Assembly: GCF_001375555.1 (NCBI RefSeq)
Contig: NZ_CTDZ01000009.1
Location: 124,001 to 188,000 of the forward strand
Length of the DNA stretch: 64,000 bases
Direction: 5' to 3'
From: Numidum massiliense
GTDB taxonomy: Bacteria > Bacillota > Bacilli > Thermoactinomycetales > Novibacillaceae
A model generated the notes under the pieces. That model made no database searches. It saw only the letters and a program-made list of their open reading frames with translations, and was not told the DNA's origin. The position numbers and the translations under genes were made by a program. Shown one piece after another: positions 1-64,000 of the stretch (positions within the stretch are counted from its first letter, which is position 1; each line of letters opens with the position of its first letter).

Positions 1-1
1 G

Positions 2-1624
2 TTGGAAGACGATGTGCGCGATCACATGCTACACTCGCATGAAGTTTTTCAGAGCAGGCGCAAAGTTGGCGTAGACGGTCTGTTCCACTTGTGCAGATGT
101 TTGCTTAAACGCAAAAATAAGAACATTAAACATATAAAAGTATTAGTTCGCGATACGTGGGAAGTGGACGGTTCTGAAACGGGTTTATCGCCATTGTCCG
201 CTGCTACGGCGGGGCTCGCGAGAGTCATCGGACAAGAATACCGCCATATCGATGTCGACGTGCTAGATGTTTCAGGTACGGTTTCGGCACATTCTGTCAT
301 CGAAGAGTGTTTTAGGGGCACAGGGTTTAGGGTGTTGCGACCTTCCGGTGTTTATATCGAGGAACTGCAACCGCGCGTAGTCCCTTCAACTAGAGAGCTT
401 TCCATCGAAACGAAAGGTGCCTATGTCATCACTGGCGGTTTAGGTGGGCTAGGACTTTCCATCGCTGAACGGTTAGCGGACAAAGGAGAAGCTACAATAG
501 TTTTACTCGGGCGACGGCAGCTAGCGGCGCTAGATGAGTGGCTAGAACTATCAACATCGGACGATATGAAAACGAGTCAGCTGTACACGCGGCTCTTGAA
601 CTTGAAGGCTCGTGTAGGACACATAGAATACATGTCGCTAGATGTAGCTGACTCTGCGGCTATAGCTGCATTAGGTGACGACTTGAAGACGCGCTACGGC
701 GGAATCGCCGGCATATTCCATACAGCGGGTGTGGCCGGAGACGGATTCTTAATGTTAAAAGATGTGAGTGATTTCCACGACGTATTAAATCCGAAACTAG
801 ACGGTTCCGTGAATCTACTGCGACTTCTATCGGAAGACGGAACGAATTTCTTAACGCTGTTCTCTTCTATTACGGCTTTAACCGGTGGGGAAGGACAAGG
901 AGATTATTGTGCCGCCAACGCTTTTCTCGATGCCCTTGCAGAAGCGGGTCGGCGCGCTGGGTTAAATGTGACGGCGGTTAACTGGCCGAGCTGGCGCGAG
1001 GTGGGTATGGCTGTCGATTTCGCAGTCGATGCAACGGAAAGTCTGTTCCGCCCTGTCGACGTCGAAGAAGGTTTAAACTGGCTGGAACATTTAATTGTCG
1101 AACCCGAGAAAAGGCTCGTGCCAGCGGATTTGAACGTGTCCGCGCTAGCACGAGGTGAGACCGTTCCTTTTCGATTGGCTTTGGAACTGACAAATCGCTT
1201 GCGTGCGACAGAAGGAGAGGATCGTAATCGCGCGACGCGTGAAGTAGAGGTAATGATAAAAGGGACGAACAGCCCAACGCATACACAGCGTCTATTAGCA
1301 GACGCCTTCGGCCAATTGCTGGGGCTTTCTGAGATCGATATTTATGTCAGTTTTCAGGACCTGGGGGGAAATTCGTTAATGACGACGCAGCTTTTGCATA
1401 TCATTGAGGCGCACTTCCCTCACACGGTAGACATTTCAGACATTTTTTCCTATCCGTCCGTCAATGAGTTGGCTGAGTACATCGATCAACAGGGGCAAAG
1501 TGTCGCTCTTGACGCCAGTAGCGAAAAAGCTGCAGAAGATCGAGGGCTTGTGGATTTGATTGAAGAGGAATTAGAGGGAACTGAGTTTTTGGATGAATTT
1601 ATGCAACAGTTGCGGGAGAGGTGA
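2..1624 (+). CDS. Type I polyketide synthase, C-terminal part (KR-ACP), 5' end cut by window edge
   Basis: The frame is open to the left edge, so this is only the end of a larger PKS protein. A ketoreductase domain fills about residues 130-390: the NADPH-binding GGLGGLG loop is near residue 145 and the catalytic Ser and Tyr lie in FSSITAL and GDYCAANAF (Tyr near 302). An acyl carrier domain follows, with the phosphopantetheine Ser near residue 458 in LGGNSL. After it comes an acidic tail of about 50 residues that may act as a docking element to the next protein. The KR would reduce a beta-keto group made by a KS lying left of the window. The stop is followed after 2 nt by the next start, so the four synthase genes form one operon. 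Family assignment is secure; KS/AT content upstream cannot be seen. Confidence 0.92.
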   Translation: MEDDVRDHMLHSHEVFQSRRKVGVDGLFHLCRCLLKRKNKNIKHIKVLVRDTWEVDGSETGLSPLSAATAGLARVIGQEYRHIDVDVLDVSGTVSAHSVIEECFRGTGFRVLRPSGVYIEELQPRVVPSTRELSIETKGAYVITGGLGGLGLSIAERLADKGEATIVLLGRRQLAALDEWLELSTSDDMKTSQLYTRLLNLKARVGHIEYMSLDVADSAAIAALGDDLKTRYGGIAGIFHTAGVAGDGFLMLKDVSDFHDVLNPKLDGSVNLLRLLSEDGTNFLTLFSSITALTGGEGQGDYCAANAFLDALAEAGRRAGLNVTAVNWPSWREVGMAVDFAVDATESLFRPVDVEEGLNWLEHLIVEPEKRLVPADLNVSALARGETVPFRLALELTNRLRATEGEDRNRATREVEVMIKGTNSPTHTQRLLADAFGQLLGLSEIDIYVSFQDLGGNSLMTTQLLHIIEAHFPHTVDISDIFSYPSVNELAEYIDQQGQSVALDASSEKAAEDRGLVDLIEEELEGTEFLDEFMQQLRER

Positions 1625-1626
1625 CG

Positions 1627-4600
1627 ATGACACGTACAGGAATGGACACTAAAAAAGAGCTGGCACGTTTTCTCCTCAATAAAGTGAAGCAAAGAGAACT
1701 TGATCCGAAGTTGGCGATCGAATATATAAAGGAATTGGAGGCAGGGGCAGATGATAAAGTCGGACCGATGGCAATCATCGGTCTCTCCTGTCGCTTCCCC
1801 GAGGCAAACGACCCAGACGAGTTTTGGGACAACTTAGCGGCGGGACGCCACTCGATCCGATCGCTCCCCGCTGCCCGGGTGAACGATATTCAACGCATTG
1901 GCGGCGATACTTCTTCACTTATGAAGGCCGGTTATCTCGATGCAGTCGATACGTTTGACCCAGGATACTTTAACATCCCTCCGGGTGTTGCCAAAAAAAT
2001 GGATCCTTACCATCGGCTGCTACTGCAAGTTTTTGTGGAAACGATTGAGTCGGCGGGTTATCATCGAGGACAACTTCACGGACGTCAAATCGGAGTCTTT
2101 GTAGGTAACGATCACACACACCGTTTGGAAACGTCGTATTTATCCTTCTTAGATAAGAAAGATTTCACGGCGTTAACGGGTTCGTGGACAGGTGTGTTAG
2201 CCAGTCGGCTGTCCTATTTGTTAAATCTTCGCGGGCCGGCAATCGTGTTCGATACGGCTTGTTCCTCGACTTTAGTAGCTTTAGACAGTGCTATAAAGTC
2301 TATTGTAAATGGGGACTGTGAGGCTGCACTCATCGGAGGGGCGAACCTTCTTTTCTACCCCGGAAAACTGGACGGCGAGATCCAGTCGCCAGACTTCAGA
2401 GTACGCGCGTTCGATCGACAAGCGGAAGGGACAGCTTGGGGGGAAGGCGTCGCTGCAGTATACATTAAGCCGTTGTCGAAGGCGTTAGCCGACCGCGACC
2501 ATATTTACGGTGTGATTCGCGGCATTGCCATTAACAATGACGGAAAATCGAACGGTCTGACAGCGCCAAGCGCCAAAGCGCAAGAAGAAGTATTACTGAG
2601 TGCTTGGGAGCGGGCGAACATTTCCCCCGAGACGATTTCTTACATCGAAGCCCACGGCACTGGCACGAGTTTAGGTGACCCGATTGAAGTGAAAGGATTG
2701 ACGGGTGCGTTTTCTAAGCATACGAAACGACGTCAGTTTTGTGCGATCGGTTCGGTAAAGACTAACATCGGACACACTGTAGGGGCGGCTGGTTTGGCTT
2801 CATTGATCAAAGTACTTTTGTCGATGAAGGCAGAGGCACTTCCGCCTAGCTTGAACTTCAGTCAGCCCAACCAGCTAATCGATTTTTGCAACAGCCCGGT
2901 ATACGTGCAACAATGTCTGGCTGACTGGCCAAAAGGAGAAACACCGCGGAGGGCGGGAATCAGCTCCTTCAGTTTGTCGGGGACGAACGCCCACGTCGTC
3001 GTGGAAGAAGCGCCTTTTGACGACAGGGGGGTTACGTATGAAGGATGGGGAATATTCCCTATTTCTAGCCGTTCCCCGGAACTGTTGCGGGAGACAGCGT
3101 TGCGCTACGAGCGGTACGTGAAGCGCCATCGAGACGTGCGTTGGGAGGACCTCTGTTTTACAGCTTGTATCGGTCGGGAACAGGAAGCGGTACGTGCGGT
3201 TGTCCTCTGTCGCGACTCAACCGGATTGGCGGCAGGCTTGCGTGCGTTGGATGACTGTTTGTCGAAGCGAGTGAGCGATCACGTGCAGGACAACGGTATA
3301 AGTGATGTAAGTAGCGAAGGGGACGGCTTCTATTTGTTTTTAGGAACTAACGCAGATGCACCCGCTCATGCCCAGGGAATAACGTATGACCGAGAGGCTT
3401 CAGGTCAAAAACTTGTGCGGGACTTAGCGAAGCCTGAAGGATCACACGATGTGGGCGCTTGGAAACAACTAAGCTCCTTCTTCGTGCAAGGAATGGACGT
3501 GGATTTTAGTCCGTTGTTTGTCGATCGTCCCGTGCGACGCGCGCCATTGCCCCCGACAGTGTTTGACGACGATCGTTATTGGGATGAAACACCGCGACGA
3601 ATGCCGGCCGTCTCTGAACAGACAGAAGAGGGAGAGGAAGAGGGAGAAGTCAGTAGAAAATCGTTGTGGGCGCAGGCGCAAATCGGTGATTCGCGTTTCA
3701 ATCGGGAACCACAAGACGCAGTCGAACGATTCGCCGCGTGGGCGTGGTCGGAAATTTTAGGGTACGACACGATTAATCCCGATGATGACTTTTATGCGCT
3801 CGGCGGTGACTCGATCACCGGATTGAGGATTGTGCATCTCATTAATAAGGCGTTTGCTCTCGATCTCCCGCTATCTGTTTTGATGGGATCTCCCGCTTTC
3901 GATGCGTTTGTGCATCGGCTGCGTCACGATTTCGGAGTAGACGGGAGCGATCTTATGGCTCTTACGCGAATAGAAGAATCTCAATTGGCGCAAGACCAAA
4001 GTAGAGGCCAAACAGAGAACTCACCATTTCCATTGTCACCTGCTCAGAACAGAATGTTCTTGACGCATCGTTTGATGCCAGATTCTCTCGCCTACAATGT
4101 GACTGGTGTGATCAAACTCGCCGAGAGGGAAAGTGCTAATGAGATAGAGGCGATTATTCGCATCCTCGTCGAACGACACGACAGCTTGCGCACGTCATTT
4201 TATATGGAGGAAAACAAACCTGTTCAAGTGGTAAATTCTGAAGTCGCCTTTGCAGTTGACCGAAAAGTGCTGTGCGATAACGGGACGAAAACACGCGAGG
4301 AAGTTCTACAGGAGGAACTTAAAAAGTTTATTCGGCCATTCGATTTGCGTAAAGCGCCTTTATTTAGGATTGGATACTTTACATTTGGTGACGAAGAGTC
4401 CTACTTAGCGATTGATATGCATCACATCATTACAGACGGCATTTCCATGGGTGTTTTTTTCGCCGACTACATGTCCTTAGCGAAAGGACGGCAGCTAAAG
4501 CCGTTGTCATTTGGCTACCGGGATGCGGTTCAGTGGTTGTGCGATCGCTTAGAGGATTCCGATCTGGAGCAGCAACGGGAGTGGTGGAAAAACGAGTTTA

Positions 4601-7600
4601 GAGACGGTATTCCAGTACTTAATTTGCCGACAGACAAGCAGCGCCCTGCCGTGCGCGACAATCGCGGTGCACGGTTTTTCCATACGGTGCCCGCAGACTT
4701 GCATAAGCAGATCAAAATGCTGGCAAAGCAGTCTGGTGCGACGGAATTTATGGTGTTACTGGCTGCATTTCACAATTTATTGGCCCGCCTGGGTGGAGAT
4801 CGGGATATCGTGATCGGTACTCCGGTCGCAGGACGTCCGCGATTGGAATTTCAGCATTTGGTCGGCATGTTCGTTAACACATTGCCCATTCGGACCAAAT
4901 CGGAAGTAGGGGAGAGCTTTTCCAATTTGTTGCAGCGCTTGAAAAAGACCGTCATCGGTGCGTACGAGAATCAGGAATACCCTTATGAATTACTAATTGA
5001 CGATATAAAGCCCGAACGCGACCCAAACCGTAACCCGTTGTTCGATGTGTATTTTGCCTTGCAAAACATCGATATGGGTTTGCCAGGTGACAGCGAGAGA
5101 ATTGTAGATTTCGAACCTGGTAGTGCAAAGTTTGATTTAACCGTCAGTGCACGCGAAACTTCCACAGGGCTACTCATGGAATGGGAATACGCTGAATCGC
5201 TTTTTTACCGCCGAACGATTGAACGTATGGCCAAGCGCTATGAGTGCATGCTGCGGTCGATCGTGAAGACCCCCAATGCGCGATTAGGCGATTTGGAAAT
5301 AATGGAACCCGAAGAACGCCAGTTACTTTTGGAAGAATGGAGTGGTACAGTCTCCCGTTATCCCGGGGAGCGGGGGATTATCCCTCTCTTTGAACAATGG
5401 GTTCACGAGCGAGGGGATCGGAACGCACTCGTACTGGATAACCAGAGTATGAGTTATAAAAAGTTGAACAGCCGTAGCAACCGCATCGCGCGCGCCATCC
5501 TGGAAAAAGGGGGCGTTCCTGGTACGGCGATCGCCCTTTTGTTGCACCGATCGTTCGATATGATCGCTGCGATCCTAGGGGTACTTAAAGCAGGTTGTCA
5601 CTTCGTACCGCTCGATAGCGAAAATCCGCGGGAACGGTTACTGACGATCATGAGGGACAGTGGGTCAAAGCTATTAGTCACTCACAACGATCTCGCGGGG
5701 CACGTGATAGACGAGTGGAAGGAGGAGATGGGCGTTCTCGATCTCGACCGTCTCGATAGCAGTTTACCGGACGACGATCTTAATATAGAAGTAAGCGGTG
5801 AGGATTTAGCCTACATTGTGTACACTTCGGGATCGACCGGTACGCCTAAGGGCACGTTGATCCGGCAAAAAGGAATTGTTCGCTTAGTCCGTCAAGCGGA
5901 TTACTTGACCATTTTTCCGGAAGACGTTCTGCTGCAGCTCTCTAATTATTCATTTGACGGGGCGATGTTCGATATATTCGGAGCGTTATTGAACGGCGCT
6001 AGTTTAGTATTGCTACACAAGGAAGAAGTGACCGACCCTGTCGTTTTGGGGGAACGCATTCGCGACAGCAACGTTTCGCTGTTCTTTATTACGACGGCTC
6101 TCTTTAATGCTTTAGTAGATGCGAGTCCCGCCTGTCTCGACCGTACGAGGAAGGTTCTCTTTGGCGGGGAAGCAGCCTCGAAACATCACGTGCGTCAAGC
6201 TTTTGAACGCCTAGGACCCGGACGGTTGATCAACGTTTACGGCCCGACGGAAACGACAGTTTATGCGACGTATTATCCGATCGACACGCTTCCGGAGGAT
6301 GGAACGATTCCAATTGGTAAAAGCATTGGGAATACGGAGCTTTATGTGCTCGATGAGCGGATGCGCTTACAACCGATTGGTGTGCCGGGGGAATTGTATA
6401 TCGGGGGTCCTGGTGTGGCGACTGGCTATTTAAACCAGCCCAATCTTACGAAGAAACAATTCGTGGAAAACCCCTTCCAACCCGGGGGACGATTGTATCG
6501 CACGGGAGACTTAGTCGCTTGGGGGGATGACGGGTTCCTGCAATATTTAGGCCGCCGAGACCAACAAGTTAAATTGAGGGGGTTTCGGATCGAGCTAACG
6601 GAAATTGAAGAACATGCGGTCGTTCATCCAGCCGTGCGTGAAGCGTTTGCGGCAGTTCACGACGACCGACACATACTCTGCCTATGGGTCGTTCCGGAGA
6701 CAGGCATTTCGGAGTTTGACGTTCAAGACTTGCGGCAGACGTTGGCAAAGAGACTGCCGAGTTATATGGTACCGACTTTTATCACCCCGCTGCCCAGCTT
6801 GCCGTTAAACAAAAACGGTAAAGTCGACAAAGGCAAACTACCGGAACCTACAGTTGGGACGGAGGGGCAAGGGCGCGCGCCGCGCAATGAACGGGAAGCT
6901 TTACTGATAAATATTTGGGCGGAAGTGTTAGGTATTAGCAAGCCGAGCATCGATGACAACTTTTTTGCCCTTGGCGGCGACTCGATTAAGGCCATCCAAG
7001 TTGTCGCACGTATGCAACAAGCAGGGCAAAGCTTACAAGTCGCAGATTTGTTCCAATATCAGACGGTGGAATCGCTCGCGCCACATGTCACGTCAAAGCG
7101 AGAAGTTGAGGCAGAACAAGGAGAAGTGCGGGGTCTTTGTGTCCCAAGTGTCATCCAGTCATGGTTTATGCGAACAGCGGGACATTTGCACCATTTTAAC
7201 CAAGCGATGTGGATTCGCAAGAAGAAAGAAATCGACTACGTCAAGCTGGAAGCAGCTCTTAACCGTCTGTGCCAGCACCACGACGCGCTCAGGTTGGCAG
7301 TCTCTGCGGACGGAACGATGCGCATTAAGGGGATAGAGGAGGGCAACTTGTTCTATTTAACCGAATTGCCTGCGGACTTAGATCAAAGTGAACGCCGTGA
7401 TTATATCATCGAGGTACAGCGTCACATAAACATTCAGGATGGTCCGTTGGTCGCTGCGGCTGTTGGCAGAGGGAGGGTAGGAAGCGAGCTATTTATCGCT
7501 ATCCACCATTTAGCCGTGGACGTCGTCTCTTGGGATCCGCTATTGGAAGATTTGTTCGCTTCGCTAGACAGCCCGGACGAGTCACTCCCACAAAAAACAA

Positions 7601-8496
7601 CGCCGTTCCCTGTTTGGACGAAATCTTTAGCAGCATGGGCAGGCGAAGGGGGAGCGAAGGATGAACTGCCTTACTGGCGAAGAATAGCTAAAAAAGCTAA
7701 AGAGGCGCCGGTACCGTTTGTGCCGCAAAAAGTGTTACACAAGGACACGGTAAGCGTGAAACATTGGATTGAGGGGGAAATTGGCGAGGCATTGTGTAGT
7801 AAGGCCAATCGCGCGTACCATACTGAGACGGTACACTTAGTGCTCGCTGTATTGGCTCAAGCCGTAGGAGCTTGGAAAAATCGTTCGGCACTTCTATTCA
7901 ATCTTGAAGGGCACGGCCGAGAAGCGTTTACCGACGGCTTAGACGTCAGCCGTACGGCGGGCTGGTTTACGAGTGTTTTTCCAGTGTTATTGCAGGTAGA
8001 AGAAGAAATAGGGGCAACCGTTAAGGCTGTCAAGGAATGCGTTCGATCTGTTCCGAGACGGGGATTCGGTTTTGGGGTTTTACGTTCGTTAACGGAGGAT
8101 TTAACTTTGGAAGACCGAGAAGCACTGGAAAGTCTCCAATCCGCCATCAGCTTTAATTACCTCGGGGTCCAAGGGGAACAGCATCCCGGTGCGGTTGAGA
8201 TTGAGCCCCTGCCGGCTGACGTGACGGTGGACGGGAACTATGAGACTTCCTTAGTTCTCGATATCGTTGCGGCACAAGTAGGAACGGCTCTTTGTTTGGA
8301 CATACGCTATCCCCGTGCACTTTTTAGCGCAGAAGAATTTAGGGATTTATTAAAGCTAATCGATCAAGCTGCTACTGAAGTAGCTTACCACTGTTCAGAA
8401 CAGACTGTGGGAGAAAAAACAGCTTCTGATTTTACGGTGACACCGCTCGAACAAGAGGAATTGGAGAACATTCTCGACGATCTCGATATTAAGTGA
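1627..8496 (+). CDS. Hybrid PKS-NRPS: KS-ACP-C-A-PCP-E
   Basis: Multidomain synthase of about 2289 residues. After a short N-terminal helix (possible docking segment) comes a ketosynthase (about 45-480) with active Cys in TACSST (about 212), His in EAHGTGT and His in NIGHT. No acyltransferase follows; a linker ending in DDDRYW leads to an ACP (Ser about 729, LGGDS). Then come a condensation domain (HHIITDG about 932), an adenylation domain (YTSGSTGTPKG about 1399), a PCP (Ser about 1786) and an epimerisation domain (HHLAVDV about 1960, FNYLG near the end). My reading of the specificity pocket is D-G-F-F-L-G-V-V-Y-K, which I remember as an isoleucine code in bacitracin synthetase. With the E domain this predicts a D-configured residue. 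ATG 1627 is preferred because GGGAGAGG sits 5 nt upstream; GTG 1621 would overlap that site. The missing AT means malonyl loading in trans. Confidence 0.93.
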   Translation: MTRTGMDTKKELARFLLNKVKQRELDPKLAIEYIKELEAGADDKVGPMAIIGLSCRFPEANDPDEFWDNLAAGRHSIRSLPAARVNDIQRIGGDTSSLMKAGYLDAVDTFDPGYFNIPPGVAKKMDPYHRLLLQVFVETIESAGYHRGQLHGRQIGVFVGNDHTHRLETSYLSFLDKKDFTALTGSWTGVLASRLSYLLNLRGPAIVFDTACSSTLVALDSAIKSIVNGDCEAALIGGANLLFYPGKLDGEIQSPDFRVRAFDRQAEGTAWGEGVAAVYIKPLSKALADRDHIYGVIRGIAINNDGKSNGLTAPSAKAQEEVLLSAWERANISPETISYIEAHGTGTSLGDPIEVKGLTGAFSKHTKRRQFCAIGSVKTNIGHTVGAAGLASLIKVLLSMKAEALPPSLNFSQPNQLIDFCNSPVYVQQCLADWPKGETPRRAGISSFSLSGTNAHVVVEEAPFDDRGVTYEGWGIFPISSRSPELLRETALRYERYVKRHRDVRWEDLCFTACIGREQEAVRAVVLCRDSTGLAAGLRALDDCLSKRVSDHVQDNGISDVSSEGDGFYLFLGTNADAPAHAQGITYDREASGQKLVRDLAKPEGSHDVGAWKQLSSFFVQGMDVDFSPLFVDRPVRRAPLPPTVFDDDRYWDETPRRMPAVSEQTEEGEEEGEVSRKSLWAQAQIGDSRFNREPQDAVERFAAWAWSEILGYDTINPDDDFYALGGDSITGLRIVHLINKAFALDLPLSVLMGSPAFDAFVHRLRHDFGVDGSDLMALTRIEESQLAQDQSRGQTENSPFPLSPAQNRMFLTHRLMPDSLAYNVTGVIKLAERESANEIEAIIRILVERHDSLRTSFYMEENKPVQVVNSEVAFAVDRKVLCDNGTKTREEVLQEELKKFIRPFDLRKAPLFRIGYFTFGDEESYLAIDMHHIITDGISMGVFFADYMSLAKGRQLKPLSFGYRDAVQWLCDRLEDSDLEQQREWWKNEFRDGIPVLNLPTDKQRPAVRDNRGARFFHTVPADLHKQIKMLAKQSGATEFMVLLAAFHNLLARLGGDRDIVIGTPVAGRPRLEFQHLVGMFVNTLPIRTKSEVGESFSNLLQRLKKTVIGAYENQEYPYELLIDDIKPERDPNRNPLFDVYFALQNIDMGLPGDSERIVDFEPGSAKFDLTVSARETSTGLLMEWEYAESLFYRRTIERMAKRYECMLRSIVKTPNARLGDLEIMEPEERQLLLEEWSGTVSRYPGERGIIPLFEQWVHERGDRNALVLDNQSMSYKKLNSRSNRIARAILEKGGVPGTAIALLLHRSFDMIAAILGVLKAGCHFVPLDSENPRERLLTIMRDSGSKLLVTHNDLAGHVIDEWKEEMGVLDLDRLDSSLPDDDLNIEVSGEDLAYIVYTSGSTGTPKGTLIRQKGIVRLVRQADYLTIFPEDVLLQLSNYSFDGAMFDIFGALLNGASLVLLHKEEVTDPVVLGERIRDSNVSLFFITTALFNALVDASPACLDRTRKVLFGGEAASKHHVRQAFERLGPGRLINVYGPTETTVYATYYPIDTLPEDGTIPIGKSIGNTELYVLDERMRLQPIGVPGELYIGGPGVATGYLNQPNLTKKQFVENPFQPGGRLYRTGDLVAWGDDGFLQYLGRRDQQVKLRGFRIELTEIEEHAVVHPAVREAFAAVHDDRHILCLWVVPETGISEFDVQDLRQTLAKRLPSYMVPTFITPLPSLPLNKNGKVDKGKLPEPTVGTEGQGRAPRNEREALLINIWAEVLGISKPSIDDNFFALGGDSIKAIQVVARMQQAGQSLQVADLFQYQTVESLAPHVTSKREVEAEQGEVRGLCVPSVIQSWFMRTAGHLHHFNQAMWIRKKKEIDYVKLEAALNRLCQHHDALRLAVSADGTMRIKGIEEGNLFYLTELPADLDQSERRDYIIEVQRHINIQDGPLVAAAVGRGRVGSELFIAIHHLAVDVVSWDPLLEDLFASLDSPDESLPQKTTPFPVWTKSLAAWAGEGGAKDELPYWRRIAKKAKEAPVPFVPQKVLHKDTVSVKHWIEGEIGEALCSKANRAYHTETVHLVLAVLAQAVGAWKNRSALLFNLEGHGREAFTDGLDVSRTAGWFTSVFPVLLQVEEEIGATVKAVKECVRSVPRRGFGFGVLRSLTEDLTLEDREALESLQSAISFNYLGVQGEQHPGAVEIEPLPADVTVDGNYETSLVLDIVAAQVGTALCLDIRYPRALFSAEEFRDLLKLIDQAATEVAYHCSEQTVGEKTASDFTVTPLEQEELENILDDLDIK

Positions 8497-8513
8497 TAAA
8501 AAGGAGCAGAGCA

Positions 8514-11500
8514 ATGATTCAGAAGGAAAACATCCAAGACATCTACGGGTTGTCTCCCATGCAAAAAAGCATGCTGTTTAACCACGCGGTCGATCCCGAG
8601 TCCTCTGCCTATACCGAGCAATTTGATTTCCGCATCAGCGGGGAAATAGATCCGCCGCGACTGGAGTGGGCCCTGAACAAATTGTTTGAGCGGTACGACA
8701 TCTTACGTACAATCTTCTCGTATCGTCAAACTGACGAACCTCGACAAGTCGTGTTAAAGGTGCGTACACCGGAATGGGTTGTTAAAGACTTCCGGGGTGA
8801 GCCCGTTCCCGAGGAACGAGTCAAAGCTTTCAAAGAAGCAGACAAACAGAGAGGATTCGATTTGAGTCGCGACGTGCTATGTCGGGGTGCACTTCTCAGA
8901 ACGGGAGAGCAATCGTGGTGTTTTATATTTTCCTTTCATCATATTTTGATGGACGGTTGGTCTTTGGCGCCGTTGTTTCAAAGTTTCTTTAGTCTGTACG
9001 AGGAGGGGACAGAACAAGGCGTTGCGCGTTTCCGACGGGACGAACACCCGTATTATGAATATATTAGATGGTTACAGGGTCAAGACGAAGAGGAAGCTAG
9101 TCGCTATTGGAGACAGTATCTGGAGGGCTACGAAAAACCTGTGTCCTTGCCTAGCGACACTTCTTCCGCGTCATATCGTCACGATACGCACTCGTTCCAT
9201 TTGCCCGCGGCATTGACAGAACGGCTGCGTAAATTGGCGCGCTCGCACCAGTGGACGGTCAATGCGATCTTTCAGACGGCGTGGGGATTGTTACTTCAAA
9301 AATACAACTATACGCGGGACGTCGTATTTGGCAATGTCGTTTCGGGAAGACCACCGGAATTACCAGGGGTTGAACAAATGGTAGGGCTGTTCATTAACAC
9401 GCTGCCTTTGCGTGTACGAACGGAGGATGGGGACAGTTTTTCTAGTTTGTGTACGAAAGTGCAGCGGGAGAGCTTTAATGTTTCTTCCTTTGAATATTAT
9501 CCTTTATACCAAATTCAAGGTGAGTCTCCGCTGAAAAATAAGTTGTTGAACCACGTAGTGGCGTTTGAGAACTATCCGTTGGCAGAGCAGTTGCAACGTT
9601 TAGGTTCAAACGGCGAACAACCTTACCAGATCGAGGAAGTAAAAGTATTCGAACAAACGAATTACGACTTTCACGTTGTCGTTAACCCGGGGGACGCGAT
9701 CGTCATTAACTTCGCGTACAATGGCAATTGTTTTTCCCAAGAAATAGTGGAAGGGATTGAACGCAGTTTCATCACCTTACTGGAATCAGCCTGCCACGAT
9801 CCAGAGGCACCGATCGAGACGTTAAGGGTGTGCGCTGCTACGGATCAATCGATCGTACTAGAAAACTTTAATAGCGGCCGGCGCCCCTATCCTGCCGATC
9901 GTACGGTCGATCAAATGTTTCGCGAGGTGGCATCCACATTTCCGACGCGAACAGCGTTGAAGTGGAAAGAGCGTACGTTCACTTATGAACAGTTGGACGC
10001 TTGGTCAGACCGTCTGGCCGCTCAATTGGCGTCAAAAGGCTTAGGCCCGAACGTTACGGCCGGTCTATTCGTCCCGCGTAGTCCGGAGATGGTAGCAGGA
10101 ATACTGGCCATTCTAAAAACAGGGGCTTCTTACGTGCCGCTAGATACTGTTAACACTTCGGAAAGATTGGCATTTATTGCTGAAGATGCCGACATTGCGA
10201 TCGTTTGCACGCGGTCTGATTTAAAAGACAACGTGCCTACCGATGTTGACGTGTTTTTACTCGACGAAGTAGAGGGAGCCGCTCGGGAGAAGCATGTGTC
10301 TGCCGATCACGGCCCAGAAGCCCCGGCTTATACGATGTATACTTCAGGATCGACTGGTCGGCCGAAGGGTTGTGTCATTACGCACCGCAATATCCTTAAC
10401 CTAGTCCTCGGTCAGGATTATGTTGACTTTGGCCCTCACCAAGTCATTCTGCAGACCGGCTCGCCTGCTTTCGATGCGTGTACGTTTGAGATATGGGGGG
10501 CATTGTTGCACGGGGGAACGTTAGTCCTTATTGAGGAAGAGGACATTCTTGACGCCGACGCTCTCGAGGGACACATCGCCCGTCACGGCGTTCAAACGAT
10601 GTGGCTGACCGCACCGTTGTTTAACCGTCTATGTGATCAGAGTCCGCACTTGTTTCGCAACCTAAAAAATTTACTCGTCGGGGGCGATACGTTATCGGTT
10701 CCACATATTAAGAGAGTGCAGGAGGCGAACCCGGATCTAAAAATTGTGAACGGTTACGGGCCAACCGAAAACACGACATTTTCTACGACACATACCGTGA
10801 CCGCACGCGATATAGAACGGGAAAGAATACCGATTGGACGGCCGTTGTCGAACAGAAACGTCTACATCGTGGATCGGGGGCTTAACTTGCTACCTGTTGG
10901 GGCTATCGGTGAGTTATGCGTAGGCGGCGACGGTGTATCCATAGGTTATCACAACCGCGCAGAGCTTACGACGCAACGCTTCTTAGATGATCCTTTCGTT
11001 GCTGGCGGACGCTTATATCGCACAGGAGACCTTGCAAGGTGGCTGGCCGACGGTACGATCGATTACTTAGGGCGGTTTGACTCGCAAGTGAAAATCCGCG
11101 GCTACCGCGTTGAACTCGGAGAAATTGAAAGGGTGATGGCGGATCTGCCCCATTTGCAAGAGGTGACGGTACAAGTTCGCGAGATTGGTGAAGACAAGCG
11201 AATATGTGCGTACTACACGTCTCAAGGTGAAGTAGACTTAGACGCTTGGAAGGGTATTTTAAAATTTAAGTTACCAGACTATATGATCCCTGACTTCTTT
11301 ATCAAAATGGATAGTTTACCTTTGACTGTCAATGGGAAAATTGACCGCCAGGCACTACCGGCACCACAATTTCAGCGGGCAGAAGTTAGTTCCGCCATGC
11401 GTCCCCTCTCGCAAGTCGAAAAGACGGTCGCGACGATTTGTGCCTCCGTGCTGGGGATCGACCCTGCGGCGATCAGCGTCAAGGAAAATTTTTTCGATTT

Positions 11501-11741
11501 AGGTGCGAATTCGTTAAATATGATGACGATCAACGTGCGTCTTAAGAAGGCGTTCAAAAGGGACATCCCTTTAACCGTCCTGTTCGAACATCCTTCCATC
11601 GCCCAAATCGCCGCATACTTACAGAAGAAAGGGGAAACTGACATCCGTGGCGAAAAGGCGCGTAAGCAAGAGATGGAGAGTGCACGTGGGACCCTTCTAA
11701 AAACGCAGTCACTTATTCAAAAAATGGGAGGATCAAGATGA
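8514..11741 (+). CDS. Non-ribosomal peptide synthetase module C-A-PCP
   Basis: Single elongation module of 1075 residues. The condensation domain (about 5-440; HHILMDG about 142) follows an epimerase in the previous protein, so it should be of the DCL kind that accepts a D-donor. The adenylation domain spans about 455-960 (YTSGSTGRPKG about 609). Its pocket reads D-A-F-W-L-G-G-T-F-K, close to the valine code known from gramicidin S and tyrocidine synthetases. The PCP Ser is near 1000 in LGANSL. The start is ATG 8514 with AAGGAG 7 nt upstream; an in-frame GTG at 8493 overlaps the previous stop but lacks a site. The stop overlaps the next start in ATGA. Val loading is an inference from residues aligned by eye. 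Confidence 0.93.
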   Translation: MIQKENIQDIYGLSPMQKSMLFNHAVDPESSAYTEQFDFRISGEIDPPRLEWALNKLFERYDILRTIFSYRQTDEPRQVVLKVRTPEWVVKDFRGEPVPEERVKAFKEADKQRGFDLSRDVLCRGALLRTGEQSWCFIFSFHHILMDGWSLAPLFQSFFSLYEEGTEQGVARFRRDEHPYYEYIRWLQGQDEEEASRYWRQYLEGYEKPVSLPSDTSSASYRHDTHSFHLPAALTERLRKLARSHQWTVNAIFQTAWGLLLQKYNYTRDVVFGNVVSGRPPELPGVEQMVGLFINTLPLRVRTEDGDSFSSLCTKVQRESFNVSSFEYYPLYQIQGESPLKNKLLNHVVAFENYPLAEQLQRLGSNGEQPYQIEEVKVFEQTNYDFHVVVNPGDAIVINFAYNGNCFSQEIVEGIERSFITLLESACHDPEAPIETLRVCAATDQSIVLENFNSGRRPYPADRTVDQMFREVASTFPTRTALKWKERTFTYEQLDAWSDRLAAQLASKGLGPNVTAGLFVPRSPEMVAGILAILKTGASYVPLDTVNTSERLAFIAEDADIAIVCTRSDLKDNVPTDVDVFLLDEVEGAAREKHVSADHGPEAPAYTMYTSGSTGRPKGCVITHRNILNLVLGQDYVDFGPHQVILQTGSPAFDACTFEIWGALLHGGTLVLIEEEDILDADALEGHIARHGVQTMWLTAPLFNRLCDQSPHLFRNLKNLLVGGDTLSVPHIKRVQEANPDLKIVNGYGPTENTTFSTTHTVTARDIERERIPIGRPLSNRNVYIVDRGLNLLPVGAIGELCVGGDGVSIGYHNRAELTTQRFLDDPFVAGGRLYRTGDLARWLADGTIDYLGRFDSQVKIRGYRVELGEIERVMADLPHLQEVTVQVREIGEDKRICAYYTSQGEVDLDAWKGILKFKLPDYMIPDFFIKMDSLPLTVNGKIDRQALPAPQFQRAEVSSAMRPLSQVEKTVATICASVLGIDPAAISVKENFFDLGANSLNMMTINVRLKKAFKRDIPLTVLFEHPSIAQIAAYLQKKGETDIRGEKARKQEMESARGTLLKTQSLIQKMGGSR

Positions 11742-14700
11742 ACATCAAGCGAGAATATACGGGGTTAGAGATCGCTGTCATCGGAATGGCGGGTCGGTTT
11801 CCGGGGGCAGAAAATTTAAAGGATTTTTGGAACAACTTACTCGCGGGAAAAGAATCGATTTCTTTCTTTAGCGATGAGGAATTAATCGCTGGGGGTGTGA
11901 CGCAAGAACTATTATCCAATCCGAACTATGTGAAAGCTAAGGGTGTATTTCCGGGGCTGGAGTACTTTGATGCCGACTTTTTCAACTATACGCCTAGGGA
12001 CGCATCCCTGTTAGATCCACAGGTGCGTGCGCTGCACGAAGAAGTTTATCACGCCTTGGAAGATGCCGGTTACGCCGCTGAAGATTCGCGCGAAACAACC
12101 GGACTCTTCCTAGGTGCCACGGGTAATTTAGCGTGGGAGCTGGATACGATAAAAGCTACCGTAGAAGGCGGTGGCCATGAATTTGCGACCATTCAATTGA
12201 ACGACAAGGATTTTGCGGCTACCCGTATCGCCTATAGCCTCAACCTTCAAGGGCCAAGTGTCGTCGTCCACAGTGCGTGTTCAACGTCGCTCTACGCTGT
12301 CGACGTGGCGTGCCGACACATTTTGACCGGTGCGTGCTCTTTAGCCGTTGCAGGCGGCAGTGGATTGACTTTGCCCCACCGGAACGGGTATTTGTATAAG
12401 GATGGCATGATTAATTCCCCGGACGGCCACTGTCGCCCATTTGATCAAGAGGCGAGAGGCACCGTTGAAGGGAACGGTCTAGGTGTGGTTGTATTAAAAC
12501 GGCTCGAGGAGGCTATTAGAGACAGGGACCACATCTATGCTATCATCCGCGGCACGGCGGCCAATAACGACGGAAATCGCAAAGTCGGTTTCACCGCGCC
12601 TAGTGTCGAGGGGCAGGCTGAAGTTATTCGGCGGTCGCTCATCATGGCGGGCGTCTCGGCGGAAAGTATATCTTACGTCGAGACCCACGGAACCGGGACG
12701 AATATAGGTGACCCGATCGAAGTAGCGGCATTGAAAAAAGCGTGGCAGAACGTTGACAAACGGTCATGTGGGATCGGCTCGTTAAAATCGAATATTGGGC
12801 ACCTCGATGTGGCGGCCGGCATTTCCTCTCTCATCAAAACATCGTTAGCCCTAAAGCAGGAGGAAATTCCAGCGAGTATTAATTATAAAAAGGGAAACCC
12901 GGAAATTGACATTGATAACAGTCCCTTTTATGTTGTGACCGAGACGAAGCGATGGGAGCGGAAACGCATATCCAATCTTTCGAACGCTTATGCTCCGCTG
13001 AGAGCAGGGATCAGTTCGTTCGGTATCGGTGGTACGAACGTCCACATGATTTTAGAGGAGGCACCGGAACGCAGTGCATCGGGGAAAGGGAGGGAGTGGA
13101 AACTGTTTTGCCTTTCTGCACACACTGACACCGCGTTACGGCGTTTGAAGGAGTCTTATCTCGAGTACCTGACGGGTGAGGGGAGGTCGGTCGATCCGTC
13201 AGATTTGGCCTGGAGCTTGCAAACGAGACAGAAGAACATGCCGAAGCGATTTGCATTACCTTATCGCGATATGAACGATTTAATCGCAGGTCTCACCGCC
13301 AGCTTGCACGAAGAAAATAGCGCCGGAAAACATTACTCTGCGATGTCAGAACGCAATCCGAACGTATATTTTCTATTCTCGGGACAAGGGTCGCAATATC
13401 GCGGCATGGCGCAAAAACTTTACGAAACTGAACCCGTCTTCCGCCGAGAGCTAGACGCTTGTTTGGCATTCGTCGAGGCAGAAGGGAATAAAGAACTACG
13501 GCATGTCCTTTTGAACGGCGAGGATCAACGGCGCGAGGGCCAACATCAGGCAGGGCTACAAGAAACAGGCCTTTCGCAAATTGCGCTCTTTGTCGTGGAG
13601 TACTCTTTGGCGCGATTGTTGATGTCGTGGGGCATTCATCCAACGGGCATGATTGGCCACAGTTTGGGAGAGTATACGGCCGCTTGTGTGGCAGGGGTAT
13701 TCACCTTAGAAGAAGGGATCAAACTCGTTCTCGCTCGCGGGAGCGTCATGCAAGCAATGCCACGCGGGTCGATGCTCGGGGTTCACGCTTCGTCTGAAAC
13801 GGTGGAACCCTTATTGACGAGGGATTTATCGTTGGCGGCGATTAACAGTCCTACTCACTGCACCGTTTCTGGATCGGCCGAAGCGATTAAAGCGTTTGAA
13901 CAACGCCTAGCCGCGCGGGGCTTGGCCAGTACGAAATTACAGACGTCTCACGCCTTTCACTCGGCACTTATGGAAGGGGCGATGGAACCTTTTAAAGGCG
14001 TATTTTCTGGCGTTAAACTGAAAGAACCGCAGATTCCTTATGTTTCTAACGTAACCGGGGATTGGATAAGCTCCCAAGATGCGACAGATGCGAGCTATTA
14101 CGCGAAGCATTTGCGAGGGTGTGTCAATTTTGCCGCCGGAATTAAAAAAATATTGGCTGATGAACGCGCTGTTCTCATCGAAGTAGGGCCCGGACGGACG
14201 TTAGCAACTTTTGCCCGTCAAGCCGATGCCACGAAGCCTTTGGCAGTTGTCAATACGTTACGACACCCAAAAGAAACAACATCCGACGATACGTATTTAG
14301 TGGCGCGGCTAGGAGAACTGTGGGGTAACAACGTAGCGTTGAACTGGAAAGCTTATTACAAAGGTCAAGTCCGAAATCGCGTGCAGCTCCCACTGTATCC
14401 TTTCGAACCTAAAAAATTTCCGCTAGGTAGCGGCGGTATTGCTCAACTGCTAGAAGTAGGTACCGATGCGAAGGCACTAGTTGCCGCTACTCAGGAAATG
14501 ACTACCCACGATTCAGAAACGATGGGGACGACACAGTTGGAAGCCGGACAAATCGATTGGGATCCAGCGTTTTTACCGCCTAAAGATCGTACCGAGCAGC
14601 ATCGGACCTGTTTAGTGCTGACCGACCAAGTCGATGCTGTAAGCTCTCTGACAGAACATCTTTCAAGGTGGAGATTTTATTCTGTTCAGGACGGTGACAG

Positions 14701-17700
14701 CTACCTTTATAAAGGAACACTCGGGGCGACCGTACGGTGCGGAAATGCATTACATATGCGCCTTTTGCTGCGGGATTTATACGAGCAAGCGTTACTGCCC
14801 AATACAGTGATCGTCTCTTACACGACTGCCAAACAAACTGAGGAAGGACTGCGCGCGCTTATACATGCTTTAACAGTAGAATTAAAAGAGGCGTTACCCG
14901 AAGTAGTTGTTCTTAGTCCGGTTTCACCCGTTTCCGACATGCCGCACCTCGTAACGCAAGTGCGCGGTATCGGGATGGCGAATCCTAACCTACCTATTCG
15001 GCTTTTGGACGCCGGCACGCCGTTAGGCAGCGAAGGGGCTGGGGAAAAATGGGCGACCGTCTTAAAGCATGAACTCGTTGACCGCGCGTTTCGTTATCCG
15101 GCCGTCGCTTATGTCGGCAATCGCCGGCAAGTATTACGGTTTAAGCCATTGGATGTGGAGCGGCTAAGCCCGGCATCACCGTTACAACGAAGTCGTTTTG
15201 TCTTTTTAAGCCGGGAAGACCAGTTGCCGATGTCGCTCGCTCTACCACGAAATCTCGTGAAAGATTTAGAGGCTGAAGTTACTGTGTTGCCTTACCGTCT
15301 ACAACCCGAAGTACCCGTTCCGGACAACGTGTTCGCGGAGCTACAAGGTGAACAGGAAAAATATATAAGCCGTTATGGAGTCCAAAACTTGTCGAAGGTG
15401 CATGATCTAGTAGATGAGTATGCGACACGCTTAATTTATGATTATATTCATCCTGTTTTTCCACTTAAGCCCGGAAAAACGTTTATACGGGAGGAAATGT
15501 CTAGAAGCTTGGGGGTCATTTCCTCGCTGGAACGATATGTCGACTATTTCTTACACATGTTGTGTGAAGATGGTCTTTTAGAGAAGGCCGGGGATGAGTG
15601 TTATCGGGTGACAGACCGTGTGCAATCACTGCGTCGTTCGGCAATCATTCGTGGCGACGTTGAACGTACGACCACTTTGTTTTCCGGACAACTGGACCTT
15701 TTAGAACACTGTGTCGACAACTTCGGATCAGCTTTACGCGGGGACGTTCCCTCCTTAGCTGTTTTGTATCCGGGAGGGAAGGAAGATTTACTTCGCGAAT
15801 CTTATATAGGTTCGATCCAAGAGAAAGAGGATGACTTGATTAAAGAGATCTTCTCTACGATGCTTGCGAAAATAACGAGCACAAACCGTAAAATCCGTAT
15901 ATTAGAGGCCGGTGGCGGATACGGTGCCATTTTACGCAAGGTGGCGCCTCTCTTAAAGGGTCTCGACGTTGACTATTACTTTACCGATGTCGGAAATTCT
16001 TACATCGAGGACTTTCAACAGTACGCCTTAGAAGAGGGATTGGACTTCTTGCACTTTGGCCTGTTTGATATTACTAAAGAGCCGGAAGCACAAGGGTTGG
16101 ATGCCGCTTCTTTTGATATCGTATTTGCTTATAACGTCGTGCATGCTACAGAGCGCTTGTCAGTCAGCTTAAGTAATATGCAACGTTTGTTAAAGCCCGG
16201 CGCTTTACTTTGCGTGTTAGAACGGACTAAGGCGCGTCGCTATGTCGATCTCATATGGGGTCTTGCAGACGGATGGTGGCATTTTGACCAGGATGAGCGG
16301 GAACTGTCCCCACTCGTTTCAAAAGAACAATGGGAAGGACAATTCAGAGCACTCGGTTTAGAAAAGGTTACCGTATACCCCGACCATCCCGAATTGCGCG
16401 AATGTATGGATGTCGGTATCGTGATCGGGCGCATGCCGCTCTCTCGGCACACAGCTGGAAACAAGACAGTGCGCGAAGGCGAAAAAGGGATTCGGCTCTT
16501 ACCTACAGTGGAAGCTACGGACGCTTCTTCGTTAGAACCGGCTCTTAATAAAGCGTTAAGTGATGTACGCTACGCTGACGGCATTGTCGCCTGGGATGAT
16601 TTAGAAAGCAAAGAAAACAGCTTTCGTTTTCGTTCTCTCGTTCCACTCATTCCGGAATCAGTCGAAATTGCTAACAGCGTCAATCGCGCTGTCGGACGAC
16701 ACGCAGCTAGCTGGGATAAACCAGCCGTCGTCATCTCAAACCTCCCCCATACGGACAAGTGGGGGGAAAGTGAGACAGAGTGGGCGATCGTACACGATAA
16801 GCTAGATGCCGATGCAGATACTTACAGGATTTACGTGTCAGGAGATGATCCGAACATTGACGCCATACCGAGTGTGTTAGACGCCATGTTAACATCGGGG
16901 ATGAAACGCGTGGCGATCCGTTCCGGTCGTCATCCATTCTTGTCTGTAGCACCGAGTAAGCCGTTATTGCCGGAAGAGGGGGGGATTTCCTCCGAACTGG
17001 AGAAAACGGAAAGCATGTTGAAAAAAGTTTGGAGCAAGCTGCTTGGTCGGGAAGTAGATATCGATGCGGATTTCTTTGAATTAGGTGGGGATTCTTTTAA
17101 GTTAATTCAAATGACGGTAGACTTAGAACGGGAAGGGCATAAGGTGCTAATGAATGAGGTATACAAGTATCCGACGATCCGTTCTTTGGCTCGTTATCTG
17201 AATGAAGCGGGTCAGCAAAACAGCACGGACATGTTAACGGCAGCCGATATTGAAGACAAGTTGCATGATGAAGCGGGGACGAAATGCCGTTTATGTGTCG
17301 TAGATGACGGTAATGAGCAGAAAAATGTGTTGTTTGTAGATGTAGATAAGGGAGCTAGCGGGGTAGCCAAGATTCGCCAACGGCTCAAATCGATGCAGCT
17401 TCCGGAAAAGTTTTTCCCGCACTATGTGCTACCACTCTCTCTGGCCAACAGTCCTTCCGACCGCATGAATATGGATCAATTAGTCGCGTTAGGGGCGTTA
17501 AGTGATTGTGAGAAGGGTATTTTGGAAGATTTGGACAAACGGCTTTCCATTGCGCAAAACGCGTTCAACCAAGCGATTGTGAGGCAACCCGTGTTGCAAT
17601 GTTATGGGCTGAGCAATATTCAAAAAACGCATTTTCGCGGCAACGTCCGACTGCAACTGTATTTCATTGAGTTCCACGAAAATGTGGACGAGGAGCTATT

Positions 17701-18895
17701 GGAACGGGCATTTTGCGATGTAGTGGGCAGTCACGGGCTACTCCGTAGTTGTCTGTACAAACAGACGGGTGAGTATCGGTGGAAAGAGTTTGCACCGCCG
17801 CAAGAAACACCTCTACCGCGATTAGATCTATCGCTGCTTACTCCGGCAGCACAGTCTCGCGTGATGGACTTCTTGGCCAGGAGGGAATCGGAGGCAGACT
17901 TTAAAGTAGAGGGCATCCCAATGTATCACGTCACGTTGATTAAGCTGAACGAACGGCACTACAATTTGTTTTTCCAGTTTGATCACTCGATTTTCGACGT
18001 ATCGTCGGGACAAGTGATTCGCCGTCAGCTTTTTCAGCGTTATAAGGATCTGCAACAAGGGAGCAGAAGGGCGATGGAAGTCTCAACTAGCTACCGGGAC
18101 TACTTGAAGCAAATCCATCGAGGCCCAATAGGCATTACGGCGGAGGAATTGATCGCTCGCTTTAATTTGCGACAGTACACCGCGTACAACAAAATAGTGA
18201 GTGAAAAAATTGACCAACGCCCACTGGGCCGAATTCAACAATTACGCAGTAGTGTCGATTTATCACGCTTCAATTTCGATAAAAATGACCAAGATGGTCC
18301 CTTCGAAGTTGCGTTACAAATTTATATCCTCGTCATCTCGCGATTGTTGGAGCTGGATACCGTTCCTTTTGATCTTCTTTTTCAAAATCGTAGATACGAG
18401 AATAAGAACTTCGCGGATGTTGTCGGTCTCGTTCTAGATAGTGTGCCATTTGTCGTACCGGTCAATCGTGAGGAGCCGTCTCGCATGACAGCCGTCATTA
18501 GGGAGAACATTCAGCTCATCAACGACCATAACATCAATTTTCTCAACATGGCGTGGGATGACTCTTCAACGGTGCGCTGGGAAAAAGTGACGGAGGCAAG
18601 AAATACGAGCGCTACTTTTTATAGTCCGTTCCTGCTTAATTACGCGGGTAACGCTGAGCTTGAGTACGATAAGATTTGGGACTACAGCATGGAACAGCTG
18701 GACGACGACGGTCAAGCAAGACTAAATTACGCTGATTTTTACGGATTAGTGAAAGTGAGGAACAACAAACTGGACTTCCTCATTTTGTGTAAGTTCGAGC
18801 CACAGATGGAAAGGATCCGTCAACTATTTGACGAAGAGATAGCGCACTTAATAAAGATGCAAGTTAAGAAAAGAGCAGTGAGGGGTAACGTATGA
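11738..18895 (+). CDS. PKS module KS-AT-pseudoKR-C-methyltransferase-ACP with C-terminal condensation-like domain
   Basis: Protein of 2385 residues. KS about 5-440 (Cys about 181 in SACSTS, His in ETHGTGT and SNIGH). AT about 540-850 with GHSLG Ser about 642 and an HAFHS motif near 738, typical of malonyl-CoA selection. About 930-1130 resembles the structural half of a ketoreductase without a visible active site. A C-methyltransferase spans about 1160-1580, with a helical lead-in, a SAM loop AGGGYG near 1391 and GLADGWWHF. An ACP has Ser near 1786. From about 1935 a condensation-like domain runs to the end, but its catalytic motif reads DHSIFDV near 2082, so the first His and the final Gly of HHxxxDG are replaced. 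There is no thioesterase or reductase domain. The expected chemistry is one malonyl extension with alpha-methylation, then release by the terminal C-like domain or in trans. GGGAGG lies 5 nt before ATG 11738. Confidence 0.92.
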   Translation: MNIKREYTGLEIAVIGMAGRFPGAENLKDFWNNLLAGKESISFFSDEELIAGGVTQELLSNPNYVKAKGVFPGLEYFDADFFNYTPRDASLLDPQVRALHEEVYHALEDAGYAAEDSRETTGLFLGATGNLAWELDTIKATVEGGGHEFATIQLNDKDFAATRIAYSLNLQGPSVVVHSACSTSLYAVDVACRHILTGACSLAVAGGSGLTLPHRNGYLYKDGMINSPDGHCRPFDQEARGTVEGNGLGVVVLKRLEEAIRDRDHIYAIIRGTAANNDGNRKVGFTAPSVEGQAEVIRRSLIMAGVSAESISYVETHGTGTNIGDPIEVAALKKAWQNVDKRSCGIGSLKSNIGHLDVAAGISSLIKTSLALKQEEIPASINYKKGNPEIDIDNSPFYVVTETKRWERKRISNLSNAYAPLRAGISSFGIGGTNVHMILEEAPERSASGKGREWKLFCLSAHTDTALRRLKESYLEYLTGEGRSVDPSDLAWSLQTRQKNMPKRFALPYRDMNDLIAGLTASLHEENSAGKHYSAMSERNPNVYFLFSGQGSQYRGMAQKLYETEPVFRRELDACLAFVEAEGNKELRHVLLNGEDQRREGQHQAGLQETGLSQIALFVVEYSLARLLMSWGIHPTGMIGHSLGEYTAACVAGVFTLEEGIKLVLARGSVMQAMPRGSMLGVHASSETVEPLLTRDLSLAAINSPTHCTVSGSAEAIKAFEQRLAARGLASTKLQTSHAFHSALMEGAMEPFKGVFSGVKLKEPQIPYVSNVTGDWISSQDATDASYYAKHLRGCVNFAAGIKKILADERAVLIEVGPGRTLATFARQADATKPLAVVNTLRHPKETTSDDTYLVARLGELWGNNVALNWKAYYKGQVRNRVQLPLYPFEPKKFPLGSGGIAQLLEVGTDAKALVAATQEMTTHDSETMGTTQLEAGQIDWDPAFLPPKDRTEQHRTCLVLTDQVDAVSSLTEHLSRWRFYSVQDGDSYLYKGTLGATVRCGNALHMRLLLRDLYEQALLPNTVIVSYTTAKQTEEGLRALIHALTVELKEALPEVVVLSPVSPVSDMPHLVTQVRGIGMANPNLPIRLLDAGTPLGSEGAGEKWATVLKHELVDRAFRYPAVAYVGNRRQVLRFKPLDVERLSPASPLQRSRFVFLSREDQLPMSLALPRNLVKDLEAEVTVLPYRLQPEVPVPDNVFAELQGEQEKYISRYGVQNLSKVHDLVDEYATRLIYDYIHPVFPLKPGKTFIREEMSRSLGVISSLERYVDYFLHMLCEDGLLEKAGDECYRVTDRVQSLRRSAIIRGDVERTTTLFSGQLDLLEHCVDNFGSALRGDVPSLAVLYPGGKEDLLRESYIGSIQEKEDDLIKEIFSTMLAKITSTNRKIRILEAGGGYGAILRKVAPLLKGLDVDYYFTDVGNSYIEDFQQYALEEGLDFLHFGLFDITKEPEAQGLDAASFDIVFAYNVVHATERLSVSLSNMQRLLKPGALLCVLERTKARRYVDLIWGLADGWWHFDQDERELSPLVSKEQWEGQFRALGLEKVTVYPDHPELRECMDVGIVIGRMPLSRHTAGNKTVREGEKGIRLLPTVEATDASSLEPALNKALSDVRYADGIVAWDDLESKENSFRFRSLVPLIPESVEIANSVNRAVGRHAASWDKPAVVISNLPHTDKWGESETEWAIVHDKLDADADTYRIYVSGDDPNIDAIPSVLDAMLTSGMKRVAIRSGRHPFLSVAPSKPLLPEEGGISSELEKTESMLKKVWSKLLGREVDIDADFFELGGDSFKLIQMTVDLEREGHKVLMNEVYKYPTIRSLARYLNEAGQQNSTDMLTAADIEDKLHDEAGTKCRLCVVDDGNEQKNVLFVDVDKGASGVAKIRQRLKSMQLPEKFFPHYVLPLSLANSPSDRMNMDQLVALGALSDCEKGILEDLDKRLSIAQNAFNQAIVRQPVLQCYGLSNIQKTHFRGNVRLQLYFIEFHENVDEELLERAFCDVVGSHGLLRSCLYKQTGEYRWKEFAPPQETPLPRLDLSLLTPAAQSRVMDFLARRESEADFKVEGIPMYHVTLIKLNERHYNLFFQFDHSIFDVSSGQVIRRQLFQRYKDLQQGSRRAMEVSTSYRDYLKQIHRGPIGITAEELIARFNLRQYTAYNKIVSEKIDQRPLGRIQQLRSSVDLSRFNFDKNDQDGPFEVALQIYILVISRLLELDTVPFDLLFQNRRYENKNFADVVGLVLDSVPFVVPVNREEPSRMTAVIRENIQLINDHNINFLNMAWDDSSTVRWEKVTEARNTSATFYSPFLLNYAGNAELEYDKIWDYSMEQLDDDGQARLNYADFYGLVKVRNNKLDFLILCKFEPQMERIRQLFDEEIAHLIKMQVKKRAVRGNV

Positions 18896-19623
18896 GTCAC
18901 TTTGATTTATTTTGTATACCTTACGCCGGGGGTTCCGCCAGTGCCATTTACGGTAAGTGGGTGCAGCACCTCGATCCGAAGATTAAGGTTCATCCGCTAG
19001 AGCTTGCCGGTCACGGGAGAAGGATGTCGGAGCCCTTTCACTCCTCGGTTAAAGCTGCGGTTGCAGATATGATGGAAACGATTCGTACGCGTATTTCCGA
19101 GCGACCCTATGCCGTGTACGGTCACAGTATGGGAACAGTGTTTGCCTATGAACTTGCTGTAGCGGTCCAAGCGGCTGGCCTTCCCCAGCCCCGTGTGCTG
19201 TTCCTATCTGGGCGCCAAGCGCCGCATTACATTTATAAAGATAGAGACATGCATCTTTTACCCGCCTCTGAATTTATAAAAAAAATTGAGCGGATCGGCG
19301 GCACGCCGCGTCAATTATTTGAGTCCGAGGAACTAGTTAAGATCTTTCTCCCTATTTTACGCGATGACTATCGCCTCATTGAGCAATATCGCTTTCAACC
19401 GCCTGGTACGAAACTTGATGCGGATATTGTATTTTTTTTCAGTGATAACGACCATTTGGTGGATCGGCTGGGTGTATTGGAATGGAAGCGTTATACGACC
19501 CGGTCCTTTGAGCTACACGACTTCAAAGGTGGTCACTTCTTTATTAACGAGAAGGGTGCCGAAATTTGTGACACTATTAATCGGAAACTAAAATCCTATC
19601 TGGCGTATAGTAACCATTTATAA
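18892..19623 (+). CDS. Type II thioesterase of the NRPS/PKS cluster
   Basis: A 243-residue alpha/beta hydrolase of the GrsT/SrfAD family. Visible are the early PYAGGSA oxyanion segment, the nucleophile motif GHSMG (about residue 82), an acidic residue in a SDNDH-type segment and the catalytic His in KGGHFF near the C-terminus. Such enzymes clear mis-primed or stalled acyl groups from carrier domains and act as stand-alone cytoplasmic proteins. The start overlaps the preceding synthase stop in ATGA, so the two are translationally coupled. As the last synthase has no internal thioesterase, this protein is the only hydrolase in view, but its family normally edits rather than releases product. 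Confidence 0.93.
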   Translation: MSHFDLFCIPYAGGSASAIYGKWVQHLDPKIKVHPLELAGHGRRMSEPFHSSVKAAVADMMETIRTRISERPYAVYGHSMGTVFAYELAVAVQAAGLPQPRVLFLSGRQAPHYIYKDRDMHLLPASEFIKKIERIGGTPRQLFESEELVKIFLPILRDDYRLIEQYRFQPPGTKLDADIVFFFSDNDHLVDRLGVLEWKRYTTRSFELHDFKGGHFFINEKGAEICDTINRKLKSYLAYSNHL

Positions 19624-19630
19624 TGGAGTG

Positions 19631-19675
19631 ATAAATATCCCGTACAGAAAATTGATCGTACGGGATATTTATCTT
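19631..19675 (+). terminator. Hairpin terminator after the synthase operon
   Basis: A perfect 15-bp inverted repeat (ATAAATATCCCGTAC at 19631-19645 and its reverse complement at 19658-19672) with a 12-nt loop begins 7 nt after the thioesterase stop. The T content after the stem is modest, so termination efficiency is uncertain. It lies between converging genes and could serve both strands. Confidence 0.6.
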
Positions 19676-19699
19676 ATAGCATTTTACGAGCTAGTCGTA

Positions 19700-19759
19700 A
19701 TGGAGTTGTAGTACATGGAGTTGAAGTACATGAAGTTGTAGTACATGGAGTTGTACTGC
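19700..19759. repeat. 15-bp tandem repeat, about four copies
   Basis: Four consecutive 15-nt units of the form ATGGAGTTGTAGTAC with one or two changes each, the last one incomplete. They lie between the synthase terminator and the 3' end of the exporter gene. I see no open frame or hairpin that explains them; replication slippage is the simplest source. Confidence 0.85.
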
Positions 19760-19768
19760 CGCCCCTTT

Positions 19769-21250
19769 CTACTCGGCGTGTCCCTCGTGTTTCGGCAGTA
19801 AGAAGGATAATAAAAACACAGCTGCAGCAAGAATCGTCAACCAGAAGAACACATCGTGCAGACCGAAAGCGATCGCTTCCCGCACCGTATGGAGCACGTC
19901 TGGCGGTAGCTTGTCCGCAACTTCCGGATGGAGTGCTTCGTTCACATCGACGTCTCCGGAAGTGATGACGTCTTGTCCGTACCGAGACAAGTAGCCCGCC
20001 ATTTGCAAGTTAAAGATCGCCCCGAAGACGACGATGCCAATTGTCTGCCCGAGTGTGCGCATAAACTGATTTGACCCCAACGCTGTGCCCCGCAACTGCC
20101 AATCGACCGCCGACTGGACGGTAACGGTATACGACGTCATTACGATCCCAAAGCCGAAGCCTAACACTAAGGCGATGACGTACAACACCACATGCGGCAT
20201 CGCCATGTTGAGGAAAGCCAATCCCGTGACGCCGACAAAGACGCACACCATCCCGAGTAACGTCGTCTTGCGCAGACCGAGGTGGCCAATCAGGCGACCG
20301 GACAACGCCGCGCCGAGCGGCCAACTAATCGACATCGGAATGAGCGTGAGCCCTGACTCTAGAGCGCCCATGCCGTAAACGCCTTGGATCCAAAGCGGTA
20401 TGTAAAAATCGACCGCGACTAAAATGCCCCCCAACAGCAACCCCGCCAAAATAGACACAGATATAAAGCGGTTCTTAAATAAATGTAGTGGTAGCATCGG
20501 CTCCCGCACCTTCGTCTCGATGGCAAAAAACACGCTCATGGCGACAAAGGCGATGGCGAAGCAACCGATAATAAACCCGGACTGCCACGGATACGTCGTC
20601 CCGCCACTTAACAGCGCATAAATGAGCGCGGTCATACCGATTGTAAACGTCAAGACGCCCCAGTAGTCGATCGGTTTTTTCTCCTTCTCGATCTGCTCGT
20701 GCAAGGAGAGCCACAACATGACGATCGCTACGAGTCCGAACGGGACGTTCATATAGAAGACCCAGCGCCACGACACGTAATCGACTAACACGCCGCCGGT
20801 GACTGGACCGAGAATACCGGCGATGCCCCACATGCCGCTAATCCAACCTTGTACCCGCGCCCGCTCTTTAAACGGATATATATCGCCGACGATGGTAAAG
20901 GTGATTGGGAGAATACCGCCGGCACCGATCCCTTGCAGCGCACGGAACACGATGAGTTGCGCCATCGTCTGCGCCATTCCGGACAACATCGATCCGATGA
21001 GAAACACGACTGCCCCGATGGTAAAGACGATTTTCCGCCCATACAAATCGGCCATCTTGCCGAAAATGGGCGTCGTCACTGCGGATGTGAGCAAGTAGAC
21101 GGACACGACCCAGCTGATGAGCTCTAGTCCGCCTAAATCGCTAACGATTTTCGGCACGGCCGTCGTCACAATCGTTCCTTCAATCGCCGCCAAAAAAGTG
21201 GAAATCAAAATAGCAGCCGTCACCATACGCTTGTTTGTTTCTTTTGGCAT
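19769..21250 (-). CDS. DHA2-family MFS drug exporter, 14 transmembrane helices
   Basis: A 493-residue major facilitator of the EmrB/QacA (drug:H+ antiporter 2) type. It shows the first-helix segment AAIEGTIVTTAVP, motif A GKMADLYGRK between helices 2 and 3, and motif C with GPVTGG in helix 5, and it ends in a short charged tail after the fourteenth helix. It should pump a hydrophobic compound out of the cell. ATG 21250 is chosen because GGAG lies 9 nt upstream, while ATG 21268 has no ribosome binding site. It lies convergent to the synthase operon, so export or self-resistance for its product is plausible but not shown; it could equally be an unrelated multidrug pump. Confidence 0.9.
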   Translation of the reverse strand: MPKETNKRMVTAAILISTFLAAIEGTIVTTAVPKIVSDLGGLELISWVVSVYLLTSAVTTPIFGKMADLYGRKIVFTIGAVVFLIGSMLSGMAQTMAQLIVFRALQGIGAGGILPITFTIVGDIYPFKERARVQGWISGMWGIAGILGPVTGGVLVDYVSWRWVFYMNVPFGLVAIVMLWLSLHEQIEKEKKPIDYWGVLTFTIGMTALIYALLSGGTTYPWQSGFIIGCFAIAFVAMSVFFAIETKVREPMLPLHLFKNRFISVSILAGLLLGGILVAVDFYIPLWIQGVYGMGALESGLTLIPMSISWPLGAALSGRLIGHLGLRKTTLLGMVCVFVGVTGLAFLNMAMPHVVLYVIALVLGFGFGIVMTSYTVTVQSAVDWQLRGTALGSNQFMRTLGQTIGIVVFGAIFNLQMAGYLSRYGQDVITSGDVDVNEALHPEVADKLPPDVLHTVREAIAFGLHDVFFWLTILAAAVFLLSFLLPKHEGHAE

Positions 21251-21632
21251 CTTCCCACTCTCCGTCATGTAAATTGTAAATTTTGTTAAACCCTAAACTT
21301 CCTGTTATGTAAACACATAGCCCTTCGTTATATAAACTCTAATCGCCGAGATGTAAACAATGGATCGACGAAGTTTATATAGGTTGACGTGGTAGATCTA
21401 TCACTTGAACGCGAACGGTTGACGGGAGAATAATCACCCGTATGCCGTGAGGTTCGTCTTTTAACACTACCATATAATATGGCAACGGTCACAGATCCAT
21501 CCCTAAACCCTTGACCCAACAACCTGTTGATGATATCCTTAAAGATACAATTACAGATAAAATTATAAATCTACATCGGAGAGGGGGAAGCAGACTGCCA
21601 ACGAGAGTAAGGTTGGCTCTTAAACTGTGTTA
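21251..21632. promoter_or_regulatory. Divergent control region between exporter and ABC importer, with a 16-bp near-palindrome
   Basis: No convincing gene is present in this stretch. A near-perfect palindrome, GTGGTAGATCTATCAC, lies at 21389-21404 with one mismatched pair, the shape of a TetR/MarR-type operator. ATGTAAA is repeated three times (21267, 21307, 21351) at spacings of 40 and 44 nt, facing the exporter start. No regulator gene is adjacent, so the binding protein is unknown. Confidence 0.4.
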
Positions 21633-21648
21633 TTGCAAGCGCATTCTA
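21633..21648 (+). promoter_or_regulatory. cre site (CcpA operator) upstream of the sugar ABC importer
   Basis: TTGCAAGCGCATTCTA matches 15 of 16 positions of the Gram-positive cre consensus WTGNAARCGNWWWCAW. It lies 76 nt before the binding-protein start, a position suited to catabolite repression of the importer operon. Confidence 0.6.
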
Positions 21649-21723
21649 TCTTTCAAGAAGGTACTTTTTTTTGCGTAACGGTGTTTCTGACAGCAGGTTG
21701 TATACGCACATAGGAGGTATACG

Positions 21724-22980
21724 ATGCGAAACCAGCACCTTCTTATCTTAATTATTATCGCAATCGTCAGCATTATAGTTGTCGGCTGCAGTAACAGTAA
21801 CGAGCAAGACGGAAATGTGACGTTAAATGTGGCGTTGTGGGATGAAAATGTGAGCAAGGTCGTCGATGAATCGATTAAAGTGTTCAAAGAAAAGCATCCA
21901 AACGTCGACGTAAAGGTGACGTACACGCCGTACAGCGACTATTTTACGCGTTTGCGGACGAGTATTGCCGGCAAAAAAGGGCCGGATGTGTTTTGGATGA
22001 ACGGTCCGAACTTTTACCAATACGCCTCACTTGGGTTGATAAAGAACGTGCAACCGCTTATGGAGCGGGATCAAATGGACCCGGGCGTTTACAACGACGC
22101 CTTGCAAGAGCTGTATTCGTACGAAGGTGACTTGTACGGGTTACCTTATTTTCAAGATACGATTGGGCTATTCTTCAATAAAAAGATGTTTGACGAAGCA
22201 GGCATCGACTATCCCGACGAATCGTGGACGTGGGAAACGATCGAAGAAATAGGAAAAAAACTTACCGACAAGGAAAAAGGCATCTACGGGTACATTGCAC
22301 CATCTACAAACCAGGCGGGTTACTACAATCTTATTCATCAAGCGGGCGGGTTCGTCATTAGTGAAGATAAAACGGAGTCTGGCTTTGATTCTCCCCAGGC
22401 GCGCGAAGCGTTTGCGTGGATGAAAAGGCTTATGCAAGAGGGGATTTCCCCTACGGCGCAGAAACAAGCCGAAGTACATGTCAACCAATTATTCGGTTCG
22501 GGCAAAGCAGCCATGCTACCGAATATTTCTGTCAACGCCCCGACGCTGTACGATATGTTAGGGGACGATTTGGGCGTGGCGCCATTGCCACAAGGAAAGG
22601 AAAAAGCGGCGATCGTGCACGGGCTCAGTTGGGTGCTAAACAGCCATTCGCAACACGAAGCGCTCGCTTGGGAACTCATGAAAACGTTGTCGGGCGAAGA
22701 AGCGGAACGGATGTTAGCGGAATCTGGTTTTAGCATCCCCGCGTACAAAGGAACGGAAGACGCTTGGATCGCTTCCATTCCCGAACTAGATTTACAAATG
22801 TTTGTCGACAGTCTCGAATTTGGCGTTCCCTACCCGGTGTCGAAAAGCACGTTAAAGTGGCAAAACATCGAGTCACAAGAAATTCAGCAAATGCTATTCA
22901 AAGATCGCTCGATTGACGAAGCGACACGTAACATCGCCGAAAAAATGAACGACATTTTAACTGAGGAACAAAAAAAATAA
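21724..22980 (+). CDS. Sugar ABC transporter substrate-binding lipoprotein
   Basis: A 418-residue family 1 extracellular solute-binding protein. The N-terminus has a hydrophobic signal helix ending in the lipobox VVGC, so it should be lipid-anchored outside the membrane. The mature part shows the usual order for oligosaccharide binders: NVALWDEN-like strand, a VDVKVTYTPYSDY region and a KGPDVFWMNGP segment. AGGAGGT sits 6 nt before the ATG. Two CUT1-type permease genes follow in the same operon. No ATPase gene is present, so the complex probably borrows a shared MsmX/MsiK-type ATPase encoded elsewhere, as is common in Firmicutes. The substrate is not evident and no glycosidase adjoins. Confidence 0.93.
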   Translation: MRNQHLLILIIIAIVSIIVVGCSNSNEQDGNVTLNVALWDENVSKVVDESIKVFKEKHPNVDVKVTYTPYSDYFTRLRTSIAGKKGPDVFWMNGPNFYQYASLGLIKNVQPLMERDQMDPGVYNDALQELYSYEGDLYGLPYFQDTIGLFFNKKMFDEAGIDYPDESWTWETIEEIGKKLTDKEKGIYGYIAPSTNQAGYYNLIHQAGGFVISEDKTESGFDSPQAREAFAWMKRLMQEGISPTAQKQAEVHVNQLFGSGKAAMLPNISVNAPTLYDMLGDDLGVAPLPQGKEKAAIVHGLSWVLNSHSQHEALAWELMKTLSGEEAERMLAESGFSIPAYKGTEDAWIASIPELDLQMFVDSLEFGVPYPVSKSTLKWQNIESQEIQQMLFKDRSIDEATRNIAEKMNDILTEEQKK

Positions 22981-23023
22981 TCTACTAGCCAACAAACAAA
23001 AAAAGTAACGTGGAGGGAGTCCG

Positions 23024-23950
23024 TTGAATGACTCGATCTCAAACCGCCCGAACCGCACTACACGTCGCTCAAAGGCTAAAACGAAAGAGATGTTATGGGC
23101 GTATGCCTTTATTGCCCCTGTCGTCATCGGGCTGGCCATTTTTTACATGGCGCCAGCGATCGCGTCGTTTTATTTGTCGCTCACCGATTGGGACGGGCTG
23201 ACCGCACCGACATTTATCGGGTTCGACAACTTCATCAACTTAATGAGCGACGGGACGTTTTTGCGGGCGCTCGGCAATACGGCCGTGTACACCTTCGTGT
23301 CTGTACCTATTTCCATCGCACTCGCCACACTAGTCGCCGTGTTGTTAAACCAAAAAATTAAAGGGATCGTCGTTTACCGTACGTTGTATTTCTTGCCAGT
23401 CGTGACGATGCCGATTGCGGTCGGAATGGTGTGGAAGTGGCTGTATAACTCCGAATTTGGCTTGATTAACTACGTGTTAGGGTTATTGAATTTGCCACAG
23501 CCTGGTTGGATGTTTGACGAGTGGTTTGCGCTGTTATCGATCATTTTCGTCGCCGTTTGGATGACGGTCGGGTATAACGCGGTTCTTTTGTTGGCCGGTC
23601 TACAGGGGATCTCGTCGACGTATTACGAAGCGGCGACGTTGGACGGGGCGAGCGGTTGGCGTCAGTTTCTCCACATTACGTTGCCCCTACTATCGCCGAG
23701 CTTATTTTTCGTCACAGTCATCTCCTTAATCGGGTCGCTGCAAGTGTTCGACTTAGTGTTTATTATGATCGGCGACAACTATGCGCTGTTAGAACCGACG
23801 CGAACGGCCGTGTACAGCATTTGGGAAAGCGGCTTCAAAAACTTCGAGATGGGCTATGCGGCGGCGCAAGCGCTCGTGTTGTTCGTCGTCATTTTAATTT
23901 TGACGATTATCCAGTTTTATTACCAGAAAAAATGGGTTCACTACGAATAA
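23024..23950 (+). CDS. Sugar ABC transporter permease (MalF/UgpA type)
   Basis: A 308-residue inner-membrane permease with six predicted helices. The cytoplasmic EAA loop is visible as YYEAATLDGASGWRQFLHIT-like sequence ending LPLLSP, the site that docks to the ATPase. The N-terminus is basic and cytoplasmic. The start is TTG 23024 with GGAGGGAG about 5 nt upstream; the nearby ATG at 23028 is out of frame. It pairs with the next gene to form the importer channel. Confidence 0.93.
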   Translation: MNDSISNRPNRTTRRSKAKTKEMLWAYAFIAPVVIGLAIFYMAPAIASFYLSLTDWDGLTAPTFIGFDNFINLMSDGTFLRALGNTAVYTFVSVPISIALATLVAVLLNQKIKGIVVYRTLYFLPVVTMPIAVGMVWKWLYNSEFGLINYVLGLLNLPQPGWMFDEWFALLSIIFVAVWMTVGYNAVLLLAGLQGISSTYYEAATLDGASGWRQFLHITLPLLSPSLFFVTVISLIGSLQVFDLVFIMIGDNYALLEPTRTAVYSIWESGFKNFEMGYAAAQALVLFVVILILTIIQFYYQKKWVHYE

Positions 23951-23966
23951 AAAGGAGGCGTGTCCG

Positions 23967-24794
23967 ATGCAGTCGATGTCGAGAGGATCAAAAATCATTG
24001 TCCACACAGTGCTCATTTTAGGGGCGGTCGTCATGGTGACTCCTTTCCTTTGGATGATTTTGACGTCGGTTAAGTCGTTTGCGGAATCGATGCTCGTGCC
24101 GCCGACGTTTCTACCGGAGACGTGGAAGTTAGATAATTACTCCGAAGTATTCGAGACTGTTAATTTTGCGAAGTACTACTGGAATACGATTGTCATTACC
24201 GTCGGTCGCACGATCGGCCAATTAATTTTATGTTCACTGGCGGCATACGCGTTTGCACGCCTGTCTTTTCCGGGAAAAAATATCATCTTTGTCGCTTTGT
24301 TGTCCGTGTTGATGGTGCCGTCGCAAGTTGTCATGATTCCGAGCTTCGTCATTGTGCGAGAGCTCGGGTGGTTTGATACGCTGTACGCATTGATCGTACC
24401 GGGCATTTTCAGCGCTTTTGGCGTCTTTTTGTTGCGGCAGTTTTTTATGTCGATTCCGAAGGAGTTGGACGAAGCGGCAAAAATAGACGGCTGCTCGTAT
24501 TTCGGCATTTATTGGCGCATCATTCTCCCGCTCGCGAAGCCGGCGCTAGTGTCGCTCGCTATCTTTACAATTCTCGCTTCGTGGAACGACTTTTTGTGGC
24601 CACTCGTCGTCACGAGCTCGGATGAGATGCGCGTGCTCTCGATCGGGATTGCTTCCTTCCAAGGGCAGTATGCGACGCAGTATCCGCTGCTCATGGCCGG
24701 GGCGTTAATGGCGTCTCTGCCGATGATCGTTATTTTTATCGTCTTGCAGCGCTACTTTATCGAAGGGATCGCGCTGACAGGGGTGAAAGGATAA
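23967..24794 (+). CDS. Sugar ABC transporter permease (MalG/UgpE type)
   Basis: A 275-residue second permease with six helices. The EAA loop reads ELDEAAKIDGCSYFGIYWRI before LPLAKP, and the C-terminus ends EGIALTGVKG, the hallmark of MalG-like subunits. AAAGGAGG lies 8 nt before the ATG, and the gene begins 16 nt after the first permease. It is the last gene of the importer operon. Confidence 0.94.
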   Translation: MQSMSRGSKIIVHTVLILGAVVMVTPFLWMILTSVKSFAESMLVPPTFLPETWKLDNYSEVFETVNFAKYYWNTIVITVGRTIGQLILCSLAAYAFARLSFPGKNIIFVALLSVLMVPSQVVMIPSFVIVRELGWFDTLYALIVPGIFSAFGVFLLRQFFMSIPKELDEAAKIDGCSYFGIYWRIILPLAKPALVSLAIFTILASWNDFLWPLVVTSSDEMRVLSIGIASFQGQYATQYPLLMAGALMASLPMIVIFIVLQRYFIEGIALTGVKG

Positions 24795-25057
24795 AAGAAC
24801 ATTTTCCGTTGGTGGATTGACGTGTGGCGCAGTAATGGCATTGCGAATTGAAGTGGGTCACAAAGTATCGAAGATCATCGTCTAATCATGACAGCAATCC
24901 ACCAGCGGGTAATTATCTTAAAAAATAGTTTGTTTGTTAAGAATGGGGCGGCTACATCATCTTGATTACAAATTGATTATCCCCGCCCATAAAAAACTAA
25001 GGGAGTGCCGATCATCGCAAACTTGAATTAAGGAAACTTGAATTAAGGTAGGAAGTT
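24795..25057. other. Intergenic stretch without a gene
   Basis: No coding frame is convincing. Two complementary 10-nt tracts (TGGTGGATTG near 24812 and CAATCCACCA near 24895) could pair across a loop of about 70 nt, but there is no T-run, so I do not call a terminator. Confidence 0.4.
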
Positions 25058-25528
25058 TTATTTAAAGATACTCGTTATTATTTCCCAAAAAGAACGAGCA
25101 TCTTCACCTGACATGGTATCATATTCAAGAGAAACAACTTCTTCGAATGTATCCCAAGACAATTTTATATTAACAGTCCCGTCTACCAAATTTTCATCAT
25201 TCTTTAGGCTGTCAATTAATGGTTCTAATTCCTGTACAGTTGTTTCACCCCTACCGTTGTCTAAAGAAACCGTGCCAACAATATCCGTATCTCCTATTTG
25301 ATAAGAAATTTTATCAACCTTAAGATTGTCGTTTTTAATGCTAAAAATTAACTTGTCATCGGGTCTCCTTCCTTCACTCCAATCGACATATTCTAACTCG
25401 ACAGACCAATTTTTACTTTCACCATTGAAAAAAAAGAGATCGTACCTTTCAGGTTCTCCAATAGTACATGCAGAAATAAACAAAATGGACATAATTACTA
25501 ATGCCATAAAAGGTTTAAATTTGCTCAT
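25058..25528 (-). CDS. Small lipoprotein of unknown function
   Basis: A 156-residue protein with a signal helix and lipobox ISAC, so it should be anchored on the outer face of the membrane. The mature part is rich in acidic and aromatic residues and beta-prone (WSVELEYVDW, KLIFSIKND), with no family I recognise. ATG 25528 is preserved behind AGAGGTGG at 6 nt; the upstream GTG is part of that site. It stands alone on the minus strand between the sugar importer and a set of small plus-strand genes. Codon use is more AT-rich than in the neighbouring importer, which hints at accessory origin. Confidence 0.75.
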   Translation of the reverse strand: MSKFKPFMALVIMSILFISACTIGEPERYDLFFFNGESKNWSVELEYVDWSEGRRPDDKLIFSIKNDNLKVDKISYQIGDTDIVGTVSLDNGRGETTVQELEPLIDSLKNDENLVDGTVNIKLSWDTFEEVVSLEYDTMSGEDARSFWEIITSIFK

Positions 25529-25878
25529 GATAACCACCTCTAGATAGTAATTAAAATGATTTTCTTAAAGAGTATAGGACAGAAAATAAGATACCTGACG
25601 GTCAACCAAAATGTCTGAATCACGTCAAGTATCCTTAACTAATCAGCTTACAATCATTAAATGCGTCTACGTGCGCGAGGCAAGACTTCAGAGCGGTAGT
25701 GTTTCGATTTCCCCTAAAGTACCTTTTCCGTAAATACTTACCCTTTATTTTTTCTGACAGGACCAAATGATGGCGCTAACAATGACTAGATTAACATAAA
25801 TCGGAAAGTTGTCAAGAACCTTTTGCAAAAAATAAGACGAAACGGGTACATCGCAAAAAGCTCGATTAGGGATTTAAA

Positions 25879-25907
25879 TTGAAAAGGGGATAAAGTTACG
25901 GTATAAT
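25879..25907 (+). promoter_or_regulatory. Sigma-A promoter TTGAAA-17-TATAAT
   Basis: TTGAAA at 25879-25884 and TATAAT at 25902-25907, exactly 17 nt apart. The promoter and about 35 nt after it closely resemble the region at 63505-63565 in front of the type VII secretion accessory gene. It drives the reading frame at 26010. Confidence 0.75.
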
Positions 25908-25913
25908 CTCATT

Positions 25914-26013
25914 AATTCGTGTAAGGGTTTTCGGTATTGGTACTAGAGATCTGGATTTGCTGAAGGATGTTGAGGAGTTTGTTGACTACTTACGTAAGGA
26001 ATTAAACCGATGA
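25914..26013 (+). pseudogene. Short coding remnant fused to the promoter leader
   Basis: A frame without its own good start ends in a plausible protein C-terminus (LDLLKDVEEFVDYLRKELNR) whose stop overlaps the next start in ATGA. The leader before it matches the one at 63.5 kb, so this looks like the 3' end of a gene joined to a copied promoter by deletion. What the gene was cannot be told. Confidence 0.3.
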
Positions 26014-26510
26014 GCAAGAAACGTATGGTCTATATGAGTATTTATGCGCTCCTTTTGTTAATCATTGTTAGTTGGAAGATTTATTACGACTATAAAGCCA
26101 ATGCGTTTTATCGCGTGGTTCAAGATGGCGAGGGTGTTATTGAGCAGACTGATGCGCTGTTTTATAACCCATATAGTTCATTTAGGAAGATCAAGAGCAT
26201 TTTGGATAAATATGACATTTATTTTAGTACTAAAGAATGGACAGCGATGGTAACCGGAATATACATTGAAAAGAAAAAAGGGGTTAGTTACAGATATAAT
26301 TTCTTTAACAATGGAGAAATAACAATATCCGTCGAGAATGATAATAAAGAGAATCGAACATTTTTTTCTGCCAATTATAGTAAAGACGGTTTTGAGGAGA
26401 GATCGGATCAACGGACTATGACAGAAGAAATGAATAAGTTTTACCAAAAGGACACAATTGAAGAATACAGGAAGGTTTTGAAGCTCATTTACGATCATTG
26501 GAATGAGTGA
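26010..26510 (+). CDS. Membrane-anchored protein of unknown function
   Basis: A 166-residue protein with one N-terminal transmembrane helix (about residues 8-24) and a charged, Tyr/Lys-rich outside part containing STKEWTAMVTGIYIEKKKG and SVENDNKENR. I recognise no family. The start overlaps the stop of a coding remnant (ATGA), and a consensus sigma-A promoter lies about 100 nt upstream. Base composition is clearly more AT-rich than the flanking metabolic genes. The small size, the membrane anchor and a promoter shared with a type VII secretion gene would suit an immunity protein, which is only a guess. Confidence 0.65.
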   Translation: MSKKRMVYMSIYALLLLIIVSWKIYYDYKANAFYRVVQDGEGVIEQTDALFYNPYSSFRKIKSILDKYDIYFSTKEWTAMVTGIYIEKKKGVSYRYNFFNNGEITISVENDNKENRTFFSANYSKDGFEERSDQRTMTEEMNKFYQKDTIEEYRKVLKLIYDHWNE

Positions 26511-26605
26511 AATCAGTTAAGAGATGTAAGGGTAAAGGGCTTTAACTAAATGCTAGCTACACTTCTAGCTACTTATGGAAAAAGCTAATAGAGGAGCGCT
26601 GCACA

Positions 26606-26974
26606 TTGAAGTTCCTAACCTCGTACATTTGTGCCACATTTTCAGCAATCCTTATTCTGGGGTTACCAATTTTCGACTTCGTATTCGACTCCGATGAATT
26701 TATAGTAGAGTGGCCCTTTTTTGTGTTAGGTACAACCGTTTTTTCATTGTTTGGGTGTACTATTGGGGCATTCCTTTTTTTCCTAGCGGGAGAAAAAATG
26801 ATGCGTTTTTGGGTTGGAATTTCGTCGTTTTTTGTTCTAGGTTTGGGATACGGCTTTCTTATAACAGTGGTTACAGATGACAAGTTTAACTTTCTTTATT
26901 TTATTTTGGCTACAGTTGGTTCTTTAGTGTTTTATTTCATCCGCCTAATCCTAGAAAAAAGCGAATACGCCTAA
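26606..26974 (+). CDS. Small four-helix membrane protein, paralogue 1 of 3
   Basis: A 122-residue protein with four hydrophobic segments. It is a paralogue of the proteins at 41012 and 41541. All start MKF/MRF with SY nearby, carry a Gly-Cys with a downstream charged stretch between helices 2 and 3, and end in a helix with the pattern F-Y-x-x-R followed by Glu. All three use TTG starts; here GAGGAG lies 9 nt upstream of TTG 26606. Function unknown. It follows the gene at 26010 by 95 nt and may share its transcript. Confidence 0.7.
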   Translation: MKFLTSYICATFSAILILGLPIFDFVFDSDEFIVEWPFFVLGTTVFSLFGCTIGAFLFFLAGEKMMRFWVGISSFFVLGLGYGFLITVVTDDKFNFLYFILATVGSLVFYFIRLILEKSEYA

Positions 26975-27012
26975 TTTAGCGTAAAGGAAACAAAAAGTCC
27001 CTCCTTACCGCG

Positions 27013-27099
27013 AATGGCATATTACGCTACCTACTCATGCTAATGCCATATTCCGCTACCTGCTCATGCTAGTGGCATATTCCGCTATCTACTCACGCT
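27013..27099. repeat. 29-bp tandem repeat, three copies
   Basis: Three adjoining 29-nt units (27013, 27042, 27071) of the form AATGGCATATTCCGCTACCT plus CTCATGCT-like end, differing at a few positions. They lie in a 335-nt non-coding stretch before the convergent GH4 gene. There are no spacers between units, so it is not a CRISPR array, and there is no reading frame across it. The rest of 26975-27309 shows nothing I can name. Confidence 0.85.
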
Positions 27100-27309
27100 G
27101 TTTCCAATACACCTTCCCAGCCACATCGTTATCGTTCGTTTTTAGGCGTGATCAAATGGGAGGAGATTGGACACATCTTTTTTATCACAATGGCAACAGG
27201 GAAAAGGAGGAGAACGGTTAACGATTCCCCCTCACCCCGCACCGAAGGTTTCTTTAGTAGAATCTCGTAACGGATCGACCACGTCACAGAACAGATCTCA
27301 CGCTAATCC

Positions 27310-28626
27310 TTAAAAAAACTGCGGCAAATACTCCTTATGTGCTTCTAACAAGTCGTCCAGCACGCGTTTCGCCAACTCGTCGCTCGGTACGAGCGGGTTA
27401 ATGCTCATCGCTAACAGTGCCTGCTCGTACGAGCCGGTGACGGCAGCTTCGGCGGCGACTCTTTCAAACGACTTAATGTGCTGCACGAGTCCGTTGACGG
27501 CGACGGGGAGATTGCCGACAGCGAGCGGCTGTGGACCGTGTTTCGTGACGACGCAGTTAACTTCGACAGCCGATTCGTGCGGCAGATCGGCAATGGCACC
27601 GTCGTTGCGCACGTTTAACGTTTGAATGTCACCTTTATCGTTGTAAATTGAGTCGATCAAATTGCAGGCGGCATCGCTGTAGTAGGCACCGCCTCTTTGT
27701 TCCAGTTGCGGCGGTTTAATCGCTAAATTTTCGTCTTTGTACAGTTCAAACAGCTCTGCTTCAATGTTTTTAACGACTTCCGCGCGCGTCGTCCCCGTTT
27801 CGAAGCTTTTCAATTCCTCGTCAAGAATTTCTTTCGTTTTATAGTAGTAGCGGTGATAAGGACACGGAATGAGTTTTAACGAGCGAATAAAAGACGGCTC
27901 CCACGGAATCGGGGCGATATTTTGCATGTTTGGCTGGTTGTCCGGATTCGTGAGCAGTTCAATCACTTGATCCATGACAGAAACGCCGTCGACAAACACG
28001 TCCAGCCCGTACACGAGGTGGTTCAGTCCCGCAAATTTGATCAGGACGCGTTCGTAAGGGACGTCGAGCAGTTTGGCAATCGTCATGCGCACGTTGACGG
28101 GCAAGTTGCACACGCCGATGACTTTATCGTGCGCGCCGTAGCGGAGGAGCGCTTCGGTGACCATCCCTGCGGGGTTTGTGAAGTTAATGAGCCAGGCATC
28201 CGGGCACAGTTCTTGCATTTCCGCAGCGATGTCCATTAACACCGGAATCGTGCGCAACCCTTTGAACAGCCCACCTGCACCGTTCGTCTCTTGTCCGATC
28301 ATGCCGTACTTGAGCGGGATGCGCTCATCTTTGATCCGTGCGTCCAACAAGCCGACGCGCATTTGTGTCGTCACAAAGTCGGCGCCCGCGAGTGCTTGTT
28401 GGCGGTCGAGCGTCAAATGGATTTCCATCGGAACTTGCGCTTTTGCCACCATCCGCTTGGCCAAATTGCCGACGATCTCCAGTTTTTCTTTTCCTTCCGG
28501 AATATCGACGAGCCACAGTTCGCGGACTGGCAATTCGTCGTAGCGGCGGATGAGTCCTTCCACGAATTCTGGCGTATAACTAGAGCCTCCGCCGATAGTG
28601 GCAATTTTAATACCTTCAGTCGTCAT
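27310..28626 (-). CDS. 6-phospho-beta-glucosidase, glycoside hydrolase family 4
   Basis: A 438-residue GH4 enzyme, which uses NAD+ and a divalent metal to cleave phosphorylated disaccharides in the cytoplasm. Visible are the dinucleotide loop GGGSSYTPE at the start, the acidic strand end LWLVDIPEG, the NPAGM segment, the metal-binding Cys in GVCNLP and the His in GLNHL. The length is normal for LicH/CelF. ATG 28626 has AAAGG 8 nt upstream; the GTG nine bases further out overlaps that site. It is the last gene of the minus-strand operon behind the PTS permease. GH4 members differ in sugar preference, so beta-glucoside against amino-sugar substrate is open. Confidence 0.93.
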   Translation of the reverse strand: MTTEGIKIATIGGGSSYTPEFVEGLIRRYDELPVRELWLVDIPEGKEKLEIVGNLAKRMVAKAQVPMEIHLTLDRQQALAGADFVTTQMRVGLLDARIKDERIPLKYGMIGQETNGAGGLFKGLRTIPVLMDIAAEMQELCPDAWLINFTNPAGMVTEALLRYGAHDKVIGVCNLPVNVRMTIAKLLDVPYERVLIKFAGLNHLVYGLDVFVDGVSVMDQVIELLTNPDNQPNMQNIAPIPWEPSFIRSLKLIPCPYHRYYYKTKEILDEELKSFETGTTRAEVVKNIEAELFELYKDENLAIKPPQLEQRGGAYYSDAACNLIDSIYNDKGDIQTLNVRNDGAIADLPHESAVEVNCVVTKHGPQPLAVGNLPVAVNGLVQHIKSFERVAAEAAVTGSYEQALLAMSINPLVPSDELAKRVLDDLLEAHKEYLPQFF

Positions 28627-28725
28627 TGGTATCACCTTTCAATGTAAGAGGATGCTTATATATTGCGAGTGCTACGAAAACATGCGCGCGATGCTTTTGT
28701 ACAAATGTGTAAAGGGTGCAATCGT

Positions 28726-29013
28726 CTATAAAAATAGTACGACAAAACTTAAGGGCAAACATACTGCTGCCGAGAAGAGCAATCGCTTATGCAGCGGTTT
28801 TTTCGGCCGTTTTTTACTGCTTATTGCGATCGCGACGGTCATCGCAAACGTGCTAGAGAGGCTCGTCGTTAAGTAAAGACTCCACTTGACGGACAGGCCG
28901 ATCTTTATGAGCGGTGGTGGGAAGAGAAACAAGGCAGTTGCAACGATAAACATAAACACGAACACCGCTTTAAAGCCTATTTTCGGTATGACCATTTCCT
29001 CACCTTGTTTCAT
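28726..29013 (-). CDS. Small three-helix membrane protein within the PTS operon
   Basis: A protein of about 95 residues with three hydrophobic segments separated by short loops and a basic stretch (SSKKRPKKPLHKR) before the last helix. AAGAAGGTG lies 7 nt before the ATG, and it sits between the EIIC gene and the GH4 gene on the same strand, so it is probably real and cotranscribed. I do not recognise the family. Confidence 0.6.
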   Translation of the reverse strand: MKQGEEMVIPKIGFKAVFVFMFIVATALFLFPPPLIKIGLSVKWSLYLTTSLSSTFAMTVAIAISSKKRPKKPLHKRLLFSAAVCLPLSFVVLFL

Positions 29014-29140
29014 TCGCAATCACCTTCTTTACGTTAAAGTGTTAACGATCATCCGTTTACTCGTGCGTTACGTTGGGAAAAGGGAAAAGTGGGAGTCCCT
29101 TCCGCTTCCCACTTTTCTTGTTGTGACGGTAACAGCATAC

Positions 29141-30415
29141 TTATGCCGCCGTTTCGCCTTGTTCCATCTCCACCATTTTTTTGTCGTACATTCTAAAAAA
29201 TGGTAAGTAGATGAGGAAGGAGATGAGGATGTTGACGAGTACGAGCACGATTGCCTTCCAGTCGCCCCCCGTCGCTAAGTAAGCGCCAATCGGGGCGGGT
29301 AATGTCCACGGCGGGTGCGCGTACGTCGGCGTCACCAACCCAATCGACGTGACAATGTACGAAAGTGTCGTTGTGATGAGCGGTGTCACCATGAACGGAA
29401 TGATGAGAATCGGGTTTAACACGATCGGTACCCCGAAAATGACCGGTTCGTTAATGTTGAACAGACTGGGGACGATTGTCGCCCTTCCTAGTGATTTCGA
29501 GTATTTTGAGCGGGCGAAGAAGAGCATGGCAATCACAAGTCCTAATGTCGCACCCGAACCGCCGATCCAAACGAACCATTGGTAAAACATTTCTGGAGCG
29601 ACGTGTGGGAGTGTTGCTGCCCCTTCTGCCGCTGCGGTAGCGTTAGCATGTTCATACATCGTCCACAATGGCCGTGCCACTGTGCCGACGACAGATACAC
29701 CGTGAATCCCGAAGGACCAAAAGAACGTAATGAGAAACACGGGAATGAGGACGCCGATTAGACTGTCTCCCGCTTTAACGAGCGGTGACACAGCTTGTTG
29801 CACTAATGCGTGTAAGTCGAGCCCGAAAACGACGGTAATTGTCGTCATTAGTAAAATGACGATCGTCACTGGGATGAGCGCTTCAAAGGAGCGCGCCACC
29901 GACGCTGGGACTTGCTCCGGCATTTTAATTGTCCAGTTATTTTCTTTACAGAGGCGTAAAATTTCTACCGCCACGATCGAAACGATCATCGTGACGAACA
30001 GCCCTTGTCCTCCGAGGTTTGCCATTGGCAAGTAGAAACCGTCATCTTTGATGAAGTGGGGAACGATCGTAAGTAATAGTGACGCGACGGCAAGTTGAGC
30101 GCCGGACAACGGGTCAAGTTTATAACTTTTCGCCAAGTTGTAGCCGACACCAAAGGCAATGTACAGCGACATGATGAACATCGTCATCCGGAACGGGATT
30201 AATATTTCTGTTTGATGTGCTGTCGCCCATTGCGTGTATCCCCACGATTCCGGCAACGGTGGCATGGCAAAGATTAAAAAAAACGAACCGACAATAATGA
30301 ACGGCAAGGCGGAAATGACACCGTCTCTAATTGCTTGTAAGTGCCTCTGCTCGGCAAGCCTTGCCATCGGACCGGACAACTTATTCTCTAGAAAATCGAC
30401 AAATTTGTTGCTCAT
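29141..30415 (-). CDS. PTS lactose/cellobiose-type EIIC permease
   Basis: A 424-residue membrane component of the Lac family of phosphotransferase systems. It shows the N-terminal SGPMARLAEQRHLQAIRDG region, about ten hydrophobic segments, and the conserved FNINEPVIFGVPIVLNP loop that lines the sugar site. It transports a beta-linked disaccharide while EIIB phosphorylates it. AGGAGGGAG lies upstream of the ATG. EIIB and EIIC are separate proteins here and the EIIA is encoded divergently at 31861, so the locus holds a complete set. CelB-like by family; the sugar itself is discussed under findings. Confidence 0.93.
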   Translation of the reverse strand: MSNKFVDFLENKLSGPMARLAEQRHLQAIRDGVISALPFIIVGSFFLIFAMPPLPESWGYTQWATAHQTEILIPFRMTMFIMSLYIAFGVGYNLAKSYKLDPLSGAQLAVASLLLTIVPHFIKDDGFYLPMANLGGQGLFVTMIVSIVAVEILRLCKENNWTIKMPEQVPASVARSFEALIPVTIVILLMTTITVVFGLDLHALVQQAVSPLVKAGDSLIGVLIPVFLITFFWSFGIHGVSVVGTVARPLWTMYEHANATAAAEGAATLPHVAPEMFYQWFVWIGGSGATLGLVIAMLFFARSKYSKSLGRATIVPSLFNINEPVIFGVPIVLNPILIIPFMVTPLITTTLSYIVTSIGLVTPTYAHPPWTLPAPIGAYLATGGDWKAIVLVLVNILISFLIYLPFFRMYDKKMVEMEQGETAA

Positions 30416-30509
30416 GGCCCCTCTCCCTCCTAATGTTTAAGGCGTGAATATCACCGCGACTGAAGGTTACTCCGTTAGCGATTGTTCCGATATTTGTATA
30501 CTCACTTGT

Positions 30510-30815
30510 TTACTTCGTGAGTTCTTTCACCGTTTTCAACAAGATCGGGCCACCGAGCGGCGTATAGCCTTGCGGTGGAATTTTGCCGCACGGCACGCCG
30601 GCTTCGTCAGCGGCTTCTTTCACTTGATCGAAGCGGTGCCGAATTTGCGGGGCCACCATACATACGTCCCACCCTTTTCCAATTTCCGAAGTTACTTCAG
30701 ACGTCCCGATGGCGTGTACTTCCATCTCCATGCCATTTTTTTCAGCTTCTTTTTTTAGTGCGTTTACAACGATGGCGCTGGACATGCCTCCTGAACAGAC
30801 GAACAAAACTTTCAT
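30510..30815 (-). CDS. PTS lactose/cellobiose-type EIIB
   Basis: A 101-residue cytoplasmic phosphocarrier. The phosphorylated Cys is residue 7 in VCSGGMSS, and the following PQIRHRF region is typical of CelA/LicB-like EIIB. ATG 30815 is chosen because AGGAGGAG stands 6 nt upstream; a longer frame would begin inside the regulator gene. The start lies 1 nt after the RpiR stop, and the ribosome binding site is inside the regulator's last codons, so translation is coupled. Confidence 0.93.
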   Translation of the reverse strand: MKVLFVCSGGMSSAIVVNALKKEAEKNGMEMEVHAIGTSEVTSEIGKGWDVCMVAPQIRHRFDQVKEAADEAGVPCGKIPPQGYTPLGGPILLKTVKELTK

Positions 30816-30816
30816 T

Positions 30817-31680
30817 TCAATTCTCCTCCTGTAAGTGCTTAATTTTTTTGACCGCGTGGTGCGTATTGACAATGCGTTGAAACACTTGGTCGCCTTTTTC
30901 GATACACAAACCGATGAACAACATATCGATGACTGCTAATTCGGCGATGCGTGCGCTCATCGTGCCGATGCGGATGTCGTGCTCCTCCGCGGAAATGTTG
31001 AGCACGATGTCAGCTTGGCTGGCGGCCGTCGATTTTCCTAGCTGTGTCAGTAGCACCGTCTTCGTGCCTGTCTCTTTCGCTGTCGTTAACAGTTGCAAGA
31101 TTTCCTTCGTTTCCCCTGACGTCGAGACTAGAAACAACACGTCTTCGTCATCCATGTTGGCTGCCATCATCATCTGCACGTGAAAGTCGTTAGACTGGAA
31201 CGCGTGACAGTTAATGCGTAGCAGTTTTTGCGCCAAGTCTTGTACGACGATCGATGACCCTGCCGCGCCGTACAAATAAATGCGGTTGGCCTGATGGAAC
31301 GCTTGCACGGCAGCGTCTAAAGCTTCGAGCGAGAGAATTTTACGCGTATGGTTAAGCGAATCGATCGACCTCGCGGTAGCTTTATCGACAACTGTGCGCA
31401 TGTCATCGTTAAAATCAAAGGGGGAATCGACGATCGCTGCCCGCGTATGCTCTTGGTGAAGGCCTTTGGCGATTTCGATCTTCAACCCTTTAAAACTATT
31501 AATGCCGATCCGCTTGCAGAAGCGGATGACCGACGCTTCACTACTGTTGCAGGCGGCAGCGAGTTGTTTCGTCGTCATATTGACGACGTCGCTCAAATGG
31601 TCTGCCACATACTGAGCCACGTTCCGTTCGGCAGAGGAAAAATGGGGCATCTGGTTGTTAATGAGCTTCATAACAGACAA
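30817..31680 (-). CDS. RpiR-family regulator (HTH + SIS), MurR-like by context
   Basis: About 288 residues. The N-terminal HTH of the RpiR family reads SSAERNVAQYVADHL then TKQLAAACNSSEASVIRFCKRIG. A SIS sugar-phosphate domain follows (about 125-265, YGAAGSS, VSTSGET). Such proteins sense phosphosugars; MurR of E. coli senses MurNAc-6-phosphate. The start is uncertain: a full AGGAGGTGATC lies upstream, with TTG 31680 12 nt from its GGAGG core and ATG 31671 further on. It heads the minus-strand operon and faces the EIIA-MupG-MurQ operon across a region with an 11-bp inverted repeat. Confidence 0.9.
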   Translation of the reverse strand: MSVMKLINNQMPHFSSAERNVAQYVADHLSDVVNMTTKQLAAACNSSEASVIRFCKRIGINSFKGLKIEIAKGLHQEHTRAAIVDSPFDFNDDMRTVVDKATARSIDSLNHTRKILSLEALDAAVQAFHQANRIYLYGAAGSSIVVQDLAQKLLRINCHAFQSNDFHVQMMMAANMDDEDVLFLVSTSGETKEILQLLTTAKETGTKTVLLTQLGKSTAASQADIVLNISAEEHDIRIGTMSARIAELAVIDMLFIGLCIEKGDQVFQRIVNTHHAVKKIKHLQEEN

Positions 31681-31737
31681 TTTCGAAAGGATCACCTCCT
31701 GCAGTCAATCTGCCCCTGCTAAAGGGCTTTCACCGCT

Positions 31738-31817
31738 ATTATAAACCGACTGAAGTTTTATTTCAACGACGTTCACATATTAGTTGATTTATTATTTCAG
31801 TCGGTTATAGTTATAAT
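31738..31817. promoter_or_regulatory. Divergent promoters with a paired operator for the PTS/amino-sugar locus
   Basis: On the minus strand TTGAAA (31766-31761) and TATAAT (31743-31738) are 17 nt apart. On the plus strand TTGATT (31784) and TATAGT (31806) are 16 nt apart, with TATAAT at 31812 as an alternative. A perfect inverted repeat, AACCGACTGAA at 31744-31754 and its complement at 31796-31806, places one arm between the -35 and -10 of each promoter. This is an ideal position for repression of both operons by the RpiR protein. Confidence 0.65.
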
Positions 31818-31860
31818 GAAAGTGTACAAGGTGTACAACGAAAAAGGAGAGGGTGGCGAC

Positions 31861-32193
31861 ATGAGTGAATTGAACTTGGAGCAATGCATTTTTGAAATTA
31901 TCTCTCACGGCGGGAATGCAAAAAGTACCGCCTACGATGCGTTAGAAAAAGCGAAGGCGTACGATTTTACTGCGTGTGACGCCTTGATGGCGCAGGCCGA
32001 CGACGAATTAACGGAAGCACACAAGACACAGACGACATTAATCCAAACTGAATTGCAAGGTGAGTCCTTCGAAAAATCGTTACTACTAATTCACGCGCAA
32101 GACCACTTAATGACGGCGATCAGTGAGATGTCCCTGATTAAAGAAATGATCGACATGTATCGCAAAATGAGTGAACTAGAACAGAATCGGTAA
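31861..32193 (+). CDS. PTS lactose/cellobiose-type EIIA
   Basis: A 110-residue helical phosphocarrier of the LacF/CelC family. It shows IISHGGNAKSTAYDALEKA in the first helix pair and the active-site region IHAQDHLMTAI, where a His receives phosphate from HPr. AAAGGAGAGGG lies before ATG 31861; the longer frame to 31816 has no such site. It completes the EIIABC set with the divergent genes and starts the plus-strand operon with mupG and murQ. Confidence 0.92.
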   Translation: MSELNLEQCIFEIISHGGNAKSTAYDALEKAKAYDFTACDALMAQADDELTEAHKTQTTLIQTELQGESFEKSLLLIHAQDHLMTAISEMSLIKEMIDMYRKMSELEQNR

Positions 32194-32205
32194 GGGGGAA
32201 TCGCC

Positions 32206-33300
32206 GTGAAAAAGCGGCTTGGCGTGTCGATTTACCCGCATCATTCGGATGTGGCTCGCGATATGGACTACTTGGAGACGGCCCATCGTTACGGTGTTGA
32301 GCGGGTGTTTACGTGTTTGTTGTCCGTGGACGGGAACAAGGATAAAATCTTGGCGGACTTTAAAGAATCGCTCGCCTGTGCGAACCGGTTGGGGATGGAA
32401 GTGATCGTCGACATTAGCCCACGCGTGTTAAAAGAACTTCAGCTTTCATACGACGACTTAGTATTCTTTCACGAGTTAGGGGCGGCCGGCATTCGTCTCG
32501 ACATGGGCTTTTCTGGTCTGGAAGAAGCGAAAATGACGTACAATCCGTACGGGTTAAACATTGAGATCAACATGAGTAATGCGACGCGGTACTTGGACAA
32601 CATCATGTGTTACCAACCGAACCGCGACCGGTTAATCGGGTGCCACAACTTTTACCCGCACAAATACGCCGGGCTCGCTTATGACTTTTTTATAGAATGC
32701 AGTGAAAAATTCAAGGTGCACGGGTTGCGGACTGCCGCCTTCGTCTCCTCGCAAGCAGCCTCTTTCGGGCCGTGGCCGATCGTCGAAGGATTGCCGACAC
32801 TGGAAATGCATCGGGACCTACCGATCGACGTGCAAGCAAAGCATTTGTACGCGACCGGGTTAATCGACGATGTGATCGTCGGCAACGCTTACGCTTCGGA
32901 AGAGGAATTACAGCGCTTAAGTGAGGTCAATCGAGAAATGATCTCCCTCGCAGTAACGTTACACGAAGGGGTTACTGATTTAGAGCGGAAAATCGTTTTT
33001 GACGAATTTCACTTTTACCGCGGCGACGTGTCCGATTACATGATTCGTTCGACGCAGAGCCGGGTGAAATATCGCGGACAACCGTTCCCGCCACACAACA
33101 CGCAGCCGATTAGGCGCGGCGATATTTTAATCGAAAACGATTTATACGGGCAGTACGCCGGCGAGTTACAAATTGCGCGACGCGACATGGAGAACTCCGG
33201 AAAGACGAACGTGGTGGGGCGGATCCGCGAAGGGGAAATTTTCTTGATCGACTATATTAATCCGTGGGGAAAATTTTCGTTTACGGAGTATAAAAGATAA
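32206..33300 (+). CDS. mupG: 6-phospho-N-acetylmuramidase, MupG/DUF871 family
   Basis: A 364-residue protein of the DUF871 family, shown in Staphylococcus aureus (MupG) to hydrolyse MurNAc-6-phosphate-GlcNAc in the cytoplasm. The N-terminal TIM-barrel part shows LGVSIYPHHS, LDMGFSG and INMSNATRYL; the C-terminal part has the RSTQSRVKYRG and DILIENDLYGQYAGELQI region. It starts at GTG 32206 behind GGGGGAATC. The gene for MurQ, which uses its product, follows 27 nt after its stop. Length and order match the staphylococcal mupG-murQ pair. Confidence 0.9.
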   Translation: MKKRLGVSIYPHHSDVARDMDYLETAHRYGVERVFTCLLSVDGNKDKILADFKESLACANRLGMEVIVDISPRVLKELQLSYDDLVFFHELGAAGIRLDMGFSGLEEAKMTYNPYGLNIEINMSNATRYLDNIMCYQPNRDRLIGCHNFYPHKYAGLAYDFFIECSEKFKVHGLRTAAFVSSQAASFGPWPIVEGLPTLEMHRDLPIDVQAKHLYATGLIDDVIVGNAYASEEELQRLSEVNREMISLAVTLHEGVTDLERKIVFDEFHFYRGDVSDYMIRSTQSRVKYRGQPFPPHNTQPIRRGDILIENDLYGQYAGELQIARRDMENSGKTNVVGRIREGEIFLIDYINPWGKFSFTEYKR

Positions 33301-33327
33301 GAAATAATATAAAGGCGGGAAGTGGAA

Positions 33328-34236
33328 ATGAACTTACAAAGTATTTTAACAGAGCGCAGAAATCCCGCGACGGAACAGATCGACCAACTGTCGACGTTAG
33401 AGATTGTGCAATTAATTAACGATGAAGATCAAAAAGTGCCGCAAGTGATTGCCGGTATTTTACCGACGATCGCCACAGTCGTAGACAAGATCGTAGAGCA
33501 GTTAAAAAAAGGTGGCCGTTTAATTTACGTCGGGGCAGGGACGAGTGGTCGCTTGGGCATTTTGGACGCTTCTGAATGCCCCCCGACATACAGTACGCCG
33601 CCAGAGCAAATCGTCGCCGTCATCGCCGGGGGAGCAAAGGCGATTCAAACGGCGCAAGAAGGGGTCGAAGACCGTCCCGAAGAAGGGCAAGCGGCGATGG
33701 TTGAGCTGGACGTATCCGCCAACGACATCGTGATCGGGATCGCGGCAAGTGGCCGTACGCCGTATACGGTTGGGGCGATGGAAGAAGCGAAGGCGCGCGG
33801 TGCAGTCGTCGCAGCTGTCGTCTGTACGCCCCATTCGGCGATGGAGCAGGTTGCGCATTATACGATGAAAGCGGAAGTCGGGCCGGAAGTGATTACGGGA
33901 TCGACGCGCATGAAGGCTGGGACAGCGCAAAAACTCATTTTAAACACGCTGACGACGACGGCGATGGTCAGAATCGGGAAAGTGTACAGCAATTTGATGG
34001 TTGACCTCACTGCGACGAACGAAAAGCTAAGGTTGCGGGCGCGAACAATCGTTGCCGAAGCCGCGGGTGTCAGCTTGGAGGAGGCGGAACGGGCGCTCGC
34101 GGCATACGGAAGTGCCAAACCGGCGATCCTCTCGCTCGTCACCGGTCTTACGGGCGAGCAAGTGACGCAGTTGTTGGCAAAGCACGACGGTTATTTGCGC
34201 CGGGCGATTGCGGAGGCTGTGCGGGGGGACGAATGA
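33328..34236 (+). CDS. murQ: N-acetylmuramic acid 6-phosphate etherase
   Basis: A 302-residue lyase with an N-terminal TERRNPAT signature and a SIS fold (YVGAGTSGRLGILDASECPPT, AASGRTPY). The conserved PEVITGSTRMKAGTAQKLILN carries the catalytic Glu region. It splits MurNAc-6-phosphate into GlcNAc-6-phosphate and D-lactate, the last specific step of cell-wall sugar recycling. ATG 33328 has AAAGGCGGG 8 nt upstream. It ends the plus-strand operon. Confidence 0.96.
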   Translation: MNLQSILTERRNPATEQIDQLSTLEIVQLINDEDQKVPQVIAGILPTIATVVDKIVEQLKKGGRLIYVGAGTSGRLGILDASECPPTYSTPPEQIVAVIAGGAKAIQTAQEGVEDRPEEGQAAMVELDVSANDIVIGIAASGRTPYTVGAMEEAKARGAVVAAVVCTPHSAMEQVAHYTMKAEVGPEVITGSTRMKAGTAQKLILNTLTTTAMVRIGKVYSNLMVDLTATNEKLRLRARTIVAEAAGVSLEEAERALAAYGSAKPAILSLVTGLTGEQVTQLLAKHDGYLRRAIAEAVRGDE

Positions 34237-34258
34237 GGCACAAAGTAGCTTCACATGC

Positions 34259-34352
34259 TTCGTCCGTGACGGGAAAGGTCGTCCGGTGACGGGAAAGCTC
34301 GTCCGTGACGGGAAAGGTCGCCCGGTGACGGGAAAGATCGTCCGGTGACGGA
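34259..34352. repeat. 19-20-bp tandem repeat, about five copies
   Basis: Five consecutive units of GTCCGGTGACGGGAAAGGTC with small changes in length (19 or 20 nt) and sequence, starting shortly after the murQ stop. No frame or strong hairpin accounts for them. Short hairpins with T-runs near 34474-34490 may end the murQ transcript. Confidence 0.85.
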
Positions 34353-34491
34353 AGTGTTCGGTATAAGTCTTGGCAAAACAGGAGATGAAACAAAGAAATC
34401 GAAATGAAGGCATGCGTTTTCACAGGTGATGCGAGAAGCGAGCAAAGGAGCTCTCGCGTTGCCGAGTGGAAAGGCGTGCCTTTTTTTTGCT

Positions 34492-34544
34492 AGAACATTC
34501 ATTCGCTGACCGACTGTTGTCGCAAGACAATGATAAGTTATAAA
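34492..34544 (+). promoter_or_regulatory. Promoter of the polysaccharide synthase operon with a degenerate SOS-box-like element
   Basis: TTGTCG (34517) and TATAAA (34539) are 16 nt apart, 20 nt before the start. Just upstream AGAACATTCATTCG followed by CTGACCGACT resembles the SOS-box plus CTGACCGA arrangement at 53044 and 60844, but differs from the LexA consensus at two arm positions. The promoter call is moderate; LexA control here is doubtful. Confidence 0.45.
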
Positions 34545-34563
34545 AAAAAAAGGAGTGATGCTC

Positions 34564-35877
34564 ATGAGTGAAAGCAGACAACGCGTCCTCGCTTACCGCA
34601 ACGAAGGCGCGTTGCCAAATACGAAGGCGATCGACACGCCGCTAGGGAAAGTTCTCGCCGCGACGATCTTTGCGGTGTGCGTGTTTCTAATGTTTCATGT
34701 CAATTTCCGTGCGGAAAAAGACGTAGACTACATTTTTGGTGTCTTAATGTCGATCACGCTCGCCTATTTTTTGCTAAAAATGCTTATTTCTTTTTTTTAT
34801 ACACCAGCAAAAGGGGAACCAGGCGAGCATAAAGTGTCCGTCGTCGTGCCTTGTTATAACGAAAACACCTATTCGGTGCAAGTAATGATCGAGAGTTTGC
34901 TTAAACAAAGTTACCCGGTGCACGAAATTATTTTTGTCGACGACGGCAGTGCCGATATTACGACGTATCAAGCGGTCAAAAAGTTGGCAGAGGAGAACCC
35001 GAAGATCCGTTGCCACCGCTTCGACAAGAACAAAGGCAAAAAAGAGGGGCAGAAATGGGCGTTTGAGCGGGCGACAGGGGACATTATTATGCTCACCGAC
35101 TCGGACAGCTATATTTCTCGACATGCTGTCAAAGAAATGTTGCGCCAGTTTCGGGACGAGAAAGTGTCCTCTGTCGTCGGTCACATTAACGCGCGCAATG
35201 AGAATGACAGTTTCATCACGCGACTACAAGACATCCTGTACCAAGGAGCGTTTCGCGTCGGTCGAGGGGCGCAATCGGTGACGGGAACGGTGCTCGTCTG
35301 TTCTGGGGCGCTGTCGATGCACCGAAGAGAAGTCGTCATGGACAACCTAGACTTTTTCATGAAAGAGAAACGACTTGGGATCGCCATAAAAAATGGAGAT
35401 GACCGCTGTCTGACGATTGCCGCTTTAAAATCGGGTGGCAAGACGAAGTACCAATCGACAGCTACTGCGGTTACTGACGTTCCGGAAGATTTGACGAAAT
35501 TTTTCAAGCAGCAGACCCGCTGGGCGCGCTCGTTCTTTCTATACAGTATGGTGAGCTTGAAATATGCGTGGAAACGGCCGTCCTTTCTCTTTTGGCTAAT
35601 CGGGGAAGGAGCGATGTGGGCACTGTTTACGACATCAGTGATTCAGTCTTTAACGAAGGTGACGAACCTGACGGCTACTAATTGGCAAATGTACGCGTAC
35701 TATACGATTTGTTATTTGATTCTCGCGTCGCTCAATCACGGCCTTTACTACATTTTTCGCAATCCCTTCCGCTATTTTTTGGCGCCACTATTTGCACTGG
35801 CACACATGGCGATTATTTTTCCGGTAAGGCTGTACGCGTTGTTGACGATTTGGAAAGACAATTGGGGGACTCGTTAA
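34564..35877 (+). CDS. Processive family 2 glycosyltransferase, hyaluronan synthase-like
   Basis: A 437-residue membrane glycosyltransferase. Two N-terminal helices precede a cytoplasmic GT2 domain with VVVPCYNEN, VDDGSAD, the DSDS metal site, GDDR and the processivity motif QQTRW. Four to five helices follow. This order and length match class I hyaluronan synthases (HasA) and NodC-like chitin synthases. It would polymerise and export a beta-linked polysaccharide from UDP-sugars. ATG 34564 has AGGAG 8 nt upstream. A UDP-sugar dehydrogenase follows, as in the streptococcal hasA-hasB pair, which supports a uronic-acid-containing polymer. Other GT2 products are possible. Confidence 0.85.
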   Translation: MSESRQRVLAYRNEGALPNTKAIDTPLGKVLAATIFAVCVFLMFHVNFRAEKDVDYIFGVLMSITLAYFLLKMLISFFYTPAKGEPGEHKVSVVVPCYNENTYSVQVMIESLLKQSYPVHEIIFVDDGSADITTYQAVKKLAEENPKIRCHRFDKNKGKKEGQKWAFERATGDIIMLTDSDSYISRHAVKEMLRQFRDEKVSSVVGHINARNENDSFITRLQDILYQGAFRVGRGAQSVTGTVLVCSGALSMHRREVVMDNLDFFMKEKRLGIAIKNGDDRCLTIAALKSGGKTKYQSTATAVTDVPEDLTKFFKQQTRWARSFFLYSMVSLKYAWKRPSFLFWLIGEGAMWALFTTSVIQSLTKVTNLTATNWQMYAYYTICYLILASLNHGLYYIFRNPFRYFLAPLFALAHMAIIFPVRLYALLTIWKDNWGTR

Positions 35878-35920
35878 AAGAGTGACGAGAAAAATAATTA
35901 ATCGCAGGAGGAATTGTGAC

Positions 35921-37231
35921 ATGTCTTTAGCAGTAGAAACAGTAAAGAACCATTATTTCCAAGCGCTTAAAAGCAAACTGCAACATGAAACGGCGAAAAT
36001 GGGCGTCGTCGGCTTAGGGTATGTCGGCTTGCCCAATGCGGTGGCCAAGGCGAAAGGCGGTTATCGAGTGACTGGTTTTGAAGTGGACGCTGCGAAGGCC
36101 GAGCAAATTAACCGCGGGACGAGTTACATTTCGGACGTGCCGAGTCGTGAGCTCTCCGATACCGTTCGGCAAGGGAGATTAACGGCGACGACCGACTTTC
36201 GCGAGCTGGACGATATCGACGTTGTTTTCATTTCTGTACCGACGCCTGTCGACGCCTACAAACAGCCGGACTTATCGTATGTGAAACGTGCCGCTGACTC
36301 GGTTGCCGCGCACATTTCGAGTGGGACGCTCGTCATTTTGGAAAGTACGACTTATCCCGAGACGACGGAAGAAATTGTCGTTCCCGCTTTACGAGCTAAA
36401 GATTTTACCGTCGGGGAAGACGTGTTTGTCGCCTATTCGCCGGAACGGATTGATCCCGGCAACAAACAGTTCAATGTTGAGAACACGCCGCGCATCGTCG
36501 GCGGGATGACGCCACAATGTACCGAACTCGCCTGTTTAGCGATCGGTACGCATACGTTTGCGGTCTCCAGTCCGAAAGTGGCCGAACTCGCAAAAATTCA
36601 TGAAAATACGTTTCGCTACGTCAATATTGCGTTGGCAAATGAGTTGACGTTAATTTGTGAAAAAATGGGGATTGACGTGTGGGAAGTGATTGACGCTGCA
36701 GCCACGAAACCGTACGGTTTCACCCCGTTTTACCCTTCCGCTGGGGTCGGTGGCCACTGTATCCCGATCGATCCGTATTACTTGACATACAAATCGCGCA
36801 GGTACGGCGTCCGGACGAGGTTATCGGAACTGGCAGGGGAGATTAACGATTACATGCCCGAGTACGCGTTGCGCCGCATTGTCGAACTACTCAACAGGCA
36901 AGGAAAGGCGGTCGCCGGTAGCCGCATCGCCTTGATGGGAGCCGCGTATAAACGCGATATCGCCGACACGCGCGAATCATCCGTCTACCGCATTTACAGC
37001 GGATTAAAAAAAATGGATGCTGATCTCGCGATTTTCGATCCGTACGTTTCGGAAATCGTGGTCGGCGGCAAGCGCATCGACGTCGCTCCCCCAGATTATG
37101 AACGCATTAACACGGCCGATTTGGTGGTCATTCTGACGGATCATACACAAGTTGCTTACGATCAAATCGCGCAGATCATCTTGGACACGCGCAACATTTT
37201 GCCGGGTTCGGAGCAGGTGTATAAGTTGTAA
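35921..37231 (+). CDS. UDP-sugar 6-dehydrogenase (UDP-glucose / UDP-HexNAc dehydrogenase family)
   Basis: A 436-residue NAD-dependent dehydrogenase. The Rossmann loop GLGYVGLP is at residues 30-37, the middle has STTYPETTEE and the catalytic Cys is near residue 280 in GVGGHCIPIDPYY. The active-site sequence resembles the WbpA/CapL branch, which oxidises UDP-N-acetylhexosamines, rather than the classic HasB branch. It makes a UDP-uronic acid for the glycosyltransferase encoded just upstream. ATG 35921 has AGGAGG about 9 nt upstream. Substrate cannot be fixed by eye. Confidence 0.88.
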   Translation: MSLAVETVKNHYFQALKSKLQHETAKMGVVGLGYVGLPNAVAKAKGGYRVTGFEVDAAKAEQINRGTSYISDVPSRELSDTVRQGRLTATTDFRELDDIDVVFISVPTPVDAYKQPDLSYVKRAADSVAAHISSGTLVILESTTYPETTEEIVVPALRAKDFTVGEDVFVAYSPERIDPGNKQFNVENTPRIVGGMTPQCTELACLAIGTHTFAVSSPKVAELAKIHENTFRYVNIALANELTLICEKMGIDVWEVIDAAATKPYGFTPFYPSAGVGGHCIPIDPYYLTYKSRRYGVRTRLSELAGEINDYMPEYALRRIVELLNRQGKAVAGSRIALMGAAYKRDIADTRESSVYRIYSGLKKMDADLAIFDPYVSEIVVGGKRIDVAPPDYERINTADLVVILTDHTQVAYDQIAQIILDTRNILPGSEQVYKL

Positions 37232-37297
37232 CGTAACATTTACCAATCTGGCTGACTGTACTAAGTAAAAATACCATTATCCTATAGACATAGAATG

Positions 37298-37362
37298 AAT
37301 TAAACTGACCGTTCCGGTGTACAGAACGAGTCGGTTTAATTGTACCTTTTTGTACCTTTTTT
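37298..37362 (+). terminator. Rho-independent terminator after the UDP-sugar dehydrogenase
   Basis: AATTAAACTGAC (37298-37309) pairs with GTCGGTTTAATT (37330-37341), with one G-T wobble, and is followed by T-rich sequence containing runs of five and six T. Confidence 0.7.
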
Positions 37363-37538
37363 AGTGGGATACTGGTAAAATGTAGGTAGTTAAGTATGCG
37401 CCAAGCAACCGTCAAGCAATCGTCACGTAATCGCCATGCAATCGCAGGTGCCAACGTGATAACGTATACATATACATACGTTTGTCTGTTCGTCGTTGTA
37501 TTCATTTTTCAACATGAGGCCGTTGACGATATGTCCGT

Positions 37539-37567
37539 TGACAGTGGCATACACATCTTTTATAATA
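37539..37567 (+). promoter_or_regulatory. Full-consensus sigma-A promoter for the LacI regulator
   Basis: TTGACA at 37539-37544 and TATAAT at 37562-37567 with a 17-nt spacer, 54 nt before the TTG start. An exact match to both hexamers is rare for a regulator gene, so strong transcription or tight repression is expected. Confidence 0.8.
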
Positions 37568-37621
37568 CGGATAAATATAGAGTTGCTAACGTTGGCAAAA
37601 AGGAAGAAGGGGGAGGGTAGG

Positions 37622-38623
37622 TTGCGCAAGATCACGATTAAGGACGTTGCCGAAAAGAGTGGTACATCGATTCGCACCGTGTCGCGCGTCATTAACAACC
37701 ATCCGAACGTCAAACGGGAGACGCGGGAAAAAGTACAAGCGGTCATCGACGAACTCGGGTTTAAAGTAAACTTAGTCGCACGGAGTTTGAAGGAACAAAA
37801 AACGAATCAAATCGTCGTGTTTATCGACCAGCGCAGCGGGAAGTACTGGGGCGCGTACCACCACGAAATTTTTCACGAGTTGCACCGATTGGCCAAAAAC
37901 AGCGGCTACCGGATGGTGATCTCTGCCTCCTCTCCGGAAAGCTTTGAAGAAGACGACAACGACGGGTTTCACCTCGTCAAGCACGGTTTGTGTGATGCGG
38001 CGGTTATTTTTGACTCGACCGTCGACGACAAGCGCGTCACTTATTTGAAACAGAGCGGCATCCCGTTCGTGTTGATCGGTAAGAGCCACCGCGATTACGA
38101 CGTGTCTTACGTCGACGTGAACAACTTCTATATCGGTTACTCAGGTGCCCGCCACTTATTTTCAAAAGGCTATAAAGCGTTCCCGCTCTTTTTAGGGAAC
38201 GAGAAATCGATCATTAATCAAGAACGGGCGAAAGGATTTCGCGCGTTTTGCCAAGAGCAGCAGTTGTCGAACGACGTTTATTTCGGATTGACTGACTTCC
38301 AAGCGGTGTATGAAAAAATCCTCGCCGCCATGCAGGAGCAGGAAATTGACGCCGTGTTCATTTCCGGGGACGAGCGCGCACTCGCCGTGTATCGGGCGGC
38401 GATGGAACGAGGATTGTCAATCGGTCGCGAGTTCGGCGTTTTAGGCATCGACAACTTGCAAATGAGCGAGTATATGTACCCACCACTTACGAGCATTGCC
38501 CCGCCAAAACGGGAGATTGCCGAAGCAGTGCTTCGCCTGTTAATCGAGCAAATGACCGACAAGGCATACGTCGCCCAGCAGATCGTGATCACACCTTATC
38601 TCGTTGAACGACAGTCACTTTAG
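37622..38623 (+). CDS. LacI-family transcriptional regulator
   Basis: A 333-residue repressor. The N-terminal HTH is ITIKDVAEKSGTSIRTVSRVIN, and a hinge helix contains VARSL. The periplasmic-binding-protein fold that follows has FLGNEKS, VFISGDERAL and GVLGIDN elements. TTG 37622 is the start: it lies behind GGGGGAGGG, and the homology begins there. No sugar transporter adjoins; the next genes are psuG-psuK after 286 nt, so it may control pseudouridine use, but that is only proximity. Confidence 0.9.
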   Translation: MRKITIKDVAEKSGTSIRTVSRVINNHPNVKRETREKVQAVIDELGFKVNLVARSLKEQKTNQIVVFIDQRSGKYWGAYHHEIFHELHRLAKNSGYRMVISASSPESFEEDDNDGFHLVKHGLCDAAVIFDSTVDDKRVTYLKQSGIPFVLIGKSHRDYDVSYVDVNNFYIGYSGARHLFSKGYKAFPLFLGNEKSIINQERAKGFRAFCQEQQLSNDVYFGLTDFQAVYEKILAAMQEQEIDAVFISGDERALAVYRAAMERGLSIGREFGVLGIDNLQMSEYMYPPLTSIAPPKREIAEAVLRLLIEQMTDKAYVAQQIVITPYLVERQSL

Positions 38624-38909
38624 TTGAGCCAGTCACTCTAGTTTAACGTCAGTGACTGTCGTTGGGCGCCAGTCGCTGCAGTCAAACGATAGTCGCTGTA
38701 ATTGAACCCGTCACCACTTCGAACGCTACGCTGTAAAGGTTACAAATTTGCTATCGTTGGCGGAAGGGCGTTAAAGGCATCAAGCAGGGATGAAACAGTC
38801 ATGTAGAAAGCATGAAGAAGGCATAAGAAGGCATAAGAAGGCATAAGATGAACCGTTTGTCACACCATAATAAGGTAATCTATATATTGCACATTTAGGA
38901 GGAAAACAG
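38624..38909. repeat. Intergenic region with two sets of short direct repeats
   Basis: From 38628 to 38710 imperfect units beginning CAGTCACT/AGTCGCTG recur about every 30 nt. From 38811 to 38850 a 10-nt unit, GCATAAGAAG, is repeated about four times. A possible promoter, TTGTCA near 38859 and TATATA near 38883 (18 nt apart), precedes psuG. No gene is seen. Confidence 0.6.
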
Positions 38910-39812
38910 ATGGAGTTTCTAAAAGTTAGCCCGGAAGTACAACGCGCCCTAGACGAAGGTCAACCAGTCGTCGCTCTTGAGTCGACGATTATTTCCCACG
39001 GCTTTCCGTATCCGGAAAACGTCAAAATGGCGAAAGAAGTCGAGGGGGTCATTCGTGAAAATGGCGCTGTACCGGCGACGATCGCTATTTTAGACGGTAA
39101 AATTTGCGTCGGACTATCGGAGGACGAAATTAATGTACTCGCGACGTCGCCCGATGCGTTCAAAGCGAGCTACCGCGATTTGCCACGCGTGTTAGCGGGT
39201 AAAATGATCGGTGCAACGACTGTCGCTACGACGGCCTACGCCGCGCATTTAGCAGGTATTCGCTTCTTTGCGACCGGCGGACTCGGCGGCGTACACCGCG
39301 GCGTCAACGAAACATTCGACATCTCTGCTGATTTGCCAACGTTGACAAAAACGAAGGTATGTGTCGTTAGTGCTGGCGTGAAGTCCATCTTAGACGTTCC
39401 GAAAACGGTAGAGTACTTAGAAACGCTCGGCGTGCCCGTTTACGGTTATGAAACGGATCGCTACCCCGCGTTTTACACGCGCGATGCCGGCATTCCCGTC
39501 GAAAAAATTGCGAAAGACGAACTCGTGCAGTTACTGAAGACGCAAGACCAGCTAGATTTAGACTACGCGGTTTCTCTCGCTGTCCCGATTCCCGAGGAAG
39601 ATGCACTCGATCCGGATTTCATCGAAAAAACGATCGCGGATGCGATTCGCGAGGCGGAACAAAAAGGTATAAGCGGCAAAGCAGCGACCCCCTTCCTACT
39701 CGCAACGATTAAGGAGAAGAGCGGCGGCAAAAGTGTGGACGCCAACATTGCGCTCGTGAAAAACAACGCAAAAGTAGCGGCGCAGCTCGCCGTCAGCTAC
39801 CACCAGTCATGA
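38910..39812 (+). CDS. psuG: Pseudouridine-5'-phosphate glycosidase
   Basis: A 300-residue enzyme of the IndA/YeiN family. Signatures visible are VALESTIISHGFPYPEN near the N-terminus, GKMIGATTVATT, the FATGGLGGVHRG loop and the VSAGVKSILD segment. It cleaves the C-C bond of pseudouridine 5'-phosphate to uracil and ribose 5-phosphate. AGGAGGA lies upstream of the ATG. The stop overlaps the kinase start, giving the usual glycosidase-kinase pair for degrading pseudouridine from RNA turnover. Confidence 0.96.
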   Translation: MEFLKVSPEVQRALDEGQPVVALESTIISHGFPYPENVKMAKEVEGVIRENGAVPATIAILDGKICVGLSEDEINVLATSPDAFKASYRDLPRVLAGKMIGATTVATTAYAAHLAGIRFFATGGLGGVHRGVNETFDISADLPTLTKTKVCVVSAGVKSILDVPKTVEYLETLGVPVYGYETDRYPAFYTRDAGIPVEKIAKDELVQLLKTQDQLDLDYAVSLAVPIPEEDALDPDFIEKTIADAIREAEQKGISGKAATPFLLATIKEKSGGKSVDANIALVKNNAKVAAQLAVSYHQS

Positions 39813-40675
39813 TTACAGTCGTTGGCGATTTAGTCGTTGACTTTTTGGTTAGTAAAGGCGCCACGAATTTTGCTACAGATACGGACGGGCGCATTCAGCT
39901 CCGTCCGGGCGGTCAGGCGAACAACGTCGCGCGCTTCGTCGCGTCCGAAGGGGCGCCGTGTCGTCTCATTGGAAAAGTAGGGAGTGACCCGCTCGGCACG
40001 TATCTCATTGACGAGGCAAGCAAACACGGAGTCGACTGTGAGGTCGCCAAAGATGCGGAAGTGGAGACAGGGAAAATTGTCATCTTGGTCGACGAGCAGA
40101 CGGGTGAGCGGTCGATGATTACTGATCGCGGTGCGAACACGCGTTTAACGCCGGATGACCTCGTCGGTATTGAAAACAGCGACATCTTGTACATGTCCGG
40201 CTATGCGTTCTTTGAAGACAAGCCGCGCGAGGCGATGCGAGCGGCAAAAGAAGTCGCTCGCGAAGCGGGCATACCGGTCGCCCTCGACCCGAGCTCCACC
40301 TACTTTCTGCAACGACATAAAGAGGCATTTCTACAATTTTTGGACGGCGTCACGTTTTTGTTTCCGAGTTACGAGGAAGGGGTACTGTTGACGGGAGAGA
40401 AAGAGCCGCAAAAAATTGTCGCGGCACTAAGGAAATTCGTGCCGATGCCGGTTTTAACGTGCGGGGAGGAAGGGTGTTGGTTTTACCGCGATGGCTCTTA
40501 TGTTGCGTTGCCCCCGCCCAAAGTGTCAGCCGTTGACACGACGGGTGCTGGAGATTCATTCGCTGGAAGTTTTCTCGCCACATATTGGCGTACGCGCGAT
40601 GTGACGCAAGCCGCCAAACGCGCGGTAGAAGTTGCGGCACAGACGGTAACGTACGTCGGGGCGTTCAAGGATTGA
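39809..40675 (+). CDS. psuK: PfkB-family kinase, probable pseudouridine kinase
   Basis: A 288-residue ribokinase-like protein. It has the N-terminal GDLVVDF and RPGGQANNVA substrate region and the C-terminal DTTGAGDSFAGSF signature with the catalytic Asp. It would phosphorylate pseudouridine to the 5'-phosphate used by PsuG. The start overlaps the psuG stop in ATGA. The family is certain; pseudouridine specificity follows from the pairing. Confidence 0.9.
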   Translation: MITVVGDLVVDFLVSKGATNFATDTDGRIQLRPGGQANNVARFVASEGAPCRLIGKVGSDPLGTYLIDEASKHGVDCEVAKDAEVETGKIVILVDEQTGERSMITDRGANTRLTPDDLVGIENSDILYMSGYAFFEDKPREAMRAAKEVAREAGIPVALDPSSTYFLQRHKEAFLQFLDGVTFLFPSYEEGVLLTGEKEPQKIVAALRKFVPMPVLTCGEEGCWFYRDGSYVALPPPKVSAVDTTGAGDSFAGSFLATYWRTRDVTQAAKRAVEVAAQTVTYVGAFKD

Positions 40676-40846
40676 CCGAAACGATCCACCGTAAGGATTC
40701 ACCGTGTGAAACGCGCGAGTTTTTGCTTCGGAGTTCGGTAGTGGAGACATTTTGTGACGTAGCGATACGTTTTTCGGTTCAGGCACTGGGGAATCCGTAA
40801 AGCTTCACTCTGGTAGCTGTTTTGAGACTATTGACGGTCAAACAGA

Positions 40847-40869
40847 TGCTCGGGGTGGAGCCTTTTTTT
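40847..40869 (+). terminator. Probable terminator after psuGK
   Basis: A short GCTC/GAGC stem with a GC-rich loop is followed by seven T. The rest of the 336-nt gap to the next start holds the promoter at 40921 and no gene. Confidence 0.45.
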
Positions 40870-40920
40870 ATAATAGGAAGGGATTTATCAAAAATGACTG
40901 TTGTCCCAGCATCGCCCATG

Positions 40921-40949
40921 TTGGTATCGTCGTCTGGATACGATACAAT
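40921..40949 (+). promoter_or_regulatory. Promoter TTGGTA-17-TACAAT
   Basis: TTGGTA at 40921-40926 and TACAAT at 40944-40949, 17 nt apart, 63 nt before the TTG start of the first membrane-protein paralogue. Confidence 0.55.
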
Positions 40950-41011
40950 AAAAGCGACACGAACGCGGCCTTACCATGCGGCCTTACCAAGTGGTTAGGG
41001 GGGGACACAGC

Positions 41012-41425
41012 TTGAAATTTTTCATTTCATATATGGTTTCTCTCTTGTTTTCAATGGTCGCACTTGTGTTGCCGTTTGTACACAAGATGATGTCTGACGG
41101 TTTTTTCTACTTTACCGTTATGTTGTCTATTGCGTTGTTCTTATTGGTTCCGCTATCATTTCTCGGGTGTGTGATAGCGGAACTCGTTTTTACCTTGAAA
41201 AAAGAGGACTTTACAAGTTTAAAATCCGGGACGCCAACGTATGTGTCGCTTGGGCTAGCTTTCGGTTTGCTAGTGGAATTAATTTTTTCCCAGCAATCGT
41301 ATGTAGGTGAAAATATGTTTCTAGCGTTTGTTTATTTCGGTTTCGTATCGATCGTCGGATTGCTAGCGTTTTATTACACCCGCTATACGTTAGAAAAGAA
41401 ACAGTCTAGCCTACCTCGTCAGTGA
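41012..41425 (+). CDS. Small four-helix membrane protein, paralogue 2 of 3
   Basis: A 137-residue protein with four hydrophobic helices. It shares with the proteins at 26606 and 41541 the start KFFISY, the PLSFLGC segment followed by Glu and Lys residues, and the final LAFYYTRYTLE. TTG 41012 is preferred over ATG 40976: AGGGGGGG lies 7 nt before it, and the family homology begins there. Function unknown; it sits between psuK and a convergent GntR gene. Confidence 0.75.
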   Translation: MKFFISYMVSLLFSMVALVLPFVHKMMSDGFFYFTVMLSIALFLLVPLSFLGCVIAELVFTLKKEDFTSLKSGTPTYVSLGLAFGLLVELIFSQQSYVGENMFLAFVYFGFVSIVGLLAFYYTRYTLEKKQSSLPRQ

Positions 41426-41540
41426 AGGGAGCGGGGAAGAAAGAGGGAAGGGGAAGTAACTATGCGACTGGTTCGTTTCACGACTGTTACTGTTACATAA
41501 ATGAGATTGTTACATAATCCAACTAAAGGAGGGATGTGGT

Positions 41541-41936
41541 TTGCGATTTATATTGTCCTACTTGGCTTCGTTATTGTCAGCCGTTCTTACGCTTGTGATA
41601 CCGGCTCTCGGAAATAGGAGTTTTGGTGAGTTGCTGGAAGGGTTATCCATCTACTTGACTTTTTTAATCCCGCTATCGTTCGTCGGGTGTATCTTTGGAG
41701 AAGCGCTGTTTGCGTGGAAAAGGGAGCAGGTGATGCGGATCACGAGTGGAGTCGTGTGGTACGTTTTTCTCGCTGTAGCGTATAGCTTTTTGTTCGTATT
41801 AGTTTTTTCAAGTTCAGGCGATTCCTTCGGGAATTTTTTATCGTCCGTAATGGCCTTTAGTATTTTGACGACGATTGGGGCGTTAGCGTTTTATTTTACT
41901 CGCTTGGTGTTTGAATGGGAATATGCACGACGCTAG
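41541..41936 (+). CDS. Small four-helix membrane protein, paralogue 3 of 3
   Basis: A 131-residue protein with four hydrophobic helices, next to its closest relative at 41012 (115 nt gap). Shared features are RFILSY, PLSFVGCIFGEALF and LAFYFTRLVFE. The start is TTG 41541 with AAAGGAGGG 7 nt upstream. Probably a tandem duplicate of 41012 with a more distant copy at 26606. Confidence 0.75.
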   Translation: MRFILSYLASLLSAVLTLVIPALGNRSFGELLEGLSIYLTFLIPLSFVGCIFGEALFAWKREQVMRITSGVVWYVFLAVAYSFLFVLVFSSSGDSFGNFLSSVMAFSILTTIGALAFYFTRLVFEWEYARR

Positions 41937-42067
41937 TGATGTAAGAGTTAAGGGGCTAGACGCCCCTATTACGCGCGAGGATCATGGGACACTATGTGAT
42001 TACCTTAAGGATGAGATCAATTAGAGGGTATTACATCGATAAAAAAGTGCTTCAGGTAAACAAAGGA

Positions 42068-42100
42068 CAATAAGGGGGCGTATGAACGCCTTATTGAATC
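42068..42100 (-). terminator. Probable terminator of the pxp/GntR transcript
   Basis: On the minus strand AATAAGGCGT pairs with ACGCC...CTTATT around a four-base loop, followed by a moderately T-rich tract. The GntR stop codon lies inside the first arm. Confidence 0.5.
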
Positions 42101-42726
42101 AGGATGCGCTTGCCAAAATCTAGGTGATTGACGATTTCGGTAGCTGCTTTTTCCCCTTCTCCGTTTAAGATATTTTCTACAATCCGCTGGTGATCTTCAT
42201 AAGAGACGACGATACGCTCAGCATCTTTTCGCAAGACTTTAATCGCAATTTGATACAAACGGTCCTGAATTTGTTCAATGATGTTGATAATTTCTTTGTT
42301 ATCGTACAGACGGACCAGCGTGAGATGAAATTCATAATCTTTGGCGACAAATCCTGTATAATCTCCAGTCTCCATATATTTTTTTTGCTCTGCAAGGTTT
42401 TGTCTGAGCAAGTAAATACCTTTTTCCGGTAATTGGGAAACTGCTAATTTTTTACCGACATACGATTCCAGTGCCATACGTAAATCATAAATGTCTACCG
42501 CTTTTTTGATAGATAGTTCTTCAACGACAATGCCTTGCTTTGGGGATTGTTTGACAAACCCCTCCGCTTCAAGGCGTTCTAGAGCAGAGCGGATTGGGGT
42601 TCTGCTCATATTCAGCCGTTCGACTAACGAACGTTCGGTTAAAAACTCCCCTGGTTCCAAGCTGCCTTTTAGGATTAAATTCCTTAATTCAATATAAGCT
42701 TTTTCCTTTAATGTCGGTTTGCTCAA
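42091..42726 (-). CDS. GntR-family regulator (FCD subfamily)
   Basis: A 212-residue regulator. The winged HTH has the GntR pattern TERSLVERLNMSRTPIRSALERLEAEGFV, and the all-helical FCD ligand domain contains VAKDYEFHLTLV with metal-type His residues. The start is TTG 42726, 7 nt after AAAGGAG; the upstream ATG/GTG codons lack a site. It lies downstream of the pxpBAC genes on the same strand (192-nt gap) and probably responds to 5-oxoproline or a related acid. Confidence 0.88.
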   Translation of the reverse strand: MSKPTLKEKAYIELRNLILKGSLEPGEFLTERSLVERLNMSRTPIRSALERLEAEGFVKQSPKQGIVVEELSIKKAVDIYDLRMALESYVGKKLAVSQLPEKGIYLLRQNLAEQKKYMETGDYTGFVAKDYEFHLTLVRLYDNKEIINIIEQIQDRLYQIAIKVLRKDAERIVVSYEDHQRIVENILNGEGEKAATEIVNHLDFGKRILIQ

Positions 42727-42918
42727 ATTATTTACTCCTTTACAGTCATCCATTCTCCCGGTCGATCGCAATTATTGGTTCCAGTGAAAAGAAAGTCATT
42801 CATTTGTAAAGTGCTGATCAATGATGAGGAGGCACGCTCATCTTAATAGTAGAAAATGGGAAGGATGTTCCAAATTAGATGCAAGGTGATGTAGCGATAT
42901 TTCGCAAGGGACAACGAT

Positions 42919-44148
42919 TTAAACAACCGTTGCCCCGACACCGAGCATCCGCAGCAGCTTCTCCCGCTCCACATACAACACTTGCGCCTCTTCCACACTC
43001 ACCGCGCGGAACGTCACCGAACGGCCGGGCGGTCGTTGTGCTAAGAGCGGTAAATCGACGGATACGACGGTCGCGATGCGCGCGTAACCGCCAGTCGTCT
43101 GCCGGTCAGCCATTAGCACAATCGGTTCTCCGTTAGCCGGAACTTGAATCGTACCGAGTGCTACCGCGTCGGAGATGATGTCGGCGCCGGTTCGGTGGAT
43201 CAGGCGCGGTCCTGTCAGTCGGTAGCCCATTCGATCGATATGCGGCGATACGGTGTACAGCTGTGTGAGAAACGTTTGTATGCTATCCGTAGTAAAATGG
43301 TCGTCGTCGGGACCGAGCACGACGCGAATAGCCCGATCTGCGTTGTAGTCGGGGATGTACGAAGGATGTAATGACCGGCTCGAGCGGCTGGGTGTCTTTT
43401 CTTTAACGCTGCGCCTGCCACGTCTACCACCATCAAGGGCGTGATTTGTGTCGTCCGTATGACCGACACCCGGTTCGTTAACAGCAACTCCACCGAATAG
43501 TACATCCCCCGTCTGCAACTTTCGCCCCTTCCATCCACCAAACTGCCCTTTGACATACGTCGCTTTACTGCCCATGACGACCGGCACGTCGATCCCGCCG
43601 CGTACGGTGACGTAGGCATATACGCCGCTTTTTGCTTGACCAAAGCTGAGCACTTGCCCCGCCTTGGCGCGAAACGACTGCCACAGCGGGAGTGGCACGC
43701 CGTCGAGTGCGGGCGACAAGTTGGCCCCGCATACTGCGAGTGTACAATCGCGAAGTAGGCGAAAATGTGGTCCGAGTAGGGCAATTTCCAACGCTGCTTC
43801 CTGGCGGTGATTGCCGACGAGTATGTTGCCGACCTGTAAGGCAAAGGGATCGATCGCCCCTGAAACAGCGACCCCGTATGGTTGGTAACCGTAACGGCCG
43901 ACGTCTTGCACCGTAGTAAGGAGGCCGGGTTTTAGCACCTCTAGCAGCGGAGCGGGTGAGGTGTGCGCCGGTCGGGTTGTCTGGCCGCGGTGTCGTCTTT
44001 TACCGCTGTGAGCCGCTTGGCAGTTGTGTATGTGTACAGACCGATGTTTATGCGAGTAAGTAGCTTGACAGTTACGCGTGTGAACCGCTCGTTCTCGTTC
44101 GTTGCGGTTCATGCTACCCGTCAGCGGCGCGTTTATGTGATGTGCCAT
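42919..44148 (-). CDS. pxpC: 5-oxoprolinase subunit C (KipA-like) with an unusual N-terminal extension
   Basis: A 409-residue member of the biotin-dependent carboxyltransferase-like family. The conserved core begins at about residue 69 with LEVLKPGLLTTVQDVGRYG and includes VSGAIDPFA, VTVRGGIDVPVVMGS and ADRQTTGGYARIATV. With PxpA and PxpB it forms the ATP-dependent 5-oxoprolinase that opens pyroglutamate to glutamate. Residues 1-68 are extra: a basic, His-rich tract with two copies of an (H/R)NCQA motif. The ribosome binding site GGGGCGG stands before ATG 44148, and no start or site is seen at residue 69, so the extension seems translated. Confidence 0.9.
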   Translation of the reverse strand: MAHHINAPLTGSMNRNERERAVHTRNCQATYSHKHRSVHIHNCQAAHSGKRRHRGQTTRPAHTSPAPLLEVLKPGLLTTVQDVGRYGYQPYGVAVSGAIDPFALQVGNILVGNHRQEAALEIALLGPHFRLLRDCTLAVCGANLSPALDGVPLPLWQSFRAKAGQVLSFGQAKSGVYAYVTVRGGIDVPVVMGSKATYVKGQFGGWKGRKLQTGDVLFGGVAVNEPGVGHTDDTNHALDGGRRGRRSVKEKTPSRSSRSLHPSYIPDYNADRAIRVVLGPDDDHFTTDSIQTFLTQLYTVSPHIDRMGYRLTGPRLIHRTGADIISDAVALGTIQVPANGEPIVLMADRQTTGGYARIATVVSVDLPLLAQRPPGRSVTFRAVSVEEAQVLYVEREKLLRMLGVGATVV

Positions 44149-44149
44149 C

Positions 44150-44914
44150 TTACCGCCCCACCCGCTTAACCGCGATGTCGTGCGCCGCTAACGCGTGACG
44201 GAGCTTTTTGACAAACTGTACGGCGGACGGGTGATCGCCGTGCACACAAACCGTATCTGCTTGGATCGGAATAATTGTACCGTCGACGGCGTGTACCGTC
44301 CCTTCCTTCACTATGCGGACGACTTGCTGGAGGGCCGTGTCTGCGTCGCGAATGAGCGCGTGCGGATGTGTACGCGGAGTGAGTGTGCCGTCAGGCAGAT
44401 ACGTGCGGTCGGCGAACACCTCTTCGGCGACGGTGAGCCCGACGTCTGTTCCCGCTTTGGCTAAAGCGCTGCCGGATAAGGCGAATAAGATCAGTTCCCG
44501 ATTGAAGTCGTAAACGGCTTGGGCAATCGCTGCGGCTATTTCGGTGTCTGTCGCAGCCGTGTGATAAAGGGCGCCGTGCGGTTTCACGTGATGGAGGGGC
44601 GTTTGCTGTACTGTGGCAAACGCTTGTAGTGCCCCGACCTGATAAAGGACGGAGTTGTAGACGTCGCCTGCGGCAATTTGCATCGGGCGGCGTCCAAAAC
44701 CGATGAGATCTGGCAGTCCTGGATGCGCTCCCAACCCGACGCCTTGTGCGATTGCCAACGCCACCGTGCGGCGCATGACGTTGTGGTCGCCCGCGTGGTA
44801 GCCACAGGCGATGTTTGCCGACGTGACAAACGGTAACACTTTCTCGTCTCGCCCGATTTTGTAAGCGCCGAAGCTCTCTCCGACATCACTGTTTAAATCG
44901 ACACTGTACGCCAT
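44150..44914 (-). CDS. pxpA: 5-oxoprolinase subunit A (LamB/YcsF family)
   Basis: A 254-residue protein with the family signature VDLNSDVGESFGAYKIG at its start, SANIACGYHAGDHNVM, GAHPGLPDLIGFGRR and VKPHGALYH. It is the catalytic scaffold of the three-part 5-oxoprolinase. ATG 44914 lies 8 nt after a GGGGG tract; the longer frame begins within that tract. The stop precedes pxpC by 1 nt. Confidence 0.95.
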   Translation of the reverse strand: MAYSVDLNSDVGESFGAYKIGRDEKVLPFVTSANIACGYHAGDHNVMRRTVALAIAQGVGLGAHPGLPDLIGFGRRPMQIAAGDVYNSVLYQVGALQAFATVQQTPLHHVKPHGALYHTAATDTEIAAAIAQAVYDFNRELILFALSGSALAKAGTDVGLTVAEEVFADRTYLPDGTLTPRTHPHALIRDADTALQQVVRIVKEGTVHAVDGTIIPIQADTVCVHGDHPSAVQFVKKLRHALAAHDIAVKRVGR

Positions 44915-44986
44915 TCGACCGACCCCCATCCCGTTTTTTTTTCAGCTCTTACCCCTATTTTTTCCGTGCGTCTTATCCCCGTGTGC

Positions 44987-45721
44987 TCATCCCCCGCGTG
45001 AGTGGTGCCACGCTTCGATGCGCGGTCTGTACGAACCTTCGCTTACGGCGTGTGCAATGTCGGCAAATTCGCTAGTAGAAATCGGGATAAACCGCAAATA
45101 GTTTCCCGCTTTAAGTAACATTGGCGGTGTTCGCCCCGCATCGAACAATTTTAACGGCGTGCGCCCGACAATGCGCCAACCACCGGGGGATGCTAGCGAG
45201 TAGATGCCTGTTTGCTCCCCGGCAATGCCGACGGAACCGGCCGGTACGTCTGTCCGCGGGTTAGCGAGGCGCGGCGTGGCGATGTCGCGGGACATGCCCC
45301 CTAAATAAGGAAAACCGGGCGTAAAGCCGATCATGTAAACAAAATAAAGCGTTCCTGCGTGTATGTCGATGACCGTTTGCTCATCCAAGCTATTATGCTG
45401 GGCGACGGCCGGGAGATCCGGCCCCATGTCGCCGCCGTAACACGTCGGAATGTCGATGATTAGCGCTGGTGGCTGTTCGGCGTGTGCTAATCGCTGACAA
45501 AGCTGATGCATTATATTGCACAGTTCGCTGTAAGTAAGCGTATACGGGTCATAATACAAGGAAAGTGACGTATAGGTGGACACCCATTCGACGACACCGC
45601 TAATTTTTTCTGTTTCCAATAGAGCGGACATGGCACGGATGATCGCGTTCGTTTCCTCTGAAATCGTATGTCCGAATTGCATGTGTAGACCGCAATCGCC
45701 TAACGGCTTAATTTGAAACAT
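44987..45721 (-). CDS. pxpB: 5-oxoprolinase subunit B (KipI-like)
   Basis: A 244-residue protein of the allophanate hydrolase subunit 1 family. Visible signatures are GDCGLHMQFG at the start, IPTCYGGDMGPDL, YMIGFTPGFPYLGGM, PAGSVGIAGEQTGIY and SPGGWRIVGRTP. It is the first gene of the pxpB-pxpA-pxpC set. The ribosome binding site (GGTGAACGAG) is weak. KipI of B. subtilis also inhibits a sporulation kinase, but the operon argues for 5-oxoproline metabolism. Confidence 0.94.
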   Translation of the reverse strand: MFQIKPLGDCGLHMQFGHTISEETNAIIRAMSALLETEKISGVVEWVSTYTSLSLYYDPYTLTYSELCNIMHQLCQRLAHAEQPPALIIDIPTCYGGDMGPDLPAVAQHNSLDEQTVIDIHAGTLYFVYMIGFTPGFPYLGGMSRDIATPRLANPRTDVPAGSVGIAGEQTGIYSLASPGGWRIVGRTPLKLFDAGRTPPMLLKAGNYLRFIPISTSEFADIAHAVSEGSYRPRIEAWHHSRGG

Positions 45722-46082
45722 ACTCGTTCACCACGCGTTTTTGCTAGTTACATCATGTGTAACGTAAAACAACTTGGGCGGGCTAGTCATTAAACGCCCG
45801 GATGGAAGGAGCAACAACATTTTGGTATAATCAAACAAATGGGACCAACACATGGACGCAGCGCATCCCGCAAGCAGTTGGTTTGCTCTTATTATCGTAT
45901 GCAGTTCCGGTGGAGAATTAGTATAACGCACGACACGCGACGAGATCACATGTGTTCCCGATGTGGTCGGCCACATAAGCGTACGCATCCACCGACCGAC
46001 GCTTTCATTTAAGGGGGCGATGCCGCACGTAGAGTCCCGCACTTTTCTGCAATGGGACCTGTTTTTTTAAGGGGTTGGTTCA
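45722..46082 (+). promoter_or_regulatory. Intergenic stretch with an extended -10 element
   Basis: No gene is convincing over these 361 nt. TGGTATAAT at 45823-45831 is an extended -10 box facing the M50-like gene 252 nt downstream, with only a poor -35. If used, it would give a long untranslated leader. Confidence 0.35.
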
Positions 46083-46790
46083 GTGAAAGGTACAAAAGTT
46101 TTTTTTATCGTGGTAGCCACAATCATTTTGATGAAATTACCTGTCGTCGGACCGTTTCTGCGCGTGTTTGACACGATGATTCACGAAACGGGTCACGCGT
46201 TAACTGTGCTAATGACGAACGGGACCGTCTACCGCATTGAGCTGTTTTCCAATACGGAAGGCGTGACGGTGGCGAGTGCGTTCTCGTTTTGGGGGCGATT
46301 GTGGACAGGGCTCGCCGGATATGTGTTTTCTTCCGTCGCAGCAGTTGTTTTTGCCTTTTTATGGCGGATGAAAAAGTATAAAACATTCCTTAGCATATTA
46401 CTCATTTTTGCCACTGCTAACCTCGTCTTATGGGTACGCAACTTTTATGGCATTGTGTGGTTGGTCGTTTTTATCGCGCTTTTAGTCGTGCTGCTAAGGC
46501 AAAAAGAAACAGACAACTTTGCGACGATTACGTTAGCCTTGCTGACGTTGCAACTCACTAGTTCGGTACTGTCTGCGTTTGACATTTTTTATCTCAGTTT
46601 ATTTCGCGCCCATGCGGCGGGCGATGCGACGATATTAAAACAATTGACCGGGATCCCGACGTTTTTGTGGGGCGTCCTCTTTTTGGTGCAAGCGGTGGTG
46701 CTCGGTTATTTAGCAATTAAACTGATCGTTCCAAGATCGCAACCGCGTCCACAGACGGCTGAACCAGCGGATCCGTTTTATACGGAGTAA
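46083..46790 (+). CDS. M50B-like membrane metalloprotease family protein
   Basis: A 235-residue protein with a zinc-protease motif HETGH (about residues 37-41) in the first third and six or more hydrophobic segments. The second metal ligand site typical of site-2 proteases (NxxPxxxxDG) is not visible. This fits the M50B-like family, whose members are widespread in Bacillales with unproven proteolysis. GTG 46083 lies behind AAGGGG. It stands alone between intergenic stretches. Confidence 0.78.
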   Translation: MKGTKVFFIVVATIILMKLPVVGPFLRVFDTMIHETGHALTVLMTNGTVYRIELFSNTEGVTVASAFSFWGRLWTGLAGYVFSSVAAVVFAFLWRMKKYKTFLSILLIFATANLVLWVRNFYGIVWLVVFIALLVVLLRQKETDNFATITLALLTLQLTSSVLSAFDIFYLSLFRAHAAGDATILKQLTGIPTFLWGVLFLVQAVVLGYLAIKLIVPRSQPRPQTAEPADPFYTE

Positions 46791-47057
46791 TGCCCGTCAC
46801 TTGCGCGAGAATTTTATCGGCAGTTCCGCGGGCACTTTACCGGTGGTTCCCATAAGTAACTAGACTGTACGATGCGGAGTAGTCGCAGATGGCATTGGAA
46901 GGCATGACAACATCTAGTCTAAAAAACCATCTTTACTATTGATGAAGCATTTAAACGCTTTAAGCGGTTTTAAAGAAGGGCTTCTCGTAAATACAACTGA
47001 ACAAGGAGGGAGCCGTTACTGGAAAACACGCAACCGCTTGTAAGTTTTTCGTAACGG
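46791..47057. other. Intergenic stretch, no gene seen
   Basis: There is no convincing frame. AAGGAGGG near 47004 is followed only by an 11-codon frame without a normal start that ends at TAA 47052, directly before the next gene. It may be a stray ribosome binding site or a leader. Confidence 0.3.
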
Positions 47058-47996
47058 ATGAGGATGGCATTTGAAATAAAACGGTACCCAGAATGGTCGT
47101 TTTCCCAGTCGCGGGAGCAAATGTTTCAGGAATGTTTGCGGAAGTACTACTATCATTACTATGCCTCGCACAACGGTTGGTTAGTAGAATTAGCTACCCC
47201 ACTACAAATGAAGGCCTACCGCCTGAAGCAAATGACGAATCTTTACTTACTTTTTGGTACTGCTGTCCACCGTGCCTGTGAACACGTGATCGATCAATGG
47301 GTCACTCACAACGTATTGCCAACACTTACCACCTTGCATGACGGTGTTAGATTGATGTTGAACCGCGCATATGTCCAATCGTTGGATCAGCAGCTGTGGA
47401 AAAAGCAGCCGAAGCGACAGAACATGCTCGTGGAAATGTATTATGACGGGGGCATCCGTCAGGAAAAAATCGACCGCATCAAAGAGCGGCAGCACAGCTG
47501 TCTCGAAAACTTGTTGGCGAGTCGGACACTCTCCGAACTGACTAAATCTAACGAGATGAAAGTCGTTGAACGAGAAAAAATGAATACGATGCTTGTGGAC
47601 GAGACGAAAGTATATGTGAAAATAGACTTGCTGTATCGACGAGATTGGGAGAATGTCGTCATCGTCGATTGGAAGACGGGAAGGGTAAACGGAAGCGACG
47701 ACGAGCAGCTTTTTTTATACGCTCTTTACGTGCATGAGAATTATAGTGTTCCTTTTGAAAATATGGAATTACGAACGGAATACTTGCTAAGTGGCAAAAG
47801 TCGCTCGATCGACGTTACCGCACAGCAAATCGAAGAAGTGAAAGATCACATCAAACAGAGCGTGGCAGAAATGAAGGGATTATTAGCCGATGAGTATTGG
47901 AATCGGCCGAAAGAGATGTCACAGTTCACCCCACAACCGTCCCAGCGCACGTGCCGTTACTGTAACTTCCGGGAAATCTGTGATGACGCTATTTAG
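47058..47996 (+). CDS. PD-(D/E)XK nuclease with Cas4/AddB-type iron-sulfur cysteines
   Basis: A 312-residue RecB-family nuclease-like protein. Visible are an N-terminal Cys at about residue 26, GTAVHRACEHV (motif I His), the catalytic D-x-K in VDWKTG (D204, K206) and a C-terminal C-x2-C-x5-C at 299-308. One early and three late cysteines form a [4Fe-4S] cluster in Cas4, AddB and related enzymes. No cas genes, helicase partner or CRISPR are adjacent, so it is an orphan member; a DNA repair or defence role is inferred. The start may be ATG 47058 or 47064; neither has a clear site. Confidence 0.82.
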   Translation: MRMAFEIKRYPEWSFSQSREQMFQECLRKYYYHYYASHNGWLVELATPLQMKAYRLKQMTNLYLLFGTAVHRACEHVIDQWVTHNVLPTLTTLHDGVRLMLNRAYVQSLDQQLWKKQPKRQNMLVEMYYDGGIRQEKIDRIKERQHSCLENLLASRTLSELTKSNEMKVVEREKMNTMLVDETKVYVKIDLLYRRDWENVVIVDWKTGRVNGSDDEQLFLYALYVHENYSVPFENMELRTEYLLSGKSRSIDVTAQQIEEVKDHIKQSVAEMKGLLADEYWNRPKEMSQFTPQPSQRTCRYCNFREICDDAI

Positions 47997-48163
47997 GATG
48001 AGATGAGAAAACTTTGAGAATATGAATTTCCTCGAAATTAGTGTGTCGCCCGCCCGTGGCGTTAGCGGATGGGAATTTTGTGTTGGATATTGGAGTTAAA
48101 AATGTTATGGTAAGAGATGTGTCAAAAATACATAGTTAGAAAGGTTCGAAAGGGCGGAAATCG

Positions 48164-49111
48164 ATGGGGAAACGATTTTTATTCGGGCTAATCGCGTTGG
48201 CGCTGCTACTGTTTGTAGGTTGTAGCAAAAATGACGCGGCCCCGAAGGATGTAGACAAGGAAAAAGAAGTGACGGAAAAGGAGAAATCGAAGGATAAGGA
48301 AAAAGAGGAAAAGGCAAAAAAGGAAGATTCAGCGGGTAATCGCGACGGTGACAGTGACGAAGATGCTGACGACGCTAGCGAGGGAGACGACGCGGACGAG
48401 GAGGAAGACGACAAGTCCGCTGAAAATAAACCCAATACGGAAACACCTGAGTGGAAAGATATTTCGTCCGTTGACGAGTTGTTAAGTGACGGAGAATTTG
48501 ACGTGAAAGTCATGGAGATTGGCGTGTCGCCAGACGTCGCAAAGGAAATGGACAAAATCACGAAGAAATTCGAAGCGAGTGTTGCCAAGGATCCGCAATG
48601 GTTCAACGATTATATGAAAAAGCATCACCCGAACCCGCTGCCCTACCACAAAAACTTTGGTATAACGAAAGAAGAGTACGAGCAAATTTTGAAGTTAGAC
48701 GAACTGTCGACTCTTAACCAAACGGGTAAGGGTAAGATTACGGTGAAAAAGTCGGCGAATCAAATCGTCATTAAAGGTACGGATACAGGCCTAATCGACA
48801 ATATCGCGATTGATCTAAAGAAAGACACAGTGAAGACGGATCTTGGAGAGCTCGAGCGCGGTAAGGATTTGAAAGCCTCCCCCGATCAAAAAATTACGGG
48901 TCCTTGGAACGCTTTCTATTGGAAGCTGGAAGATGCAAATATTGACATGAGCAAGATGGACCTTAGTAACATCGACGAAAACACAGAAGTGAAGTCGGTG
49001 AAGCTCAACATTGGCCAGTTGGAAGAAACGAAAGAGACGATCATCTTGTTGCAATATAAGGAACTAAAAGACGGCGGGCAAGCCTCTAAAGATGAAATGA
49101 TCATCTTTTAA
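48164..49111 (+). CDS. Lipoprotein with a charged low-complexity linker
   Basis: A 315-residue lipoprotein with signal helix and lipobox FVGC. Residues about 25-95 are a disordered tract, first Lys/Glu-rich, then Asp/Glu-rich (DSDEDADDASEGDDADEEED), that would act as a spacer from the membrane. The C-terminal 210 residues are folded and end in beta-strand-like sequence (VKSVKLNIGQLEETKETIIL). I recognise no named family. A strong terminator follows 41 nt after the stop, so it is a one-gene unit. Confidence 0.82.
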   Translation: MGKRFLFGLIALALLLFVGCSKNDAAPKDVDKEKEVTEKEKSKDKEKEEKAKKEDSAGNRDGDSDEDADDASEGDDADEEEDDKSAENKPNTETPEWKDISSVDELLSDGEFDVKVMEIGVSPDVAKEMDKITKKFEASVAKDPQWFNDYMKKHHPNPLPYHKNFGITKEEYEQILKLDELSTLNQTGKGKITVKKSANQIVIKGTDTGLIDNIAIDLKKDTVKTDLGELERGKDLKASPDQKITGPWNAFYWKLEDANIDMSKMDLSNIDENTEVKSVKLNIGQLEETKETIILLQYKELKDGGQASKDEMIIF

Positions 49112-49151
49112 CAACATATTACACAGCCCAAACAGTTAACGACAAACTGTG

Positions 49152-49222
49152 AGCGGCCCCTCGTTCTCACATGCGTACACTGAATAAAGGTACGAAAAAA
49201 TGGGAGCGAGGGGTCGCTTTTT
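49152..49222 (+). terminator. Strong rho-independent terminator
   Basis: AGCGGCCCCTCG near 49152 pairs with CGAGGGGTCGCT near 49207, followed by nine T. It ends the lipoprotein transcript. Confidence 0.85.
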
Positions 49223-49259
49223 TTTTGATCGGCCACGGTAACCATTTTGGGGACATCTG

Positions 49260-49523
49260 TTGTTGCGGCAGGAAACACATAAGACGCGCGCTGGCGCGAC
49301 AGTTACCGTAAAGTGGGGGAAAACGGTACTCGGTAAGGCGAATACGGACAAAAAAGAGAACTTCACGGTGAAAATAAAGGCGCAAAAGGCGGGCGCAATC
49401 TTGGCAGTGACTGCAAAGGCTGCTGAGACGAAACTGGTGAAAAGCCAAACGAGCAAGACGGCGATAGTGAAAATAAAATTAAAAGTAAAAGTGAAAGCTA
49501 TCAGATCATGTCACAAAACGTGA
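49260..49523 (+). pseudogene. Fragment of a bacterial Ig-like repeat surface protein
   Basis: A frame of 87 codons contains AGATVTVKWGKTVLGKANTD and NFTVKIKAQKAGAILAVTAK. These are the pattern of the Ig-like repeats found in tandem in large Firmicute surface proteins. There is no signal peptide, no second repeat and a Lys-rich random-looking tail, so it is best read as a remnant of a larger gene. No good ribosome binding site precedes it. Confidence 0.45.
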
Positions 49524-49845
49524 AGTATCATAAAAACAGTTTTCATACATGGAACCTTTCTTTCCCGCGGGACGTCTTATTTAGGAGAAACAATATGGGA
49601 AGAATAGTATAAGACGTTTCGCGGACCATTTTTCTGTGGATCTGTTATCGTCCGATCGAAGACTGTTACCTTTTGATAACCTATTTTTGTTAAAAAGAAG
49701 TACTTTTTGTGAACTTACAATTTCGCAGGCGAATGATTTTGTCGAACTGGACGTCATTTGAATCTTACGCCACAAAAAAAACGTTATAATATGTGATATG
49801 ACATTAAGTGACAAATAAGAAGCAACAACAACGGGAGCGAAAACG

Positions 49846-50541
49846 ATGAAAAAGATTAGTTTTATATTATTATCTGGCGGTATTGGCACGCGGATGAAGA
49901 TGAACGTTCCGAAGCAATTTTTATTACTCGGGGGAAAACCGACGATCGTGCACGTCTTGGAAAAGCTAGAAACGATAGAACAAATAAGTGAGATTATAAT
50001 TCCTTCACCGGAAAACCACCTGTTTGAAACGAAGCGAATTATTAAGAGTTACCAGTTTACCAAACCGATTAAAGTGATTGAAGGGGGTGGCACGCGGCAA
50101 GAATCGACGTATTTTGCATTAAAACACGTGACAAATGACACGGTCGTCGTTCATGAAGCTGTGAGACCTTTCGTTACGAAGGATGAGTTCATGAAACTGA
50201 TCAACTGTCCAGACGAAAACGCAACCTACGGACTCGATATTCCGTTTACCGTGCTCGAAGGTAGTGCGTACATCGAGAAAAACTTGGAACGCGACAAGCT
50301 GATCAACATACAGTTACCGCAGAAATTTAATGCAAAGGCGTTCCTTGCCGCCCACGAACAGGCCCGCGCGGAGGGAGAACATTTTACCGAAGACGCAAGT
50401 CTATTTTTCAAATACAACGGCGGCAAAATTAAAGTTCTCGAAGGAACCGAGTACAATATTAAAATTACGAAGCCGCTCGATCGAAAAATTGCCGAAATTA
50501 TCTACAGCGACTTTGTGTTGGGGAGGAGCAAATTATCATGA
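49846..50541 (+). CDS. IspD/TarI-family cytidylyltransferase
   Basis: A 231-residue nucleotidyltransferase. The N-terminal LSGGIGTRMKMNVPKQF carries the CTP-binding loop, and VHEAVRPFV, EDASLFF and YNIKIT match the IspD/TarI family. Replacement of the usual VHDAARP by VHEAVRP and the following SDR favour a sugar-alcohol substrate over the isoprenoid one. A TATAAT lies at 49785-49790, with a poor -35. The last codons overlap the next gene in ATGA. TarI-like activity (CTP + ribitol 5-phosphate to CDP-ribitol) is likely but not certain. Confidence 0.85.
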   Translation: MKKISFILLSGGIGTRMKMNVPKQFLLLGGKPTIVHVLEKLETIEQISEIIIPSPENHLFETKRIIKSYQFTKPIKVIEGGGTRQESTYFALKHVTNDTVVVHEAVRPFVTKDEFMKLINCPDENATYGLDIPFTVLEGSAYIEKNLERDKLINIQLPQKFNAKAFLAAHEQARAEGEHFTEDASLFFKYNGGKIKVLEGTEYNIKITKPLDRKIAEIIYSDFVLGRSKLS

Positions 50542-51314
50542 AAACGTGTATTGTAACAGGTGCGAGCCGCGGGATCGGACGAGCCATCGCCATAACCTTA
50601 AGTCAGCGGGACGACATCGCCAACATTGTGTTACTGGCGCGTAGTCAGAAAGGGTTGGACGAGACGGTCAAACTGATGAACCCGAACAAGAACATTTACG
50701 CCGATAGCATCGATCTAACAAACTATGATCACGTCGAAAAAAAAGTAGCGGCAATCGGGAAAGAGTTCGGGACGATCGATTTACTGCTGAACGTCCAAGG
50801 GTATGCGGAACCGAAGTCTTTGCTGGAAACGACGGTCGATAACTGGGAGACGACGTACAAAGTTAACGTCCACTCCGTGTTTCTACTCACGCGAGAAGTC
50901 GTGAAATACATGAAAAAGACCGGCGGAAAGATTTTAAATGTCGCTTCGACGGCGGGTTCTAGTTCGCGCCCCGGTTGGCTCGCTTATGCTTCTTCTAAAG
51001 CGGCGATCATTAGTATGTCACAAACGTTGTCAGACGAGTTAATGGAGTACGGGATCAAAGTGTACTGTGTGTCTCCGGGAAGATGTGCGACAGAATTGCG
51101 CAGAACGCTCGCGCCTGACGAAGATCAATCGAAAATTATGCAGCCCGAGCACGTCGCCGAAGTCGTGAACAGCTTAATTTCCGAGTACGGCATGTGCTTA
51201 GACGGGCAAAACGTCGTCATTCGACAGCAGCCTCTCTTACAGACCGTCCATGCCACGGACGTTTCCGAAGTAGAAGAGTCCGGGCTAAAAACAAAAGAAT
51301 CGGTTGTCGGTTAA
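50538..51314 (+). CDS. Short-chain dehydrogenase/reductase coupled to the cytidylyltransferase
   Basis: A 258-residue SDR. The cofactor loop TGASRGIG starts at residue 7, a structural N is in LLLNVQG, and the catalytic Ser and Tyr-x3-Lys are in VASTAGSS and YASSKAA. It is translationally coupled to the IspD-like gene by ATGA. In Haemophilus Bcs1/Acs1 a cytidylyltransferase and an SDR are fused and make CDP-ribitol from ribulose 5-phosphate; this pair has the same two parts as separate proteins. Usual Gram-positive loci use the zinc-type dehydrogenase TarJ instead. No teichoic acid polymerase is nearby. Confidence 0.88.
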   Translation: MKTCIVTGASRGIGRAIAITLSQRDDIANIVLLARSQKGLDETVKLMNPNKNIYADSIDLTNYDHVEKKVAAIGKEFGTIDLLLNVQGYAEPKSLLETTVDNWETTYKVNVHSVFLLTREVVKYMKKTGGKILNVASTAGSSSRPGWLAYASSKAAIISMSQTLSDELMEYGIKVYCVSPGRCATELRRTLAPDEDQSKIMQPEHVAEVVNSLISEYGMCLDGQNVVIRQQPLLQTVHATDVSEVEESGLKTKESVVG

Positions 51315-51406
51315 GCGAGCGAAATGAATCGCGAGGGATTAATCCTACGTGAACGGGGGGATTGATCCCCTTCTTTGTAAAAAAATAAAAAAACTGTCCA
51401 TGAAAC

Positions 51407-51438
51407 ATCCCGCTTCATCGTGTGGTGCGGGTGTTTTT
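51407..51438 (+). terminator. Possible terminator after the SDR gene
   Basis: CCCGC and GCGGG pair around a 13-nt loop and are followed by TGTTTTT. The stem is short, so confidence is limited. Confidence 0.4.
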
Positions 51439-51582
51439 ACTATTAGCCGGACTGTTAGTCCCGATGACCGTCTCCTGTTCTGCCGTCCTCGCATTGCGAA
51501 ACGCGGGAAGATACTATAAGATAAATCCGTCAGCGAAGATGTTCCCCGTATCGTGAGAAGTGGGGGTAACAGTGGGGTGAAC

Positions 51583-52446
51583 ATGGACGGTATGGAAAAA
51601 GACGTCACAGGCAAAATACAAAGTGAAAAGACAGGCCGTACGCCAAGTAAGATGATGGGGAGGGCACAGACAGGCGCGATGCAGAGCGAAGTCACTGACC
51701 CGATGCAAAAGGTTATTGACGTTTGTCTGCTCGCGGGGCGCATCATGATGCAAAGCGGCGCGGAAACGTATCGGGTGGAGGATACGATGACGCGGATGGC
51801 GGCGTCTTGTGGCATAAAAAATGCCCAAACCTTTGTCATACCGACCGGCATTATCTTGTCGATCGAAGGTTTAAACAATCCGACGCATCTCGCAAGAATA
51901 AACGAGCGCTCTACAGATCTGGAAAAAGTGGCACGGGTGAATCACATCTCGCGAAAGATGGCGGGCGGTGAGTTGTCGGTCGAAGAAGCGTATCAGGCGT
52001 TAACGGAACTACATACCGCAAATTTATCCTTCCCTATTTGGCTGCAAATAACAGCTGCTGCACTCGCGAGCGGCTGCTTTTTAATCATGTTTAAAGGGGT
52101 GTGGAGCGATTTCTTTTCCGCTGTATGCGTCGGCGGGATCGGTTTTTCTACTTTATTGATCATTCACCACTTTACAAAGGTGAAGTTTTTTGCCGAGTTT
52201 ATCGCTTCGCTCGTGATCGGCATCGTCTCGGTATCGCTCGTCTCATACGGCGTTGGCGAACAACTCGATAAAATAATCATCGGTTCCGTGATGCCGCTCG
52301 TGCCGGGGCTTTTAATCACGAATGCGGTGCGCGATTTAATGGCGGGGCATTTTGTGTCCGGACTGTCGAAAGGTGCTGAGGCGTTTTTCACAGCTTTTGC
52401 GATCGGCGCGGGAGTGGCGGTTATTTTTTCTTTTCATGCGGTGTAG
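51583..52446 (+). CDS. Threonine/serine exporter family protein, large subunit (YjjP-like)
   Basis: A 287-residue protein matching the N-terminal half of ThrE. The soluble domain has AGRIMMQSGAETYRVEDTM and VIPTGIILS, followed by five hydrophobic helices with PGLLITNAVRDLMAGH near the end. ATG 51583 is a likely start because GGGGTG lies just upstream; the first 40 residues are a charged tract outside the family core. It pairs with the next gene, as in the E. coli YjjP/YjjB pair, to export a small acid or amino acid. Confidence 0.88.
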   Translation: MDGMEKDVTGKIQSEKTGRTPSKMMGRAQTGAMQSEVTDPMQKVIDVCLLAGRIMMQSGAETYRVEDTMTRMAASCGIKNAQTFVIPTGIILSIEGLNNPTHLARINERSTDLEKVARVNHISRKMAGGELSVEEAYQALTELHTANLSFPIWLQITAAALASGCFLIMFKGVWSDFFSAVCVGGIGFSTLLIIHHFTKVKFFAEFIASLVIGIVSVSLVSYGVGEQLDKIIIGSVMPLVPGLLITNAVRDLMAGHFVSGLSKGAEAFFTAFAIGAGVAVIFSFHAV

Positions 52447-52458
52447 GAGGATGTATGA

Positions 52459-52920
52459 ATGGGCGAATTACTCCATGTACTTATACAATTTATGTTAAGT
52501 TTTATTGCCTCGATGGGATTCGGGATTATATTCAATGCACCGCGCAAATCGTTACTCCAGTGTGGGGTTGTCGGCAGCGTTGGCTGGGTTCCGTACATCT
52601 TACTCGTCGATGCGGGAGTCGACGCCGTGCAAGCCTCTTTCGTCGGCGCCTTTGCCGTCGCTTTAATCGGGCACGTAATGGCTAAAACATATAGAACCCC
52701 CGTGATTATTTTCAGTGTCGCCGGCATTATTCCACTCGTTCCCGGGGGCTTGTCCTACGATACGATGCGCCATGCGGCGAGCAATGAATACTTGGCGGCG
52801 ATCCCTTTGGCGGCCAAAGCATTCATGATTTCCGGCGCTATTGCGATGGGGCTCGTTTTTGCCGAAGTATTCGTGCAGTTGGTGCTTAAGAGTAAAGAAG
52901 CGTTAAAGCGGCGTGTTTAG
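52459..52920 (+). CDS. Threonine/serine exporter family protein, small subunit (YjjB-like)
   Basis: A 153-residue protein with four to five helices, matching the C-terminal half of ThrE. FNAPRKSLLQCGVVGSVGW and the IIPLVPGGLSY loop are characteristic. It starts 12 nt after the larger subunit. The following 200 nt hold low-complexity CAGCAA/CCATTAGC repeats and a run of eight T near 53024 that may end the transcript. Confidence 0.88.
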   Translation: MGELLHVLIQFMLSFIASMGFGIIFNAPRKSLLQCGVVGSVGWVPYILLVDAGVDAVQASFVGAFAVALIGHVMAKTYRTPVIIFSVAGIIPLVPGGLSYDTMRHAASNEYLAAIPLAAKAFMISGAIAMGLVFAEVFVQLVLKSKEALKRRV

Positions 52921-53043
52921 GTTAGCAGTATGGACAACTTTGCAATCAGCAATACCAATCAGCAAAATCAGCAACACCCATTAGCAATACCCATTAGCAC
53001 CCATCAGCGATCTCGATGAGGCTTTTTTTTCTACCCTTCGATT

Positions 53044-53073
53044 CGAACTGGTGTTCGCTGACCGACTTTGACA
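53044..53073 (+). promoter_or_regulatory. SOS (LexA) box and promoter of the sigma factor-helicase operon
   Basis: CGAACTGGTGTTCG at 53044-53057 has perfect 5-bp arms of the Gram-positive LexA box (CGAAC-N4-GTTCG). CTGACCGACT follows and a TTGACA -35 begins at 53068. The -10 is weak. The same order and the same 24-nt distance occur at 60844-60873. Confidence 0.65.
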
Positions 53074-53136
53074 GGTAGGGGGTGTTAACATGTGTACATC
53101 AACGTGACGCGACCAAGCGACTGACTGGAGGTTGGG

Positions 53137-54543
53137 ATGATGCAACATTTACTTTTTAAACTGCAATCGTTTGAAAGCTATTACCCAGATAAAAGCGAGA
53201 TTCGTTTATCCGAGGCGCGAGACCTAATCGAGCAAATGATCGGTGTAAAAGTTGACGCGGCGTATGTAATATCTTTTTTACGGGAAAAGGGATATATGCA
53301 TATTGCCGAGGATCAGCCGAAAAGTGGCGAGTTACGCTTAAATGATATTCATACGACGCGAAACAGTTCAGAAGAATCCCCGAGTGCAATGGAAGAAACA
53401 GAAGCTTCCGCTTCAAAGGTCTACGACGCGTTCGATTTAGAGTTAGATGACATCCTTGCGCTCGACTGGCAGCCCCAGCGTGTGTCCAAAGTGAGGGGTG
53501 CTAGCCATACAAATGAAGCAAGTATCGAGGCAAGTATCGAACCAAATATCGAAGCAGGTGTTCACAAAAGCTGCGACGTCGCTGTAAGCGGTGCCCACAA
53601 AGGTCGCGAAACTGTCGCCATTCGAGAGGGGGGCGTCGCCAGTAGGAACGAAGCCGTCGAAGGGGCTCATCATTCAAAAAAGAACAGCATGGACGAATAT
53701 GCGACCAACGACATGCTCCTACGCGCCTACCTCCTTCATGGGGAAGAAGACGCCTTAGAGGCACTCATTCGAAATAACGAGCGGCTCGTGTATAAATATG
53801 CCATCAGATATAAGAACTACATGTCGCACAGTTTAGCGATCGACGACCTCGTTTCCGAAGGGAAGATCGGGTTAATGCAAGCGATCGAGCGGTTCGACCT
53901 GTCTAAGGGTAGGGAGTTTTCTACATATGCCGTTTGGTGGATCCGCCAGCGCATGACCCGAGCAATCTTTGATACTGGCACCCTCGTTCGCATTCCTGTG
54001 CACATGTGTGAAACGGTACGAAAGATCAAACGGGCGGAACAGTCGTACTTAATCAAGCAGCAGGAGCCGAATATAGCGGCCATTTGCGAGGAACTAGACA
54101 TCTCCCCGGACACATATGAACGTGCCAAACTCATTGACCACCGCTTTTTGACAATGCCCTCCCTCGAACAAGACGTTTCCGACGGGGATGGAGACAGTCA
54201 ACTCGGGCAGTTTGTGTCGGCAGATACGCACGCGCTCGTCGGCGATTATGGGGATGCGTACGCGAATCCATCGTTACAAATCGAGAGGGGCGACGTTCGC
54301 GAGCGCTTGCAGCAAGCGCTAACGAGTTACTTAAAACCACGAGAACGCGATGTGTTGTTAGAACGGTTTGGATTTCACGACGATCAGCCAAAAACGCTTG
54401 AGCAGATCGGGCAATTGCACGGCTTGACGCGAGAGCGCATCCGTCAAATCGAAGCGAAAGCGCTGCATCGATTACGTAAGCTTATCGGGCGCAAAAACGA
54501 ACGAAACGACTGGCTTTGGCCAGAAGTCTCTTACGGGGTGTGA
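53137..54543 (+). CDS. Sigma-70 family factor with an extra N-terminal domain
   Basis: A 468-residue protein. About residues 1-65 form a small helical domain with conserved-looking LSEARDLIEQMIGV. A low-complexity linker of about 120 residues follows (repeats SIEASIEPNIEAG). The sigma core starts near 188: region 2 with NNERLVYKYAIRYKN, DLVSEGKIGLMQAIERFD and STYAVWWIRQRMTRAI (about 260-275), region 3, and region 4 with LTRERIRQIEAKALHRLRKL near 429. No region 1.1 is seen, so it is an alternative factor of the SigA-like group rather than the housekeeping one. ATG 53137 has GGAGG 5 nt upstream. The helicase gene begins 17 nt after its stop. An SOS box lies upstream. Confidence 0.88.
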   Translation: MMQHLLFKLQSFESYYPDKSEIRLSEARDLIEQMIGVKVDAAYVISFLREKGYMHIAEDQPKSGELRLNDIHTTRNSSEESPSAMEETEASASKVYDAFDLELDDILALDWQPQRVSKVRGASHTNEASIEASIEPNIEAGVHKSCDVAVSGAHKGRETVAIREGGVASRNEAVEGAHHSKKNSMDEYATNDMLLRAYLLHGEEDALEALIRNNERLVYKYAIRYKNYMSHSLAIDDLVSEGKIGLMQAIERFDLSKGREFSTYAVWWIRQRMTRAIFDTGTLVRIPVHMCETVRKIKRAEQSYLIKQQEPNIAAICEELDISPDTYERAKLIDHRFLTMPSLEQDVSDGDGDSQLGQFVSADTHALVGDYGDAYANPSLQIERGDVRERLQQALTSYLKPRERDVLLERFGFHDDQPKTLEQIGQLHGLTRERIRQIEAKALHRLRKLIGRKNERNDWLWPEVSYGV

Positions 54544-54560
54544 TAGGGGTGGATCTGAAA

Positions 54561-57500
54561 ATGAACATGAACGCATGCGTTAAAATGAACGAAATGCTTG
54601 AACAGCATTTACGGTTGTTAACAGAAAAAGGAATCGGAATGGATACGGGAGCGGTGGCTGGTACACCGTGCGGAGCGGAAGATGCCTCACAAACATGGGC
54701 CACCACAACGGCTACCTCGATCGAAAAACCACTGCTTCTCGTTTTCAAAGGCTTTCCCGCTGCATTTCTTAAACAATTGCCGTACGATAAGTTACTATCG
54801 CTACCATTAACGATCGACATCGTGGAACTAGATCGAGCCAAAGCGGCCATGTTGCTGGAAGTGATCGGGAAACTCACTCAGTTGCCGCAAGGTCAGCCGA
54901 TTTGGTGTACGCTGGAAGAATATACGATGGTAGGACACGGCGTGTTGTCGCTTTATTTTCGGAGTGTCGTCTTTGAAAACAACCTTTACTACCGAACCTA
55001 TCCGTGTCTATACCGCATTCCTAAGCGGGAGTGGTTGCTCACGAAGTATTTTAGCGAAGACGGCGGTATAACGCCAGATGACGATGACCATCGTTCGTCG
55101 GATAAAGAGCATGACGACTATTTATCGATTTTCCACAACTATTACGGTGAATTGCGGCGAATCGGGGGAAAAGATTACGTCGTGTACGCGGAGACCGAAG
55201 AAGCAATCGGTTTTTTTCCCGAGGAACCTACGACTGTCGAGAAACGGAAATTGCGTTCAGATGAAACGGCAACGTTGGAGTTGTCGGAAGAAGAAGAGGC
55301 GTTTTTGCTATTGACGCAGCAACTGCTCGTGGAGGGCGATGGCGACTCGTCGACGGCAAACACCCCTATGGACAACACGATTCACCACGAACCGCCCGTA
55401 CAATCTTCCGCCACGTCGACCGCGCGATTAGCGACATCGCAGACCTCGCGTCTAACGACATGGCAGACCGCGCAGCCAACGACATGGCAGACCGCGCGAT
55501 TGCCGCAAGACATCCTCATCTCCTTCACCGGCGACTTGGACGTAGACCCTTTGCACTATGTGGGTCGCATCGCCATTATGCAGATGTTGTTTCCTAAGCA
55601 CCGTTTTACACTCGTGACGAAAACGACGGAGGCAAGAGCGATCGCAAACGAACCGGCGTATCGCGACATTTTGCAAAAATATTGGGGGTACGACAGCTTT
55701 CGCGACTTGCGCATGTACAAAGACATTCATGATACGGCGAGGAAGGAAACGGTCGTCATCCCGCAAAGTCACATTATCGACGACCTCGTGCAGCAGGCAG
55801 AACAAGCGCAAAAAGGTGAAGCGTATAAAGACATTTTTGTTACGTCACCGACGGGTGCGGGGAAATCGGTCATGTTCCAAGTGCCAGCCATCTATTTAGC
55901 GCAAACGTACGGGCTGATGACGATCGTCATATCCCCGCTCATCGGTTTGATGACGGATCAAGTGCAAGGCCTTATCTCGCGTAACGTGGAACTGTCGGCG
56001 ACGATTAACTCGGAAATTACGCCCGCGGAAAAGATGGACATTCGGGAAAAAATTAAAGAGGGTCAAATCTCGATTTTGTACATATCGCCGGAGACGTTGC
56101 TCAGTCGCTCTGACATCACAATGTTAATCGGCGAGCGCCAAATCGGGCTGTTCGTCATCGACGAGGCTCACATCGTGACGACGTGGGGCAAAGCGTTCCG
56201 TTCCGACTACTGGTACTTAGGAAACTACTTGCAGCGCCTGCGGCGAGAACGACAGTTTCCGATCGCCACGTTTACCGCAACGGCGATTTACGGCGGCATG
56301 GAAGACATGTACGCTGAGACGCGGGACAGCTTGAATTTGATCAATCCGATCAGTTACTTCGGTTACGTCAAACGGGATGACATCGAAGTGAAAATTAAGC
56401 AGAATGAGCAGCAGCGGCAATACAACGAATATCTTAACGATAAGTTTAAAATACTGACATATCGGTTGGAGGCGTTTGTCAAGCAGGGGCAAAAAACGCT
56501 CGTCTATTTTCCGACGGTCAAGTTAATCCACATGTTTAAGTCATTTGCAGAAATGTACGGGGGCGCACAGCTGTTGGAGCAGTTAACGGCTTACTTCGGT
56601 CGGCAAAACAAAGAGGTGAAAAATGCCAGTTACTTAAAGTTCAAAAACGGTGAGGCGCTCGTCATGCTGGCGACGAAAGCGTTCGGGATGGGGATCGACA
56701 TTCCAGACATCGTCAACGTGTACCATTTTGCACCTACGGGCAACGTGTGTGATTATGTACAAGAAATCGGGCGTGCAGCGCGGGCTTTGCCACAAGGGTA
56801 TGCGTACTTTGACTTTTTGCCTAAAGATTTCGTTCACGTTAACCGGCTCCACGGCATCTCGACGATTCGAAAGCACCAGCTCATTCAAGTGATGCAAAAA
56901 GTGTTGCACATCATGAACCGCGATGAGAAAGCACTCCGCCACCGCAACTTATTGATTAATGCGGAGGAATTTCGCTACATTTTTCAACAAGGTGCCGCCC
57001 TAGAAGGAAGCGACGACGTCGACAATAAATTGAAGACCGCCTTACTCATTATTGAAAAAGACTTTAAGGCGAAGCTCGGCTACTCACCGCTCATCGCGCG
57101 GCCGCGCAACGTTTTTGCTAAAGAGTATGTGATGATTCGCCGCGGCGAAGAAGAGAAAATCTTAGCGCGCCATGGCAAGTATTTTAGCGAGAAACATGTC
57201 TTTCCTGCGGGGCAGGGCGTGTTTGGCAATGTGTATTCATTTAATATGAAACGACTGTGGGAGGCGAACTATCGTCATTTATCTTATCCTCAATTTAAGT
57301 ACAAATTTCACCAAAAGGATGAGGCGTTAGAACTAGACTTCCTCGAGGCGCTATTACCAGTGCTACAAATCGAAACGACCTTACAGACGCCGAACATCGG
57401 TCGTTTTATGAACGAACTCGGACAGTACGTGGACAAAATCGCCGACTTGTTCGGATCTTATGCGAAGAGCGGAAAGTTTTTTCGCGCGCAGGACATTGCG

Positions 57501-58103
57501 CGTGGTCTGCGTCGCGCATTTGGACGGGACAAATACTTTTGCGATAACTTAGCGACGGTTCTGTTGCACAGTGTGGAAAACTATGAACGGCTGCGTTGGA
57601 GGAACGTGAATTTCGCGCACAAAATCCTCAAGTATAACGACCAGTCGGATTCGTACAGCCTGCAGGGGAGCAGTTACGGCGATTTTCTCGATTGGCTCCA
57701 AAATGACGCGCGGCACCTGTTTTCCGCAGCCAATGTTACGCGCGTGAACGAGCAGGTAAGCGAACTTTACTTACCGAAGACGAGCCGCACGCACATCGAG
57801 CAAAGGTTCATCTTGCTAGGGTTGCTCGAAGCGATGGGACTGCTCGTCTACCGCGCCAACGGTGGCGACCACCCAGAAATATCGCTGCGCATTAACTCGC
57901 GCTTTCAATTGAAACGGTGTGTGGACAACCCGGAGAAGTATAGCAACTACATTTTACAAAACGTGTACGACCGTCACAAGCTGTCCGTGGCCATGTTGAC
58001 GTATTTGTTTGAAAACAAAGTACCGAACGAGCAATTTTGGGAGCTGATTGAGGATTATTTCTTAGGGAAGATTCCGGCCGTCGTAGAGGCGGCGGTATAC
58101 TAA
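54561..58103 (+). CDS. RecQ-like superfamily 2 DEAH helicase with large unassigned N- and C-terminal domains
   Basis: About 1180 residues. The helicase core spans roughly 400-780: motif I SPTGAGKS (about 430), ISPLIGLMTDQV, the DEAH box VIDEAH (about 534), FTATA, and motifs V-VI with TKAFGMGIDIPDIVNVYH and QEIGRAARA (about 735). These read closest to RecQ, but the zinc-binding and HRDC parts are not visible. Residues 1-280 and about 790-1180 match nothing I know; a TSQTSRLTTWQTA-type repeat separates the first domain from the core. ATG 54561 follows AGGGGTGG by 8 nt; GTG 54549 is an alternative. It is cotranscribed with the sigma factor behind an SOS box, so a DNA-damage or anti-phage role is inferred. 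Confidence 0.85.
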   Translation: MNMNACVKMNEMLEQHLRLLTEKGIGMDTGAVAGTPCGAEDASQTWATTTATSIEKPLLLVFKGFPAAFLKQLPYDKLLSLPLTIDIVELDRAKAAMLLEVIGKLTQLPQGQPIWCTLEEYTMVGHGVLSLYFRSVVFENNLYYRTYPCLYRIPKREWLLTKYFSEDGGITPDDDDHRSSDKEHDDYLSIFHNYYGELRRIGGKDYVVYAETEEAIGFFPEEPTTVEKRKLRSDETATLELSEEEEAFLLLTQQLLVEGDGDSSTANTPMDNTIHHEPPVQSSATSTARLATSQTSRLTTWQTAQPTTWQTARLPQDILISFTGDLDVDPLHYVGRIAIMQMLFPKHRFTLVTKTTEARAIANEPAYRDILQKYWGYDSFRDLRMYKDIHDTARKETVVIPQSHIIDDLVQQAEQAQKGEAYKDIFVTSPTGAGKSVMFQVPAIYLAQTYGLMTIVISPLIGLMTDQVQGLISRNVELSATINSEITPAEKMDIREKIKEGQISILYISPETLLSRSDITMLIGERQIGLFVIDEAHIVTTWGKAFRSDYWYLGNYLQRLRRERQFPIATFTATAIYGGMEDMYAETRDSLNLINPISYFGYVKRDDIEVKIKQNEQQRQYNEYLNDKFKILTYRLEAFVKQGQKTLVYFPTVKLIHMFKSFAEMYGGAQLLEQLTAYFGRQNKEVKNASYLKFKNGEALVMLATKAFGMGIDIPDIVNVYHFAPTGNVCDYVQEIGRAARALPQGYAYFDFLPKDFVHVNRLHGISTIRKHQLIQVMQKVLHIMNRDEKALRHRNLLINAEEFRYIFQQGAALEGSDDVDNKLKTALLIIEKDFKAKLGYSPLIARPRNVFAKEYVMIRRGEEEKILARHGKYFSEKHVFPAGQGVFGNVYSFNMKRLWEANYRHLSYPQFKYKFHQKDEALELDFLEALLPVLQIETTLQTPNIGRFMNELGQYVDKIADLFGSYAKSGKFFRAQDIARGLRRAFGRDKYFCDNLATVLLHSVENYERLRWRNVNFAHKILKYNDQSDSYSLQGSSYGDFLDWLQNDARHLFSAANVTRVNEQVSELYLPKTSRTHIEQRFILLGLLEAMGLLVYRANGGDHPEISLRINSRFQLKRCVDNPEKYSNYILQNVYDRHKLSVAMLTYLFENKVPNEQFWELIEDYFLGKIPAVVEAAVY

Positions 58104-58166
58104 TATATGGTGACGAAATGTACAGAAATCCATTTGCTCGTAGATCGTAGAGGTGACGTAAAAGTA

Positions 58167-59384
58167 ATGACCGGAGAACATAAAGAACATAAGATAAAAG
58201 TTGTCATTGCCCCCGATTCGTTCAAAGGTTCATTATCAGCCCGTTCAGTCGGAGAAGCAGCGGCAACTGGTGTGAAGCGGGCCATCCCAAACGCGGAAAC
58301 GGTCGTCATCCCGATGGCCGACGGTGGTGAAGGCTCTCTCGACTCCTTGGACCGAATCGTCGAGCAGGAAATTGCGCTGACCGTTAGGGGGCCGGCAGGT
58401 GACCCTGTGCACACCAGCTATGCCGTCATCGATTACGAGGGAACACCGACCGCGTTTATCGAGTGCGCGCGCAGTACCGGGCTCACATTGATCGACGACG
58501 ACGCGCGTGATCCGTTCGCGTTAACGTCTTACGGCCTCGGGGAGCAAATTAGGCACGCCGCCGAGCGGGGTTACAAACATATCGTCGTCTTCCTCGGAGG
58601 GAGTGCGACAACCGACGGTGGAACCGGCCTGTTGCAAGCGCTCGGCTATCGGCTGTTTGATACAGACGACAGGCTGTTAGGGATCGAGGCAAATCCGCTC
58701 GGAAAAATTGCCCGTATCGACGATCGCGACAAGCTCTCCGCGTTGGACGACTGCCGCCTGACAATCGCAGTCGATGTGACGAATCCCTTTTACGGGCCGG
58801 AAGGCGCAGCTTTAGTGTATGGCCCGCAAAAAGGTGCCTCCCCTCGGCAGGTCGCTCAGTTAGATCACGGTTTGCAGCAGTTGGCTGGGCTCATCGCTGA
58901 CACGTACGGCATCGACTTGCAAGGCATTTCTGGTGCGGGAGCTGCAGGTGGTTTAGGTGGTGTACTCGCCGCTCTGTTTCGCGCAAAGACGCAGCCCGGA
59001 TTCGACATTGTGTCTGAAGTGAATGGGCTACAGAGTGAGATCGATGCCGCCGATTGGGTGCTAACGGGTGAAGGCAAAATCGACCGTCAATCGACGTACG
59101 GGAAGGTTCCGGTGCGCGTGGCGCAAATGGCGAAGCGAGGAAAGCAAGGAAAGCAAGGAAAGCAGGGGATGCAGGGAAAGCAGGACAGACCGGTTATTGC
59201 GATAGCGGGTACGGTAGGGGACGGGATCGACGAGCTGTACGAGTGGATCGACGGCGTATTTTCCATTCAGAGAAGGCCACTTACACTTGCGGAGGCGCTA
59301 GAGGCTGAAACGGCACGTCGGCAAATTGAAGATACGGTTGAACAACTTGCACGCATCATTTCATTTAACACTTGTCACCGGTAG
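58167..59384 (+). CDS. Glycerate kinase (GlxK/GarK family)
   Basis: About 405 residues. The family signature IAPDSFKGSLSA is at the start, followed by PMADGGEGSLDSL, FLGGSATTDGGTGLLQALG, GAGAAGGLGG and LTGEGKIDRQSTYGKVP. It phosphorylates D-glycerate to a phosphoglycerate. ATG 58167 is the closest start to the conserved region; longer frames to 58107 lack support. A tract of GKQ/GMQ repeats from 9-nt DNA units (near 59147-59185) replaces a surface loop before the last conserved segment and is absent from ordinary family members as I know them. Confidence 0.9.
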   Translation: MTGEHKEHKIKVVIAPDSFKGSLSARSVGEAAATGVKRAIPNAETVVIPMADGGEGSLDSLDRIVEQEIALTVRGPAGDPVHTSYAVIDYEGTPTAFIECARSTGLTLIDDDARDPFALTSYGLGEQIRHAAERGYKHIVVFLGGSATTDGGTGLLQALGYRLFDTDDRLLGIEANPLGKIARIDDRDKLSALDDCRLTIAVDVTNPFYGPEGAALVYGPQKGASPRQVAQLDHGLQQLAGLIADTYGIDLQGISGAGAAGGLGGVLAALFRAKTQPGFDIVSEVNGLQSEIDAADWVLTGEGKIDRQSTYGKVPVRVAQMAKRGKQGKQGKQGMQGKQDRPVIAIAGTVGDGIDELYEWIDGVFSIQRRPLTLAEALEAETARRQIEDTVEQLARIISFNTCHR

Positions 59385-59425
59385 TAAATCTTACATGTGC
59401 CGGATGCCGTACACGATTGAAACAA

Positions 59426-59467
59426 GCAAAAACCCACCACGTAGGTAATAGCTACTGGTGGGTTTGC
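59426..59467 (-). terminator. Hairpin sharing the CCCACCACGTA motif of the type I toxin terminator
   Basis: GCAAAAACCCACCACGTAG pairs almost fully with CTACTGGTGGGTTTGC around a six-base loop. Read on the minus strand it is followed by TTTTTG, so it could end a minus-strand small RNA. The ACCCACCACGTA core recurs at 60468-60480 in the toxin terminator, suggesting an eroded second copy of that module. Confidence 0.45.
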
Positions 59468-59553
59468 GATGTCTAATGGCTATAAGACACCCTCCGTTTT
59501 GCAAAAGGGCTTAGGTCAAAAAACTTCTGTTGTAACGCCAAATCATCCTCAAT

Positions 59554-59832
59554 TCACATAGCAGTATCGGCGTTCCCAGTGTTTTCGGCAGAAGCTTCGT
59601 TTGCTTTCTTGGCCGCGATGTATGACCTATAAAGCCATTCGGAACCGCGATATGCAAACACCCATAAGACGATCTGTGAAACGACCAGAATTGCCGCGGA
59701 ATAAGGAACATCGTTGATGATCAGTATAACTGCGACAACGCCAAAGCCGATCGCGAGCATGATAAAGACGACAAAAAGGATGAGTGACATAACGAAGCGA
59801 ACAGTTTTATTTCCGCTACCGATCCGTGCCAT
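59554..59832 (-). CDS. Small two-helix membrane protein
   Basis: A protein of about 92 residues with two hydrophobic segments (FVMSLILFVVFIMLAIGFG and AAILVVSQIVLWVF) and a charged Ala-rich tail. GGGAGGG lies 11 nt before ATG 59832. I recognise no family. It stands alone, and codon use is unremarkable. The 59833-60340 stretch upstream shows no gene. Confidence 0.55.
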   Translation of the reverse strand: MARIGSGNKTVRFVMSLILFVVFIMLAIGFGVVAVILIINDVPYSAAILVVSQIVLWVFAYRGSEWLYRSYIAAKKANEASAENTGNADTAM

Positions 59833-60274
59833 TTTACGTGTATCCCTCCCATTTGAATGATTATTGTGCGATAACAAAACGTATGCTTAAAGCGATTGCA
59901 GCGTCGTTAGAACAAACAATTCCGAAGCGCGATCAATCACATCGTAAATAAAATAACGCAACATCGTCGACCAAAAAACATCATCGACGACTTAATGACA
60001 CTGTTTCGATGCACTTTCGACGGCTGATTCGTAGCCCTTAGATGACCAGCGGATCATCCGCCTAACATTACTATCATATCACTTGGAAGCATATTTTTTC
60101 GACAAAAATGTAGCGATTGTATAGCAATCTCATGAACATCTGCATTGAAATAGCATGGATATCGCATGGTTACAATAGTAGGAGACAACGAAATGTCGAA
60201 GATCGTGTAACACCGCAGCAAATTAGCATAGGAACATACATTCGCAAATTTTAATAGATAACCGCTACTAATCG

Positions 60275-60283
60275 TGTTATACT
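60275..60283 (+). promoter_or_regulatory. Extended -10 promoter of the type I toxin
   Basis: TGTTATACT is an extended -10 element 67 nt before the toxin start; the -35 is poor. The predicted transcript of about 220 nt ends at the hairpin at 60458-60513. Confidence 0.45.
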
Positions 60284-60349
60284 GTATTTACGGACAATAG
60301 ACGGTGGAAAAAGACCACGGTGCGACTTCCCTTTAAAGGGGGTTGATCG

Positions 60350-60481
60350 ATGGTCACGCTAGAGACGCTTTCTATCATTTTGAAAATCGTCGCAGCATCG
60401 TTTACTGTATTTTTTGGTATACGCAAGCTGTACCGTTTTTTCAGGCGTAGACAGCGTAAAAAGCGAAAACCCACCACGTAA
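60350..60481 (+). CDS. Type I toxin-like membrane peptide
   Basis: A 43-residue peptide, too short for usual gene calling. It starts MVTLETLSIILKIV, continues with a hydrophobic helix to about residue 23, and ends in a strongly basic tail (RRRQRKKRKPTT). AAAGGGGG lies 7 nt before the ATG. This is the form of holin-like type I toxins of Firmicutes (MVTxExLS start, one helix, basic tail), which damage the membrane when made. The stop codon lies in the first arm of a bidirectional terminator, and an antisense promoter faces it from 60653. The genetic layout is stronger evidence than the peptide sequence. Confidence 0.7.
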   Translation: MVTLETLSIILKIVAASFTVFFGIRKLYRFFRRRQRKKRKPTT

Positions 60482-60513
60482 GGTTGACCGCCTTTGATGG
60501 GTCATCGCTTTTT
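60458..60513. terminator. Bidirectional terminator shared by toxin mRNA and antisense RNA
   Basis: AAAAGCGA and ACCCACC pair with GATGGGT and TCGCTTTT around a loop. TTTTT follows on the plus strand and TTTTCGCTTTTT on the minus strand, so both transcripts can end here and overlap by about 55 nt. Confidence 0.65.
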
Positions 60514-60618
60514 ACTTAAGCACCTTGCGCGCCGTGGGCATCCACAGCTTGCGTCCGGGAGCCTTTGCCGTAGCAGCGGCAGAGGCTCTTTATAGTGTAT
60601 GCAACGCTTTCTTCCTAT
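60458..60618 (-). ncRNA. Predicted antisense antitoxin RNA
   Basis: A minus-strand promoter TTGAAA (60653-60648) and TAAAAT (60630-60625), 17 nt apart, would start an RNA near 60618 running towards the toxin 3' end. It contains a strong hairpin (60559-60588, GAGCC...GGCTC with one wobble) and ends at the shared terminator. The length of about 160 nt and the 3' overlap match RatA-like antitoxin RNAs of Bacillus. Confidence 0.6.
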
Positions 60619-60843
60619 ATACTTATTTTAGCATTAGTGCAGGAAGATTTCAACAATGTAATGCCTGAAAAGAACAACCAGAAAGAGTATGATAACGAAT
60701 ATCTGTTTACTGACAGGATTGGGCATATTGACCTGATACGATAATAGTAAGTCCTCGGAGCGAACGAGTGGGCAAAAAACTTCACTTTAATGAGGAGGAG
60801 CGTGTGCAATGACCAGGGTAGCTTTAATCGACCATTTTTAAAT

Positions 60844-60873
60844 CGAACGTTCGTTTGCTGACCGATATTGACA
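60844..60873 (+). promoter_or_regulatory. SOS (LexA) box and -35 upstream of the hsdR remnant
   Basis: CGAACGTTCGTTTG at 60844-60857 fits the arms CGAAC-N4-GTTYG of the Gram-positive LexA box. CTGACCGATA follows, then TTGACA at 60868. The arrangement duplicates that at 53044-53073, including the 24-nt spacing. Confidence 0.55.
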
Positions 60874-62192
60874 CTAGCGTCTGCTACAATCGTATTAGGG
60901 AAGCAACAGGCGAAACTGTACGCCCACTGCCTCGAAAAAATGTACGGGCAGCGCCCCATCATTTTTTATACGAACGGGTTTACGACACACGTGTGGGACG
61001 ATCTCGCCTATCCGGCGCGCCAAGTGTCCGGCTTTTTCACGAAAGAGGAGTTGGCGCTGCTCATCGACCGCCGCCACATGCAGCGCCCGTTGAACGAAGT
61101 ACACATCGACGAGGCGATTACGAACCGCTACTATCATTGACCAAGTGTTGGAGCTCGTCATATTGTCAACCTCGTTTTTTTTAAAAAAGTGCGCTCCAAG
61201 GCGAAGTTTTGGCAAATGATCGGGCGGGGGACGCGGCTCTGCCCCGACCTGCACGGCATCGGCCAAGATAAAGAGGGCTTTCTCATCTTTGACTTCTGCG
61301 GTAACTTTGAGTTTTTCCGCGCCAACCAGAAAGGGACGGAAGGACAGATCGTGCCGAGCTTGACCGAAAAAATTTTTAACGTCAAAGTAGACATCATCCG
61401 CGAGCTGCAAGCGACGCACTACCAGACTGACACTTACAGCCGCCACCGCGAGGCACTCGTCGAAGATGTCGTGGCAAGCGTCGCGGCGCTCAACGACGCA
61501 CAGTTCCGCGTACGGCAACAAATCGCCCACGTGCACACGTACAAAAACGAAGCGGCGTGGAGGTCTCTCGAGTCCCTCGTCGTCAACACGATTAAAACGC
61601 ACCTTGCGCCGCTCATCGCCCCGTTCCCTGGCGACGAACTCGCCAAGCGCTTCGATTACTTAATGTACACGATCGAACTGGCCAAATTGCAACAAAACAA
61701 CGCCACGCGCCCAATCAAGAGCGTCGTGCAAACGGCGGAAAAACTAGCGCAAAAAGGTACCATTCCGCAAGTCGTCGCCCAGCGTGCGACGATCGAACAA
61801 GTGCTGACGAGTGAGTTTTGGGAAGAGGCCGACCTACTTGAACTGGAGGCGGTTCGCGAAGCGTTGCGCGACTTGGTGAAGTTTCTCGAACAGGAAACGC
61901 AACGACACTCGTGCGGCAAATCGTCGGCCTCGATCCCAAGGCGGCGAACGAAGCATTTTCTGTATTCCTCACGGACGAGCGGTTGAACCAAAACCAAACG
62001 AAATTCGTCAAGCTCATCGTCGACTACGTCATCAAGAACGGGATCATGGACAAACGGGTGCTGCAAGAAGAGCCATTCCGCACCGTCGGCAGCATTGTCG
62101 ACTTGTTCCAAGACAATATGGACGCCGCAAAGGAGCTTATCGGGATTATTGAGGGGATTAACCGCAACTGTGAGGTGGTGACGGGGGCGTAG
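60868..62192 (+). pseudogene. Type I restriction enzyme R subunit (hsdR), internally deleted and frameshifted
   Basis: The first part (to 61140) holds the HsdR segment IIFYTNGFTTHVWDDLAYPAR through EAITNRYYH and ends in a stop. Directly in the same frame after it comes VNLVFFKKVRSKAKFWQMIGRGTRLC, which belongs several hundred residues later, so helicase motifs I to V are deleted. The C-terminal domain continues to about 61900. There a one-base indel shifts it to the frame with LVRQIVGLDPKAANEAF, which runs to the stop at 62192. No hsdM or hsdS is nearby. It cannot make an active enzyme. Confidence 0.8.
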
Positions 62193-62301
62193 CTGTTTCG
62201 TCGTGAGAAGGGCGTGTTGGGAAGTACCGATTAGTGGAGGCATCTAGGGGTAACTGCTAGTGAAGGCACTGTATGAGTAAGAAATCTTGTAAACGGGACT
62301 G

Positions 62302-62338
62302 CCGCTAGAAGGGGAGTTGTCGGCTGCCCTTCTAGCGG
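62302..62338. terminator. Perfect 12-bp hairpin between hsdR remnant and peptide gene
   Basis: CCGCTAGAAGGG (62302-62313) pairs with CCCTTCTAGCGG (62327-62338). No T-run follows on either strand, so it may be a weak bidirectional terminator for two converging transcripts. Confidence 0.4.
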
Positions 62339-62361
62339 GTCATTGGTCGTTGATCGCTCGG

Positions 62362-62535
62362 CTACTTATTATCCTGTTTGACATGGGATGAATGTTTTGT
62401 TGCTGGAGGTGTCATGTCATCGGCGAATGGAGTTACTTGCGTGCCATGCCCTGGGGGTGTCCTATCGCCAGCAAACACAGTTATGGGCATAACTAAGAGG
62501 GCGATTACAACGACCGACGAAATTAACCTTTTCAC
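62362..62535 (-). CDS. Secreted Phr-like signalling peptide precursor
   Basis: A 57-residue precursor, below usual gene-calling size. It has a classical signal peptide (KRLISSVVVIALLVMPITVFA) followed by a polar Pro/Thr/His-rich mature part (DRTPPGHG to HVKQDNK). GTG 62535 overlaps the stop of the upstream TPR gene as GTGA, and GGGAGGG lies 7 nt upstream. A small exported peptide overlapping the 3' end of a TPR regulator gene is the layout of Rap-Phr and related cell-cell signalling pairs. The active peptide would come from the mature part; which part is unknown. Confidence 0.6.
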   Translation of the reverse strand: MKRLISSVVVIALLVMPITVFAGDRTPPGHGTQVTPFADDMTPPATKHSSHVKQDNK

Positions 62536-62838
62536 AACATTCCCTCCCTGCGAATTAACGCTTCTACCTGATACATATGTTCGGCTTCCTTATGAAATGC
62601 TTCTTTGTTGCCTGCTCGTTCGTAGTAGTTCGCTAAAACGAAGTGAAAGTCCTTCATTTTATTGAACAACTTACTTTTTTCCGCTAGTTGCAATCCCTCT
62701 TCGCACAACGACAACACTTCAGGAGAATTTTGCTCCAAAGCAATCTCCTGTTTTCTTCAACATTTGTCCTAACAGTTCGTCCGTCAAACCGAGTTGTTCC
62801 CGGATGTAGGCGACCTTACTATAACGACACACAAAAAA
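62532..62838 (-). pseudogene. TPR-type peptide-sensing regulator, C-terminal remnant with frameshift
   Basis: The readable end has LAEKSKLFNKMKDFHFVLANYYERAGNKEAFHKEAEHMYQVE, a helical repeat pattern of TPR regulators of the Rap/NprR/Rgg-like kind. Going upstream, the frame breaks near 62742: YSKVAYIREQLGLTDELLGQML lies in another frame, joined by a one-base shift. Before about 62838 the sequence turns into A/T tracts. The HTH part expected at the N-terminus is not on this strand; a matching HTH fragment lies on the plus strand at 62939. Confidence 0.55.
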
Positions 62839-62938
62839 AAGACTAGAAAATTTTTCTATCAGCAGCAGGAATTAGCGATTTAATGTCGAATGCTCCTAGT
62901 AACAATATTTTCTGTCAATCGAATGGGGGTCATTGAAT

Positions 62939-63091
62939 ATGGAGCTCGATCCAATCACGTTAGGTTCACTGATCCGCAAACGTCGCAAAGACATGGGGTT
63001 CACTCTGAACGACCTGGCCAACGACAACGTCTCCGTCCCGACGATCAGCAACATCGAGCGCGGCATCACGGGCAATCTCGCCAGTGAGTAA
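62939..63091 (+). pseudogene. Truncated Xre-type HTH domain
   Basis: A frame of 50 codons encodes a clear Xre HTH: LGSLIRKRRKDMGFTLNDLA, then VSVPTISNIERG. It stops just after the recognition helix region. Full-length relatives continue into TPR repeats. A GGGGG tract lies about 10 nt before the ATG. It faces away from the TPR remnant, so an inversion or a separate decayed copy is possible. It could also be a short functional repressor. Confidence 0.5.
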
Positions 63092-63164
63092 GAAAATCTT
63101 AACGCCCTGGGAATAGAGGGCTTATGGGGCACTAGGGTATGCATTTGCATTAATTCGTGCAACG

Positions 63165-63357
63165 CTTGTGACCAAATATATTTGGCTTAAAAACGAAGAT
63201 AAGCTAGCCAACGATCAAAAGAAAACACTCGAGCGATTGAAAGGTGGTAAGGCGAGAGCAGGAGTAAAGTGACTTTCTTGACGGCTGCTTTCGCCTATGA
63301 GAACCTTTTAAGCGCAAAAAGAACCCATGGTTTACCCATGAGAAAGAGCGAAGAGCC
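63165..63357 (+). mobile_element. ISL3-family insertion sequence remnant (transposase end and right terminal repeat)
   Basis: TKYIWLKNEDKLANDQKKTLERLKGG, read from 63171 to the stop at 63272, resembles the C-terminal part of ISL3 transposases. At 63331-63357 TTTACCCATGAGAAAGAGCG and AAGAGCC give, in reverse, GGCTCTTCG...CATGGGTAAA, the kind of terminal repeat seen in that family. The left part of the element is missing. The next 150 nt (63358-63504) contain nothing I can name. Confidence 0.45.
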
Positions 63358-63504
63358 TCTAACTTTTACCTCACGCCGCATATACTCCCCAATATTTTCT
63401 TAAGCACCGGACAGTCATTAACCAGCTATTACGAGCTTAAATGCTCCCCTATCTAATGACCATCGATTGTAATCCAACATAATAACAAAATTAGAAAAAT
63501 CCAA

Positions 63505-63533
63505 TTGCAAAGAGGCGAAAAATAGGCTATAAT
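63505..63533 (+). promoter_or_regulatory. Sigma-A promoter TTGCAA-17-TATAAT of the type VII secretion gene
   Basis: TTGCAA at 63505-63510 and TATAAT at 63528-63533. The promoter and following leader (TCTCAGTAATTAATGTAAG) are near-copies of those at 25879. Confidence 0.7.
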
Positions 63534-63643
63534 CTCAGTAATTAATGTAAGTGTTTTCTTATGGGGCAGAGCATAGAGTATAGAGCATCTAGCGGAACTT
63601 ATTCAATTGTCATTAATAGTCGCTGCAGAAAGAGGGGGTAAAG

Positions 63644-63943
63644 ATGACAGAAATTACGTCGAATCTAAGGACCTTGCAACACTTTACAATGAAAATGGAA
63701 GTCGGTAATCGCTCGATGGCTCATGACGCCGAGAGTGAACCATTAGCGCCGTCGCCAAATACAAACGTCACCGCTAACGCGCGTATGATCGAGGCGTACA
63801 GTGATTATGTCACGCTTGCCGGCGATTTTTACTCGTGCATGGCGGCAGACATTAACCGTTTAAAGTCAATCGGGGACTCTTTTACGGAAGAAGACCAGCG
63901 GGCGAGCCAGTCTTTTCAGCGCCATCCGTTGTCGGTGGAATAA
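63644..63943 (+). CDS. YwqI-like type VII secretion partner protein
   Basis: A 99-residue, mostly helical protein with MTEITSNLRTLQHFT at the start and DYVTLAGDFYSCMAADINRLKSIGDSFTEED later. Size and pattern fit the WXG100-like small partners (YwqI/DUF5344) that precede LXG polymorphic toxins in Bacillus. AGAGGGGG lies before the ATG and a consensus-like promoter 110 nt upstream. A toxin gene would be expected beyond the right edge; the last 57 nt of the window show no start. Confidence 0.7.
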   Translation: MTEITSNLRTLQHFTMKMEVGNRSMAHDAESEPLAPSPNTNVTANARMIEAYSDYVTLAGDFYSCMAADINRLKSIGDSFTEEDQRASQSFQRHPLSVE

Positions 63944-64000
63944 ATCTGTCGGTCGCACAGCGTAAACCTGTTCGTCGTGTAAAACCATCTGCAGAACAAC

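Follow-up and report, generated by a model that had tools for sequence, protein, structure and literature searches.

How does a PKS-NRPS line free its chain when its last protein ends in a condensation-like domain? The question is raised by a gene cluster of Numidum massiliense that was analysed here in a window of 64,000 nucleotides (contig NZ_CTDZ01000009.1, positions 124,001 to 188,000), from whose first letter all positions are counted. A first-pass annotation of this DNA had described the last protein as ending in a C-like domain with the motif DHSIFDV, in which the central His and Asp are kept, had found no thioesterase or reductase domain, and had assigned chain release to the C-like domain. 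The final 451 codons and the stop of gene 11738-18895 correspond in frame to 17540-18895 (Table 1). The statement on absent domains holds for this polypeptide but not for its surroundings: the next gene, which overlaps the stop of the last PKS gene by four bases (ATGA), encodes a thioesterase, so that the notion of a release in which no thioesterase takes part is not supported.

Table 1. Features of the end of the assembly line in the window and the basis on which each was called.
Feature	Position	Strand	Basis
Last part of a KS-DH-KR-ACP protein whose start lies upstream of the window	2..1624	+	Pfam, domain profiles
KS-ACP-C-A-PCP-E protein	1621..8496	+	Pfam, domain profiles
NRPS C-A-PCP protein, last amino acid	8493..11741	+	Pfam, domain profiles
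Last PKS protein, 2385 aa, KS-AT-(degenerate KR region)-cMT-ACP-linker-CT	11738..18895	+	ORF list, Pfam, domain profiles
Ketosynthase, residues 8-384	11759..12889	+	Pfam, domain profiles
Acyltransferase, residues 545-840, GHSLG and HAFH	13370..14257	+	Pfam, domain profiles
KR-like structural region, residues 901-1340 (called KR-like by eye)	14438..15757	+	No PF08659 match
C-methyltransferase, residues 1367-1545	15836..16372	+	Pfam; best PDB match CurJ 5thy, 6.5e-32
Acyl carrier domain, residues 1761-1821, FELGGDSFK	17018..17200	+	Pfam, domain profiles, family alignment
Linker subdomain of 113 aa with FPHYVLPL; kind found in 10 of 15 family proteins	17201..17539	+	
Terminal condensation-like (CT) domain	17540..18892	+	PF00668, family profile, tree
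DHSIFDV motif, first His replaced by Asp, second His and Asp retained	17981..18001	+	Within FFQFDHSIFDVSSG
Free-standing type II thioesterase gene	18892..19623	+	PF00975 2.5e-45

The terminal domain belongs to the NRPS condensation superfamily. Pfam places a Condensation match (PF00668) at residues 1974-2249 of the last protein with an E-value of 1.6e-18, and a fold model made from six sequences aligns with known C domains over about 310 residues (313 at the highest Z, 15.7); the model is of low confidence (pLDDT 52.9, pTM 0.50) and supports only a condensation fold, and a model of the ACP-linker-CT unit from two sequences was too poor for use (pLDDT 37.6). Where elongation domains have HHxxxDG, the terminal domain reads FDHSIFDVSSG, and the second His and the Asp (His149 and Asp153 in the numbering of the excised domain) are invariant across 15 aligned family members, which bears out the motif and the two kept residues as first annotated. 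The earlier wording of an altered active site is correct insofar as the motif differs from HHxxxDG, but the residues are better regarded as the usual signature of the family, in which 13 of 15 terminal domains have a residue other than His at motif position 1 (D in seven, S in four, N and T in one each).

That the domain is not noise follows from its 57-59% identity to three relatives and from the residues DHSIFD, which all four have in common. Over 451 aa the identity is 59% to G151 and 57-58% to G162, genomes that both belong to another family; Oceanobacillus manasiensis reaches 57%. In comparison with G151 and G162, the terminal domain is about as conserved (57-59%) as the last protein's acyltransferase (58-61%) and more conserved than the KR-like region between acyltransferase and methyltransferase (46%).

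In a maximum-likelihood tree of 60 domains, the 15 terminal domains stand apart from 36 C and nine E domains with a support of 100/100; all rows come from loci chosen for having a CT domain, domains of up to 330 aa were left out, and some of the remaining ones are cut by the locus end or by joins made in assembling the loci. Two rows labelled C (pHD01 and Eleftheria) adjoin the E group. A family profile, A1, was made from 15 chosen sequences, among them 13 of the 15 terminal domains of the tree (those of Oceanobacillus and G304a are not in it). It scores 422-518 bits on the 15 terminal domains, drawn from 15 sets of loci, and no more than 86 bits on the 45 other C and E domains there; the window domain, whose 509 bits are those of a row of the model itself, is accompanied by the held-out Oceanobacillus domain at 422 bits. 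The first motif His is present in all 45 other domains (HH in 36 of 36 C domains), and within the clade HH is retained in Eleftheria and pHD01 only, whereas all 15 members have the second His and the Asp. The Asp of a second signature, GxxxDxxP (VGLVLDSVP in the window), is found in every one of the 15 terminal domains and is absent from all 45 others. At the level of sequence, the window domain is thus shown to belong to a distinct clade of bacterial terminal condensation-like domains. It does not appear to be a canonical elongation C domain (LCL or DCL), as it is without HH and falls outside the elongation group of the tree, nor an epimerisation domain, the nine E domains forming a group of their own (99/97). 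A decayed elongation C domain was likewise considered and ruled out in view of the acyltransferase-like conservation, the separate clade and the family-wide motif pattern. The two members that keep HH (L041 and L042, from pHD01 and Eleftheria terrae) are sisters in the tree (100/99) and have an Arg after the Asp (HHAICDRVT and HHVLFDRVS).

The position of the domain is as characteristic as its motif. At a threshold of 1e-40, a search of the class found a family match in at least 22 of 398 genomes and at least 8 of 146 genera, these counts being lower bounds since up to four candidates per NRPS-rich genome were scored. All of the at least 23 matches, 12 of which are members of A1, sit at the C-terminus of their protein; in 22 of them 1-10 aa separate the end of the match from the stop (7 aa in the last protein of the window), and the remaining one is weak and partial (172 bits) and ends 80 aa before it. 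Distant family matches, with 19-28% identity to the window domain, are also the last domain of their protein at 10 of 10 loci with a match and in Eleftheria as well. A phylum-wide search matched at least 2 of 398 genomes, both already in the class set. Six records matched in a plasmid collection, in which no Staphylococcus record was among the matches; the best three, which are two plasmids of Paenibacillus and a record of Eleftheria terrae, have the domain at the protein end in each case. A search of the window DNA against plasmid DNA gave no match, and neither a single-sequence scan of the genome collection nor viral scans confirmed a relative. In 10 of the 15 family proteins, among them those of the window and of L041, L042, L043, L044 and L051, the CT domain is preceded by a subdomain of 104-122 aa in which a Pro-His pair is conserved (as PHY, PHH or PHA); in the other five it is preceded by 32-42 aa.

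TqaA is a fungal CT domain with a structure; at 1e-3 the family profile matches 46 PDB entries, none of them named as a fungal CT domain. The HtmB2-CT domain of hangtaimycin, entered in the PDB as a special condensation domain (8z0q and 8z0r; compare PMC10624959), is a weak profile match (1.6e-5) and resembles the fold model with a Z of 13.9, as do many C domains. Fungal CT domains are reported to cyclise their chains and to carry SHxxxDxxS/T in place of HHxxxDxxS/T (PMC5941284). Like the CT domain of the fungal cycloaspeptide synthetase (PMC5941284), the window domain stands at the very end of its line and keeps xHxxxDxxS with the first His replaced, DHSIFDVSS departing from the fungal pattern in no other way than by having Asp rather than Ser at that place; unlike it, the window domain is bacterial and sits behind a PKS carrier. 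According to a 2023 survey of NRPS motifs, CT subtypes occur only in fungi, and the C-domain subtypes of common classifiers include no bacterial terminal one (PMC10212144). Among the matches listed in a search of the open-access literature, no paper describes the bacterial clade. The window domain would be of a known general kind, a terminal C-like release domain, in a bacterial variant that appears to lie outside the classifiers treated in that survey (PMC10212144), and the release function first proposed for it is consistent with both its position and its family.

Which chain would this domain meet? The Pfam scan of the 2385-aa last protein gave no KR match (PF08659), and the best PDB match of the methyltransferase is the C-methyltransferase of CurJ, a resemblance on the strength of which an O-methyltransferase leading to a methoxy-pyrrolinone was ruled out; a PADLOC match named mads_2 spans the methyltransferase domain only. 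Because of these two features, an acyl-Val beta-keto-alpha-methyl thioester is expected on the last carrier, as the first-pass annotation had also proposed. The acyltransferase presumably loads malonyl, judging by GHSLG and HAFH, and the specificity codes of the A domains, read by eye, are taken to suggest Gly, Ile (epimerised; 1621-8496) and Val (8493-11741).

The window begins inside the cluster, the start of which lies in the upstream DNA of the same contig. There, the PKS-NRPS part consists of a first protein with the order ACP-KS-AT-ACP-aminotransferase-C-A-PCP, a free acyltransferase and two KS-DH-KR-ACP proteins, the second of which runs into the window. The cluster combines AT-containing and AT-less modules with the free enzyme. 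Further upstream genes encode a hydroxyacyl-CoA dehydrogenase and an FkbH-like protein, both named by eye and which we assume to have a hydroxymalonyl role, and an acyl-CoA dehydrogenase (Pfam). In the first protein (L002:942-9764) about 200 aa without a Pfam match follow the last carrier and may serve in docking or be what is left of a C domain. In the protein 1621-8496, the KS is followed by a short stretch without an AT or KR match and then by the carrier.

Close relatives of the cluster were found in G151 and G162, both from the class search of 398 genomes, and in Oceanobacillus manasiensis, and to our knowledge no product has been assigned to any of the four clusters. The gene order from the free acyltransferase to the thioesterase is identical in all four. 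The starts of the lines differ: G151, G162 and Oceanobacillus have a match to a fatty acyl-AMP ligase (FAAL) but lack an aminotransferase domain in the line, and in the window cluster the reverse is the case. The models for KR, AMT and other domains used here were built from one to five sequences of the window cluster, for which reason a missing match in the other clusters weighs less than a Pfam miss. Oceanobacillus has two unlinked aminotransferases of 445 and 437 aa. Since the starts differ while the last module is shared, the shared release chemistry should, by this gene content, lie near the chain end.

The best explanation is an intramolecular release by the CT domain that yields an N-acyl 3-methyl tetramate, a reading held tentatively, with a chance of being right that falls just short of even. 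It builds on what is directly established, namely the domain family and its terminal position, the His and Asp, the module order, the absence of a KR match, the C-methyltransferase match, the thioesterase gene and the conservation across four clusters; from these we infer the substrates, the catalysis, the nucleophile, the ring and the part played by the thioesterase. The acyl-D-Ile-Val chain would be extended by one malonate unit, the beta-ketone being left in place and the alpha carbon methylated. The CT domain would then transfer the acyl chain intramolecularly and so free it from the last carrier, with no downstream carrier involved, and the second His of DHSIFDV would help to deprotonate the nucleophile. 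The Val amide nitrogen, as the nearest one for this chain, would be the most likely nucleophile and would close a five-membered lactam, so that the product set free would be an N-acyl-3-methyl-5-isopropyl-pyrrolidine-2,4-dione, stalled chains being edited by the type II thioesterase. By analogy, the release proposal is favoured by the motif pattern of the clade, which resembles the fungal SHxxxDxxS/T (PMC5941284).

The lactam closure proposed here has a precedent in mutanocyclin and reutericyclin, for which formation of the tetramate ring by lactam closure after an NRPS-PKS line has been shown experimentally (PMC10161427), although MucE does so with a TE rather than a C domain. As in MucD and MucE, an NRPS part is followed by a PKS part in the window, where an amino acid module (C-A-PCP) precedes a ketone-keeping PKS module (KS-AT-MT-ACP, no KR match). 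The two lines differ in that MucE is given as KS-ACP-TE with no methyltransferase listed (PMC10161427), whereas the PKS protein of the window ends in a CT domain and has its TE in a separate gene. The same paper names naturally occurring tetramates whose 3-position bears a plain methyl group (PMC10161427). Another condensation-like protein, JamQ, has been proposed for the pyrrolinone of jamaicamide, a role given as likely (PMC2799420); it can be likened to the window domain, by description only, in being C-like and proposed for ring closure, and differs in being a separate protein. An ice-nucleating PKS-NRPS system with a thioesterase (PMC8857237) was also considered and has no bearing on the terminal domain.

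One objection to release by the CT domain is that the enzyme which actually releases the chain could be the thioesterase. The CT domain would in that case be inactive or a mere gate, and the thioesterase would free a linear acid, or else the chain would cyclise by itself. The changed motif would fit an inactive domain, and the thioesterase gene not only overlaps the last PKS gene but adjoins the last module in four of four clusters, that is in the window and all three relatives. Against an inactive domain speak the His and Asp retained throughout the clade and a conservation about equal to that of the acyltransferase. Release by the thioesterase is argued against by its closest PDB matches, which are 5ugz (2.8e-47) and RifR (4.3e-40), the latter being an editing enzyme, and the gene encodes a RifR-related, free-standing type II thioesterase of the alpha/beta hydrolase kind. 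Ring closure of a beta-keto thioester that bears a gamma amide could proceed uncatalysed, and self-cyclisation of a related thioester, the tenuazonic acid intermediate, has been reported (PMC4640141); for epifadin, deletion of efiTP abolished activity, but the deletion also removes a phosphopantetheinyl transferase (PMC11310079). This is the likeliest of the alternatives, though still unlikely. The CT domain could also join the chain to a small outside nucleophile such as a diamine, amine or alcohol and so produce an amide or ester end, for which glidonin offers a bacterial precedent: its C13 domain, a last-module C domain that serves release like that of the window, condenses putrescine (PMC10587159). 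The glidonin domain is, however, described with HHxxxDG, the first His of which is missing in 13 of 15 domains of the window clade, is followed by a partial A, a T and a TE domain, and uses free putrescine (PMC10587159). A set of genes resembling those for diaminopropionate synthesis (cysteine-synthase-like, ornithine-cyclodeaminase-like and ParB-like, assigned by eye) lies several kb upstream of the G151 cluster (L039:27-2483), but none was seen beside the other three clusters (the flanks of G151 and G162 were viewed by eye), and none of the genes common to all four was recognised as producing an amine. Such a release is unlikely and ranks next.

In the iturins, TE domains form a macrolactam on a beta-amine, and the CT domain might close a comparable ring with a beta-amine derived from the aminotransferase of the first module. 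An aminotransferase is indeed part of the first protein of the window cluster and is found in four other CT clusters (G304a and G393, and, on weaker grounds and as separate genes, G041 and G288). The three relatives G151, G162 and Oceanobacillus argue against macrolactamisation, as they are without this aminotransferase domain in the line and yet have the same last module with a CT domain of 57-59% identity, which makes a macrolactam quite unlikely. Closure of some other ring by way of an enol carbon or oxygen at an earlier point of the chain, for instance in a Dieckmann-like or pyrone-type manner, would find a parallel in epifadin of Staphylococcus epidermidis, where the CT domain of EfiE, a bacterial PKS-NRPS, has been linked to a Dieckmann-like tetramate closure, with malonomycin cited (PMC11310079). 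EfiE and the window share a PKS-NRPS line, a CT domain and a thioesterase gene in the cluster, and a tetramate end is assigned to epifadin; but EfiE puts Asp onto a polyketide, whereas the window line puts a ketide onto an amino acid (PMC11310079 for EfiE). As the PKS module of the window comes after the last amino acid, the simplest five-membered closure would be N-C and not C-C, and an enol-derived ring is very unlikely, the least probable of the four alternatives. A Dieckmann-like closure would fit G041, G288 and G393, in which a PKS module without a KR match precedes C-A-PCP-CT.

Beyond the single locus, the preferred reading of intramolecular release could be widened to the proposition that a so far unclassified bacterial subtype of terminal C-like domain, recognisable by xHxxxDxxS and GxxxDxxP and often by a lead-in of 110 aa, replaces the TE as a cyclising release domain in lines of Bacilli, and that its member in the window, acting on a polyketide carrier, forms the lactam of an N-acyl 3-methyl tetramate; in the literature covered here, lactam-type tetramate closure has been demonstrated only for a line that ends in a TE, that of mutanocyclin (PMC10161427). 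This wider claim is possible but doubtful. If the clade is a release subtype, the product predicted for these clusters of Bacilli would shift from a linear acid or unknown to a cyclised one, and a compact release domain would be gained for engineering. With the window member it could also be tested directly if a C-like domain is able to form an N-acyl tetramate from a chain on a polyketide carrier.

The clade at large is not one of tetramate formers, since plain NRPS modules end the lines of the members G304a, G304b, G102, G338 and pHD02, in which macrocyclisation or another release is more likely. By their gene order, G041, G288 and G393, whose last modules resemble the epifadin arrangement, are candidates for tetramate end groups. 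At these loci (L048, L049 and L047, respectively), an AMP-ligase start and an aminotransferase were found, and the CT domain stands behind the PKS module without a KR match and one amino acid module. On pHD02, a Paenibacillus plasmid, a 122-aa frame behind an MFS gene (L043:14848-15216) has a partial match to the terminal profile (64 bits) and is perhaps a fragment of a second copy of the terminal domain.
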